Part shown: piece by piece, positions 1 through 64,000 of the stretch
Numbering within the stretch: the stretch's first letter is position 1
Layout of the letters: each line of letters begins with the position of its first letter
Assembly: GCA_028753945.1 (NCBI GenBank)
Contig: JAPNXP010000012.1
Location: 2,294,001 to 2,358,000, forward strand
Origin: Hexactinellida sp. DTS-2022
Lineage: Eukaryota > Porifera > Hexactinellida
Length of the DNA: 64,000 nt
Reading direction: 5' to 3'
Notes under the pieces: model-generated
Told to the model about the DNA's origin: nothing
The model's database searches: none
Seen by the model: the letters and a program-made list of their open reading frames with translations, nothing else
Made by a program: the position numbers and the translations under genes

Positions 1-34
1 CCTGTTGTTGCACTTTTTTCCCGTCGTACAGAAC

Positions 35-297
35 TTTACGTAAAATTGGTGAAAATGCCTAGAGTTACTCTTGGGGGCATTTTACGCGACCAATCCCTAG
101 AGTAACTCATGGGGGCATTTTACGTGACTTCCCCCTGGAGTTACTCTTGGAACGATTTTACGCAAGCAACCTATTGGCGTATTTTATTAACCAGGTGCAG
201 TAGCCTTTATATGTGGGGATTTTACGCGAGTTGGACCTTTCACCTAAATAAGCCTATTTATGATTACCTCCCACAGCGTTATGGCCATAATTAGCCT
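35..297. repeat. 260 bp dispersed repeat, copy 1
   Basis: A unit with several TTTTACGCG-like words and the repeated phrase GAGTTACTC. It recurs almost unchanged at 41217-41320 plus 42646-42805, where it is split by an insertion. It has no coding potential that I trust. The family is unknown to me. Confidence 0.8.
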
Positions 298-712
298 TGA
301 AATCTCACCTAGTATTTTAATTATTTATACAAACTATTATAGCCTAACTCGCTTAATTCAATTAAACTCAATACGGTATATAGTAGTGGAGTTTGCTTAT
401 TAGCAAGTCTTAGAGTCCAGTTACGCATATGGCTAATAGTTTGTAATAAAGAAACAAAATTAATAAAAAATATACTCTTGGGACTTTTTATAAAAATAAT
501 AAGCGAATTCCACTGTATTATAATTATAGTTGAACACAATTACATAATTTTCTCGAAACAGTAGCATTCGATGTTCCTATAGATATGGTACCTATTACTC
601 ATCTGTTTCTAAATATTTAGCAGCTTATACTATTTCTTTTCTAAATCAGTCCCAACCTTGTCAAGCCTCAGCAGTCTGAAAGTTTTATCAACCCTAAGCC
701 TACACTTTACTG
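298..712. other. AT-rich stretch without a recognised gene
   Basis: Only short open frames without motifs are present. It may be the upstream part of the decayed helicase unit that follows. Confidence 0.5.
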
Positions 713-2053
713 ATGATTCAGAATATATCCAGGTCCAACGGTTGTAATGTTTGCTTTGATAAGAGTGTTTATTATTGTTCAGAATGTGGTCATTATTATT
801 GCAAATACTGCAATGAGAAAGTCCATCAACATCCAGAGCGGGTAGATCATAATCCCAAATTTGTAAATAATCGAGGCGACCTCTTTAGATTCTACCCAAG
901 AAGAGCTCAGTATCTCACAAGATGAATCCATTACGGAAAATTCCCTTTCAGTTGAATTGAACAATCGTTCTTACAAGCTGAAATTATTGCCACTTTCGCT
1001 GAAAGATTTCTTATTACAGCCATTAAAAACTTTTAAAAAGAAATTATTCAAGCTACACTTGATGGTAGGGATACCCTTGTCCTTTATCCCACCGGGAGTG
1101 GAAAAGGCATATGTTTTCAGTTCCCACCAGTATTTTTAAAGAAGAAGGCTATACTCATAACACCGACAATCAGCTTAATGCAGGATCAAGTTAACAAACT
1201 AAATGGTCTTGGTATCCAGTCAGTTTATTTGGGCTCTGCTCAATCTGATAAACAAGCTGAAATACTTGGGTTGGATCCTGATAGTGAAATATCTCTTACC
1301 TTTGTTACTCCTAAATGGATTAAAAAACCCTGTAATCAATCTAAGGTTAAAGAACTCAAAAGGAAGAAAAAATTAGCTTTGATTGCAATTGATGAATCGC
1401 ACTTAGTAAGCGAATGGGGTGATTTCAGAAATGCATTTTCTGAACTTTGAGAATTAAAGTATTCGTTTGTTGATGTTCCCATTATGGCACTTTCTGCCAC
1501 TGCCACTACTCATGTTGAAGCTAAAATTAAACAAATTCTTAGGAACCCAATTATCAACAAAGCATCCATCAACCGTCCCAACATTACACTTATTGTGGAA
1601 GAGCTGCAACATGATAAGAATATTGGGCATGCCATGCAGTTTGCAAAGAGAGCGGCGCAAATAGCTGATAAATCTTCCGTTATCATATACACAGATTTCA
1701 TCGCTGACATTGGGCCAATCGTATGTAATCTTCATGATATTGGAATTGAAGCTACGGATTATCATGGAGAGATGGATACGACCTCGAGATGTGAATCGTG
1801 TCGAAAATGGAATTCAGTCGAAATTCCGATGATTGTGGCTACAAAAGCCCTTGGAATGGGCATAGACAAACCAGACATTCGGAAAGTTATTCGAAATGGC
1901 GTTCCTGAAAATATGTTAGCATGGGTACAAGAGTTAGGTAGAGCAGGTAGAGATGGGAAACAAGCGTGTGCCACTATTTTGTATAGAAGAACCGATATTT
2001 CTTATGTAAATGCTTGGATTCTCAATAACCTACATAACAAGGAAAGTTGTAAC

Positions 2054-2936
2054 CAGGGGCGTCGGAAGCGTGAAATCGGGTAGGGGGCAATCAGAACAGA
2101 CAAAAAGCTAATTCTTAGTAGTATAAAGTTCCAGGGAATGAAAGGTTCACGAACGAACTTATTGAACTTGAACTGAACGAACTGAACGCAGGGCTTTTAA
2201 GCAATTCACGGTGAACGAACTGAACGAACGCCAACGGTTTCCGAACGGCAATTGAACGAACTGAATTGAACGAATTGAACGGATTGAACGAACTGAACTG
2301 AACGAACTAAACTGAATAAAGATAAATTAGAAATATTGATCCATTAAATATAATAGGTGACTGCAAAAGTGGTAATTCAGGACATCTCTAGTGGACTCAT
2401 GTCTGTTAGCTTAGATTCTAGCTTCTTAACCTGAACTTCAATAAAGCTTGGAGTATCGAACAGTCTAGCATAAACGGAATAGTTCGACCCACTCACTGTA
2501 CACTGAACTAACTGAACTGAACGAATTGAACGAACTAAACGAACTGAACGAACTTAATTGAACGGATTGAACGAACGCGGGTCAGCCCATGAACGAACTG
2601 AACGAACGCTGGAGGAGCTGAAGTTAGGAGGTGAACTTGAACGAACTGAACGTGCGTCGATTTGAGATGAACTGAATTGCATCAATTCTGTCCGTTCGTG
2701 AACCTTTCATTCCCTATACTATAAACCCAAAGTGATTTTATGTCTTTTTTGATAGTTTCACTTCGGATAAGAGCAGTGGTATCATGACATTTGAACTCAA
2801 GTGTATCATTGGTGTTGTTATTTCATCTATTTGGACAGGGGAAGGGGCTCAGGCGAGGGGATGCACAGATGAGGGGGGCACCGAGATTTTTGAGGGGGGC
2901 ACGTGCCCCCCTGTGCCCCCCCTTCTGACGCCCCTG
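2054..2936. mobile_element. hAT-type non-autonomous insertion inside the helicase
   Basis: It is 883 bp and flanked by the perfect 8 bp direct repeat GTTGTAAC at 2046-2053 and 2937-2944. The ends are inverted: CAGGGGCGTCGGAAG on the left and the complementary CTTCTGACGCCCCTG on the right. An 8 bp duplication and CAG-type ends are typical of hAT elements. There is no transposase inside. Removing the element plus one target copy (891 nt) rejoins the helicase in frame. Confidence 0.92.
2150..2715. repeat. GAACGAACTGAAC tandem-like array
   Basis: Many imperfect, irregularly spaced copies of the words GAACGAACT and TGAACTGAAC fill the centre of the hAT-type insertion. The array starts and ends near the phrase GAATGAAAGGTTCACGAACG and its complement, so the array itself sits in an inverted frame. 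Confidence 0.8.
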
Positions 2937-3569
2937 GTTGTAACTACATTCTTATGGAATATTCCGACTCTTGGAGATATGTACAGGCACACCTTGCTGG
3001 TGTATGCCGAAGACGATTATTACTTGACCTATTTGATGAGAAAGATACTCAAACTTACTCATGTGGAACCTGTTGTGATGTATGTAGTTTACAGCAGAGT
3101 GCAAATATTGCATTTGAAGATATGCGCCGAGAGTTGGCAGTATTAATCGATGCATTAAATCAAGTCGGATGTAAAGGAGAAGTCAAAGTTGCGGAGTGGA
3201 TAAGAGGTTCCAAAATTTCATGGACGGATGAACATAATAAGAAAGTTATGTCTTATGGGAATCATTGTGGGAGAGATATGCATTTTTGGAGATTATTCAT
3301 AAGGCAGTGCAGTGTGAAGCAGCTAGTGAGAAGTCACCTTCGGTCACTAATCAAAACAAACGGAAACTACTCTGTATATAGGGTCATTTTACCTACAGAC
3401 AAGGGACAAGAATCAGTAATCAAAGAAGTTCCAGTGATGCTTCCAAGGCTCATAGGACCTGATGAATTCATCATGAAAAAGATATCTCTATTATTAATGG
3501 CCTATCCTTAAATGCAGAAAGTCAGCCGACGAAACAAAACAGAAACGGAAAAAGGTGTCATATCCTACG

Positions 3570-3985
3570 AGTGTTATCTTAGCGGCGGATTCGCAGACCT
3601 CACGTTTATGCTAATAACTCAAAAAGTTTACGCTGTACGTCAAAAATTTTAACATCAGCGGAAAGATGAAAGTTGTGACAACCCATATATAATCCCAAAA
3701 TGTCAAAATTCCTTAAGATGACTCAGCAATTTTCGCTCAAATATAGACCTCGGATTTTCCATAATAACTCAAAAATTATTCATCAAATCTAATTTTCCTT
3801 TTAATCACATGTCTATCTCACCTATGACAACCTGTCATGCAAATTTCAAAACAAAATATTCATTTTTGAAAAAATATTATTCACATAAATTTCACTAAAA
3901 TCGGCTTACAATGATGATTTCCAATATCCATAATGTTGGATATGTTGTCATCTAATAATACAATTGATAATAATGTATTTGATTT
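3570..3985. repeat. Left terminal inverted repeat of the DDE-OTU element
   Basis: It pairs with 14655-15090 over nearly its whole length with small indels. It includes the phrase CTCACCTATGACA and an AAAACAAAATATTCATTT stretch. A related arm, truncated at its outer end, is at 48880-49124. Confidence 0.85.
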
Positions 3986-5249
3986 GCGTCACAGTGTTCA
4001 CAGGAATTAAAGTTTTTGGTACCTCTGAAGAATAATTAATGACGCATTCCTAACTATATCAGGATTAGTGATTACTTTCTGTAAACAACCTTACACAATA
4101 CAAACAACTTCATATACAAATATATTTGGAATGCAATATTCATTAAGAGAATAGAATCAAACATATAAACAATATTATGGTTACTACAACAATGTTAGGT
4201 ATTTTAAGCATCTCCAGGTTTTTCCCATTTCCATAATCTGCGTAACTTCTATCTGAATGATCTTACTTGTGGCCATGTCCCTTCTCTCCAAATATACGTA
4301 TTTGCCTTTAAAGAGAGTGAATCTCATATAAATGTAAAGCAACATATTATCTCAGAATATGACTTACCAACGAGTGCATGTTATTAAAATGGTGACAAAA
4401 TATTAGTAATGCTTTATATAAAAAGATCGAGATAACCCAAGTTATTCTAAAAAAGTAAGATAACTACTTAGTAGAACATGGAAATATAGAGAGAACTAGT
4501 TTATTGGTTTAGGATTTAACACATTAATGATAATATGCATGAATTCCTTTCACTGATACGATATTAAAAGGGCGCCATTAAATATAACAGGATAGTACAT
4601 CTACAAATTGTGGTAAAACTATTGCAACTCTTCTAAAACTCTGCCTTGTTCAATTTAAAAAATAATTAACTATTATTTTCGAATTTAACAGAAATAATAG
4701 GTTCATAATGATTCCCAATATTTCGTATATATGTTGTAGGCGAAATTGAGTACCAGGCGAGATTGAGTCTCAATTTCGCCTGAAACTCATTCTCGCCTAG
4801 GCGAGATTGAGTACCAGGCGAAATGGAGTCATATTACTTATAGAAAATTTTTAACTAAATATTATGGGTTGTTATAAATTGATTATATCCAGATCTAATC
4901 CCGCTATTTGTTCACTTCCAAATGTTAAAATACTAGGTAATCAAGTATGCTGAATACGAATTTGACACTCACAAATTTCTATTATGTCTATTTATTGTTG
5001 TTATTTAAAATATAGTAAAGACTTACAACTGGAATTTGAAAACGATTGACCCATTTACAAATTTATATTACCTACAAATATTTATTCTTGTTATTGTTCT
5101 TGTTGTTGTTATTGACAATATAGGTAACAAGTTTGTAGAATATTATAATTGAACTAGAGACTAGCTTAAGACGGTTATTTTAAGTAATTGCACATGCTAA
5201 ATACGAATTTAGAATTAACTACTTGCAAATAAGGGCTGTTTGTTGTTAA

Positions 5250-6512
5250 ACTTGGGGAATTAATTACTAAGAATAAGATTGAGATTTTAAAATATAACTA
5301 AGTAAGCAAACTAGTATCATATAGTTACGTATATAGATTAATATTGAAGACTTGACAAAATGAATACGAATCCTTTTGTAAGTTAATTATATTGCGTTGT
5401 AAAGTGTAAATTATACATGATAATTAATTAAGTGGAATAGTTAAGTATTCCCTAGCAAAAGCGAACGAGATTATACTGTAGGCTCGTATTGCCTCCTAAT
5501 AAATATTTATCCTAATCTACTCGCGAATTCAAACCATTTAACTCATGCCACCAGTTTAATCTCCAATACATATAATTTTCAATACATTCACCATAAACAG
5601 AACATAATTAATCGCGACACATTCTCAAATTAATGTTGAGTTTATTGATAAGCTGGTTGTGTTGTTAGTTGGTTTAATAGCTGGTTTTGCTGTTAAATCA
5701 GCTTATCAATATGACTCAGTTGAGAATGTATAGTGAGTAAATGAGTAATTACCTTCTAATTATGTAGTAAATGTGTTTAAATGTGCATCTATAAATTAAC
5801 AATACAAAGGCGTAGGCTCTGGTATGGTTGGTAGGGCCATGGACATACAAAAGTTTGCCAATTGAATCACCAATGTGCAATGGCCTCCCAATGTCACCGT
5901 AATGGACTAACCAATGGGCCCTACTAATCCCATTCCGAGACTACGTCAAACTCCGTATGTGGGAATTCTCCGAATCTAAGATGTTGACATTTTTCAGACT
6001 ACTTTCTCAATATTGGAAAATAGTCTAAAAATAACAATTGTTATAATATGCAACCAGAGATGGGGCCAAATCCCTATGGAAATTATAGTTTTAAAGATTT
6101 TAAGATTAATCCCAGTCCATTCAGAATGGGATTGGGAATTAATCAGAAAATCTCAAACTCAAGGTCAGTGTGTGGGAATTAAGGAACTTCTAAATGATAT
6201 TATTTCGAAACTGCTCTGAATTGGTGAATGACAAATACGAATGTTAATCCAAGTTATTTTATTTAATTCTGCAATCTACACCAATTTGCATGTCTACAGG
6301 GTCTGAAGGTCATTTCGTTTCTCGTACCTTCAAACAAACAATAAATGTGTATTGTAATTATATGTAATATAAATTATATAATTGATAATAAAAATTATTT
6401 AGAAGCTTCATTACATTTTACTTTCACTAAGTAATATAATCTTTGGACAGGTGCGAAGTCAGCCCTAACTATAGTGGGTGTCAAGTGCGTAGGAGTAAGT
6501 ATAGCCAGGGAC
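5250..6512. other. Interior of the nested element, no gene seen
   Basis: AT-rich sequence with a short local inverted repeat around 5640-5720 (TTGATAAGCTGGTT and its complement). A block at 5805-5955 is bounded by GGCGTAGGCTC and GAGACTACGTC, possibly a short MITE. No convincing coding sequence. Confidence 0.4.
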
Positions 6513-7268
6513 CATAGGCGTCGAACTTTCCAATTTTTCTGAAAATCTGGGGGGGGCAGCCAGAGAACAATTAAAAGACATTTATTTTATTTTGCAATTA
6601 ATACGCAAAAATCACGTATAAATAGTAAATAAATAACGTAAGTGAGATGTAAATTTACTGAGAAAGCTTTACTATGCAACTTGAAATTTTTGGCAAATTA
6701 AAAAGCTGTTTTCCTCCACTGTTTCAACTAATTTTCAACAGAAACGCCAGCTGAGGGGACGAAATCATACTTCCCAAACCTACAGGGATTCCCTGTACAG
6801 TACAGGGATTTAAACATTTTGGCGGTTCAGTACAGGCGTACAGGGATTTTTAATTTACTAATTATGTGTCAAATAATGCCTAAAAATGTCTACAGTTATG
6901 ATAGTATATTCTGCCATGCATTCTGCATTGACCACATAAAGGCACAACTGGTTTATATATATATTCAAGCGTTCAGGGATTCCCTGTACAATATATAATT
7001 CAATGCTTTCTCCTTTCCAAGTACTAATTTAGCAATGTAAGTGAATAGTAATTCCTTGGACGAGCGAGCGCAGCGAGCGAGAGATTTTTGGGAAGTGTAC
7101 ATGGATTTTGGCCAATGTACAGGGGAAAATTGGAGCCCTGTACAGGGACATGACTCAAATAGGTTGGCAGGTATGCGAAATCTGGGGGGGGCGAGACCTA
7201 TGCTGCCCCCCCCGACATTTTTCCGGGGGGGGCAGGCCCCCCCCGCCCCCCCTGCAACGACGCCTATG
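6513..7268. mobile_element. MITE of the CATAGGCGTCG family with 8 bp target duplication
   Basis: 756 bp with terminal inverted repeats CATAGGCGTCG and CGACGCCTATG, flanked by the perfect 8 bp repeat CCAGGGAC (6505-6512, 7269-7276). G-rich and C-rich tracts sit just inside the ends. A second family, rich in CTGTACAGGG and ending GGTTGGCAGGTATG, is nested at about 6765-7178. The 8 bp duplication suggests hAT-type mobilisation. Confidence 0.92.
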
Positions 7269-7905
7269 CCAGGGACCCTAATGGGTGCTCAGCAGAAAAC
7301 CTCTTACACACTAAGAGGACTTGTTAAATGTTAATTCAGGAGCACTTTCTATAAAAAAGGTGCTATGTAACGACTGAAAAAGAAATAGCACAGTAACACA
7401 TATTGACTGTGAAAGCTACTAATATGATTACATTCTTGACTGAGCTTAGCTAAAAAGAGCACAAGCCTAGTATATTGATTATCTTTCTTTTGGATACAAA
7501 CAACTTGTGACCTTCATATGTTCTATATTTTGAACAGCGATTTTATTTATATTGAGCCAAAGTAAAATCCATGTTAATTTAAATATCAATTACTAAATAG
7601 CATTAATATATTTATTATACGTATTCTATTATTAGCCAATATATCATGTTTAAATAAAACACAAGATCTGAAAAGTACATATATCAACAAAAATTGTGTT
7701 GAGTGAAAACATAAATAAATTACAACTGTTATTGAATACTCACATTGCGATACTTAATAAACAGTCGGAGAAATGCCAGCATAAACATAGAGACAAAGTA
7801 GTCGGAAAATTCTAAACATTTGATATTTGGAATTTTTGACAAATGCCGACATACGGAGCCGGACAAATGCAGGCCTCTAGTTAGTTTTTATCTCAAATAG
7901 AGATG
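7269..7905. other. No gene seen
   Basis: AT-rich interior of the 5.6 kb nested element. There are only short open frames without motifs. Confidence 0.4.
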
Positions 7906-8240
7906 CGTTTTTTATCTCCGAATTACTTTAATGTAATCCGGACAAACACATACCTACTCACACACACACACTCACAAAGAACTATTGTGCTTTTAATATA
8001 TATATTATTGTGGTCTGCTTAAGCACTGCCGGATTTGGTAGCCCGCGAGACCATAGGCGGGCTAACAATAGTGCATTCTTTAGGATAAGGTTATCCACCA
8101 GTTGTAATTCTGGTAGTTCAATAATTGTTTTGCTATCTCGTAACGCTTCTTATTCAAGAGGTTTTGATCCGGGGTCCCGGCTGTCTATTAACGTCCACCC
8201 CAAATAATATTATGAGGGGCGAAACGATACCTACAGACTA
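7906..8240 (-). mobile_element. Fragment resembling the 5' end of the Helitron-like family
   Basis: Read on the minus strand, a T/G-rich start with a GT microsatellite, TTTGTCCGGATT and TTAAAGTAAT resembles the 5' parts at 33399 and 59751. The next 200 bp (CACTGCCGGATTTGG onward) is unrelated to those copies. The relation rests on about 90 bp. Confidence 0.4.
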
Positions 8241-8259
8241 GACTCAATTCACAGGTCTA

Positions 8260-9670
8260 GACTAAATTCGGTTAGCCGGGTGACCGCTTGACAGCTGCTA
8301 ATATTGGTTAACTGTTACAGATTTAATTGAGCAGTTAACCGCTCTGTTAATCTAGTTAAATAATATCAATGTAATTGCGTATATAAAACACTAATTTAAA
8401 TTATATTAATTTTGTTAGAATATGGTAATCTTAAATATATGCAATTCCATATGTATGTAGTAAATTCCTATAAACCAAGGGTGGGGTTGTTAACCGTTCT
8501 GAGGCTACAATTATTATTCGTTTTGTTTATACTACAGTGTAGGACTCAGTATTATAAAGTATTACTCCATAAGTAGTCATTAACTAATACATTTCGCAAT
8601 TTGGGCAAGTTAGAAACAGTGTAGTTACAGAAAATATATAATGGGTCATTGTAGTGATGAGAAATGGATTTATGATCATCATTTTCAACAAAATTCAGAT
8701 ATTTTAATTATTTATACTGTACTTCCTCGCTAATCCCAACAGAGGTGTTCCGATTTAAAAATTTCTGTTCCGATTAGTGAAGTAATACATTTTCTATTGG
8801 CCTCTATTACATGAGATTCCGATAATTTGGATCAAACTTGTCCAAAGCATTTTAATCCAACTAAACATGTAGTATACTACCTAATTTATTGTCTGAGACT
8901 TATTAATTTAGGATTCCATTGTAATATACGTTGGATCTCCTGTTCGGACTAGCGAGGATGTACTGTAAGATAATTTCCAAATAATACTGCTAGCTGCTGA
9001 TTATCAACAGGCCGGCTAACTGGTTAACGAATATGCAACCGCTAGCCAGCTGGTTAACAAATCCAGCCTTGTATAAACTATAGTTAAGGGTGGGGTTGGT
9101 TAACCATTTTGAAGCCACGGTTACGATTATCTTCACACTACGGTTAACCGGTTAACCGCCACTGAAAGTTATAACAAAATATATAGACATTTCTCAGAAA
9201 ATATCTAAATTGTAGTAACGAAAAACACATTCTTTTAGCCAAGTACTCTATTAGTACAATTAACTGCGGTACAAGTTTATCACTTCAGGTTACTTCTACA
9301 CTGTGTTGTCACCAAAATATATCTGTGACTATGGGTAATAAGATAAACAATTATTATATTCTGAACAAAATGCGTGCAAATTCACACTGTTATCCAATAA
9401 TTTGTACTTCTAATTGTAAATTGTAATATTAACATATCGGTTAACTGATCACTAAAATCCGTAACAGTTAACCGCTATTAGCGACGGTTAACCGAATTCA
9501 GCCTTGATTTAATATTTTCTGAAGGACGAAATGTAGCAGTAGTAAGGAATAAAAACAAAGCTGAACCTTACTAATTATGTAGTATAAATAATGTTCTACT
9601 GTGGTGATCAGCATGGGCGGTTGACTGGCTAACCGTGGCGAGAAATTGAATCGTAACCGTAGCCCCAGAA
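8260..9670. repeat. Cluster of GGTTAACCG-containing repeats
   Basis: Variants of GGTTAACCGGTTAACC recur near 8275, 8330, 8490, 9020-9060, 9095-9160, 9440-9495 and 9620-9655. Some carry the flank AAGGGTGGGGTTG or its counterpart AATTCAGCCTTG. This looks like several nested or decayed short elements with GTTAACC-rich ends. I could not set exact limits. Confidence 0.5.
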
Positions 9671-9764
9671 TTTACCATTGAATAAAATATTGGGAACAAC
9701 AAGATACTCTCCCCTGACTTGAGGGTGGGGTCGACACCTCCCTCCTGACGCTATACAGTAAGTG

Positions 9765-9897
9765 CATAGGCGTCGTAAATGCAAAGGTCAATCCTTCGGG
9801 CAGCCAGGAAACTCCGGGTATAGTATTAGTAGCATAAGGGCAACCCTTCCGGGCCGCCCGGACATTTCCGGGCACCCGGGCGAGTAACGACGCCTAT
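9765..9897. mobile_element. Short CATAGGCGTCGT-family MITE
   Basis: The left end is CATAGGCGTCGT and the right end ACGACGCCTAT, with G/C-rich sequence between. A possible 8 bp repeat AGTAAGTG lies before it (9757-9764) and 9 bp beyond the right end (9907-9914), so the right limit is uncertain. Confidence 0.6.
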
Positions 9898-10287
9898 TAG
9901 TAACTTAGTAAGTGGCTTAGAAATTAGTATGTATCTCAAATACAAGTGTCACTAAGTGTCTCTTTAACAACAAACAGCACTTATTTGCAAGTACATATGT
10001 AGTTAATTCTAGACTAAATTCGTATTTAGTATACTATGCAATTACTTAAAATAACCGCTAGTCTCTATGTTAATTTGGAATATTCCTTAATTTTTTTACC
10101 TATATTGTAAATAACAACAATAAATAGACATAATAGAAATTTGTGAGTGTCAAATTCGTATTCAGCATACTTGATTACCTAGTATTTTAACATTTGGAAG
10201 TGAACAAATAGCGGGATTAGATCTGGATATAATCAATTTATAACAACCCATAATATTTAGTTAAAAATTTTCTATAAGTAATATGAC

Positions 10288-10880
10288 TCAATCTCGCCTG
10301 GTACTCAATTTCGCCTGCGACATATATATCCCATTTGGGGTTGGCGCATTCATTAACTCTTCAAAAGTTGATCCATTCCCTGAAAATCCAATCCAACGTG
10401 TTCCCAACGGACCCAAGAATACCCAGATATCTATATTAAATAACAAAGCAGTTGCAAAGAGTTCAAGATCAGTAGCCCATTTCCCACTCTTCCTCATTCC
10501 TGTTTTTTGACCCAGTCTTGTACATTTCGATAATAACCCTGCGTATAAACATATTTTGTGCGTAAATATTTATTGCAACTCATACTTAGGTCACCTAGCA
10601 TATTATCAATTATTAGCTCCCTAAACTCTGCATGGAAATCTTGACTACCAGTGATGAGATAAGAAATTGTCGAGAAATAGAAATTTCCATCGCCAATTAT
10701 ATATTGAGTCAAGTTTGGCGAATAACTGAATAAACTTTCTTCATTATCTACAATATCATTATAGGAGTACGGTAACTCCTCACGAAAGTGAAACTTCCAC
10801 TTTTTACATGTAGAAATCTGCCAGTCTGTATGTGGCGGACGAAAGCTTGGTAGTACATATCGTATTAGCCCCGTCTCAAC
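10288..10880 (-). pseudogene. OTU-like cysteine protease domain, copy 1 (catalytic Cys replaced)
   Basis: The motif reads GDGNFYF where OTU proteases have D-G-N-C (10494-10712). After a frameshift the frame continues with WATDLELFATALLF and WVFLGPLGTRWIGF (10288-10497). Upstream, about 60 residues with CKKWKFHF and ELPYSYND join it to the transposase. OTU domains remove ubiquitin; inside transposons their role is unknown. The Cys to Phe change would abolish catalysis. The sister copy at 47394-47816 keeps Cys. The last coding bases lie next to the end of the nested element at 10321. Confidence 0.8.
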
Positions 10881-10984
10881 TATTTCCTCATCTGTAATTA
10901 TAGAAGGTCACTCGCATAACCTTTGATGCAGTTTGCGTACGTAAACTAGATAACTTTTCACATTTTCGTGGGACAAATTTACGC

Positions 10985-12490
10985 TTAATTATGCATAATT
11001 TATTTTTCTTCTCAACTTTTTTCTTCTTAAATGTTTGAAATTCATATGATTTAGGTTGTAATAACTGCAATACACTTTCTTTTTTCGTGACCATTCTTCA
11101 ACACTTTCTTCTTCCAAACTATTTCTAACTCTTTTATGACATTTAAATACCTTATTCGCTCGCGGGTGAAAGGCAAATTGAAACGCTGATAACCTACTTA
11201 CTATACCAGGATATAACAATTGTATCAAATCTCCAGGCCTCAAATTATTTTTGGATTCCAAAATATTTAACTTAACAATACGCATCCAATTCATCACAAT
11301 AGCGTTGATAAAGATGCTAGTCTAGTTCTTATCCGCTACACAAATAAGTCCTAAGATTATTCCACTCCATAAAGGTAATATAGGTAGGTAGAATGTTAAC
11401 AAGTATTCTATTGGCTCAGGATTATAACAAGGAATTGGATCTGCATTTTTTCCTGGATTATTGTTGATCCAAGATTTGCAATTTTTTGCAATATTTACAA
11501 AATGTGTGCCGAAAGGGGATTTTTCTCTGTATGTTTTACTATCCTTGTTATCACTAGCAATATTATTATCGTCCATATGTTCTTCCACCAAATATTCATT
11601 AGTCTCTGAGGAGTTTACGGAATCATTACTAATGAATGTTTCTAGCAAATGAGTATGTGTCTTTCCTATTGCACTTAAAGAACTACTCATAAATACAATG
11701 CATAAAGATTGGAATAAATTATTGATACTTGTCATTTCAACAGCGCGTACAATAAATCCGATACAAAGTATAAACAGTTTTCTCACATCTTTTTGTAGTT
11801 TAAATTTATTATTTATATGAAATCCTATGCTGTGCATTAAATGAGCCGAACATAAGTGAAGAATTACTTTAAAGTCCGTCTCATTAACTGCAGAATTTAC
11901 ATCTAACATATTCCAACACTTATGGAGATAAGTATCTATATCACACTTGATAAAAATACTACAAGAACTGTGAATCAAAACCCAGCTGAAATCTATTTCA
12001 ACTTGTGAAATGATTAGATCGCCCAGTATTTTCTTTGCATCAAGGGACCATTTGTGCAAAAAATAACTTATTTCAGCACTAGTGTGTCCTGAACTAATCA
12101 TTTCTGCTAGTGGAATTGGACTAGTGGAGTAAGTAGGATGTCTTACAGTAAGAGCGTAATAGAATACTTTCTTTAGTGAGGGTTGTATTTTCCTAACAAT
12201 TGATCCTGTGGCATCCAAGTGAAGAAAAATTCTTCTATATTTAAACAATTTCAATATTTTGAATTGATCTTAAGTGTACATATGTACAATAAAAGGATTA
12301 TGACTTAGTGACTGTATGTAACCTCTAACATGAAGACCAATAACACTATTTCTATAATACTGTTGTAAGCTAATTAACTCAGTCCAGTTATCATTAGAAT
12401 ACCTCTGTAAACTAGACAAATCAAAATTTAGCTTTTCGCAGGACTGCAGAACTTCTAACCTTATTTAGGTTACCATAATTAAGTGCTAAG
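10985..12490 (-). pseudogene. DDE-type transposase, copy 1
   Basis: The main open part (11322-12254) contains LHLDATGSIVRK, then QVEIDFSWVLIHS, then LHLCSAHLMHSIG. These are the acidic and C/H motifs of an RNase H-fold transposase that in many invertebrates is fused to an OTU domain. An in-frame TAA separates it from an upstream stretch ending PFIVHMYT. An in-frame TAG (11322-11324) separates it from the continuation INAIVMNWMRIVKLNIL (10989-11297). Both stops are also present in copy 2. The 310-residue central part is identical in the two copies. It is likely inactive, or relies on another copy. Confidence 0.8.
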
Positions 12491-12554
12491 TTTGTGTTCT
12501 CTACCGAATCAAATTGATCATAGAAATAAGCATTTACAGATGTATCTGTACCCA

Positions 12555-13136
12555 TCTATCTAATTCTAACCTATGCGAATGTTATAAATTTCGTGAGTGC
12601 CAGTTGTATTATCGAAATGCTGTTCAGATAAGGTTCCATAAGCTACATACTCCACAATAATATTATCACCAATTTTGCACTCCAACGGCCCTTTCTTATT
12701 ACAAATGTAAATTCAAAACAATCTTTAAACTTACACGCTGCTTTAGCTTTAAAAAAACAGCTATTTTGTTTTCTACTACTAAGTATATTAACCTTTTTGT
12801 ATTGAAAAGAAAGAACACATACAAAATTTCCCTCGATTTTTGAACTAAATAAAATGGACCAATCTTTAGAAAATACTACAGAGTCTCCATGAATTAGTGT
12901 AATACATTTCCATTCCATTCCACTTACCCAAAAATTCACCAGATTTCCTCACTAAACATGGATTGTTCAACTATGACTTCATTACCCAGAGTGCTGTCAT
13001 CTACTGATGGTACTAGCAATTTGGACTCAGGGATATTAGAGGTAATAACAATTTCAGGTTGCGGGTCATCGGTAGATGACAATATCGTGACTTGTTGATT
13101 TGAAGAAGAAGAAGAGGTATGATGAAATTTAGGCAC
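12555..13136 (-). pseudogene. N-terminal zinc-finger-like part of the DDE-OTU protein
   Basis: A Ser-rich acidic N-terminal tract (12936-13136) is followed, after a short interruption, by a segment with CFFKAKAACKFKDCFEFTF (in 12643-12939). This C-x3-C-like arrangement is typical just upstream of this transposase type. A frameshift then leads to IVEYVAYGTLSEQHFDNT, ending at a stop near 12560. The region is absent from the truncated second copy. Confidence 0.5.
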
Positions 13137-13582
13137 AGAGATTCATGAATTGAGCTTAAAGTATCTGAACTTACTCGACAAGCTAGAATAAAGCTAGTGA
13201 ATAAATCTAATTGTTGGACTGTGATAGCTATATATGAATTCCCAAATAGCTCTAATATCCTACAACTAATGTTTTCAACTAAATCCACGCTTCCACTAAG
13301 TTACAATTTCGCCTGATTAGTCGAATCCATTGCATTGATTCCATTAGACAGCAACTAAACTTTTTCGACTGATCGGTGGAGTTTGTCATCCACTAGCATG
13401 AACTCACCACTAACAAGCGGACACTCTAAGCTGAAAATTTCATTGCATCTAACCATAGACTATTATTACAGTTTACGAATGACCAAAAATGGCGATGAGT
13501 CCTCCCTGTTTGGGAGAAGAAGAAGCTATCTTAGACATCAGACCGTAAAGTTAGCAGTCATCTCAACCAGATGCCAATAAAC

Positions 13583-13975
13583 CTAGCAAACTGTTATTGG
13601 CACGTCTCGCTGTAAACTAGGAAAACTGAGATCGAACTCCTTCAAACTTATCTTACTGAGCTCTACAGTGTCAGGATATGAGCTAGCAGATATTAACTGA
13701 GTACTGATATGCTCTACTACCAATTGGGATACATCAATTGGAATGATAGACTTAAGCGTATTGATCATTTCATTTACTAGATGCTGAAAGTTTCCTCTAT
13801 TCAATCTCCATTTGGAGCTGAGAGAATCGCACTTAGTAGCCTTGTTTTTTTTCAAAAAAGAATAATTGACAATAATTGACAATTTGTCTCCTTTGTTCAA
13901 AGCATCTCTTACGCTATCGAAGCTTTCATAGCCGAGTTTCTGGAGAGCTTCGACGAATTGCTCTATTGAATTCAT
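13583..13975 (-). CDS. Unknown 130-residue ORF inside the DDE-OTU element
   Basis: It starts at a true ATG and reads as a mixed helical protein with no motif I recognise. The N-terminus contains ALQKLGYESFDSVRDAL and a Lys/Asn-rich centre. No signal peptide or membrane span is evident. Its place between the transposase and the right terminal repeat makes it a candidate accessory protein of the element. It could equally be a chance frame, because the region is not present in copy 2 for comparison. Confidence 0.35.
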   Translation of the reverse strand: MNSIEQFVEALQKLGYESFDSVRDALNKGDKLSIIVNYSFLKKNKATKCDSLSSKWRLNRGNFQHLVNEMINTLKSIIPIDVSQLVVEHISTQLISASSYPDTVELSKISLKEFDLSFPSLQRDVPITVC

Positions 13976-14033
13976 TACTAGATGTAATTATTATTATTAT
14001 TTTAATTATTAAATCAATACATATATACTACTA

Positions 14034-14210
14034 CAGTAGAACCTCGTTAATTAATACGAACACGGTTAATTAATACGAATTTCTGGATAAGAAGAACAGT
14101 TCCTCAAAATCAGGTCCCTACAATGGAGATTGAATGGGTGTTACTCCGGTTAATACGAACTCCGAGTAAAGCGAACAACTTTTTATCGTCCGTTGGTATC
14201 GACTGCATAT
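14034..14210. mobile_element. Partial pogo/Tigger-like MITE
   Basis: It follows TA and begins CAGTAGAACCTCGTTAAT, with repeats of TTAATACGAA inside. These are pogo/Tigger-type ends. I see no matching right end nearby, so it seems truncated. Confidence 0.6.
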
Positions 14211-14654
14211 AGTAATATCATATAGTTATGTTAGTATTCTAGGCCGGAGGTATTTCCTTCCGCCGGCCTTGGGCATCGAAATCTTGAGGGCCACGATATT
14301 GTAAAGTAAAATTTAGATTTGATCCTTCAAAATGTAGTGGTAAAAATATCGGTCCGGCAATGGCCTGCCCTGGTATTATTAATTAATAAAAAAGTGGCTA
14401 AGGCAAATTAAATAAATAAACTCACTAGAATTGGAAGAATCGACTTGGAAGAATAAAGAAGAGAGCTGAAAATGAAATGAGGAGAAAATGGAGATGAGAA
14501 ATATGCTGCATGCTGTGAAGTCAAAAAGATGTTTGAAAAAAAATGAAAATGTGAGTTTGAAAAAAATGAAAATAAATTTGAAGAAAATCAGGTAGAAGAA
14601 AGGCAGTGTATATTTATAGTGAGAAATCATTGAATTATAAACAAAGGACATAAT

Positions 14655-15090
14655 AAATTATTATCAATAGTATTACGTATTAGAGTTGACAACATATTCT
14701 ACATTATGGATATTGGATAGGTATGCAAATCATCATTGTAAGCCGATTAGTGAAATTTATGTTCATAATATTTTTTCAAAAATGAATATTTTGTTTTGAA
14801 ATTTACATGACAGATCATATCATAGGTGAGATAGACATATGACTAAAAGGAAAATTATATATAATGAATATTTTTTGAGTTATTACGGAAAAACCGAGGT
14901 CTAAATTTGAGCGAAAATTGCTAAGTCATCTTAAGGAATTTTGACATTTTGGGATTATATATGGGTTGTCACAACTTTCATCTTTCCGCTGATGTGATAA
15001 TTTTTCACGTACAGCGTAAACTTTTTGAGTTATTAGCATAAACGTGAGGTCTGCGAATCCGCCGATGAATCCGCCGCTAAGATAACACTA
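14655..15090. repeat. Right terminal inverted repeat of the DDE-OTU element
   Basis: The inverted partner of 3570-3985. It ends with TCCGCCGCTAAGATAACACT and carries a duplicated ATCCGCCG word near the end that the left arm lacks. Confidence 0.85.
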
Positions 15091-15477
15091 GTATCAGAAA
15101 TTTTGATAAGTTATGGCTGCGAAAAAGAGAAAATTTCAAGATGATTATCTTCAATTTGGTTTTGTTAGTATATGTATTGGAACAGTGAAATGCTATGAGT
15201 ATTAGTTCATTATACACTATTCTAATCCTTGACATTAAAGTATCCTTAGTATCCAAACTTTAAAATTATTTGTACAAACTTGGGAAGGGGAAATGCAAAA
15301 AAATGTGTTGAAAAAGGGGGAATGAGATAAAAAAAGTGTGGGAAACACTGCACTGTGACTGCTGTCTATGATCTATCAGTCTTGAAAGTGAAACCTAGAC
15401 AATTAATCATGGTTATTTTGCATTTACTCAATTCAAAATCTTATAACAATTTTTAGATGTTTTGAAACGTTGTTTAG

Positions 15478-15905
15478 AGCTGTTGTATGACAGTTTACTT
15501 ACCACTATTACTATAACCATTATTTACCATGGATACTTTCTATCCATGACGGTTTACTTACCGTCTTTGCAATGGCTTCACACTTTATACTTCCTATCAC
15601 ACATCCAGCACTTATAAGGATTCACATCTCAAATTTCAATTGGAAATGTCATTAGGCCCAAAATATCTAATACTAATATGGAAATTATTAAATGCTATAT
15701 TGATGCAATTTCAAATTATTAAAGTAAATTAGAATTTGAGATGTGAACCCTTATAAGTGTAGGTGTGTAATAGAAAGTATAAAGTGTGATGCCATTGCAA
15801 AGACGGTAAGTAAACCGTCATGGATTGAAAGTATCCATGGTAAATAATGGTCATAGTTATAGAGGTAAGTAAACTGCCATGGTAAGTAAGCCGTCATGCA
15901 ACAGA
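15478..15905. repeat. Fold-back repeat with GACGGTAAGTAAACCGTC motifs
   Basis: Left arm 15478-15650 pairs with right arm 15720-15905 around a loop of about 80 bp. The outer ends are CTGTTGTATGAC and GTCATGCAACAG. Each arm holds smaller palindromes built on GGTAAGTAAAC. No target duplication was found. Confidence 0.8.
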
Positions 15906-16292
15906 GATTATTCATATAGATTAGTATACTGAATATTGCTAAATCCATAAAACATCTAATACTTGATGTGATTATTTAATAGGCTTGCGCAAGTGACAGC
16001 ACTTTGCTTTCAAAATGATTTCTAAAATTAATACATTTATAAGAAGAATGTACTTCCGGTGTTGATATTTCCAAAGTATTTGGAATTTCTGAATGAAACT
16101 TTCAGTGAATACTCTAATAATATAGAGCTTACAAAATATGAATATAAAAATCCATATTTGCAGCCTGTTCGAAGCATTTCCCTATGGAGGCACTACATTT
16201 GATGATTGTGTAACTAGTAGTGCCTCCAAGGAGAAATACTTTCGGCACAGGTTGCAATTTTGAATTTTTTCGACATGTCATGAACGCCTCAA
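15906..16292. other. No gene; fragment of a repeat shared with 22.5 and 28.7 kb
   Basis: The sequence at 16185-16290 has AGTGCCTCCAAGG, CGGCACAGGTTGCAATTT and CGCCTCAAGGTGT. The same words occur at about 22495-22565 and partly at 28705-28760, so this is a dispersed repeat. Nothing else is recognised. Confidence 0.5.
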
Positions 16293-16530
16293 GGTGTTTA
16301 TGTTGCAGTGTATATGTACTTTTGGTGTACATGCATGTACACCAGTGCAAATGCATGTACACTGATAAGTTGGTGTACATGCATGTACACCGGTGTATAT
16401 GCACTTTATTCACTATATTGGCTACAAGTGTATATACACCAGTGTATACGCACTTTTATCATTTTTATGTCAATGGGTGCTTATAAATTTAAACTAGTAT
16501 ATTGTGAATTCCTGTGTATCTAAGTTATGA
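16293..16530. repeat. Left inverted arm of P-like element A
   Basis: It pairs with 20388-20630. Palindromic units (GTGTACATGCATGTACAC, GGTGTATA-GCAC) recur about every 25-45 bp and may be transposase-binding sites. The open frames across it only reflect this repetition. Confidence 0.85.
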
Positions 16531-17043
16531 TATAACATAGATTCTGAAATTGTACATATATTCCCTCGATGTTATATAGCTAGTATTATACATACGCATG
16601 TTATAATTATGATATACGGCGCGTGTAAATTACTTTGATAAAATTGCAATCGATTAGATTTTCACACATGCAATTGTAGGATGCATTGCTGTGAATATAA
16701 TTAGAATTACCATAAAAGAATTTAGGTTTATTCATAGCCTACTATAATAATGCCAATGTATAGAATCGATTTTTCTGACAATGGATAGAAATCAAGTCAT
16801 TTTTGTTGACCAACCATAATATTTTACAACTTTTTAAGAAGATACTCTATTGACATCTATTATTAATTAACTGGCTTGCATCGACTAATATTCTTTTTTA
16901 ATTGTAATTTTTGTTTGTTTGTTTGCTGAAAAGTGACCAATTTGTTCAATAACTCAGTTACTGCAATATTTTAATTCTATCTTCTATTATAGTATTTCTC
17001 CATTTACTAACTATTATTTTTTAAATTACCGATTAGCTCTCCG

Positions 17044-19847
17044 ATGCCGAATAAATGCTCTGCACCGAATTGCAAAAGCAATTATTATCCGGATGAGCCA
17101 TACATACCAGTATTCGAACTACCTAACCATCCCGAAGAATTACGACAGCAGTGGTTCAATGCTCTTCATCGTGAAAACATAACTTCACTAAAACAAGTTT
17201 ACGTATGTATCCATCATTTTCGCGAAGATGATATTGAACATACTTATAAAATTCCTAATCCAGACGGATCTTTTACTGAAGTTCCAAGAGGAAAACCAAA
17301 ACTCAGGAAGGGCTCTATTCCATCCTCTCTACCAGGCTGTGCTCCTTATTATTCGGAATTATGTTCAAAACCCGCTCGGTTATCTTTTGATTCAAAAGAA
17401 GAAGTACATTTTCAAAAGGCCATCGTGCTAAGTCGTGAATCTCAAAAAGCTGAGGAGTTGAAATATCGTATAACATCACTAATTACCTTAAGAGTTTATG
17501 TCATCTATCACTCTACCTGTAGACTGGCTCTTGGTTTTCAGATCACCGTGTTCAACTTATCAAACTTTTACAATCAGATGATCTCACAATTTCTATTCTT
17601 TATTCCATATCTATTGATTCCTCTCTAAATATTCGGGGCTTTCAGAAAGACCAGGAAACTGTACTTTCTATCAACACCTTAAATGATACTAGGCAAATCG
17701 CGTCCTTAATTAATGAACTAGAAAGTAAATCTTTTAATACACCTTTAAAGACAATTGCTTCTGATATTTCAAACGCTACAATTCAAATACGAAATGCTAT
17801 CCAAAAATTGGAACCAGAAATACTTGAGTCTTCTAAATCCCTAAATGATGATCATTCTGAAAACACTACGACACTATCTCGCCTACAAATTATTCTCTGC
17901 CAATTAGAAAATGTACTTGCCCCTAAGAATAGAAGAAGGTACAATATTATTACTCAAGTAATTGCTCTTAAATCTCATCTCATATCGCCAGCCTGCTATA
18001 ACTATCTTCAATCATTAGACTGCTTAGTCCTACCTCATTATCATACTCTTCAAAAGCTTTACTCGTCTCTGGGCCTTGACTCAGAGTTCATGACATATTT
18101 GAAGCAATCAACTTCTCTCTTTTCTCCACAAGAAAAGAATGTTATCTTGCAGATGGACGAAATACATGTGAATTCTGACTCATCCTACAAAGGTGGGCGA
18201 ATAATTAACCCTCCTCTCAACACAGACACTCCAACAAAATCTGTATTCGCGATAATGGCATCAAGTTTACATAAGAAATGGTCAACGATTGTTCGTTTAC
18301 TTCCTCTTTCTAAAACTACTGCCCAGGAACTATTTCCTATTATTAGTAAGGTAATATGTGACGTCGAGTTAAATGGGCTCTCCGTTCAAGTCCTATGTAC
18401 AGACAACAATCCTTTAAATGTACGTTTGTTCAAACTTTTCTCTCCAGATAACAAGACCCTACAACACTGTGTACCCCATCCTGCGGATGTAACTAGATCC
18501 TTGGTTCTAATGTTTGATTTCGTCCATATTTTGAAGAGCGTTCGAAACAACTGGATAAACCTTAAAAACATTAATCAAACCTTCATCTATCCCGATCTTT
18601 CAAATATTTATTCAACTCGTATCACTTATCCTCTTCATATTCACACCGCGTCTTTTAATGATATTCGCAATCTCTACCGTTCAGAAAAACACAAGGTAGT
18701 GAAACTTGCTCCACGTTTGACAGCGAAATCATGTTGGCCAACTACATTGGAACGCCAAAATGTTAAATTAGCACTCAAGATCTTCGACGAGTCTACTATG
18801 GCGGCAATTTCACTTACACCCACTCACAACAACCAAACGCACGACTTCATCGATATCATAGTGAAATTGTGGAAAATTTTCAATATATATCGACCTAATA
18901 AAGATCTTCGTTTTAAGGATGATTTCTCAAGAGTACTCAGTCACAATGATAGCCGACTTTCTTTTATTACCCGGATAGTTTACTGGATTGATGCTTGGAA
19001 AGCTTTACCTGGAAAGGAAGGTAAACTAAGTCCACAAACATTTGCAAGTCTTAAACATTCCTGTCTCGCACTTACCTATCTCGTCAATCACTTAACTTCA
19101 GAATGCGGGTTCAATTATCTCCTATCATACTTCTTGCAAACAGATCCAATCGAACACCACTTTGGATTATATAGAATGTTGTCTGGTGCAAATTATCACA
19201 TTTCATTGTGTCAAATTCTCGAATCAGAGCGTCGCTTAAAAGTCTCAAACATCTTCAAGTTATTTTCTCAACAACCATCTTTTAAACAAACTTCTTTGCA
19301 AAATTTTATACAATCCTTTTCTCCTGACGACGAAGATCGTTCACATAATGTAGATTTAATTCCTTTTCTTTCAGATCTACCTGACTTATCTACAATTGTG
19401 TTTGATACTGCCACCTTACAGTCTCTAGCATTTATTGCTGGTTATTCTGTACACCAATATTTAAAACGGGCTCATAATTGCGAATTTTGCAGAGTGTTAT
19501 TAACTATCGATCAAGATATTATATTTGATACTTCCACTTTCAAGCTAATAGAAATCATGGATCGTGGCGGACTGAAATGGCCATCAGAAATTGCCTTGCA
19601 TCTCGTTGTTTTGGTATGGAAAAATTTTATTTCTCTAGAGCGTAACCAACAAATATGGAAGTAGTTTGTTGTTGGAAGATGCCGGAACATTCTTGTTCAG
19701 TTATCCAAGAATATTCTTGAAAATACAGATGGCGACCATTGGCGCAATACATGTTCCCAGTGTAACACGGAAGGTTGGGATATCGCACACAAACTGATTT
19801 TTGTTACTTCTAATTGTATTATTTCAAATAAAAGTGAAGAACTATAA
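17044..19847 (+). pseudogene. THAP-domain P-element-like transposase A
   Basis: It starts at ATG with a C2CH THAP zinc finger (CSAPNCKSNYY, later VCIHHF) over about 95 residues. A coiled-coil-like linker follows, then the RNase H-like core with MDEIHV, TDNNPLNVRLF and TDPIEHHFGLYR. These match the three acidic positions known in THAP9 and the P element. DRGGLKWPSE precedes the C-terminal part. An in-frame TAG (19662-19664) interrupts the C-terminus, which continues in the same frame with WRNTCSQC and ends at 19847. Between 17467 and 17542 the frame is lost: either two single-base indels, or a 74 nt intron (GT at 17468, CAG at 17541) whose removal restores the frame exactly. Unlike copy C it has no introns in the two core positions. 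The TAG makes an intact product doubtful. Confidence 0.88.
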
Positions 19848-20387
19848 TTCGGAAATCTGTGCTAAAGCTAGAGAAGATCCACGTAAACTGAAAAAAATTA
19901 AAAGTTAGAACATTGTTGCTAGATAGCGTAGTAATATATATTATTCATAGTATAATTTTACGTAGGATGTTGGATTTGTTGCTCCTAATGTCCTCTTTAT
20001 TCAATGATCTAATGATCTTATAACGTAGCAATTAAATAGTATGACAAATTTCAACAGGATAATATTCAAATATGCTGAATGTATTTAAATGTTTATGCCT
20101 TGATTTTCATCCATGGTATTTTATTGGTTGGCATTATTATAGTAGGCTATGGTTTATTGTAATGCATTGCATGATTATAATTGTATCTTATCAATTGGAA
20201 TCAAATGTTATACAGTCGAAACCGGTTTATTCTAAACAATTCATTTCATGGAAATAAAGTAAGAAAAATCCGATAGTTAGAATAAACCGATTGAAGATAA
20301 AACAAAATTGGAATTTCTTACACATTTAGAACAAATAGAAAACGATTAGTTACCAAAAACTGGGGTTAAAAAACCTGTTTCGATGAA

Positions 20388-20630
20388 TCATAACTAGATA
20401 GATACACAGGAATTCACAATATAGTAGTTTAAATTCATAAGCACCCATTGACATTAAAAATGGATAAAAGTGCGTATACACTGGTGTATATACACTTGTA
20501 GCCAATATAGTTTATAAAGTGCATATACACCGGTGTACATGCATGTACACCAACTTATCAGTGTACATGTATGTGCACTGGTGTACATACATGTACACCA
20601 AAAGTGCATATACACTGCAACATTTACACC
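20388..20630. repeat. Right inverted arm of P-like element A
   Basis: Inverted partner of 16293-16530, ending CACTGCAACATTTACACC. It contains the same palindrome series. Confidence 0.85.
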
Positions 20631-20959
20631 CATTTATTATTTGATACGGGACAAACGACGATTTATAAATTTCAAGCTGCTTTCTCTCTTAAGGATGCTT
20701 CGGAGGAAAATTCAGTGTATTTAGAGATAAAATTAAAAAGCGAGTTTACTTTGAAATGAAGGTAATATATCATGGAATTATGTGGGAAGTGAATTTTTTT
20801 AAATTATTCCCCAAGTCTTCAAAATGTAATTTTCTGACGTGATTATTGATGATTTAGCACTTTCAATATCGAAATTGACATTCTTTGATGCTTGTATGTA
20901 ATATATCGTCCACTTAAATACTTCTATTATATAAACTAACATTAATTAATAAGCACATA

Positions 20960-21032
20960 TATTCAGTGGTTTGGATATATTGCTATCTTTCACTTGATCA
21001 TGGGTTCGAATCCCTGATCTGCATATATTTTT
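20960..21032 (+). tRNA. tRNA-Glu-like relic
   Basis: CAGTGGTTTGGAT resembles the D arm, CTTTCAC the Glu(TTC) anticodon loop, and GGGTTCGAATCCC is a perfect T arm. The acceptor and anticodon stems do not pair, so it is a decayed or tRNA-derived sequence, not a working tRNA. Confidence 0.35.
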
Positions 21033-21131
21033 CTTTTCCTATTGCATTATCAACTGATCATTTGGCTATATCATATTTCAAATCAATTATCATATATATT
21101 TAGTGTATACTTGCTGTATCCCAGCTAGCGT

Positions 21132-21948
21132 TGCCAATCCAATCCAATCGAGAGAACTTATCGATTATCGATTGCTGAATTTTGTTTCGATTGGATTATC
21201 GATTGGATTGCCCAAAGTCTTCATCGATTGGATAATTATCGACGAATTTTTATCGATTATCGATTTTTTTTTCGATTTTTTCGATTTAGCGAGTAAAGGC
21301 GATAAATTATAATAATTTATACACAATCAATGCATAATCGATAGAAAATCGATAAATAATTGATAGAAATCGATAAATACAGTAGAACTTGGTTAAGACG
21401 TGCCACCTTGGGAGACAAGAAAAGTACGTACTAATCGAGGTAAGTCTTATCCGTATGCATAATCCACAAGTCGAAATAATGACTTGTTCAATGATGTGAA
21501 TCGATGTATGGTATACAAGTATATAACATACTTAACGATCTGATTAAAGTATTTTAGTTGTCACCTACTCACTTAAACCAAATAATACCTGAGATCTGCG
21601 GTTATTAGAGAACAGTACGTAGAGAACAGTACGTAATATCCGAGAGTCCGTCTGAAGCCGAGTACGTACTTAGCGAGTTCCACGGTAGTCGACAAATAAT
21701 CGATAGAAAATCTATAAATAATCGATAGAAAATCGATAAATATTCGATAAATAATCGTTAAGTAATCGATAGAAAATCGATAAATAATCTATTGAAAATC
21801 AATAAATAATCGATGAATAATTATAATTGATGATTTTTATCCATTATCGTTTGGATTGGATTGTTAGATCATATCATCGATTGGATTGGTTATCGATATC
21901 GATTGCCAAAATTTACATCGATTGGATTGGATTGGATTGGCAGCCCTG
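21132..21948. mobile_element. hAT-like element rich in ATCGATAAATAATCGAT
   Basis: The ends are TGCCAATCCAATCCAATCG and the complementary GATTGGATTGGCA plus GCCCTG. Flanks GCTAGCGT (21124-21131) and GCTAACGT (21949-21956) are an 8 bp duplication with one mismatch. The interior is a series of imperfect AATCGATAGAAAATCGATAA repeats. A Tigger-like MITE is nested at 21380-21685. Confidence 0.82.
21380..21685. mobile_element. pogo/Tigger-like MITE of the TACGTACT family
   Basis: 306 bp between TA dinucleotides. It begins CAGTAGAACTTGGTTAAGAC and ends GCGAGTTCCACGG. It shares its whole interior with 49936-50362 and with the partial copy at the end of the window. Confidence 0.85.
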
Positions 21949-21956
21949 GCTAACGT

Positions 21957-22669
21957 AGACATATTAGACATACCATGACATTAATCATGACGATATTCCT
22001 AAATTATTTCCTCAAAAAGATGTCTTAATAGAAACCGGACAACGATAATTTGGCAGCGTCTTGCTCAGAATTCGATTAATTATAGCTAATTATATATTTA
22101 ATTGATTAAGCGAACGGTAGTTTAATTAACTGATGATCCCAGAACGAGATAAAACACCTTATTGAGGATATATTGGTTAAAATCTTAACAAAACTTCAAA
22201 CGTAATTATCTCAAAACATAGAAATTCTGATTTCTGCGGTTTTAATTAGAAATCTATTAATCCTATAAGCCTGAAATCCATAGGGAATCTTATACATGTC
22301 ATTTGCAATAAATACAAGCATTTTCAGTATCAACAAACATCTTCATCATATGATCAGGACAGTGGAGGTGGGAAAAAGTACAAAATTTGGTAGCTTTTAG
22401 ACGGGAACGCGGAATTAGACCCAAAATTAATTCGGAAAATGACCCAAAACACTATATTTTGTCACTATACTGTATTTTGATGGTGGTTTATTGATAGTGC
22501 CTCCAAATGAACATGCTGTCGGCACAGGCTGCAATTTGGGATTTTTTTTTCGCCTCAAGGTGTCAAGAATCATTTGTTAGTGGTTCCGAAATTTGAAGTT
22601 TGTTTCTATCATAAACCTTCTTAATTTTAATGCCATTCATTCATCATGTATTGATATTAAATTATATTA
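21957..22669. other. No gene seen
   Basis: AT-rich. The part at about 22495-22565 (AGTGCCTCC, CGGCACAGGCTGCAATTT) belongs to the dispersed repeat also seen at 16.2 and 28.7 kb. Confidence 0.4.
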
Positions 22670-22843
22670 CAGTAGATGTCGGATATAAGCACATCGGTTA
22701 TAATAACATATCGGATATAAGCACACTATGTTGGGAAACGGTTGCCATATACCCTGTATAATTTATGTCGGTTATAAGAAAATGCCGGTTATAAGCACAT
22801 CAAGTGCTGTTCCCGACGATTTGCTTATAACCGGCATCCACTG
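22670..22843. mobile_element. 174 bp pogo/Tigger-like MITE, copy 1
   Basis: It lies between TA dinucleotides and begins CAGTAGATGTCGGATATAAG, ending with the inverted CTTATAACCGGCATCCACTG. It is nearly identical in length and sequence to 24416-24589. Confidence 0.92.
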
Positions 22844-23468
22844 TATTAGTTATTTATTTTAGCCATTTTATCCACGGTGAGTGAGTTAAGATACAAATCC
22901 TTATATAATATTATTTTATTTAATCCATTGTATAGTAATACTACAATTAAATAGAAAGTCACCTGGAATTTATATATTAAATCAATATATTTATCGCAAG
23001 TTGAAACAATTGAGTAACATTTAACAAGTTAAATCAATATATTTACTACAAGTTAAAACAATGGAATAGATTTAACAGTTTTACTGAAACTGAAATGTGA
23101 GTAAACAAAGAAATTTTAACCCCCATTAATGGCAGAAATTAAACCCTTTATTGAAAATTTTCTTCTCCTATCAGATGCAGAATTTTATGCTGAATCCAAA
23201 TGTGAAATAAAAATTGGGGGTTTAGTAAACATTCTTTGAGTTATGGATCAGACAAATTTTGAAAGGTGTTAAGGATGTGTCCAAAATTTTGTTAATAAAA
23301 ATCGTAACCCCAGGTGCAAATTAGACGTCGACTCCGAACCTACATGCCAAGTTTCAACCCTTTATGTATATAGGTGTGGCCAGGGCACCTGCTACGGAGA
23401 AATAATAATAGAAATAAAAATAAAGGCAGTGATTTCAATACTGGGCCACTATACTATAGTATAGTCGG

Positions 23469-23744
23469 CATAGGCGTCTATATTTTTGGTATCCTTCAAA
23501 ATCTGTTTGGGGGCCAAAAAGGTTTATCTCTATACCTCATTATTAATATTATCTCATTATTAATATCATTACACAATAACAATAAATAAACAATTTGTTT
23601 TTGTAACACCTTGCGAATGAATCTGTAGAATGAATAGTCGCATTCATTGTAAAAAACAATCAATCTATGAAACATCGAGGTTAATAAACTGGGGGGGCCT
23701 GGGATACTCGGCCCCCCCCTGCCCCACCATTAATGACGCCTATG
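23469..23744. mobile_element. CATAGGCGTC-family MITE
   Basis: 276 bp with ends CATAGGCGTC and GACGCCTATG. The flanks ATAGTCGG (23461-23468) and ATAGTCAG (23745-23752) are an 8 bp duplication with one mismatch. G- and C-tracts lie inside. The flanking words AAAGGCAGTGA and ACTGGGCCACTATA recur just downstream (about 23776-23820), so the host site is itself duplicated. Confidence 0.88.
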
Positions 23745-23858
23745 ATAGTCAGCACAGTAAAAATATTAACAATAAAGGCAGTGAGATTAGAACTGGGCCA
23801 CTATAGTATAGTATAGTCAGCACCGACACAGTAAAAGAGTAGATTTTATATCCATGTA

Positions 23859-24155
23859 CATAGGCGTTGCACGCGGTCCGGCAGGTCCGGCCATGGCCGG
23901 ACCACTTTTCATTTATTCTACTATATTACATAGGAGCATAGGCGTAGCACCTGGTCCGGCTGGTCCGGCCATGGCCGGACCAGTTTTAATTTATTTTACT
24001 ATATTATATAAGACGGTCCGGTTTTGGCCGGACCACTTTAACTGTTTGGCCGGAGATTTTTCAGAGCCGTGCGACGCCCGTGAGGAGGGTCCGGTTTTGG
24101 CCGGACCACTTTAACTGTTTGACCGGAGAGTTTTTAGAGCCGTGCGACGCCCATG
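23859..24155. mobile_element. GGTCCGGCC-rich member of the CATAGGCGT family
   Basis: It starts CATAGGCGTTGCAC and ends GTGCGACGCCCATG. Inside are several GGTCCGGCCATGGCCGGACC palindromes and a second CATAGGCGTAGCAC start near 23938, so one element sits inside another. The collagen-like open frame here (GPAGPAMAGP) is a by-product of the repeats. Confidence 0.75.
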
Positions 24156-24415
24156 ATGTAATATGCCAATCCCACCTTTGGATATGGAGAATAATGTATT
24201 TCCGCTGCCATATTTCCTGAAGTATTTGAAATTTTTAATGAAACTTTCAGTGAATACTCTAGACATATAAATCTTCCTAAATTGCACAAACATTCAACTT
24301 GTCTACTTTGGATTTTTGTCTCGGAGTACAAGTACACGTCGAGACTTAAGTGTTATTTTATTGCTAATATGCGAGCGACGATAATATTGATTAGTATAAT
24401 CTTAGATTCAAGATA

Positions 24416-24589
24416 CAGTAGATGTCGGATATAAGCACACCGGTTATAAGAACATATCGGATATAAGCACACTATGTTGGTAAACGGTTGCCATATACCC
24501 TGTATAATATATGTCGGTTATAAGAACATGCCGGTTATAAGCACCTTAAGTGCAGTTCCCGACGATGTGCTTATAACCGGCATCCACTG
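24416..24589. mobile_element. 174 bp pogo/Tigger-like MITE, copy 2
   Basis: Flanked by TA, with the same ends and length as 22670-22843. It lies about 250 bp upstream of the SHIP-like start codon. Confidence 0.92.
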
Positions 24590-24842
24590 TACTTGAATTG
24601 TTTTATAGACTATTTTTGTTTTTAACTAGTTATAAGTGATTAAAGTATGCATGAAAATTCGAAGATGCAGATATTTACGTTGTATCGTAAATTTACTTCC
24701 TATATTTTAAGCCACAGGTTACCTGGATATAATTGTTAATTAAGATTTATGATTTACTTTACAAATATAATTGTTTTGTCTTTTGAATAGTAGACACTGC
24801 TATTATCTTAGAGTTTCAATTAGGTGTTAATTTTGAATTCCA

Positions 24843-27809
24843 ATGTCGGATTCTGATGAAATGGCCCCATGGTATCACACAGGTATAAGTCGTAACAGAG
24901 CAGAGGAAATGCTTGTACAGGCTGACAAGAATGGAGCTTTTATTGTCAGATCTAGTGAAAGTATAACAGGTGCTTATGTTTTATCTGAATTTTTTAATCA
25001 CCGAGTTCATCATTATCGTATTCTACCTTCTGAGGAAGGTTATTTTATTGAATGCCCTGGCACAACTACTCTAACTTACTTTAAGTCATTGGTTGAATTA
25101 GTCGACTATTATGGTAAACCAAAACGAGGATTGGTTTGTGAATTGACTTATGCTGTTGAACAGGATGAGGATGACGATGAAGATAATAGGTCTATTTCTT
25201 TAGAATCACATACAAAGTATTTTAATGCACTTTCTGCGAGGATGCCGCTTCTAAAACAAAATCATGATTTTGAGAGACAGTTTAGAGAATATTTTTCAAA
25301 GCATCTTCTTATTGATTCTTTAAATTATACAAATAACAAATCTATCCCTGAAATGTTTTATCGTCTCTTTGAGAATGACATCTCAGATATTAACTCTAGC
25401 ATCGAGTTATTTCAAAAACGCTTGGAGTATGCATATGAGCTTTTCTTTTTAGCATTGGGTAACTCCAATATTCAGTTTTTATATTCAAGCAAAGTCAGTG
25501 CTTCAAAGGACTTTACATCTATTATTTCAACTTTAAAAAATACAAGCGAACTAATTCATACTACGGAGGAATTGCACAATAAATTGATTATACAACTCAA
25601 TAATCAACCTCGATCTGAAGATACATATCAAATTTTTAAAAAAAAAGATGATGATGTCAATTCCAGAGCAAACAATTTGGTCGACTTTGGGAAGGACAAT
25701 TTTGATGTACAAGTTGGTCCTAAATTAATTAAGGCTGTTATTGATGTTAATATTTATGACGACAAATTGACTATTTTCAGTAACAATATTAAAGAAGAGT
25801 TTTCATGCCTGGATCTTTTAAAGGTAAATAAATGTCAGGATAATATTTTAGCTCTTATCTTATTTAAATCTTCCGGTGGCCAGGTGAGAATCATATTCCC
25901 CAACTTAAAATTAAGGGAAAAATTCTGTGAAATTCTTCAATTAATGGTAAAACAGCACAATTGCAAACTCGCTAAGAAAACATTGTCTCTATTCATAGGT
26001 ACCTGGAATATGGGCGAGGCAACACCTCCGGAAACTCTTGAACCTTGGTTGACAAGTAGAGGAACCGGAATTAGCATCAAGGGATTTAATGACAAGACAC
26101 ACGATCTTTATTTGATTGGAGTTCAGGAAAACGATACATTTATGCGAATTCCATTTAGTGATTGGCCTTCAAAATTTCGTAACCATATTTCAAACTTAAC
26201 AAAAATAGAATATAAAATAATTGCTTTTGAGCATTTTTGGCATATTGGATTAGTCGCGATAATCAAGGCAGACTTATATCACAAAGTTAGCGGTATTCAG
26301 CAAGCTAAGGTAAAGACTGGTCTTGGGAAGATTAATGTTGGTTCGATAGTTGGAAATAAAGGTGCGGTTGGTGTTTCTTTTCTAATTGAGAATACTTCAT
26401 TTTTGTTTGTTAACTGCCATCTCACTTCAGGACATGAGCGAAAGAGATTGGAAAAGCGGAGAGCAAATTATCGTGATATTATGAAAAATTTAATATTTAG
26501 AACTCCTTTTCCTCACTGTGATATAACTAATCAATTCAACTACATCTTTTTTTTCGGGGACCTGAATTATAGAATTGATCTAGAACCTGAAACTATATTG
26601 GAAAAAATTCTGGAAAGTGATTTTCATTACCTCAAAAGACATGACCAGCTTACGAATGAATTAGAAAGAAACAATGCATTTTTTGGCTTTGAGGAAGCAC
26701 CGATTCGATTTCCACCAACTTATAGGTATATCCTTGGCAGCAGAGATTGTTATCATATATTAAAAAAGAAAGCAGTCAAGGACCGGATTAATGTGCCTTC
26801 TTATTGTGACAGAATTCTCTTTAAATCACACCTGAATAGCCCAATAATTCCAACCTCTTATGGTTGTACTGAAGAAATATTTACTAGTGATCACTCTCCA
26901 GTTTTTGCATCTTTCGTATTGGGCATCCACCCACAATATAAATCAAAATCTCACACTCATTTATCATCTATTTCAAATTGCCCAATTTCGATCAAATTTC
27001 AATCTTTCGAAGCACGGATTACACGTTCTAACGCTAGCGAAAATTACTACTTTCAATTATTCAGTGATTGCTTTGAGGGAATCAAGAAGAGCAAACATTG
27101 TACTTCTGTTCAGGAATTAAATGCTGGATCAAATAATGTCATTGCTAAGTGGACATCTGCGGAATTCCCTGAAGTTATTTTACCCTTAATTCAAGAAAAA
27201 GAGTTCTTAATTCAACAAGTAATATTTATTCAAGTTAAATGTGTTGGTGGAGATGATGACACCTTTGGAGAAACTCATATTTCTTTAAATGACTATGTTG
27301 GCACTACATTGCATTTCGATAAAACTCTAACTTATCAATCATATCCTGTGGGGTCAATTAATGGCACATTGAATATTTTTAATTATTCCTCCAACAATGA
27401 CATCTTGCTTGGCGATGATAGAAATATTCACTCTAGATTACAAGTAGTGATCTCGTCAGATACAGAAGGCGTTTATACTGACACACAAGACACTGATCTT
27501 CCAATATTACATAACGTTTCGGCACTAGTTAGGACGTCAGTTCTTAATTCAGATTCCAATTTTTTTTCTTCATTTTCTATTGATGAATCTATAGAATCTC
27601 TACAAAATACTGAACTTCAAAAGTTTTTGTTAAAATATGGACTAGGAAAATATTACCCTCTCCTTAAACAAGCAGGATTTAAAGATACCATTCAGCTCTT
27701 TTTCATTGATGAGAAATATCTATCTGGTATGGGTATTAGTGGTGATGATGGGAAAAAACTATATTCTTTAGCTCAGTACATTGGACAATATTTCTGTCTG
27801 GTAAAATAA
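24843..27809 (+). CDS. SHIP-like inositol polyphosphate 5-phosphatase (SH2, 5-phosphatase, SAM)
   Basis: 988 codons from ATG to TAA without an intron. An SH2 domain covers residues about 9-105, with the phosphotyrosine-binding Arg in FIVRSSES (R36). A helical middle follows. The 5-phosphatase domain covers about 380-690: GTWNMG, IGVQEND, VNCHLTSGHERKR, GDLNYRID, PSYCDRILF and TSDHSPVF. All catalytic motifs of the family are present. A C2-like region follows. A SAM domain ends the protein (about 920-980, LQKFLLKYGLGKYYPLL), as in SHIP2/INPPL1 rather than SHIP1. The family removes the 5-phosphate of PtdIns(3,4,5)P3 at the membrane downstream of tyrosine-phosphorylated receptors. It is shorter than vertebrate SHIP2 because the Pro-rich tail is small. 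The lack of introns could mean a retrocopy that stayed functional or lineage-wide intron loss. No decay is visible. Confidence 0.95.
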   Translation: MSDSDEMAPWYHTGISRNRAEEMLVQADKNGAFIVRSSESITGAYVLSEFFNHRVHHYRILPSEEGYFIECPGTTTLTYFKSLVELVDYYGKPKRGLVCELTYAVEQDEDDDEDNRSISLESHTKYFNALSARMPLLKQNHDFERQFREYFSKHLLIDSLNYTNNKSIPEMFYRLFENDISDINSSIELFQKRLEYAYELFFLALGNSNIQFLYSSKVSASKDFTSIISTLKNTSELIHTTEELHNKLIIQLNNQPRSEDTYQIFKKKDDDVNSRANNLVDFGKDNFDVQVGPKLIKAVIDVNIYDDKLTIFSNNIKEEFSCLDLLKVNKCQDNILALILFKSSGGQVRIIFPNLKLREKFCEILQLMVKQHNCKLAKKTLSLFIGTWNMGEATPPETLEPWLTSRGTGISIKGFNDKTHDLYLIGVQENDTFMRIPFSDWPSKFRNHISNLTKIEYKIIAFEHFWHIGLVAIIKADLYHKVSGIQQAKVKTGLGKINVGSIVGNKGAVGVSFLIENTSFLFVNCHLTSGHERKRLEKRRANYRDIMKNLIFRTPFPHCDITNQFNYIFFFGDLNYRIDLEPETILEKILESDFHYLKRHDQLTNELERNNAFFGFEEAPIRFPPTYRYILGSRDCYHILKKKAVKDRINVPSYCDRILFKSHLNSPIIPTSYGCTEEIFTSDHSPVFASFVLGIHPQYKSKSHTHLSSISNCPISIKFQSFEARITRSNASENYYFQLFSDCFEGIKKSKHCTSVQELNAGSNNVIAKWTSAEFPEVILPLIQEKEFLIQQVIFIQVKCVGGDDDTFGETHISLNDYVGTTLHFDKTLTYQSYPVGSINGTLNIFNYSSNNDILLGDDRNIHSRLQVVISSDTEGVYTDTQDTDLPILHNVSALVRTSVLNSDSNFFSSFSIDESIESLQNTELQKFLLKYGLGKYYPLLKQAGFKDTIQLFFIDEKYLSGMGISGDDGKKLYSLAQYIGQYFCLVK

Positions 27810-28827
27810 TGGATTTTTGTATTTAATTTCGATCTTTTGTATTCTTGTATGTATTTATATTTTCAACATATATTTTGAACATTATTTGAACATTAATTAT
27901 TATCAAAATATGTTGACAGAAGTGTTTTTGTCTTAATTACCGAAAAATCAACAAACTTAGCAATATCAACAAAGGTCGATCTTCAGGATAGATCAGTGGC
28001 ACAAACAGGGTGGGTTCGGGGGCGCACGCCCCCGTAAAGTTTAAGAGGGCAACATTAATGGTGCGGGTGTTGCCGTGCCCTCTGGATAAAAAAATTAAAT
28101 GTTCAATATAATTTACGATAATTCACCCATTAACATCAGTTGCAGGTCAAATACAGTGTAATTGTAGTTCATTAAAATATATTAGGTAACAAATGTATTT
28201 GGTTTCAATATATACACTTATGCGGGCACTGTCGCCCGGAGGGTGCCCTCAACTGAGAATTTGCCTAGATCTGAGAAACACATTGGCTGGAACATGTGCA
28301 ACCCCAAAGTGTCTAATGCATAATTTCTAGATTAATTATAAAAATCTAAAATTACAGCTGTGCCACCAACATCTTCCTTTGAAAGTACTATCTTTTGGTG
28401 GTTGGTCGTTTGTTAATGCCTTCAAGAGAACATTATATCGGCATAGCTGGACTATAAAGGTGTTAAACCATTTCAAAAAGGTGTTTCGGACCGAAACGAC
28501 CCTTACTGTGTTGGAAGTGTTTTCAGCTCACTTAATTTCAGAGATATTCAAGTTTCAGTGGAATATAATAGGTGAGGAATCAGCATTATTTCTCTGCAAT
28601 GCCGACCAACTCACTCGAAATTTCGAACACACAAAATTGTGTAACACATATTTTGACGATGTCATCATCACTTCCTTTGGAGGACTATCAATAAACCACC
28701 ACCAAAATATAGTGCCACTAAAGGAGCATGTGTCGGCACAGCTGCAATTTGGGATTTTTCTTAATGAGTTGAATGAGTTGGTAGGGAGAAAATGATTTTT
28801 TTGCCAACTCAAAATGAGTTGATACAG
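27810..28827. other. 3' flank of the SHIP-like gene; no further gene accepted
   Basis: There is no canonical AATAAA in the first 150 bp after the stop. A GC-rich block lies at 28005-28080 and another at 28220-28250. An open frame at 28379-28795 ends in the dispersed repeat shared with 16.2 and 22.5 kb (CGGCACAGCTGCAATTT), so I do not treat it as a gene. Confidence 0.5.
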
Positions 28828-29371
28828 CTCTGGTCCGACCGTCACCGTGCAATGCACCTGAAGTTAGCGCCCGCTATGCGGCCTTAAGTTTCTACCATTT
28901 TATAATTTTAACTTGTATACCATTATTTATAATATCCATTGAAAGCTAACTTATAGGTTAATTTTGAATTTTCATTCATTTGTTTAGCTATTTGTGTAAA
29001 CAACAACACGAAATATTCATGTTAGACATTTATGAATTCCAGATTACTTATATGGAGCTCAGTTACTGGTAACTGAACTGCCTTATAAGGAGGTTTTTGA
29101 ATTCTAAAGACCCATAACCTCAGAAATGAAATTTAATCATAAATTTAAACCACTTCAGTTACCACTAACTCAGCTCCATATAAGTATTTTGTTATGAATG
29201 CAGATTTCAAAATCAGTATACTTGTCCAATGTCCACCTATTATAACAATTGGAAGTTAGTTTACGTATAAGTATATCATATAGTATAAATGCGTTTTCTA
29301 TTCCCCCATCACTTAAACACAATCTGACAAACACGCACACAAACAAACAACAAATAGTTTTAATAATATAG
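28828..29371 (-). mobile_element. Helitron-like element, diverged copy
   Basis: Read on the minus strand it starts near CATCTATATTATTAAAAC, passes a TTGTTTGTTTGTGTGCGTG tract and the phrase GATGGGGGAATAGAAAACGC. It ends with the hairpin GGCCGCATAGCGGG and a GGTGC-ATT-GCAC stem. These are the landmarks of the copies at 33399-33770 and 59751-60842. A MULE-derived MITE is nested at 29039-29191. Confidence 0.7.
29039..29191. mobile_element. MULE-derived MITE
   Basis: About 153 bp. The inverted ends CAGATTACTTATATGGAGCT and AGCTCCATATAAGTATTTTG match the ends of the MULE at 33274-36995. Near-identical 9 bp flanks (TTATGAATT and TTATGAATG) fit the usual MULE duplication. Confidence 0.85.
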
Positions 29372-30752
29372 ATGTTTTATTGTTCAAAAAGGTGGATCAC
29401 CCTAATTAACAAAATACGTATACATAATGATAGTTTTCGAATAAAATTTGTATTTATAATAGTGATTACCGTTCTCCACACATTTCATGGACTAGGTTCT
29501 GAAGAGTGACAAATATAGTTCAAATAATTCAAAGGCCGACATTGAACTTCAAATCCAAAAGAGATACCTTAAGCAATTATAATTTATTGAAAATTATGTC
29601 GGCCGCATAAAGTAATTTGCCGGTTGCATGCGGCCGGCAAATGAAGGGTTACGGAACACTGGTTTAAATATTAATTAGCTTCCAGTCGAAGGGAGCACGG
29701 CGTAGGGGTTTACCTAGCTATCTGGCAAGCACATTTGGGGTCCACGGATTCGGTTCGGAGCCAATATGTTCAATTTATCTGCTGGGTTGAAAATTACTTA
29801 AACAGTGCCACATTCCGAGATTTTAGAGGATTGATGACATCTGCGCTTTCTTAACAAACACAATTACACAGAATTAAGAATAAACCAACGAAACCTAAGT
29901 TTGGTACTACGCGCAGAGGCGGCGCGAGGGTGGGGCCTGTTCCCAACCTGTGACGTAATTGTGCCACACCAGTGGCGGCTGGCTAGCGCCGCCACTGACT
30001 ACGCGTAATTACTATTTGAAGAAACAGATGGTGTAAATAATTAAATAGTCATTACATATTTTCAAAATATTTAATAAACTCTATTAAACCACAAGTGTGG
30101 ATATATTATATACACTAGGGATGTAGCAACAGCCTGAATCAAATAATTACTTACTTTGTTTATTAATATTTTCCCTATATTAAAAGTACTCAGCGCGTAC
30201 TTAATATATATTTTCAATTTTTAGTGTGCTTCTTCTAGTAAAAACGTTATAGTAGGGTCCTACTATAGTTTTATACTATAAGTGCACGGTATTGAATTTA
30301 ACTCTGTCGAACTTCCGGCTGGCCGGCCAGCCGTACGCGATGGCCTGACTAGACCATTGGTGATGGAGATTTTAAATTTCGGACAGGAGATATAGAATTT
30401 CCTGGAGATGATTACCTCGAAGCCAGTGATGGATCTAGACTTTTACCTCAAGGGGGTTAAGGAAGTCCAATTGAAGTCATGGGGGGGGGTAATTTACATT
30501 TCGCTATAGTTAATTAAACCCCCCCCCTGAGAGGGTGGTCAGAAAAAATCTCAGGGGGGTCTTTTTTTCTCAAAAAATAATTTCAGGGGGGGCTAACCCC
30601 CCCCCCTGAGGGGGTATAGGTGAAACCCTGCTCGAAGCCCGATTTCTCAATTTCGCTTTTGTTCGTCAGCTATATCGAAATTTGTATTCTGATCCAGTGA
30701 CTCTTTAATAATTCGAATTTCAATTGAAAATATAGAGATTGTATGTATTCTC
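29372..30752. other. Intergenic stretch with GC-rich palindromes, no gene seen
   Basis: Small GC-rich inverted repeats occur at about 29972-30000 (AGTGGCGGCTGGCTAGCGCC) and 30317-30340 (GGCTGGCCGGCCAGCC). A G/C-tract-rich inverted block lies at about 30470-30625 (CAGGGGGG and CCCCCCTGA words). These look like short MITEs. Confidence 0.5.
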
Positions 30753-32072
30753 CTAATAGTCCAGCAATATGGTGAAAGATTGTGCATTTTCGAGATAAAA
30801 GTAGCAAATTTTGCACAATTGTAATATTATAGGTTCTGATCAACATCAGCAGCTATGGCACATAGCAGAATTTTTGGAACAACAAATTTTTCAGGGGGTC
30901 AAAAATTGGTGCCCAATCGAATCGCCGGAATTATAAATACAGGATAGCTCATTCAAATGCATTCTTAACGACTTTATATTGTCAGATTCGTGCTCAGCAC
31001 TTAATTTCCAGCATTTTTGATAGGTATATTGACTATATTTGGTGAGAATATTTTTGCCCCCCCTGCCCCCCCGACCGTTTGCTATTTTCCATAGCAACGG
31101 TAAGAATGTGATAAACATTCCGATCTCCCAATTTGGAGTAATCATATCGAGTGACCCCTTGTTTTTCTCGGGTATGCGTACTGAGTGCGAATATACTATT
31201 AGAAACACTCTAAATATTAATTGTCAAGCCAAAAGTATGCATTTATCATATTCCAGCTCAAAGCCAAGATTTATCCAAGATTAAAAGTAGTACATAGTTG
31301 CTTGAAGGAGCACTTCTGTACTTTGATCACAGTAAAAGCCGCAAGAACATGTCTTTGTACTTGTACTACTTCTAGGCAGGCTTGGACCGGCCATAGTTCC
31401 ATAGTGCAATGCAGATGCTCCCCCATTTATTCGTCTTTGTGTCAGGCCAGTCTCTAGGGGGAGGCTCGCCGGCTAGGTTAACTTTTGTGATATATCTGAC
31501 ATTGGATTTGTTGTTGAATTGTTTATTATTGGAGTTTCAATTTCCTCATGCTCACATTTTGTATTAATACCCTCGAATATTTTAGTATCGCACTTGTACG
31601 TAGGTATTGAAATTTGGGTGAAATAGTATCTAATTGTATATTCTAATAGTATATTCGCACTCAGTACGCATACCCGTGAAAAACAAGGGGTCACTCGATA
31701 TGATTACTCCAAATTGGGAGATCGGAATGTTTATCACATTCTTACCGTTGCTATGGAAAAGCAAAAAATATTCTCACCGAATATAGTCAATATACCTATC
31801 AAAATGCTGGAAATTAAGTGCTGAGCACGAATCTGACAATATAAAGTCGTTAAGAATGCATTTGAATGAGCTATCCTGTGTTTATACTTCCGGCGATTCG
31901 ATTGGGCACCAATTTTTGACCTCCTGAAAAATTTGTTCTTCCAAAAATTCTGCTATGTGCCATAGCTGAAGTTGATCAGAATCTATAATACTACAATTGT
32001 GCAAAATTTGGTACTTTTATCTCGAAAATGCACAATTCGGCCATTTCCTGCACCATATTGCTGGACTATAAG
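30753..32072. mobile_element. 1.3 kb fold-back element
   Basis: Arm 30753-31205 pairs with 31635-32072. Both outer ends carry TAGTCCAGCAATATGG. The spacer of about 430 bp has no coding motif. Open frames on both strands are mirror images of the arms. A C-rich piece near 31055-31075 is present only in the left arm. Confidence 0.85.
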
Positions 32073-33273
32073 GATGTTCTTTCTATATATTATTTAAAAT
32101 TATTAGGTCGCTAATCAATTCTACGTTTTATTAACGGTTTTTTATGTAAATCAGCCATCTTCTCCATATTGTAATTACTCTATAGTATACTGAATACTAT
32201 AGAACATATCACATAAGCCCACTATCTGATAGATAATGATTGTTATTTGGTTTGTAAGTGAATATGTGTTTCATACAGTGCAATGAAAACACTTGAAGGT
32301 GGAACATTTTACAAGTTGATGATGATGTCAATTCTATTATTCAAAATAGTAACGTAAATACTACACGTATTCCTATTTCTATTTGTACTAATTAATCTTT
32401 AATTAATTTAAACATTTGAAGTCTTCACAATTCAAACATTAATTAAATTAATTACACTAAGATGAAATGTAATTTGAATATTGAAATTCTAGTTAAATTA
32501 TAAATTGGGGAAGTGCAATCAGAAGGAGCACACTCCCATCCCGTCTGTGAGGGGCTTTTTCTATTTTATTTTTTCTTTACGAAAGGCAATTTAAGATACT
32601 ATTATCTTTGTGTTCACGAAATTACTTTTGTGCCTATTTATTTGATAATTATAACGAAATAACATTACTATTTTATTCCTTTCTAGTTTAGTTCGATTTC
32701 ATTAGAAAGATTAATGCTACAAAGATTCACTCTCAAACCACATGAAATCTATGACAATGCGACAATACACTTTGACAAGGACTATAAAGTAATTATGAAT
32801 GTTCTATAAGAGATCCAAATTATGCCGAAATTACAAAATCTAATGTAAAAGAACATCGAGGACTCTGTATTCGGAATCGGGGGGGCAGGGGGGGCAATAG
32901 CTCCCCCGTCGGGGAAATCCTGGCGCCACCCCTGCACCAACACCTTGAGTGAAGCGGAGCCTTCATCTTCACATTATCCAAGTCCTCTGTTTGATTCCGA
33001 GCCTAATAGTTATCAAGATGCTCATTACGATAGCGAGGTAGGACTAGAAGTGGAAATTCAAGATGATATGATCAATGCGAGCAGTAGAACCCTTTTTCCT
33101 TATCGGAGGACAACTTCTAAATTTGTGTCGATTCAAAGTCACCCGCCTTTTATCGCGGAGAAAGAGAAGTTAACTGCTTTGAATGAGCTTACATGACCTC
33201 GAGATACCAACTTAACTGATGTTACGATACACGTATTCATAGTATGCTACAATTTAAATTACGATATGTTTTA
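32073..33273. other. No gene accepted
   Basis: AT-rich sequence with a G-rich block at 32878-32905. A short acidic open frame (32945-33196, beginning at TTG) has no recognisable domain. Confidence 0.4.
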
Positions 33274-33398
33274 CAGATTACTTATATGGAGCTGAGTTAC
33301 TGGTAACTGACTTCAGTTACCAGTAACTGAACTAGCAAATATATGATATGACTTCAGCTAATAAAAGTCAGTAAATTTATTAATAATATTATAATATA

Positions 33399-33770
33399 TC
33401 TATATTAGTAAATCTCGATTGTTGTTTGTTTGTGTGTGTGTGTGTGTTTGTCCGGATTGTATTAAAGTGATGGGGGAATAGAAACCGCATTTATATATGA
33501 GATAGAAACTAACTACCAAATGTCATTATAGATAAACAAGTATGCAGAATTCGAATTTCGGATTTATAAATTAATAAGATTAATATTTGTTGTTGTTGTT
33601 ACACAAAATATATATATTTTGTAAAATTTATGAAAATTAAAATATAACTATCCCAAATAATGTTTACTTATAAAATCAATGGTTTAGTGTAGAGTAAGGC
33701 CGCAAAGCGGCCGTTAACTTTAGGTGCGTAGCACCGATCTATCGCAAAGCGACCGAGACCGAAGGGCTCG
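33399..33770 (+). mobile_element. Helitron-like element, short copy
   Basis: It starts TCTATATTAGTAAATCTCG after an A, carries a GT microsatellite, and ends with three small hairpins followed by GGGCTCG and a T. The hairpins are GGCCGC-AAA-GCGGCC, GGTGC-GTA-GCACC and TCGC-AAA-GCGA. It has neither inverted ends nor a target duplication. Confidence 0.78.
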
Positions 33771-34075
33771 TAATATATTATACTAATATTACTAAAATAT
33801 TATTAGTTTAAAGCAAAACTCAAGCTTATCATCTGTATTAATTTTAATTTAGTATATTATTATTTGAAAATGGGGGAAATAGCAGAGTTTGCCTTGGAAA
33901 TCGGGAAATCAGTCTTAATTAAGTTTAGTATTAATTTAATGAAAGATATTAATGAATCATTTTGTTTGAGTACCTAAAGAATAAATTTTAGTCTGCAATG
34001 CTATTCTCCTTGCAGATTAATCTAAAAAACAAAGTGGAAACTGTGAAATTATGGCAAAATATTCATGGTGTGTGT

Positions 34076-36643
34076 TTATTGCGTCTTTGTTTTTTTTATA
34101 TTTACTTGTTCGACTGCACTTTTTTTTCTCTTTTGTACAGGACGGCCTTTTCCTTTTACAGTCTTTGGATTTAAAATAATGCATGTATCTTGTTGGGTAT
34201 GCCCACTCATCTTCCAATCTTCCTTTATAAGTTTATGTCTTATTTCTTTTATTGTTTCACGCAATTTATTAGTATTTTCTTGTGAAATCGATGCTACATG
34301 AGCTAAATTCTTAAAATCTGCACAAAGGATTGTGAATCTATCATCTCTGGTCGTATTTGGTGTTTCTCCCTGTTCGACTGTGGGGTGTGAAATGTATAAA
34401 TTTTGAATATATTCGTTCATTTGGAGATCTGTCTTGAAAAACCAGATCTGGGAAATGACTTCTTCAGGAATATGTTCTATTTGTTTGTGTATATAAAGGC
34501 GGATCATATGCCTACATGGAAGTCGCCAGCAACATGGGAAGAGACAAGTACAGGATGTTAGAGTAGTCTGTCTCTTAGTCTCATACCAATTACGATCTTT
34601 GGAACTCAAGGATAGAGCTAGATCACAAGCTTGTAAATCTGTATCGGTAAAAGGTTCTGTATCTTCATTCGCTAGATTTGAGTCTGAAGAAGAGGTTAAG
34701 CTTGAATTATTTGAAGCTTGAAATTGTATTGTGTAGGTGATCTCCTCTTCAGCCATGTGTTCCTGCGAGGAGCTTTCAGCAAATATCTGATAATCTATTA
34801 TTGAATAGTTTAAACAGCGGGAAATCTGAGACTTTAATAATTTCTGTGCAAAAGGACTAATACGATTTTTGAATTGCTGTTCAATTGGGTGGCATAAATT
34901 ACATTCAGTTGCTTGTCTCATGAGAAGGCGAGTGGAAATTCCCTCTCCTTCTTCAGCTATGCTCAGCCGATATTCTTCTAACTTTTTTTGCAAGATCTAC
35001 TAGTAATGTATGAGCTGTCAGAAAATGTTTAATTGCTGAATGGACTGCCTCTGCGCGTTGTGTAGAATGAACTCCCAGAGTAAAATGGCGCCAAGTCCAT
35101 CTAGCAGCCCATTGTTCTTTACGATTATACAGAGACTTTAACCATCTATTCTTCGCCTCATAAATACTTGAATGTACGGAATCTTCACGATTTTGGATTA
35201 AAGATAATAACCCTTCCCATTCTGAATCAAATTGTACACAAGAAAGAGAATCTTGTTTTTTGCAAATTTTCCACCACTCTTTTATGAATTTTATCCATTT
35301 TGCTTTTAGATTATCACCCTGGCCACTAAATAAAGGTTTGATGTGTGTCGTGCCATTTTTAGAAAGGTGAAACGTGCATAGTAAATGAGTTGTCCTGGGT
35401 AAAACTAAACATATAGCATTCGCCATACCTGGATCCCCGTCAGTAAACATTACATTCGGTGCTGTGCGAAAAACTTTAAGAAATTCTTTGAAGAGCCACT
35501 CAAATGATTCTAGATCCTCGTTTGTTAATAGAGAACATGCAATAATAACAGTTTTCCCATATTTGTTGATAGTTGTGAAAGCTCCAATTTTAAGAAAGTA
35601 CCTATTAGTCCCATAGGATGTGTCAAATAGGACGCAATTACTTTCGAAACCCTCTGCCCATATGTCAATACCACCCTCCAATACCCAGAAAACCTTCTCT
35701 AGACATCCATCAGAATCAGTAGTTGTATCGAAGTAAAGGTCCTTATCATCTTGTCGTTTCCTTAAGTATTCAGTAAAATTGGTAGCGTCGAATAATCTCT
35801 CTTCTCCACTAGGGGCAAATTTGTTGTAAATATCTTGATAATTCCATGAAATCTCAACACCTTGACGGCGACATTCACTTTCCAGTACTTGATTAATTTT
35901 CGAAGCCGAAAATCCAGCACGTCTTAGTTTATCACCTAATTCTATCAAGTCCGGTGGAATAGAACGAAGCGGAGCTTCAGCTAAACTGGAACCAATATTG
36001 TGTACAAGTTCATGATTGTGATTGAACATTCCTCCAGCAATAATCCAACCACCAATACATTCTTCAAGACGGATAAAAACTGGGCAATTACAGCGAAGAG
36101 AAATTGATCTTCGTAACACTCCACTTACAATAGGCTTCTTGGAGCGATGACATCTCAGATTCTTCTGAATGCCCCTATCTCTATTCGCAGCATTATAACC
36201 ACTCCAGTTTAAAGCAAAGCGCCCCCTCCAATTTTGAGGTTACTTGACCATATATTCAGTTCATTCTTTGCTTCTTCAGCACTTTCCCAAGGTCCTATTG
36301 ATATATCATCGGGTAAAACTATTTCTCTTCTGAAAATCACTTTTCCAGTTGAGCGGAGATTTTTAGAATGGACAGGTTCAGAGTTTTCCTCTTCTAACTC
36401 ATTAAATAGGGTTGAAGGTACAGCGAAATTAGCTTCAAGATATGTATGCGTTTTAATGTTTTGAAACGAAGAGGATTGACTTGCTTCCAAATCTTCGCTT
36501 GTGGACGTATTGCCATCATCTGTACAAGATATGTCTTGGAAATGGTTTGCTGATGATAACTGATAATTTGGAAAATTAATCGAATTTAGATAAGCATCAT
36601 CATCTATCGTTAATATTAATGAATTGTTAGCGTTTGCTTCCAT
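34076..36643 (-). pseudogene. MULE transposase with SWIM zinc finger, two frameshifts
   Basis: The acidic N-terminus (36209-36643) is followed by a FAR1/WRKY-like zinc-binding part with RCNCPVF and FNHNHEL. The MULE core follows with LFDTSYGTNRYF, FTDGDPGM and LLCTFHLSKNG, which supply the first two catalytic Asp and the C/H motif. The C-terminal SWIM finger is CTC then PCRHM (34076-34993). The frame breaks twice, each time in a homopolymer: a run of seven A near 34980 and a G run near 36225. Six A, or one G less, would restore the reading. The transposase would act on the inverted ends of 33274-36995 and on the related MITEs. It is inactive unless the indels are consensus errors. Confidence 0.9.
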
Positions 36644-37669
36644 AAAAATATAAATATACTTGATATATTATTGAAATAAATTATCTAAGTTACGAATATG
36701 TTTATGGAGTAAATATGTTACCAAACATTCCATACATATAGTAAAGTATGATTAATTAAAAGGACTATTACTAATAACACTTTAGGTGTGATTAATGAAT
36801 TACGCAATTATCACAAATTTCATTCGTTAACAGCAACCATATAATGAACAATTACAAAAGTGATGTAATTATATTTACTGACTATATTAGTTTAGATGAG
36901 AAGTTAAAGTCATTAAGTCATATCATATATTTGCTAGTTCAGTTACTGGTAACTGACTTCAGTTATCAGTAACTCAGCTCCATGTAAGTAATCTGTATTT
37001 TTATACACTAAAAATATGAATATTTTATTTACCTATAGCTCATTTTACGAAACCAGTTCCCTTACATCCACGGAATGCAAAATGTTGTCGAGGGGCAGAT
37101 GGAATATCGATCCTATCCGTATGATAGCATACAGATACACAACAATATGACTTGCGTTCACAGGTTAGTTTCCTATGCGAATAAGGAAGGCAAAGTTAGC
37201 GTTTATGATTAATTTTTCGAAAATACAACAGACCATAGCCTACTATACATAAGGCCTCACAGTAACAATTGAAATTTGGACCAGGGATGAGGTCGCCGAT
37301 CGATTATGAAAATGACGATTTATTCTTCCGATTGTCAAATTTGGTCAATCATGGTCTACCAAACATAAGACTTCACTTTTTTAAGAGAAATGTGGACCAA
37401 GTATGCAATAGTTGATGAAATACGAAATTGATTTATTCTATTTAATTGCCAAATTAAGTGAATCAGAAAGGGAAGTTCTTAAGGAATATGAACAATTAGC
37501 ACTTTAATTGTTAATAAAATAAACAAATACTATTAGAATTACACAGTGGAGGATGTTAAAACAATTAATCTAATTATTACAAATAATAACAAAATGCTTA
37601 ATCTTCCTTGAACGTGAACTTAAGTAAGAAAAACGTAGAAATGTAGGATCTGTACTGCCAATGAAAGAA

Positions 37670-40600
37670 CTAAGAATTAAACTTTTTCAATTTTCGTTTC
37701 TCTAATCCTTTAGAAATAACCTTAGAATTGTAATTTTTCACTTTATTAGCTATTAAACAATTTACTTCAATGAATACAACTTTGCGAAGAATCAAAGACA
37801 TATTTAATTTGCAAGAGGGACATTGTTCTCTCCAACTTCCATCAACAACTGAACAAACAAGATCCAGTAGAATCTGCCTAGATGGTCCTTCCACAAATAT
37901 CCGCATCAATTATGTATTTCCTTCGATAATAGTTAATATCTTCCAAACAGCTATTATGGAATCCAAGAGTAGCTCAGAGGGATATTTAGACCTCCACGAT
38001 CAGTAAGTTCCAATAGTCTATACTGAGATCCGGCTGATTCATCAAGTAGGAAATTTTTATCAATGATTAATATATCTTGACATATGTGGCATGGTGGACT
38101 ACGTTTAAGGTATTGGTGTGCGGCATATCCGGCTATAAAAGCTAATGATTGAGGTATTTGGGCATCACACTCAATGTTGGATAGATCTGAAATTTTATTA
38201 AGGAAAGGGTCAAGATCAAAATCAGTAATCGAAAATTCCTTCTCAGAAGAAAAGGATTGGATAAATTCTTGTAAAGAATAACTACAAGATTCAGACTGAT
38301 AGGAAAATAGATTTAAAATATTTGAAATTTTCAGACGTCGCTCAGCTTCTAATATTTGCAGATAAGAAATGTGGTAATTGGCACCTGACATCATACGATA
38401 AAGTCCGAATCGATGTTCCAAAGGGTCTGTCTGTAAGAAAGAGGTTAAAAGGTTTGAATATCCACATGTGCCCGCCAAATAGTTAGTTATTTGTGGTAAA
38501 ACAAGGCAGGCATGTCTTAAGCTTGTGAAAGTTTGTTTGCTTAATTTCCCATCTTTCCCAGGAAGTGAATCCCAAGCGGCTAACCAATAAACTATACGAT
38601 CTAAAAAGGCAAAGCGGTCGTCATTAAATGTGAATGGTTGAGAGGGCGGATCGTTTAAACGAACATGCTTGTATGGAGCATTTACATTGAACATTTTCCA
38701 TAAAGATAAGATAATGTCAAGAAAATCTGAAGTATTAGATTTATATGCAGCACAACGTTGGTCATTTTGAATGGTTAAAGCAGATATTGTGGATTCATGT
38801 ATGACCTTTAAAACTAATTTCACATTCTGACGTTCTAAACAAGAAGGAAAACATGCTTTAAATGTTAACCTTGGAGCTAGTTTTGCCAAGCTTTCTTTCT
38901 CAGAAAGATATAAGGTACGGACATCGCGGAAAGAAGCTGTGCACAGTCTCAAAGGATAGGAACAATAATTGGTTTGTATATCTTCTAAATTAGGGTAAAT
39001 AAAACTCTTACTCTCTGACTTTAGATTCAACCAGTTATTTCGTATTGTCTTCAATATGTGCACAAAATCAAAGGTGAGAAATAGGATCCGATTTGGATCA
39101 GAAGGATGCGGTACTTGAGTTTCCAGCTTACCATTTTTAGAGAAGAGTTTGAATAATTTTACATTGAGAGGATAGTTGTCGGTAGAGATAATATCTACAA
39201 CTAAACCACAAAGCTCTATATCTTGAATACATAATACCACTATAGCGAATATCGTTTCCGCTGTAAGAGAAGCACAGGGTAACAAACGAACAATACAGGA
39301 CCATTTTTTCTGAAGACTAGAGACCATGATAGCGAATACAGTTTTGACCGGATCTTCTGGTCTTAAACTAGCACCATATCTTACCACCAATATATGAAAT
39401 ATCCGATTTGACATGAATTTCGTCCATTTGGACAATTACATGTTTTTCAGGATCAGAGAAAGAATGAGTCGCTTGTTTGAGGAAGGGAAAATAGTCACTT
39501 TCAAGGCCAGATGAAGAATATAACTTGAGTAGAGTATTGACATGAGGAAGAGTTAGACAAAGCATCTGTTGGAGATATTTATAACAGGCTGGAGAAATTA
39601 AATGTGTTTTAAGAGCCAAAACTTGTGTTAGTACATTATATCTACGCCTGTTTTGAGGGACGAGGCTGTTTTCTAACTGGCATTGTATGAACTGCAGTCT
39701 TGAAAGTTCTGGATAATCAGTTGATTCTAAATCGGATTCATTAGTTTGCAAAGTATTGATGGCTTGTTTGATATGGTCTTTCGCTAAAGAGATATGTGAA
39801 CCAGTCGTCTCAGAAACAAAAGATTCACAGGGATGTGTTGATTTAGAAATATCAACAAGAATCGTTTCAAGTTGTCGTATATCACTAATTGAGTTTAGCG
39901 AAAGCGAACAAGGTTCTCCATTACAATTGGCTCTAACAGATAGATCAGAATGTACTATCAAGTACTTATTTACTTGGATATCGCTATTCATTAGACCAGG
40001 CTTTAATCCAGACATAATTTCCCGCGCGCCTAGATTTAGTTTGAGCTCGCTCACACGCGCCTAAATTACTCATTTTGTATGACGTCTATGGAAGCATCTA
40101 TCGATTTTCGCGCGCCTAAAAATGTTTCTTTCCAAATTCACGCGCCTCCAGGCGCGCTGCATACGCCTGGATGAAACCTTGCATTAGACTAGGGCGCATA
40201 AAAATTATACTCTTTTCGTCAGGATACCATAATGACCATGTTTTTGGCAAGGGAAGCAAAGATAACTTGTCAGGAATATCATGCAAACTGTTAATCTTGA
40301 ACTTCTCTACCTCTTCAGCTTCTGAATTCAAGCTAAGTGTTAAAGTTTGGTTGAATAGTTCATATTCTCTTAAGTCGAGGGGACGCCTGCGCTTAGCACT
40401 AGATTGATTTTATGATGGACAACCGGGTAGATAAACTGGTACAGCGACATCTTTCAGCATTGGGCTGACTCGAGGAATTTCACGGAAAGTTCCATCTCCA
40501 TTTGGAACTTTGTGGCTGTATTCTATATCTTCTTCGCGGAAATGTTTCACGCAAATATAAACAGCCTTCAATTCATCTAAATCATCCCTCCGAAGAGCCC

Positions 40601-40715
40601 TAAACCAGGAGTGTCTGAGTTCAGGTGGATTTTGTGGTAATTTGAAAACTGGTACAATTTCTGAAGAAGATTTGTAGTTGCTTTTGCAGCCAGGAGCCGA
40701 GCAGCAATTAGGCAT
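37670..40715 (-). pseudogene. THAP-domain P-element-like transposase B
   Basis: A THAP finger (CSAPGCKSNY, then VCVKHF) starts at the ATG at 40715. A TAA at 40410-40412 interrupts an otherwise continuous frame into the linker with KTWSLWYPDEK. A 185 bp MITE with 8 bp duplication cuts the gene at 39997-40181. The core holds MDEIHV, STDNYPLNVKLF and TDPLEHRFGLYR, the expected acidic residues. Frameshifts occur near 39385 and after DRGGLNIP near 37975. The C-terminal WREQCPSCK domain lies at 37670-37909. It has no introns at the two sites where C has them. It has at least four independent lesions, so it is dead. Confidence 0.9.
39997..40181. mobile_element. 185 bp hAT-type MITE inside transposase B
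   Basis: The perfect 8 bp duplication CATTAGAC lies at 39989-39996 and 40182-40189. The ends are CAGGCTTTAATCCAG and the inverted CGCCTGGATGAAACCTTG. The interior is a set of GGCGCGC words. The same family and size occurs at 48539-48722. Confidence 0.93.
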
Positions 40716-41320
40716 TTTCGAAAATTAAACAATACTAAAAGCTAAGGTAGAACAAGTAAACAAAATTAAGTACGGTTAAAACAAAGTTTATACACCAGAA
40801 GAACAGAGAGACTGAATATCCACTGATTACATGACTTACTAAAAACATTATACAATCAAATTATATATTCAAATGAATTTTCTATTGTTTTGGTAAATTA
40901 ATAATTACTAAACACTAACTATTTAACATTGTGGTTCATGTAGAATTACGGCTGCAACCGCATCCTTGGTCCAAATTTCCCTTAAAAAAGAAAAGTCTTA
41001 TGTTTGGTAGACCATGATTGACCAAATTTGACAATCGGAAGAATAAATCGTCATTTTCATAATCGATCGGCGACCTCATCCCAGGTCCAAATTTCAATTG
41101 TTACTGTGAGGCTTTATGTATAGTAGGCTATGAACAGACGAATTTGACCTTAAGCTAGCTCAAATATATCCACAAAAGGTTGATTTTTTTACATAAGAAA
41201 AAAGGGTAATACACAATTTACGTAAAATTGGTGAAAATGCCTAGAGTTACTCTTGGAGGCATTTTACGCGACCAATCCCTAGAGTAACTCATGGGGGAAT
41301 TTTACGTGACTTCCCCCTGG

Positions 41321-42637
41321 CAGTGGCGGATTAACCAAGGGGCTCGGGGGGGCACGTGCCCCAGGGCCCCAAAGCTTCAGGGCCCCCCTTGTTATTGGAA
41401 ATAATATTTATATAAAATGTTACTAATGGCAAAGCTGCCAACCTATTTGAGTCAAATCCCTGTACAGGACTCCAATTTTCCTCTGTACATTTACCAAAAT
41501 CCCTGTACACCTCCCAAATTTTTCTTCCTCGCTCCGCTCGCTCGTCCAAGAAATTAGTGTACACTCATACCTGCCAACCGTACAGGGATTTTAGCCATTT
41601 TGCTGTTCTGTACAGGGAATTATTACATCTGTACAGGGATTTTAAGTCGGGACAAAATTAATGATTGTAGATCAAATACATCTAAAAAATGTCTTTGCTC
41701 TCAAAATGTAGCATTTTGTTTAAGTAACAATTCCTAACTAACCGCATAGTGTTTGTCTCGCTCATGTAGGGAAATTTCCCTACATGAGCGAGATCAAATT
41801 TATTGGGTGTACAGGGATTTTTGCCAATGTTCAGGGGGAAATTGGAGCTCCGTACAGGGATACGACTCAAATAGGTTGGCAGGTATGTACACTACATATC
41901 AAAATTATCACTTTGGAAAGGAAGAATTACATACAGTACAGGTATTCCCTCTACGCTTGAATACATATATAAACTTACTAAGTTGTGCCTTTATGTGGTC
42001 AATGCAGAATGCATGGCAGAATATACTATCATCGCTGTAGACAGTTTTAGACATTATTTGACTCATAATTGTTAATTATTTAAAATTCCAGTACAAATTG
42101 AATAAATTCCTGTACACCTGTACAGAACAGCCAAAATGTTCAAATCCCTGTACGGTTGGCAAGTATGTAAGGGTCACGAGAATTGGCATAACTAATGTTC
42201 AAACTACAACCTTTCGGATTTTTTTGACAAGCAAATGTTTCAATAATTGACGAGAAGACGAGATCCTAAGAATGTCGTTCTCGATTGACATTATTGAGAG
42301 GAAAAGGGAAATAGTTATAGTACAGTAAACTCTCGTTCATACTGTCAGAATTATTTCGGTCAGAATACTGCCAGAATTAGTTCGCAATAATCGAAATTCG
42401 TATTAATTAACCAAAGTCATTAGTATACATTTGAATAGGCTGGTGAATTTAAAATGTCTTCCTTATCCCTGTTCGTATTAACGAGTCTACAGTATTACAA
42501 TAATACGCACCGTTGAACATCACGATTCTGTGGGACATATTACCGATTTTTTTAAATTTCTAGCAATAATAATCCTAGCGAGGAAAATGGGGCCTCACAT
42601 TCACAACTTGCCCCAGGGCCCAGCCCTCCTTGACCTG
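41321..42637. mobile_element. hAT-type insertion of 1.3 kb
   Basis: The 8 bp duplication CCCCCTGG flanks it (41313-41320, 42638-42645), and copy 1 of the repeat at 125-132 shows the empty site. The left end is CAGTGGCGGATTAACC; the right end ends GGGCCCAGCCCTCCTTGACCTG. Inside are inverted CTGTACAGGG-rich units ending GGTTGGCAGGTATG (about 41420-41890 and on to 42170, shared with 6765-7178) and a Tigger-like MITE at 42323-42492. No transposase is seen. Confidence 0.9.
42323..42492. mobile_element. pogo/Tigger-like MITE
   Basis: It follows TA and begins CAGTAAACTCTCGTTCATAC. It ends CGTATTAACGAGTCTACAG before TA. It is nested in the hAT-type insertion. Confidence 0.7.
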
Positions 42638-44141
42638 CCCCCTGGAGTTACTCTTGGAACGATTTTACGCAAGCAACCTATTGGCGTATTTTATTAACAC
42701 AGGTGCAGTAGCCTTTATATGTGGGGATTTTACGCGAGTTGGACCTTTCACCTAAATAAGCCTATTTATGATTACCTCCCTCAGCGTTATGGCCATAATT
42801 AGCCTCAATGTTATGGTTGAATAATTATAACTCATTCCACTACTCCAAATGCTGGTCATCGCACCTTATCTAAGATTTATTGTAAAAAATATGGATAAAA
42901 TTATTATTGTCAAATAGAAATCTAGTATATCTCAAATATTCGAAATTTATAATGAAGTCTTTGTATTTTGAATAAATTTTGGCCCCCTGAAGGTTAATAA
43001 TAAGTGAACCTGATTATATAATTACGCTTAAGGGTAAGTTCACTTTTGCATTGTTGTAATGAAAATAACTTAAGAATATTCGACAGGTTTAAGCGCCGTT
43101 GACTCTCTAAAATTTGAGAATATGTGATGTGATATTGAGCACCACTCATCATCCGATATAGTCCAAATTGATGCTCAATAGGATCATTCTGGAGTCTAGA
43201 GCTAAGAACATACTCAAATCCACAATTCTGAATGAGATGGGCAATGATTAATAGGAAAGTAATACAAGAATGGCGAAAACTAATGAAAGTTTGTGCACTA
43301 AGTTTCCCACCCTTCCCAATAGTAGAACTCCACCGCTTAAGCCAATTCGAAACTAAATCAAGAAAAACAAAACGCCAATCTTTGTCAGTAAGAGGTCTAG
43401 AATACTCGTCATTCAAGCGCACATGCTTAAAAGGTGTATTTATGTTGAAGATCTTCCAAATTTTACTTAATACATCAACAAAGTTTGAATTGTCATTTAT
43501 AGAATCCGGATGTAAATCATTTTGAATTTTAAGAGCTGCACAAGTTGACTCGTTGAATACACGAAGTGCTAAATTAACGTTCTGACGTTCTAAACTAGTG
43601 GGCCAACATACCTTAGAACTTAGCCGGTGAGCTTGCTTCATAGTAGAATGTTGTTCCATCTTGTACAATTTTCGTATATCATTAAACTTTGCCTCATTCA
43701 GTTTAGTAGTAGAATTAGTGATTGAAGGAAAGAGTTGCATATCTGGATATGAAAACGTAAGATCATAATCCTTCAAGTTTAACCAATTGTTTCTTATCGA
43801 TTTGATAATGTGAACAAAATCAAACAAGATATAAAGCTTTCTCTCTGGACAAGTTGGATGTTGAACAGCAGGAAGTAATGTCTTTTGATCAGAAGAAAAC
43901 AATTTAAATAAACATACATTCAGGGGATAATTATCTGTAACGAGAACTTCAACAAATAAATCACACTTTTCTATATCGTTGATTACAGAACTGACCATTG
44001 GGTATAATTCCTCAGCAGTAGAAAAGTTTGATGGGAGCAACCGTACAACTTGTGACCATTTTTTGGATAGACTAGAAATCATTATGGCAAAAACTTTTTT
44101 AGTTGGAGAAGTTGGATCAGTATCACCAATAACCTTTCCAC

Positions 44142-44205
44142 CTAAAAAATTAAATTTGCTTAAAAGTGCATAAGTATGTACTGCAAGTGAAACAACAGTA
44201 TTTAC
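44142..44205 (-). other. Intron 2 of transposase C
   Basis: 64 nt with GTAAAT donor and TTTTTTAG acceptor, phase 1. Its removal gives SYQGGKVIGDTDP, aligned with SYKGGRI in transposase A, which has no intron here. Confidence 0.85.
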
Positions 44206-44440
44206 CTTGATAAGAAATTGCTGGTGAAACGTGGATTTCGTCCATATTGAGAATAACATGTCGGTCCCTCTCACAAAAATCAGCAGTTAACTTTTTAAGC
44301 AGATGTAAATATTCGGTATCCAATCCTATACAGGAGGATAGAACTCGAATTGACTTTGTTGTTGGAAGAATAAGACAATCCAACGATTGAAAAAAACGAT
44401 AGCAAGCGGGTGATATCAAATGTGCTTTTAAGGCAATGGC

Positions 44441-44503
44441 CTAGAAGGAAATAAGAGGTAAACAATAAAGCACTACATGAGGTTAGAAAATTTATAATCT
44501 CAC
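44441..44503 (-). other. Intron 1 of transposase C
   Basis: 63 nt with GTGAGATT donor and CCTTCTAG acceptor. Its removal joins RRRYNVVTQ to AIALKAHLISPACY, which is continuous in A and B. Confidence 0.88.
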
Positions 44504-45384
44504 CTGGGTAACTACGTTATATCTCCGTCTTTTTTCTGAAACTAGCGAGTTTTCAAGTTGGCATATAACGAACTGGAGGAAGGGTAATAAAGGTGTCCTG
44601 TGTTGCAATTGCAGCTCACAGTGCTCAGTTAGTTCTGTATCTTCTAAAATTGATATAGAGGACTGTAATTTAATGGCTCAGGGTTTGGCTCGAAATTTGA
44701 AATATCATCAATTAGGGATTCGATCTGTCGTAGGTCTGATATTCGCTTAAGATGCAAGGGCACTTGGTGTTGGCAACTAACGGCTGAAACCATTAAATCT
44801 GAATTGATTGTTAACGTAGATTCGATGTTAACGGATTGGTCAAGGAGTTTCAGCTGTAAGATTTGCAAGGTGTTACTAGATGAGTACCACACTATCCAAT
44901 CTGGGCTTAGACGTAAATCAGGCAACTTAGTTTTAAGTTCCTCAAAAGAATCCAGAGCGAATCGTAATTTATCTTGTTGGTCTTGAACAATGCTATCATG
45001 AAGACCTTGAGCAAAATATTCTTCTTCCTTAGATTCTCGACTAAAACGCTTTGATGTCTGAGCAGTTGAAGTAAAATGAGATGGAAAACCATGGAAAATA
45101 ACTGGTACAGCATTAGGACTGTACGTTGGTCTAATGCGTGGTGTTTCAGTGTAGGTACCATCAGCTTGGAGAACCCTGTCAACTCTTATAATGTATTCTT
45201 CTCTAAAGTGATTTATACAAATAAATGTGTTGTTCTCTGATAGGTCACCAGCTATATCTCTATGGAGAGCTCGAATCCATTGATTCTTCAATTCAGGTGG
45301 GCCTTTCGGCAATCTGAAAACAGTAGCACTGGGGTGACCTCTGTAATTCGTCTTGCAGCCAAATACAGAACACATGTTAGGCAT

Positions 45385-45825
45385 TACGTATAAGGTTTAG
45401 ACTAACAAATATCAGTGAAAGATATAAAAAGTATTAAAAAAGTCTAAACAAATTAAATAAGGACGAAGATTCGAGTAAGCTTGAACAACATATTAATCGG
45501 TAATGGCTATTAAATGATAATTGCTAAGAAAATCTCCCGAGAAATCTCAAATTCATACTGTATCGATAATTTGAAAATTAATAAAATATATAGTAAATAT
45601 AATTTTAAAGTTTATGGGTCATTAATAATATCTTACATTATTACATTTAAAATGCATTCCTAACCAATTTTAAAAGTTAAATTCAGCTAAATATAGTATA
45701 TTTCACCTGTAAAGTTCCTAACTGAATGTATTATACAAAAATATCCAATGCACTTCTGTATCATCCATGGTCCATTTTTTTATTGTTGATTCCAGTCCTT
45801 ATATTACGTAGTTCACGGGTAACCT
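45385..45825. other. AT-rich gap between transposase C and the second DDE-OTU copy
   Basis: No gene or clear inverted end seen. Confidence 0.4.
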
Positions 45826-47404
45826 AAATAAGGTTAGAAGTTCTGCAGTCCTGCGAAAAGCTAAATTTTGATTTGTCTAGTTTACAGAGGTATTCTAATG
45901 ATAACTGGACTGAGTTAATTAGCTTACAACAGTATTATAGAAATAGTGTTATTGGTCTTCATGTTAGAGGTTACATACAGTCACTAAGTCATAATCCTTT
46001 TATTGTACATATGTACACTTAAGATCAATTCAAAATATTGAAATTGTTTAAATATAGAAGAATTTTTCTTCACTTGGATGCCACAGGATCAATTGTTAGG
46101 AAAATACAACCCTCACTAAAGAAAGTATTCTATTACGCTCTTACTGTAAGACATCCTACTTACTCCACTAGTCCAATTCCACTAGCAGAAATGATTAGTT
46201 CAGGACACACTAGTGCTGAAATAAGTTATTTTTTGCACAAATGGTCCCTTGATGCAAAGAAAATACTGGGCGATCTAATCATTTCACAAGTTGAAATAGA
46301 TTTCAGCTGGGTTTTGATTCACAGTTCTTGTAGTATTTTTATCAAGTGTGATATAGATACTTATCTCCATAAGTGTTGGAATATGTTAGATGTAAATTCT
46401 GCAGTTAATGAGACGGACTTTAAAGTAATTCTTCACTTATGTTCGGCTCATTTAATGCACAGCATAGGATTTCATATAAATAATAAATTTAAACTACAAA
46501 AAGATGTGAGAAAACTGTTTATACTTTGTATCGGATTTATTGTACGCGCTGTTGAAATGACAAGTATCAATAATTTATTCCAATCTTTATGCATTGTATT
46601 TATGAGTAGTTCTTTAAGTGCAATAGGAAAGACACATACTCATTTGCTAGAAACATTCATTAGTAATGATTCCGTAAACTCCTCAGAGACTAATGAATAT
46701 TTGGTGGAAGAACATATGGACGATAATAATATTGCTAGTGATAACAAGGATAGTAAAACATACAGAGAAAAATCCCCTTTCGGCACACATTTTGTAAATA
46801 TTGCAAAAAATTGCAAATCTTGGATCAACAATAATCCAGGAAAAAATGCAGATCCAATTCCTTGTTATAATCCTGAGCCAATAGAATACTTGTTAACATT
46901 CTACCTACCTATATTACCTTTATGGAGTGGAATAATCTTAGGACTTATTTGTGTAGCGGATAAGAACTAGACTAGCATCTTTATCAACGCTATTGTGATG
47001 AATTGGATGCGTATTGTTAAGTTAAATATTTTGGAATCCAAAAATAATTTGAGGCCTGGAGATTTGATACAATTGTTATATCCTGGTATAGTAAGTAGGT
47101 TATCAGCGTTTCAATTTGCCTTTCACCCGCGAGCGAATAAGGTATTTAAATGTCATAAAAGAGTTAGAAATAGTTTGGAAGAAGAAAGTGTTGAAGAATG
47201 GTCACGAAAAAAGAAAGTGTATTGCAGTTATTACAACCTAAATCATATGAATTTCAAACATTTAAGAAGAAAAAAGTTGAGAAGAAAAATAAATTATGTA
47301 TAATTAAGCGTAAATTTGTCCCACGAAAATGTGAAAAGTTATCTAGTTTACGTACGCAAACTGCATCAAAGGTTATGCGAGTGACCTTCTATAATTACAG
47401 ATGA
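45826..47404 (+). pseudogene. DDE-type transposase, copy 2
   Basis: The 310-residue central frame (46038-46970) equals that of copy 1 residue for residue, with LHLDATGSIVRK, IDFSWVLIHS and LHLCSAHLMHS. The TAA before it (46020-46022) and the TAG after it (46968-46970) are the same as in copy 1. The part after the TAG continues in frame with INAIVMNWMRIVKLNIL and differs by a single residue from copy 1 over about 100 residues. The N-terminal zinc-finger part is missing. Confidence 0.82.
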
Positions 47405-47850
47405 GGAAATAGTTGAGACGGGGCTAATACGATATGTACTACCAAGCTTTCGTCCGCCACATACAGACTGGCAGATTTCGACTTGTAAAAAGTGGAAGTT
47501 TCACTTTCGCGAGGAGTTACCGTACTCCTATAATGATATTGTAGATAATTTAGAAAGTTTATTTAGTTTTTCGCCAAACTTGACTCTATATATAATTGGT
47601 GATGGAAATTGCTATTTCTCGATAATTTCTTATTTCATCACTGGTAGTCAAGATTTCCATGCAGAGTTTAGGGAGCTAATAATCAATCATATGCTAGGTG
47701 ACCTAAGTATGAGTTGCAATAAATATTTACGCACAAAATATGTTTATACGCAGGGTAATTATCGAAATGTACTAGACTGGGATGAGGAAGAGTGGGAAAT
47801 GGGCTATAGATCTTGAGGTGTTTGCAACTACTTTGTTATTTAATATAGAT
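47394..47850 (+). pseudogene. OTU-like cysteine protease domain, copy 2 (catalytic Cys kept)
   Basis: The frame leads from EEIVETGLIRYVLPSF through CKKWKFHF to GDGNCYFSIISYF, which keeps the D-G-N-C catalytic motif. A frameshift in GTGGGAAATGG, shared with copy 1, precedes WAIDLEVFATTLLF. The frame then runs into an inverted segment at 47851, so the C-terminal OTU strand with the catalytic His is lost. OTU proteases deubiquitinate proteins; here the product would be incomplete. Confidence 0.8.
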
Positions 47851-48017
47851 AACTATTATTTTCGAATTTAACAGAAATAATGGGTTCATAATGATTCCCA
47901 ATATTTCGTATATATATCCCATTTTGGGTTGGCGCCTTCATTAACTCTTCAAAAGTTGATCCATTCCCAGAAAATCCAATCCAACGTGTTCCCAACGGAC
48001 CAAAGAATACCGAGATA
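47851..48017. other. Inverted segment inside DDE-OTU copy 2
   Basis: In copy 1 the coding strand runs from ATAGAT into TGGGTATTCTTGGGTCCG. In copy 2 the same sequence appears as its reverse complement, with breakpoints at AATATAGAT/AACTATT and GAGATAT/AATTAATT. The segment includes the uninterrupted target site of the 5.6 kb element. Confidence 0.85.
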
Positions 48018-48538
48018 TAATTAATTAATTATTGAACAAGGCAGAGTTTTAGAAGAGTTGCAATAGTTTTACCACAATATGTAGATGTACTATCCTGTTA
48101 TATTTAATGGCGCCCTTTTAATATCGTAGCAGTGAAAGGAATACATGCATATTATCATTAATGTGTTAAATCCTAAACCAATAAACTAGTTCTCTCTTTA
48201 TTTCCATGTTCTACTAAGTAGTCTACCTTTTTTAGAATAACTTTGGTTATCTCGATCTTTCTTATCTCATATAAGCATTACTAATATTTGTCACCATTTT
48301 AATATCATGCACTCGTTGGTAAGTCATATTCTGAGATAATATGTAGCTTTACATTTATATTGAGATTCACCCTCTTTAAAAGACAAATACGTATATTTGG
48401 AGAGAAGGAACATCTGCTATGTAAGATCATTCAGATAGAAGTTACGCAGATTATGGAAATCAAAAAACCTGGAGTTACTTAAAATACCTAACATTGTTGT
48501 AGTAACCATAATATTGTTTATATGTTTGATTCTATCTT

Positions 48539-48722
48539 CAGTGTATTATACAGCTATTTATAAATGCGCTCCTAATCCTGGTCTGACCCAATTTTCATAC
48601 GCCTAAATCGCAAATTAATGTTACGGTATAGGAGAGGATTCCAAATTTTCACGCTCCTAAATTCAAATTTTCCAAAAATCATGCTCCAAAAGGAGCGTCT
48701 CGCGCTCCTGGATAACTCCTTG
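48539..48722. mobile_element. 184 bp hAT-type MITE in DDE-OTU copy 2
   Basis: The perfect 8 bp duplication TCTATCTT lies at 48531-48538 and 48723-48730. Copy 1 (about 4140-4160) lacks the insertion. The right end CTCCTGGATAACTCCTTG resembles that of the 185 bp MITE at 39997-40181, and the interior has GGAGCG/CGCTCC words. Confidence 0.9.
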
Positions 48723-49149
48723 TCTATCTTAATGATATTACATTCCAAATATACTTTGTATATGAAGTTTTTTTATTATGTAAGGTATTGCAATCGTGTT
48801 TTCAGAAAGAAATCACTAATCCTTATATAATTCGAAAGTGCAGTCATGAATTATGAATTATTCTTCATCAGAGGTACCAAAAACTTTAATTCCTGTGAAC
48901 ACCTTGACGCCAATCAAATAAATTCTTATCAATAGTATTACGTGAAATTTATGTTCATTATATTTTTTCAAAAATGAATATTTTGTTTTGAAATTTACAT
49001 GACAGGTTGTCATAGGTGAGATAGACTTGTGACTAAAAGGAAAATTTTATATAATGAATATTTTTTGAGTTATTACGGAATCCCGCGGTCTAAATTTGAG
49101 CGAAAATTGCTAAGTCATCTTAACTTACTGTTTTTTATTTTGCTTTTAG

Positions 49150-49534
49150 TTCTCTCATGGCTACTGAAATTCATAGACAACTAACTACTGGGGCGATAGA
49201 GTCTTATCTTGATGGTTGTCCACCTAATGAGGCATATGTGCAAGTAATCAATATTAAGAAAATACCCAACTCTAATCCCTCTAACTCTAATGAGAAATAT
49301 CGTTTGCAGTTAAGTGATTCAACTCATTATCAGCCCTGTCTTATTGTCTCCTCGCTTAGTGAAAAAGTAACTAAGGGTGAAATAGATCGATATTGCATTA
49401 TTCGTGTAGAAGAAATGATTCCTACGAATATTCAAGGAAGAAAAATTTTGCTGATAAAAAATCTAACTGTTTATCAATTAGGGTCCACTATTTCTCATGT
49501 AATTGGAAATCCTATTAGCTTAGAACTTAGAAAG
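49150..49534 (+). CDS. RPA1: RPA1, first coding exon (RPA70N domain)
   Basis: ATG at 49157, seven bases after a good acceptor (TTGCTTTTAG at 49140-49149), so a 5'UTR intron is likely. The 126 codons match the RPA70 N-terminal domain: LTTGAIESYL, VQVINIKKIP, YRLQLSDSTH and RVEEMIPTNIQGRKILLI. The exon ends at AAAG before GTCAGT (49535). Replication protein A binds single-stranded DNA in replication, repair and recombination; this domain recruits partner proteins. The intact exon next to the truncated transposon end at 49124 suggests the promoter or 5'UTR intron took up transposon sequence. Splicing to 54366 keeps phase 0. Confidence 0.9.
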
Positions 49535-49935
49535 GTCAGTTTTATTGATAAATATGGACCATTCTGATTTCGTGTTTTTGGTTGTTTCTCTGTTTTATAT
49601 TCCATATGTTTGTACATTTTGAAGATTCGTGAGTTTTCTTTTTTAGTAATTTGTTCCTTATACATGAGTATTTGTTACCTCCAAACAATAAGTTTTTACT
49701 ATACATAGTATGCATTTAGTTGAAAATAGGATACATTTTTGTAATTCCAGAATACATAATTTTCTACTTTTTTTCTCTAACATTGTATAAATCCAGTACG
49801 TAATGTTTCTTCTTAAGTGATTACCATGATCTATACTGGACAATAAGAATAAAACGGGATATTTGGACCTGAACGGGATATTTGACTTGTATATGAAAAT
49901 GGTACCTATATGATACTTAATTAGCTAACGACATA

Positions 49936-50362
49936 CAGTGGAACTCGCTTAGTACTTACTCGGCTTAAGACGTACTCTCGGATATTACGTACTGTTCTCT
50001 AATAACCGATTTTCCTCCTATCTGATCCATTATAAATGATTCTGTTAATACTTACTCGGATAAGACGTACCAATTTATATTCCCAATTAAATAAAATGTA
50101 TGTATTTTAATTCGGTTAGTACGTACTCTAGAAAACTATCAGCAGAACTCAGGTATTATTTGGTTTAAGTGAGTAGGTAACAACTAAAATATTTTAATCA
50201 TATCGTTAAGTATGTTAGTTACTTGTATACCATACATCGATTCACATCATTGAACAAGTCATTATTTCGACTTGTGAATTATGCATACGGATAAGACGTA
50301 CTTCGGTTAGTACGTACTTTTTCTTGTCTCCCAAGGTGGTACGTCTTAACCGAGTTCTACTG
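49936..50362. mobile_element. pogo/Tigger-like MITE, full TACGTACT-family copy (427 bp)
   Basis: Between TA dinucleotides. It starts CAGTGGAACTCGCTTAGTAC and ends inverted GTCTTAACCGAGTTCTACTG. It is homologous to 21380-21685 and to the end of the window. Confidence 0.88.
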
Positions 50363-51903
50363 TAAATATATATATATATATACCTGTACAAACTCTAATT
50401 GAAATTAGTCCGTATATTGTATTATATATACCCTGTACTGTTAAAAAATCGTTTCAAAGCTACAAAGGTATAGGTATAAAGATCCTACAAACTGGGTAGA
50501 AGACACATACAATAATTGATTATAATTCACTTAAAGAAAGCTATCAATAAATGTCAATTCATTCTATTTAGTTACTGAATTATTTTGTATTAGCCTCCTG
50601 GGCACAGTGGGAATTTATGTGGAAATAGGATATAATTATCATTCTCTTGAAACTTGAATTCGTGGTTACTAGAATATCACATCTATTTTGCGGTTATAGA
50701 AAGTTACTAATGCTTCATTGCAGATTTTGAGAACACTTTTCTTGAGATTGACTACTCTTTTGAATATTCTGATATACATGGATTAATTATATATATTAGA
50801 TATCATAATAATATCTCACTATAAATTGATTATGGGATGTGGCTAACGGAAAATACACGATTCGGACAATAATTTCTTGCTTAGTCCCCCTCCTTCAAGG
50901 TGATGGAAAATATCGTGTCCAGGCTCCGGCGGGTTTTTTAGTGTTTTTAATATGAAGCAGACATATTTAACTTCAATATAAACCAAATTCCAGATCGCAA
51001 TAATTTGCCCACAGATATTTTCTTTTTAATATTAATTAATTATTAAGACAAGTGATTCAAGTACAAATTATACTCTTTCAATTAAAATTATTTCTTATGC
51101 AATAGCATAACAAGGTACTTGTGAATTTCTTAACTCGAATCCAGTGAGTTATCGATTACAATGAATTAGAATCTGACTAATATCAAACAATTCGGTGTCA
51201 ATTTGATGAATTAAAGTGTAGCAGGGAGCTGAACTGTCGGCAAATTAGTGAAAACATACTTTTGTACATACTGATATCTCAACAATATTGTCAAAACTAG
51301 GTTCTACTTGACTAGCTCTAAAACCTAGGTGATTTAATATTCTTATAAAATAGTTTCTAAATGTGCGAAAAGGCGCGACGTGGGTCACTTAGTAACTTTG
51401 AACCATATGTATTAGGATTTTTGAAATTTCGCCTTGTTCAAGAAATATAATCAATAATCATGGGTGAACAAATATAAAATTTGTTAACAAACCTAAAGTA
51501 TAATTTATGACAGAATTAAAACATAAATTGTCTAGAACTACGTTTAGGAGACTACGTACATCATTTTTGATAATGCCATTCAGTTTGCAGCAACCGATAA
51601 CCTAGTATATGTAAATAATATTACTACATTAGATTCATTCTAGCATAGTTTTCCTATTTCTACTTACACCCCTGAAAATTCCCACTGTGCTAGGTATATT
51701 AACTTTGTTCTTGTTTCCATAAAATGTCAACCTAAGGTAAAGCAGCTATTGCAATGCCATAAATAGGGGCGTAGCCTCTAGGTAAACATTGATGTTATGG
51801 GTTATGAGTATTCATCATAGGTAGGGCCTTTGGGACAAATTTTATTATGTTAAATAGTAAATAATGATTCTGTGTAAATTGTTGGTTGTGCCATGGCTCT
51901 ACC

Positions 51904-52210
51904 CAGTGCTCGACAAATTAGGTGGTTTGGTGGCGTTAGCCACCAAAAATCTTTCTTAAGCCACCAAATTTCAACTTTGGTGGCTTAATTAATCCACCAT
52001 TCATTGTGGAATTATTTGATGTTGTGATTAAATAGATTAAATTGTTCGTTGAATTATTGGTTATGAATATTAGTGTTGTTTTACGGCATCAGAAGTTTGT
52101 CAAGCCATCAGTGGTTTGTTAAACCGGCCGTTGATTATTCTTTAGCCACCAGAAAAAGTGAGGTGGTGGCTTAATTAGCCACCATCTAAATTTCATTTTG
52201 TCGAGCACTG
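51904..52210. mobile_element. hAT-type MITE with GGTGGCTTAATT repeats
   Basis: 307 bp. The ends are CAGTGCTCGACAAA and TTTGTCGAGCACTG, with CTCTACC repeated on both sides (51897-51903, 52211-52217). The inside has repeated GGTGGCTTAATTAGCCACC words. Confidence 0.9.
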
Positions 52211-52920
52211 CTCTACCATACTTACCAAAGCCTACGCACATGAAACATGATCTATTTTATTAATTTGCATGAAATATAGAGTGATCAATATTTGATTATT
52301 TTACCCATATTTTAAAAATATTAAAAAATTAATACATTATGATGTCATTTCACTTATTTATAGTTGAGTTAGAAAAAATACTAAACAATATTTTTGGATT
52401 CTACATAGTCGATTTCCTATCTGTACTAATGCAACTTTTATGCGTACCATTAACGTAAATACCTTTACCCCATAATCGCCATTTTGTCACCCTGTGCAAT
52501 ATGGACATTAAGAATAAAACGTGAACGGGATATTTGGACTTGATTGAGATATTTGGACCTGAACTGGATATTTGAATTGTATATGAAAATGGGGCCTAAG
52601 TGAATATGATAATCAATACTGAAGCAAATATAATTAAATGGGATATTTGGACCTGAACGTGATTTTTGTACTTAGTTAGTTTAACTGTCTCCTTACTTAT
52701 TTCTGTTTTTCCTTACTATTTCTTATTCTTTTTTTCATTAATTTTTCTTTCATTTATTTTCCCCTATTTTTTCATTCTAAATTTCCTTTTTCTACCAAGT
52801 CCAAAAATCTAGTCTAGTCTTGGTTTCCTGTTTTACATTTCCAGATTTTTGTATTACCTCTTCATAAGAATTTTTGTAGTTCGCTCACTATATTTTGAAA
52901 TTTTACAACGACAATATTCT

Positions 52921-53450
52921 CGTCATACTCGGCGCCAGGTTTTTCGAACTGGGGGCAGGGGGGGCAACCAATTTTTCAGTTGGGCAGCATTTCCATCTGT
53001 AAGAATTATCTGAAATCTCGGGAGCTACGATGAACTTGTCATACTTATAAACTATCCAGGATTTTTTGAAATTATATTTGCTTATATTCCCGTTACTAAT
53101 ATGCATTGTATTAAAATAATGTTATTCTTGAATAAAATAATTATCACAAATAGTTTAATTTATGTTTATTTGCTATTTTGGGGTGCAGCGATGCTACTAT
53201 TCGAGATATTTGGTAATAATATGTATGTTTTGATGAAAATTGAGGAGCCTTCTAAAATCTTTAGACATTCGAGCCTCTAGGAATGTGTCCAGGGCAATGA
53301 GTAGATTGCCAGAGAATTCCTGGGTGAAGTTATCATATGTGATTTTAACTTGAGAATCACTAACTAAAATCCTGACCCTCCTGCTGGGGGCTGAATTTAA
53401 ACTATTGGGGGCGGCTGCCCTCCCTGCACCCCCTCTGGCGCCGCGCCTGA
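52921..53450. mobile_element. Probable GC-ended MITE
   Basis: The left end has CTCGGCGCCAGG with a G tract; the right end has CCCCCTCTGGCGCCGCG. The ends are imperfectly inverted, and no duplication was fixed. Confidence 0.5.
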
Positions 53451-53759
53451 TTGTTCATATATATATAATGATAATTATTAATGAGGTGCTATATCTATTT
53501 TGTAAATAACATATTTGTTGTGCCTCTGCGCCTTGAAATGACAGTTTATTTTGATGAGTAATATATATTCTGTTTCCTGAAACAATAAAAACACTTCCCC
53601 ACGCCTGCCCACTAATTCCACTACTTCGTAAGTATTTAAATAAACCAAAAATAATTGTCCAATTCATGGAATTTGATTTTGCCGCAGGGCAGTTATCATA
53701 TGTTTAGTTTCCAGTATCACAATAAACTGATATTTTAAGGTTGATTTGAATATATTATA

Positions 53760-54045
53760 CAGTCTACCTCGCTTAATTTTGACACCTTTCTTCAAGCCCT
53801 CTGTCCTCAATTAGCGGAGTTCCCAAATAACAAAAAAATGTAATGTATCTATCTAGTAGCAATTTACAACTACAAAATGTTTCAAAAAATGTGAATTTTA
53901 TATTGAGCGAGCACAAATTTTGGATCCTATTTGTTGAGTTTTTCCTGATTAACCGAATTTTTAAAAATATTAGCTTCTATGGAAACGATTCGGTTCTTGG
54001 AGAGTTGTCCCGATTAAGCGGTGTTCAACTAAGTGGAGTGTACTG
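53760..54045. mobile_element. pogo/Tigger-like MITE
   Basis: 286 bp between TA dinucleotides. It starts CAGTCTACCTCGCTTAATTT and ends with the inverted AACTAAGTGGAGTGTACTG. Confidence 0.85.
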
Positions 54046-54365
54046 TATATGCTTTAATCTTTTCGCTATCCTCTTGTCATTTCTAATTCTTTTTAATTCT
54101 TTACTAGTGAAAACCACATAAAGAAATTCTTACTGTTCTTGTTGACGTAAACAGTCGTAGCCATAACAACTACGATATTTTGTGGATAGATATTTAAATA
54201 TTAATTTCTATTTTATACTATATGCTGAATTATTTGGTATTATTTAAACAATGATTTAAGGTGGTAAAAATATGTCCTACTTCCACCTAATGCCCACTGT
54301 GTGGTGAACTACCCTGCGGCGATCTTCACTTTTAAATTACTCTATATTCTTTCTTTTTCTTATAG

Positions 54366-54734
54366 GCCGATGACAATTCCTCTCTTTCGAATCAAGAAAC
54401 ATCTATAAGCCGACCTGTATCAATTAATAGTTCCATTTCTAATAATAACAAAAACAAAGACAATTTCGTTAACCCGTTAGCAGCTGCCTTTCCAATGATT
54501 ACTGACCCTATAACTAATTCACGAATCAGCCCTATAACAATGCTCAATCCATATAACAGTTATTGGACTATATGTGCAAGAGTTACAACCAAACTGCCTC
54601 TTAGAAAATGGTCTAATTCTAAAGGCGAAGGTCAAGTTTTGTCTTTTGAATTTACCGATTCTTCTGGTATCATAAGAGTTACAGCTTTTAATGAATTAGC
54701 TACCGATTTTGACAAAAAGATTGTGCTAGATAAG
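54366..54734 (+). CDS. RPA1: RPA1, second coding exon in window (linker and start of DBD-A)
   Basis: The exon begins after TTCTTATAG and ends at GATAAG before GTATTT. It has 123 codons in phase with the first exon. The first half is an Asn/Ser-rich linker. The second half matches DNA-binding domain A of RPA70: ITMLNPYNSYWTICARV, LRKWSNSKGEGQVL and DSSGIIRVTAFNELATDF. The rest of DBD-A, DBD-B and the zinc-containing DBD-C are not found in the remaining 9.3 kb, so the gene probably runs past 64000 with another long repeat-filled intron. Alternatively the gene is a partial copy. Confidence 0.88.
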
Positions 54735-55461
54735 GTATTTCCTACATTAGGAAAATTACATTTACCATCCAGTTGTACGTATGATTGCATATATGACTTC
54801 AATTTATATCTTATTTCATGTTGACTACCATTCATTTTCTATTTAAGATAAGTGTATATGTACAGTCGATTGTGCCGCATGTTCCCACATACCACATTTG
54901 CAATAGGCAATAATTTATATGCCATTTATTCTCCTTAAAATTTACTTTAATTATTTAAGTAACAGTTTGCAATACAATCTTAAAAATGAATTTGTTGTAT
55001 GCCTTTTTGAGGCTAATCTTGGTGTTAGCGATTGTAGACTTACTACTGCCATGTGTCACACATGAAATATAGTGCTAAATAAACGATTTTGAATTGGCTT
55101 AGTATTCGACCAGGGTCACTTCAGTCAGGTATTTGACCCAATTTAGTTTTCAGATTAAAATAAATGTAAAATCATTCGAGAGAGGAGAACGGAGGTTTAC
55201 TGTAATATGATCTATTTAAAAGAAAATTAATTTTCAGTTCGTTATTTTATCATACAATGCAGGGTTTGTATTTAATAAAAAATCATAATCAAAAAATTTG
55301 TTTACAATTCTCAAAATTTGTAATTTTACTTTGGAGAGTTGGAGCTTTATGTGATTTTATTTTATTTTAAAATTTCCCAAATTTTGGAGTTCTAACATTC
55401 AAACTTTAAGTTGGGAAAAAGAGTAGAAGTATAATTTTGAAAAGTCCATTGAGTAGGGTTA
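54735..55461. other. Repeat-poor AT-rich stretch, probable RPA1 intron
   Basis: Begins with the GTATTT donor. No gene or element recognised. Confidence 0.5.
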
Positions 55462-55469
55462 GTTCAAAG

Positions 55470-56299
55470 TAGAGCTGTACCGGATTAGAGATTCTCTACT
55501 CCGGCCGGATCCGGATATCCGGTGCTCAATTATCCGGTTATCCGGCCGGATATCCGGCTAAATATGTATTTGACTAATGAAACCATAATATCACATCAAG
55601 AACAAGTTCTGCTTATTCATAATTAATTTGTACATATACTACTAAGCTTGTGTTTTTTAGGGAGGCTTCTAAAATAATTTATGTGATTCCACAATTGATA
55701 CAGTATATGAATATACTTTCAATCGCAGTCACCTTTGGTAAATAAGATCTTTTCAATAATATATTTATTTTCGATTCCTATATATTATAGCTTGAAAGGT
55801 TGCATTTTTTATCAATCCCAGCATGAGTGAAATTTGGCATTTTTCTCACTATTTAAGAATGATTCTTTCAGAGCACTCTGTAATGCCAATACATATATCA
55901 CGTGGTAAAATCCTAAACATATAGCACGTCACCACTGTGGAACCACATAAAACTTTCACATCCAGAAATTTGAAAATCCTCTTGTAGAAATTCACATAGT
56001 ATTTTTTCAATCAACTAGTTCTGCAATTACACATTATCTAAATTCTACTCCAAGAATATCTGTACAAGAAAACCTGTACCAGACATTATAGCGACAGAAA
56101 AAATGGACAGTTAATGACCCTAGAGCTATGGAAATTCACTTGATATTCGGAGAGATAGTTATTCTTTAATTCATACACAAATACAATTGGGACCGTTATC
56201 CGGCCGGATAGTTGTTCATATCCGGTTCCGGCCGGGTATCCGGTAATTGGCCGGATACACCGGATACCGGATTAGAACCGGATATCCGGTACAGCCCTA
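55470..56299. mobile_element. hAT element with CCGGATATCCGG-rich ends
   Basis: 830 bp. The 8 bp duplication GTTCAAAG lies at 55462-55469 and 56300-56307. The ends are TAGAGCTGTACCGG and CCGGTACAGCCCTA, followed by stacks of GGCCGGATATCCGG palindromes. The interior has no transposase. Confidence 0.93.
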
Positions 56300-56389
56300 G
56301 TTCAAAGTGTCAGTTCCTATCCAATATCAAACTGAATCTAATTTATTTTGATATCATTCGTTAAAAGAGACACGGAGGTTTTCCTCAAT

Positions 56390-57119
56390 CAGGCTTTTCA
56401 AAAGGTTAGGTCATAACCTGACCTGACCTGACCTTTGAGTGTCCTGAACCTATTTTCTGAACGCCTTGACTTGACCAGACAGACCTGAACCTAATCTTGC
56501 ATGATTTTGACCTGACCTGACCTGAACTTTTTTTACCTGACTTGACCTAGTCAATCAAAGGGTAAACTTGGTGGATTTAATTTTTAAGAAAGATTAAAAC
56601 GCCACTTTTCCTACAAAGCGATAGACGCGCCATGCCATTTAACGCTCTTTGATTCAGAATGCAGAATTTTTTTACATAAAATGAAGCGCTTAAGTATTGA
56701 TATCTCGCCCTTAAAGCGTCTCTACAAGCAAATTATGAGCGTATCGAAACAGTCGGGGAAAATGCTTACTCGGTATTTATATCACCAGAGAATATATTTA
56801 CAGAAGTAGTATATGCATACTCGAAAGTCGAAACTCATTGAGCGTTTAGTGATTCAATTCAACTTGTGAATTATGTAAAGAACGAAATTTAAAATAGGAG
56901 CTTAATCTGTACTATGTAGGTTGGATTTTCGATTTGCGAATTAATATATAATATTATTATGCATTGCTGTAATTCTTCATGCAGTGACCTAAATTTTACC
57001 TGGAATTTACCTGAAATGACCTGAAATTGACTTGACAATGTGAAATACCTGACCTGACCTGAACGTAAATATTGTATATAAGACCTGACCTGACAATGCG
57101 GGACCTTTTGACAAGCCTG
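56390..57119. mobile_element. hAT-like element with ACCTGACCTG repeats
   Basis: 730 bp. The ends are CAGGCTTTTCAAAAGGT and ACCTTTTGACAAGCCTG. The flanks TCCTCAAT and ACCTCAAT differ at one position. The subterminal sequence is a series of CTGACCTGAACC words. Confidence 0.88.
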
Positions 57120-57292
57120 ACCTCAATGCCATTATATTCTGGAACATTCCCTATATAACAAACAAATAAGTCATTTTTAAATGGCGTAAATCTCTGTTTT
57201 TATTGTTTTATCTTTTCAAACATTGAGCTCAATTTTCCGATTCAAATTGAATCAGAATAAATTCAAACTTTACAGGCACTTTCTCTGATATA

Positions 57293-57690
57293 TTCAGGGC
57301 CGCCGCCACCGGGGGTGTCCTGGGTGTCCGGAGTTCAGGAATGGTAAATAATGATTTTTTTAAATAAAATCAAAATCAAAATCAATTGATTTAAAGTTGA
57401 TTTACTATTTGAAAATGGTGATACCTATTGCAATCATAGTTATTTCGACGTAATATTACAAAGTATACTTACTGCGAAATTCGAAATTGAATACCTATTA
57501 TATAATTTGAGTTATGTTCATTCAAATCAATGATTTTAATTTCCCAAAAAAATCAAATAAATCATAAATTTTCCTAGCCTGGTCCGGACACCCACTGCCT
57601 CAAGGAAATGAAGCGGTGATACCCACTATACTATACAGTGGACACCTACTACACCCACACCTCATAACACGATGCGCCTGCAATGTATAT
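57293..57690. mobile_element. Repeat related in inverse to 59555-60960
   Basis: The core 57340-57590 is the reverse complement of 59570-59750 joined to 60843-60905. It has GGTGTCC-rich edges and an internal ATCAAAATCAAAATCAATTG tract. It preserves the empty site of the Helitron-like element. Confidence 0.8.
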
Positions 57691-57891
57691 TATTATTAAT
57701 CCCTCGAAAAAATACAGGTAGTCATTTCTTTCAGAATTTTTTTAGGAAACCATTAATTAACTAAATTTCATAATGCAAGCTGTTAGCGACAAACTCAGTA
57801 ACATCTATGCACCTACTCCTAAGCAGTATTTTCTCACAAGTCGAATTTTCTTCACACAGTCGTTTGTTCCTTACACATTTAGATATATTTA

Positions 57892-58047
57892 CAAATACTT
57901 ATATGGAGCTGAGTTACTGGTAACTGAAGTGGTTTTTATTTACATATGTCTAAATTTCATTTCTGAGTTTATGGGTCTTTTAGAATTCAAACACTTCCTT
58001 ATATGGCAGTTCGGTTACCTGTAACTGAGCTCCATATAAGTAATCTG
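57892..58047. mobile_element. MULE-derived MITE, second copy
   Basis: It begins CAAATACTTATATGGAGCTG and ends CTCCATATAAGTAATCTG, sharing the ends of the MULE at 33274-36995. Both subterminal parts carry GTTACTGGTAACTG-type palindromes. Confidence 0.85.
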
Positions 58048-58207
58048 GTATATTTTTAGCTGTTGCGCATATAGGCTATTCGTGGAATATTTAAGTTTGC
58101 TCAGAATAGAAATATATTTCTATGTTTACACTACTTTGCTTTCATTATTTATCTTTATCAATCTTTTCACTTTTCTTCTTCTACTTCTATTTCTTCTTCC
58201 TCTAACT

Positions 58208-58645
58208 TATTATATGCATACAGTAGTGTTTGCCTAATAGCAATTGCTCTAATAGCAATATTATATTGCTCTATTAGCAAGGTATTTTCTGTCCCCAAGC
58301 GAGCATTTAATGTTATTTTTGTTCCCCTAATAGCAAGTTCGCCTATTAGCAAACAAATTTCGTGCAAAATGCGACTTGCTATTAGGCGAACACCACTGTA
58401 GTTGTAATCAGAACAGTGTGCGCTGTCGAAAGATGGGTTACTTGGTAGGGTTGCTATGATTTCTGAGAATGGAATGTTCAACATTCCACCGTTGTCAGCG
58501 AAACTTTTTAATCTGAATATGGTCATGTGACCCCTCTAATTAACGGAAATTCCATGCTGATTACGAATATCTTATTTCCAGATTGGACTAAATATCACTT
58601 GAAATGTTATATTACATTTAGTGGTTAATGATTAGCTAGCTTAAT
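58208..58645. repeat. Left arm of a large inverted repeat
   Basis: Excluding the MITE at 58221-58398, it pairs with 62246-62500 over about 250 bp. On the minus strand it encodes a short frame beginning MTIFRLKSFADNGG that is conserved in the other arm. Confidence 0.88.
58221..58398. mobile_element. 178 bp pogo/Tigger-like MITE with a known empty site
   Basis: It starts CAGTAGTGTTTGCCTAATAG and ends inverted CTATTAGGCGAACACCACTG. TA lies on both sides. The inverted copy of the flanks at 62246-62500 lacks it and has one TA. Confidence 0.93.
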
Positions 58646-58732
58646 AATGAAAAGTGGATATGCCATAAATTTATCTATCATGTCCCTTCGTTTCAATTTT
58701 CTATGTAGCCCAAATAAAATAAAGCGGACTTT

Positions 58733-58854
58733 ATGCTAATCAAGTATTTGTCCCATCATAGGCGCCATGTTTGGGGTTTTGGGGGGGCAGCCCCCCCCAA
58801 AATCCCAAACCCCCAAACTTGGCGTCTATGATAGGACAAATACTTGATTAGCAT
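58733..58854. mobile_element. Near-perfect 122 bp palindromic MITE
   Basis: The arms of about 58 bp begin ATGCTAATCAAGTATTTGTC and include the CATAGGCGCCA / TGGCGTCTATG motif, meeting at a GGGGGGGCAGCCCCCCC centre. It belongs to the CATAGGCG family. Confidence 0.9.
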
Positions 58855-59396
58855 CAGGGTTGGGTTCAAGTACAATTTACTTAACTACTTCTGTAATTAA
58901 GTGCATTTTTTAAGTTCTTTCACCATTTTTCCGTTGTACTTGTACTTCTACTTAATTTCTTTCCTCATTTTTCGAAAGTACTTGCACTTGTACTTGAGTA
59001 CTTGTTACTCGTGACTTTTTTATCCTTCAATATATTTCCAACACACATCATTGATGTTCCTCAATCCCCATCTCAAATATAGTAGTGTTACTTAATACTT
59101 ATTATATTAGGAATTGTGTTCGTGTCAAGGACTACTGTTACTTTCGATTAAATAGATTTGGATGATACTACGTACGTATATGAACTATGTATTTAGCAAT
59201 TTCTATTATTAGTACGAGAGATTTATCATAAGAGCTTGGGAAGTACTTGTACTTGAACTCAAGTATTTTCGTATTTTTTTCATTGTACTTGTACTTGTAC
59301 TTAAGTACTTTAAGTTTACCTGTACTTGTACTTGTATTGTACTTGAATATCTGAAAAGTAGCAGTACTTTCAAATGTACTTGAACCCAACCCTTGG
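58855..59396. mobile_element. Element with TACTTGTACTTG repeats
   Basis: The ends are CAGGGTTGGGTTCAAGTACA and TGTACTTGAACCCAACCCTT. Tracts of TACTTG occur inside. No duplication was resolved. Confidence 0.75.
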
Positions 59397-59750
59397 GGGG
59401 GGGACTCCCGGGCCTGTCGGTTGATTTATATTTTATATGAAAGTGGTCATTTTGATCACCAAGGGATGATAGAGGGTGAGAATCACGTTTGTTTACTCAT
59501 TGTATCCAGATCTAGTTTCTGAAGAAACAAATCTGGAAATATTTAGTAAACCTCCCGGTGGCCCCCACCAGGCTAGGAAAATTTATGATTTGTTTGATTT
59601 TTTTGGGAAATTAAAATCATTGATTTGAATGAACATAACTCAAATTATATAATAGGTATTCAATTGCGAATTTCGCAGTAAGTATACTTTGTAATATTAC
59701 GTCGAAATAACTACGATTGCAATAGGTATCACCATTTTCAAATAGTAAAA

Positions 59751-59773
59751 TCTATATTATTAAATCTCGATTG

Positions 59774-59806
<33 letters not shown>

Positions 59807-60842
59807 TTTGTCCGGATTGTATTAAAGTGATGGGGGAATAGAAACCGCATTTATATATGAGATATAAACTATCTTTCAAATGTTACAATTGGTAAACAAA
59901 TGTTATAGAGGTAAACAAGTATGCTGATTTCGAATTTCGCATTTAAAAATTTCTAATATCAATATTTGTTGTTGTTGCTTACAAAATAGGTAAACAAATT
60001 AATGAAAATTCAAAATCAACCTAGAAGTTAGCTTTCAACGGGTTTTATAGGTAAACAAGTATGCTGATTTCGAATTTCGCATTTATAAATTTATAATATG
60101 AATATTTGTTGTTGTTGTTTACACAAAATAGGTAAACAAATTAATGAAATTCAAAATCAACCTAGAAGTTAGCTTCCAACGGGTTTTATAGGTAAACAAT
60201 TATGCTGAAAACGAATTTCGCGTTTATAAATTTCTCATATTAATATTTGTTGTTGTTGTTTACACAAAATAGGTAAACAAATTAATGAAATTCAAAATCA
60301 ACCTAGAAGTTAGCTTCCAACGGGTATTATAGGTAAACAATTATGCTGAACACGAATTTCGCGTTTATAAATTTCTCATATTAATATTTGTTGTTGTTGT
60401 TTACACAAAAATAGGTAAACAAATTAGTTAAAATTCAAAATCAACCTAGAAGTTAGCTTCCAACGGGTATTATAGGTAAACAAGTATGCCGAAACACGAA
60501 TTTCGCGTTTATAAATTTCTCATATTAATATTTGTTGTTGTTGTTTATACAAAATAGGTAAACAAATTAATTAAAATTCAAAATCAACCTAGAAGTTAAC
60601 TTTCAATAGGTATTATAAGTAAACAAGTGTGCTGAACACGAATTTCGCATTTATAAAATTCTAATATGAGTATTTGTTGTTGTTGTTGTTGTTTACACAA
60701 AAAGGTAAACAAATTAATGAAAATTAGATAGCTATCTACCATTTCCATGGTAGAAAATGTGAGGAGTAAGGCCGCTCAGCGGCCGTTAACTTGAGGTGCG
60801 TAGCACCGATCTGTCGCATAGCGACCGAGACCGAAGGGCTCG
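59751..60842 (+). mobile_element. Helitron-like element with internal minisatellite
   Basis: 1,092 bp. It begins TCTATATTATTAAATCTCG after A and ends in three hairpins plus GGGCTCG before T. The related sequence at 57380-57410 gives the empty site AGTAAATCAACTTTA, showing clean insertion without duplication. A GT microsatellite lies at 59776-59812, followed by six copies of a 141 bp unit. There is no Rep/helicase gene. The 3' CTCG differs from the usual CTRR, so the assignment to Helitrons is by analogy. Confidence 0.78.
59911..60750 (+). repeat. Minisatellite, about 141 bp x 6
   Basis: Units begin GTAAACAAGTATGCTGA at about 59911, 60051, 60192, 60333, 60476 and 60619. Each contains TTTGTTGTTGTTGTTTACAC. 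Confidence 0.9.
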
Positions 60843-60965
60843 TCAACTTTAAATCAATTGGTTTTGATTTTAATTTTATTTAAAAAAAATCATTATTTCA
60901 CCATTCCTGGCCCCCACAGACCCCCCAAGTGGCCCCCCATCTTTGATTATATTTTCCAAAACTTG

Positions 60966-62040
60966 ACGCCTATCTGTCCCATACATCATTAACCAACTAT
61001 CAAACACCAAAAGAGTTGATATAGTATTAGTATGGGACATATACATCCTCAGGAGCATCAAAGAATCCACTAGAAAAAGTAGAGGTGTAAAAGGTTACGG
61101 AAAAAGGTTGCAAGTAAGATATAAGCTCCCTACGTTATCCAACTAATAAACAAGAAATGTTTGCATTTCTTTCCAACAAAATTGTCCCGAGGCAAGGAAA
61201 TAATCATCACGACTGGTGTCACAGCTATTCTTCGAGGAAGTGATCGTTCTATGGCACTATGTGATCATGGGGAAGCTGACACTAGACTTCTGATCCATTT
61301 ACAGGATGCCATTCAATAACTATACTAAATGTCTAGTGCGCGCAGTTGATATGGAAAGTTACACCACTTGATTACTACATGCAAAGATGTGAACATTTGG
61401 GTTAGCTTTGGTACAGGAAAAAACTTTACATACTATCATATCATAGCATCTACGAAGAATTAGGAAGGAGAAATCTCTGGCCCTTCCTGTTTTCCATTGT
61501 TTCACTGGATGTGATAAAACATCTGCATTCTTTGGGAGAGGCAAGTGGTCAGCATGGGAGGTTTGAAACTGTTATCATGATGTGACATTTGCCTTTACCT
61601 ACATGGCACTCAACCCTTATACAAAAGTAGAATTCGATGCTCAGCATTTTTAGCTGATGGAACTCTTTACAGATATTATTTATGATAAAGCAAGTAATTT
61701 GCAGTATGTGGATGAAGGAAGAAAAGAAATGTTTTGTCAGGAGAAAACAATGGAAAGAATACCGCTTACCCGGCATGCACTACTACAACACTCAAAATGA
61801 GTTGCATATCAGTCTGGGATATGGTGCACCAGTGAGCAAATTGGACAACGGGTACCTACTCCAGAAGGTCGGGGCTGGACTATTGATGATAAAACCCAAT
61901 CATGGGTTCCTGTATGGAACAGTTTACCTGTATCTTCAAAAGCATGCAGTGAATTCGTAAATGTAGTTTCAAGAGTAGAAGTGCATAGACTTAATACAAA
62001 ATGTGCAAACTAGGCGTACAAAAAATGAAAAATGAACGAG
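60966..62040 (+). pseudogene. Decayed member of a conserved multicopy animal protein family
   Basis: Across several shifted frames I read YPTNKQEMFAFLSNKIV, IITTGVTAILRGSDRSMAL, DHGEADTRLLIHLQDAI, HCFTGCDKTSAFFGRGKWSA (with shifts), NLQYVDEGRKEMFCQEKTME, and RHALLQHSK followed by PEGRGWTIDDK. From memory these match a repetitive family of unknown function in cnidarians and other invertebrates with the signature EEADTR and a CD-T-x-FFGRGK motif. Many stops and frameshifts are present, and the 5' part is cut by the MITE ending at 60966. The family may belong to a transposon. No function is claimed. Confidence 0.6.
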
Positions 62041-62245
62041 CTCTAACTAATCTAGTCGCGCAGAAATTTTTGTCTGGATGAAAGCCTGCTTTGGCGGTAG
62101 ATGCGCGTGCAGAAAAGCGCGTTGGATATGCACAGAACTTTGTAGTTGTAACTGTAAGAAGAAATATTTTTAGTGACATGGTACGAACCATAATTATTAG
62201 TAGACCATCACAGTATTCACACAATTCTCACTTTATTACTTTTAC

Positions 62246-62500
62246 TAGCTAATCATTAACCACTAAATGTAATGTAACTATTCAAGTGATATTTAGTCCA
62301 ATCTGGAAATAAGATATTCGTAATCAGCATGGAATTTCCGTTAATTAGAGGGGTCACATGACCATATTCAGATTAAAAAGTTTCGCTGACAACGGTGGAA
62401 TGTTGAACATTCCATTCTCAGAAATCATAGCAACCCTACCAAGTGACCCATCTTTCGACAGCGCACACTGTTCTGATTACAACTATGCATATAATAACCA
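62246..62500. repeat. Right arm of the large inverted repeat
   Basis: Reverse complement of 58399-58645 plus the bases left of 58221. It encodes on the plus strand the short frame starting MTIFRLKSFADNGG (62359 onward). Confidence 0.88.
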
Positions 62501-62501
62501 G

Positions 62502-62826
62502 GGTTGTTTGATTTAAATCAATGATTTTTATTAATAAAAATCATGATTTAAATCAAAAATCTGATTTAATCAAAGAAGTCAATTTAAATAAAAAAAGTCG
62601 GACTTTTTTGATTTAAATCAGATTTTTTATGTCTATTGTTTTTTGCGAAAAAAAAAATACATTGATAATGAGTCATTAACAATGTAAATAATCTATTAGC
62701 CAAATAATATACGCCAGTGTGATATAGATTGCAAAAAAACACAATTAAAATCAAAATTCTGATTTAAATCAAAAAAATCGGATTTTTTTGATTTTTTAAA
62801 AAAATCATTATTTTTATCAACCCTGT
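62502..62826. mobile_element. MITE rich in GATTTAAATCA
   Basis: The ends are CAGGGTTGTTTGATTTAAAT and ATCAACCCTG. The inside is a set of ATTTAAATCAAAAATC palindromes. A duplication was not resolved. Confidence 0.75.
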
Positions 62827-63548
62827 AATTAATAACCTTATACGAAGTCATTTGACATGAGTTCGTGAATGCGGGCTTTTGTCCGAATAATATTAAAGTG
62901 GTCATTTTGAAAATGCTTGATGGATGTCATAATGTATCCGGCGGAATTGGATCCTACCAAAAATCGTGTGCCCAAGCATTGGTCTCTATGTGGAAAAAAT
63001 TTGGTGCTTTGGTCCGCGATGTCCACATCCTTTCAAAATATGGGCTTAAGCTGCCCTACTAAAAGATTTTGGTAATAAAATAGAATAAACTACTAATTAG
63101 CATATGGATACAACTAGATTACCAACTAAAAAGTCTATACATAGTATATCCATTTTGCTATATTTTATATTGTGGTTGTATATTTAATTGGACTCTTATT
63201 TTTTGAAGATGATTCGGCAGCATTATTCATGTATTTTAGGAGAACCTTGCATATATTATCAACATTTTAGATACTTTTATTATGAAGTATACATAGAATA
63301 CACATTAGATATATCTTTTTATAAAAATGTTTATGATAAACAGCATTATGTAATATGCTGTCTCATGATTAAAATGCGCTAAATCACTTGATTGATGGCC
63401 TTTTGAACCTTTTAAGTAGTCTTAATTGATTTCTTGTATTTTTTAATCCCAAAAAAGTTGAATTCGCATACGTTATTCGTCTATGAGATTACAAAAAGCT
63501 TGTTTAGCCGTATGTATCTTTAGTAGGCCATGACCCAACAAATATAGT
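62827..63548. other. No gene accepted
   Basis: Two overlapping open frames on opposite strands at about 62840-63060 show no known motif. The rest is AT-rich. Confidence 0.4.
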
Positions 63549-63766
63549 CAGTTCGCTTAATATTGATACTGGGACACGCTGGTCCTAAACCTATCGAGTG
63601 ACCCCTGTTCTACTCCCATCAGCTATCTGAGTCTAGTTAGAAACATTGTGACACTCTAAATCGTAATTTGACGCTGTTTATGACAATTTCCTTTTTGTGG
63701 AAATTTGCTTGTTCGTCTTATCCGGAAATTCGTATTAACAGTGTTCGTACTAACTAGGTTCTACTG
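63549..63766. mobile_element. Probable pogo/Tigger-like MITE
   Basis: The right end reads GTACTAACTAGGTTCTACTG before TA, with ATTCGTATTAACAG inside. The left end is less clear (CAGTTCGCTTAATATTG near 63549). Confidence 0.55.
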
Positions 63767-63768
63767 TA

Positions 63769-64000
63769 CTTATTACTTAACGATGAGATTAAACTATATT
63801 GTTGTAACCTACTCACTTAAACCAATTACTAACTGAGTTCTGCTAATAGTTTTCTATAGTACGTACTACCCGATTTAAAATACATGTATTTTATTTACTT
63901 GGAAATAATAAATTGGCACGTCTTATCAGAGGTGCGTCTTATCTGAGTATGTGAATCATTTATAGTAGATCAGATAGGAGGAAAAATCGGTTAATAGAGT
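63769..64000. mobile_element. TACGTACT-family Tigger-like MITE, cut by the window end
   Basis: The interior of 49936-50362 in the opposite orientation (AACCTACTCACTTAAACCAA, GGCACGTCTTATC, GATCAGATAGGAGGAAAAA). The far end lies beyond the window. Confidence 0.75.

Follow-up and report, generated by a model that had tools for sequence, protein, structure and literature searches.

Our analysis of a 64,000-nucleotide stretch of Hexactinellida sp. DTS-2022 DNA (contig JAPNXP010000012.1; hereafter the window) indicates, with a probability of roughly two in three (0.68), that positions 3566-15093 hold a degenerate cut-and-paste DNA transposon, originally about 5.9 kb long, whose terminal inverted repeats measure about 414-442 bp and enclose a DDE-OTU gene on the minus strand, MuDR/Mutator-like affiliation being the likeliest. 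This outer element, copy A, was later split by a nested element, and its core sequence probably replaced that of a second, partial copy (copy B).

The two arms of copy A (3566-3979 and 15093-14652) are identical in 386 of 412 ungapped columns, with 26 mismatches and a further 32 gap columns, a pairing far beyond chance (blastn E = 6.9e-159). This bears out the inverted arms of about 420 bp that an initial annotation of the sequence had placed at 3570-3985 and 14655-15090. The DDE core and OTU-like domain that it described between the arms were likewise recovered, the former as a D..D..C-x2-H core at 12464-10989 and the latter in two parts, 10907-10322 and 4732-4659. The features are as follows.

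3566-3979, plus strand: left terminal inverted repeat, at the 3′ end of the minus-strand gene (blastn and alignment)
4659-4732, minus strand: C-terminal piece of the OTU-like domain with the presumed catalytic histidine (NHYEP), severed by the nested element
4733-10321, no strand assigned: nested inverted-repeat element of 5,589 bp, foreign to the outer transposon (filled site in copy A versus uninterrupted site in copy B)
10322-10907, minus strand: first part of the OTU-like domain, with a frameshift inside; the catalytic cysteine position is F in copy A
10989-12464, minus strand: DDE-like transposase core, read in a single frame that two stop codons interrupt before its end
12643-12948, minus strand: cysteine-bearing N-terminal stretch (C-x7-C-x4-C) of the presumed transposase, read by eye, in a frame that differs from its neighbours
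13583-13975, minus strand: ORF of 130 aa from ATG
14652-15093, minus strand: right terminal inverted repeat, the 5′ end of the gene (blastn and alignment)
45818-49123, plus strand: copy B, with core, OTU region, 3′ tail and one truncated arm, the 5′ part missing; inverted relative to copy A (blastn and alignment)

Coding content and superfamily of the outer element

The transposase-like core carries the motifs LDATG (D84), EIDF (D158) and CSAH (C205; the C-x2-H signature), with a D-D spacing of 74 and a distance of 50 from the second D to the C-x2-H histidine; the third acidic residue (the final E) was not located in the core. Within it, the minus-strand interval 12269-11325 is an open stretch of 315 codons, which none of 1000 Markov simulations produced. 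The extra ORF that had been reported at 13583-13975 is present, with modest statistical support: 14 of 1000 Markov simulations of 12475-14651 produced open stretches of 134 codons or more. This ORF gave no family match above a cut-off in Pfam or NCBIfam, and the cysteine-bearing stretch at 12643-12948 had no Pfam match. The ORF may encode the N-terminus of the transposase or may stand as a small ORF of its own; together with the shorter minus-strand open stretches upstream of the core (13300-13013, 13142-12936 and 12948-12643), it may be what is left of a disrupted N-terminal portion of that gene. Codon-usage scores separated the frames only weakly and carry no weight in these readings.

The OTU region shows the motif pair GDGN(C/F)YF ... 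NHYEP. The cysteine of GDGNCYF is kept in copy B and is F in copy A, and NHYEP is found in both. Its similarity to known OTU domains is weak: the Pfam OTU matches (E = 0.059 and 0.089; 13.7 and 14.3 bits) fall below the cut-off of 23.3 bits, and a query peptide joined from both copies matched OTUD1 (4bop_A) in phmmer with E = 0.0061. Since the core and the OTU region lie on the same strand with frameshifted lysine-rich sequence between them, they were probably parts of one fused protein. Both copies are dead, as reflected by in-frame stops, frameshifts, the replaced OTU cysteine in copy A and the loss of both ends in copy B.

The C-x2-H motif and the long repeats point to the hAT/P/MuDR/Kolobok/Dada cluster, and a MuDR/Mutator-like origin is the likeliest, though unproven, superfamily assignment, with about an even chance of being correct. 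The core matched no Pfam transposase family, and NCBIfam returned nothing for the three sequences tried, leaving the core unrecognised in these collections. In the profile comparison that the initial annotation had proposed, no match of the core to the MULE profile PF10551 was listed at E up to 5, in a search whose HMMER filters drop most weak matches; as a positive comparison, the other MULE of the window (34956-36239) scored E = 2.2e-22 in Pfam. Pfam also includes a KDZ model, and no KDZ-type family appeared among the Pfam matches. The hhalign score of the core against the window's own MULE was 14.8, versus 18.7-27.5 for the ten best of 100 shuffles run for that pair; its raw score against a P-type transposase was 19.6. 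A PDB sequence search with a 315-aa part of the core returned nothing, and AlphaFold2 modelling of the core alone gave a mean pLDDT of 33.2 with no residue at 50 or above. Pattern searches for core relatives found three stretches in viral contigs and one in genome contigs, and those for OTU-region relatives found 12 in viral contigs; none was confirmed, in collections not meant for animal genomes.

Mutator-like elements such as Muta1, Phantom and Rehavkus are described with long terminal inverted repeats, which exceed 100 bp in many Mutator-like elements and are also found in the outer element. The published description of the active MULE Muta1 gives a triad of D214, D283 and E419 with a conserved H307 (PMC5225508); its D-D spacing of 69 is similar to the 74 of the outer element, whereas its distance from second D to histidine differs (24 versus 50). 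Mutator-like elements further combine a MULE profile with an 8-11 bp target duplication, neither of which was found here, and the outer element is therefore likened to Mutator in this work without being filed as one.

A core from another superfamily bearing an OTU tail (Ginger1, KDZ/Zisupton, Kolobok or P-like), outside the Mutator group, is a doubtful but serious alternative. The lack of a MULE profile match would fit such an origin, as would the description of Ginger1-1, -2 and -3_HM, which have OTU tails and whose inverted repeats measure 126-270 bp (PMC2836005). Ginger1 resembles the outer element in occurring in animals and in combining inverted repeats with a DDE transposase that bears an OTU domain at its C-terminus. 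However, its core is of the Gypsy integrase type, with an H2C2 zinc finger and a GPY/F motif (PMC2836005), whereas the core described here carries C-x2-H and gave no Pfam integrase match. The 7-8 bp target duplication described for KDZ/Zisupton (PMC12730594) was not found at the outer borders, and Zisupton is absent from a published list of C/DxxH superfamilies. Kolobok, for its part, is described as making TTAA duplications, and none was found at the outer borders.

The nested insertion and copy B

The footprint of copy A spans 11,528 bp and had been annotated as a large composite element. The uninterrupted site in copy B rules out a composite of 11.5 kb: the extra length is a nested inverted-repeat element at 4733-10321, inserted within the OTU coding sequence of copy A. 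Because this insertion is separate, the outer element measures not 11.5 kb but about 5.9 kb, that is, the footprint minus 5,589 bp and a further 6 bp. The arms of the nested element lie at about 4733-5019 and 10095-10321, share 97.7% identity over 222 bp (blastn) and pair more weakly as far out as 5250/9963. Set against copy B, copy A shows a flanking 6-bp duplication within a TA run. The ends of the nested element read GTYGYAGGCGAAATTGAG, its tip bears a small palindromic duplication at 4769-4828, and no protein family was recognised in the two of its ORFs that were scanned.

Copy B retains the order of copy A (core, OTU region, 3′ tail, arm), apart from 188 bp at 47842-48029 that are inverted relative to A, and contains about 190 bp of extra sequence at 48536-48726. 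This order supports the assignment of the arms to the core and backs the earlier proposal that arms and core form one element. That proposal had drawn on a second copy with core and arm. Such a copy, comprising core, OTU region and one arm, exists at 45818-49123; it is nevertheless cut at both ends, its arm is partial, it carries the 188-bp inversion and its core was probably copied. Of the two arms of A, the right one (177 matches, 9 mismatches) resembles the copy B arm more closely than the left one does (165 matches, 17 mismatches). Copy B ends beside an RPA1 N-terminal exon at 49149-49567 (Pfam E = 1.1e-17), an acceptor-like stretch of which directly adjoins the truncated arm.

The two copies differ sharply in identity along their length. 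Between A 12474 and 10813, 1,661 of 1,662 bases match copy B, whereas A 10812-10425 shows 351 matches, 24 mismatches and 13 gap columns (about 94%); the remaining shared segments range between 90% and 95%. A stretch with one mismatch in 1,662 bp next to sequence that has diverged by about 6% rules out copy B as a wholly independent copy. The sharp drop in identity at A position 10813 suggests that sequence passed from A to B, gene conversion or template copying having probably replaced the core of copy B. Because its core is near-identical through copying, copy B provides weaker independent support than is apparent. For stops common to A and B, a functional reading was rejected, since the stretch was probably copied between the copies.

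We consider it unlikely that the near-identical 1,662-bp stretch is an assembly artefact, a reading that concerns copy B only. Near-perfect identity on one side of 10813 beside about 94% on the other could arise in this way, as could the position of one end of the stretch at a non-homologous junction, but the stretch contains one mismatch, and gene conversion between neighbouring inverted repeats is a well-known process.

Relation to known DDE-OTU proteins and a possible mechanism

The fusion of a DDE transposase with an OTU domain is already known as such, and the outer element is a probable further case. The initial description of the element as outside any textbook superfamily was thus overstated, as Ginger1 elements with OTU tails (PMC2836005) and MuDR-6_HM (PMC6446971) had been published. 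MuDR-6_HM, assigned to Mutator group 14 from Cnidaria, is described with a Mutator-type transposase and an OTU domain in one ORF (PMC6446971). It resembles the outer element in joining a DDE transposase to an OTU domain and differs in being listed without inverted repeats, a comparison made by description only.

Human vertnin (VRTN) has been classed as an inactive OTU-like protein (PMC10318531); it is a host gene, likened to the outer element by this OTU-like classification only. A distinct vertnin-related group of DDE-OTU transposons, forming a superfamily of its own, would accommodate this classification together with a core that lies outside all curated families of Pfam and NCBIfam. We regard such a group as improbable: none of the titles and abstract openings surveyed links vertnin to a transposase, and the missing Pfam match is explicable by decay and divergence. 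Slightly less probable again is the more specific proposal that the outer element belongs to a separate, uncatalogued DDE-OTU group from which vertebrate vertnin was domesticated.

For the favoured reading, a degenerate and possibly MuDR/Mutator-like transposon, the ancestral gene would have encoded, in order, a cysteine-bearing N-terminal part, a DDE core with a presumed RNase H-like fold and a C-terminal OTU-type cysteine protease. The transposase would have bound the inverted repeats, excised the element and joined it to a new site through its putative catalytic DDE residues. The fused OTU domain may have deubiquitinated its own transposase, or else repair or chromatin proteins present where the DNA was cut, potentially favouring a stable transposase or efficient repair. 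A comparable role has been suggested for the OTU domains of Ginger1, which its authors proposed to act on repair factors during transposition (PMC2836005). At a later stage, the second inverted-repeat element interrupted the OTU coding sequence of copy A. The outer element is probably one more example of a transposase joined to a ubiquitin-removing domain, and it illustrates how nested insertion and local sequence copying can disguise an ordinary dead transposon as a giant composite.

Borders of the outer element and neighbouring features

The border alignment that had been proposed for the outer element revealed no detectable target duplication: the best candidate (6 of 8 bases, among lengths of at least 8) was equalled or beaten by 229 of 500 random place pairs. 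This absence possibly reflects decay. A blastn search of 3301-15300 against the window (E ≤ 1e-5, rows of at least 40 bp) returned no arm copies besides those of A and B; both arms are present in copy A only, and copy B has one. Transposon families of this kind normally include non-autonomous derivatives reduced to their ends, so arms without the core elsewhere, which the initial annotation would have held against a single element, would not count against it.

That the arms are a foldback structure or an insertion pair unrelated to the core is very unlikely: it would agree with the restriction of both arms to copy A, the lack of a target duplication and the 31 other inverted-repeat pairs of at least 60 nt in the window, but in copy B the succession of core, OTU region, tail and arm is that of A, and the window holds no additional arm match of at least 40 bp at E up to 1e-5.

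On the left, pieces of a RecQ-like helicase gene (1037-3511) with DEAD, Helicase_C and RecQ zinc-binding domains, the last below cut-off, are interrupted at about 2083-2900 and stop 55 bp short of the left tip of the outer transposon. About 400 bp outside the right arm lies a hairpin-like inverted repeat (15487-15880) of 117 nt at 93% identity, with 160 nt between its arms. Elsewhere, a second Mutator-like element at 34076-36667, with a clear MULE domain (E = 2.2e-22), has inverted repeats of 83 nt at 33272-33354 and 36915-36997. Three P-like elements (17011-19664, 37954-40060 and 42994-45396) all contain TNP-like Pfam domains. THAP domains were found in the first and third, only the ORF 37954-39435 having been scanned in the second, and the first two are flanked by inverted repeats of 174 and 186 nt. 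Finally, an uninterrupted 990-aa ORF at 24837-27809, suggestive of a host that is an animal or closely related to animals, encodes SH2, endonuclease/phosphatase family 2 and SHIP C2 domains.
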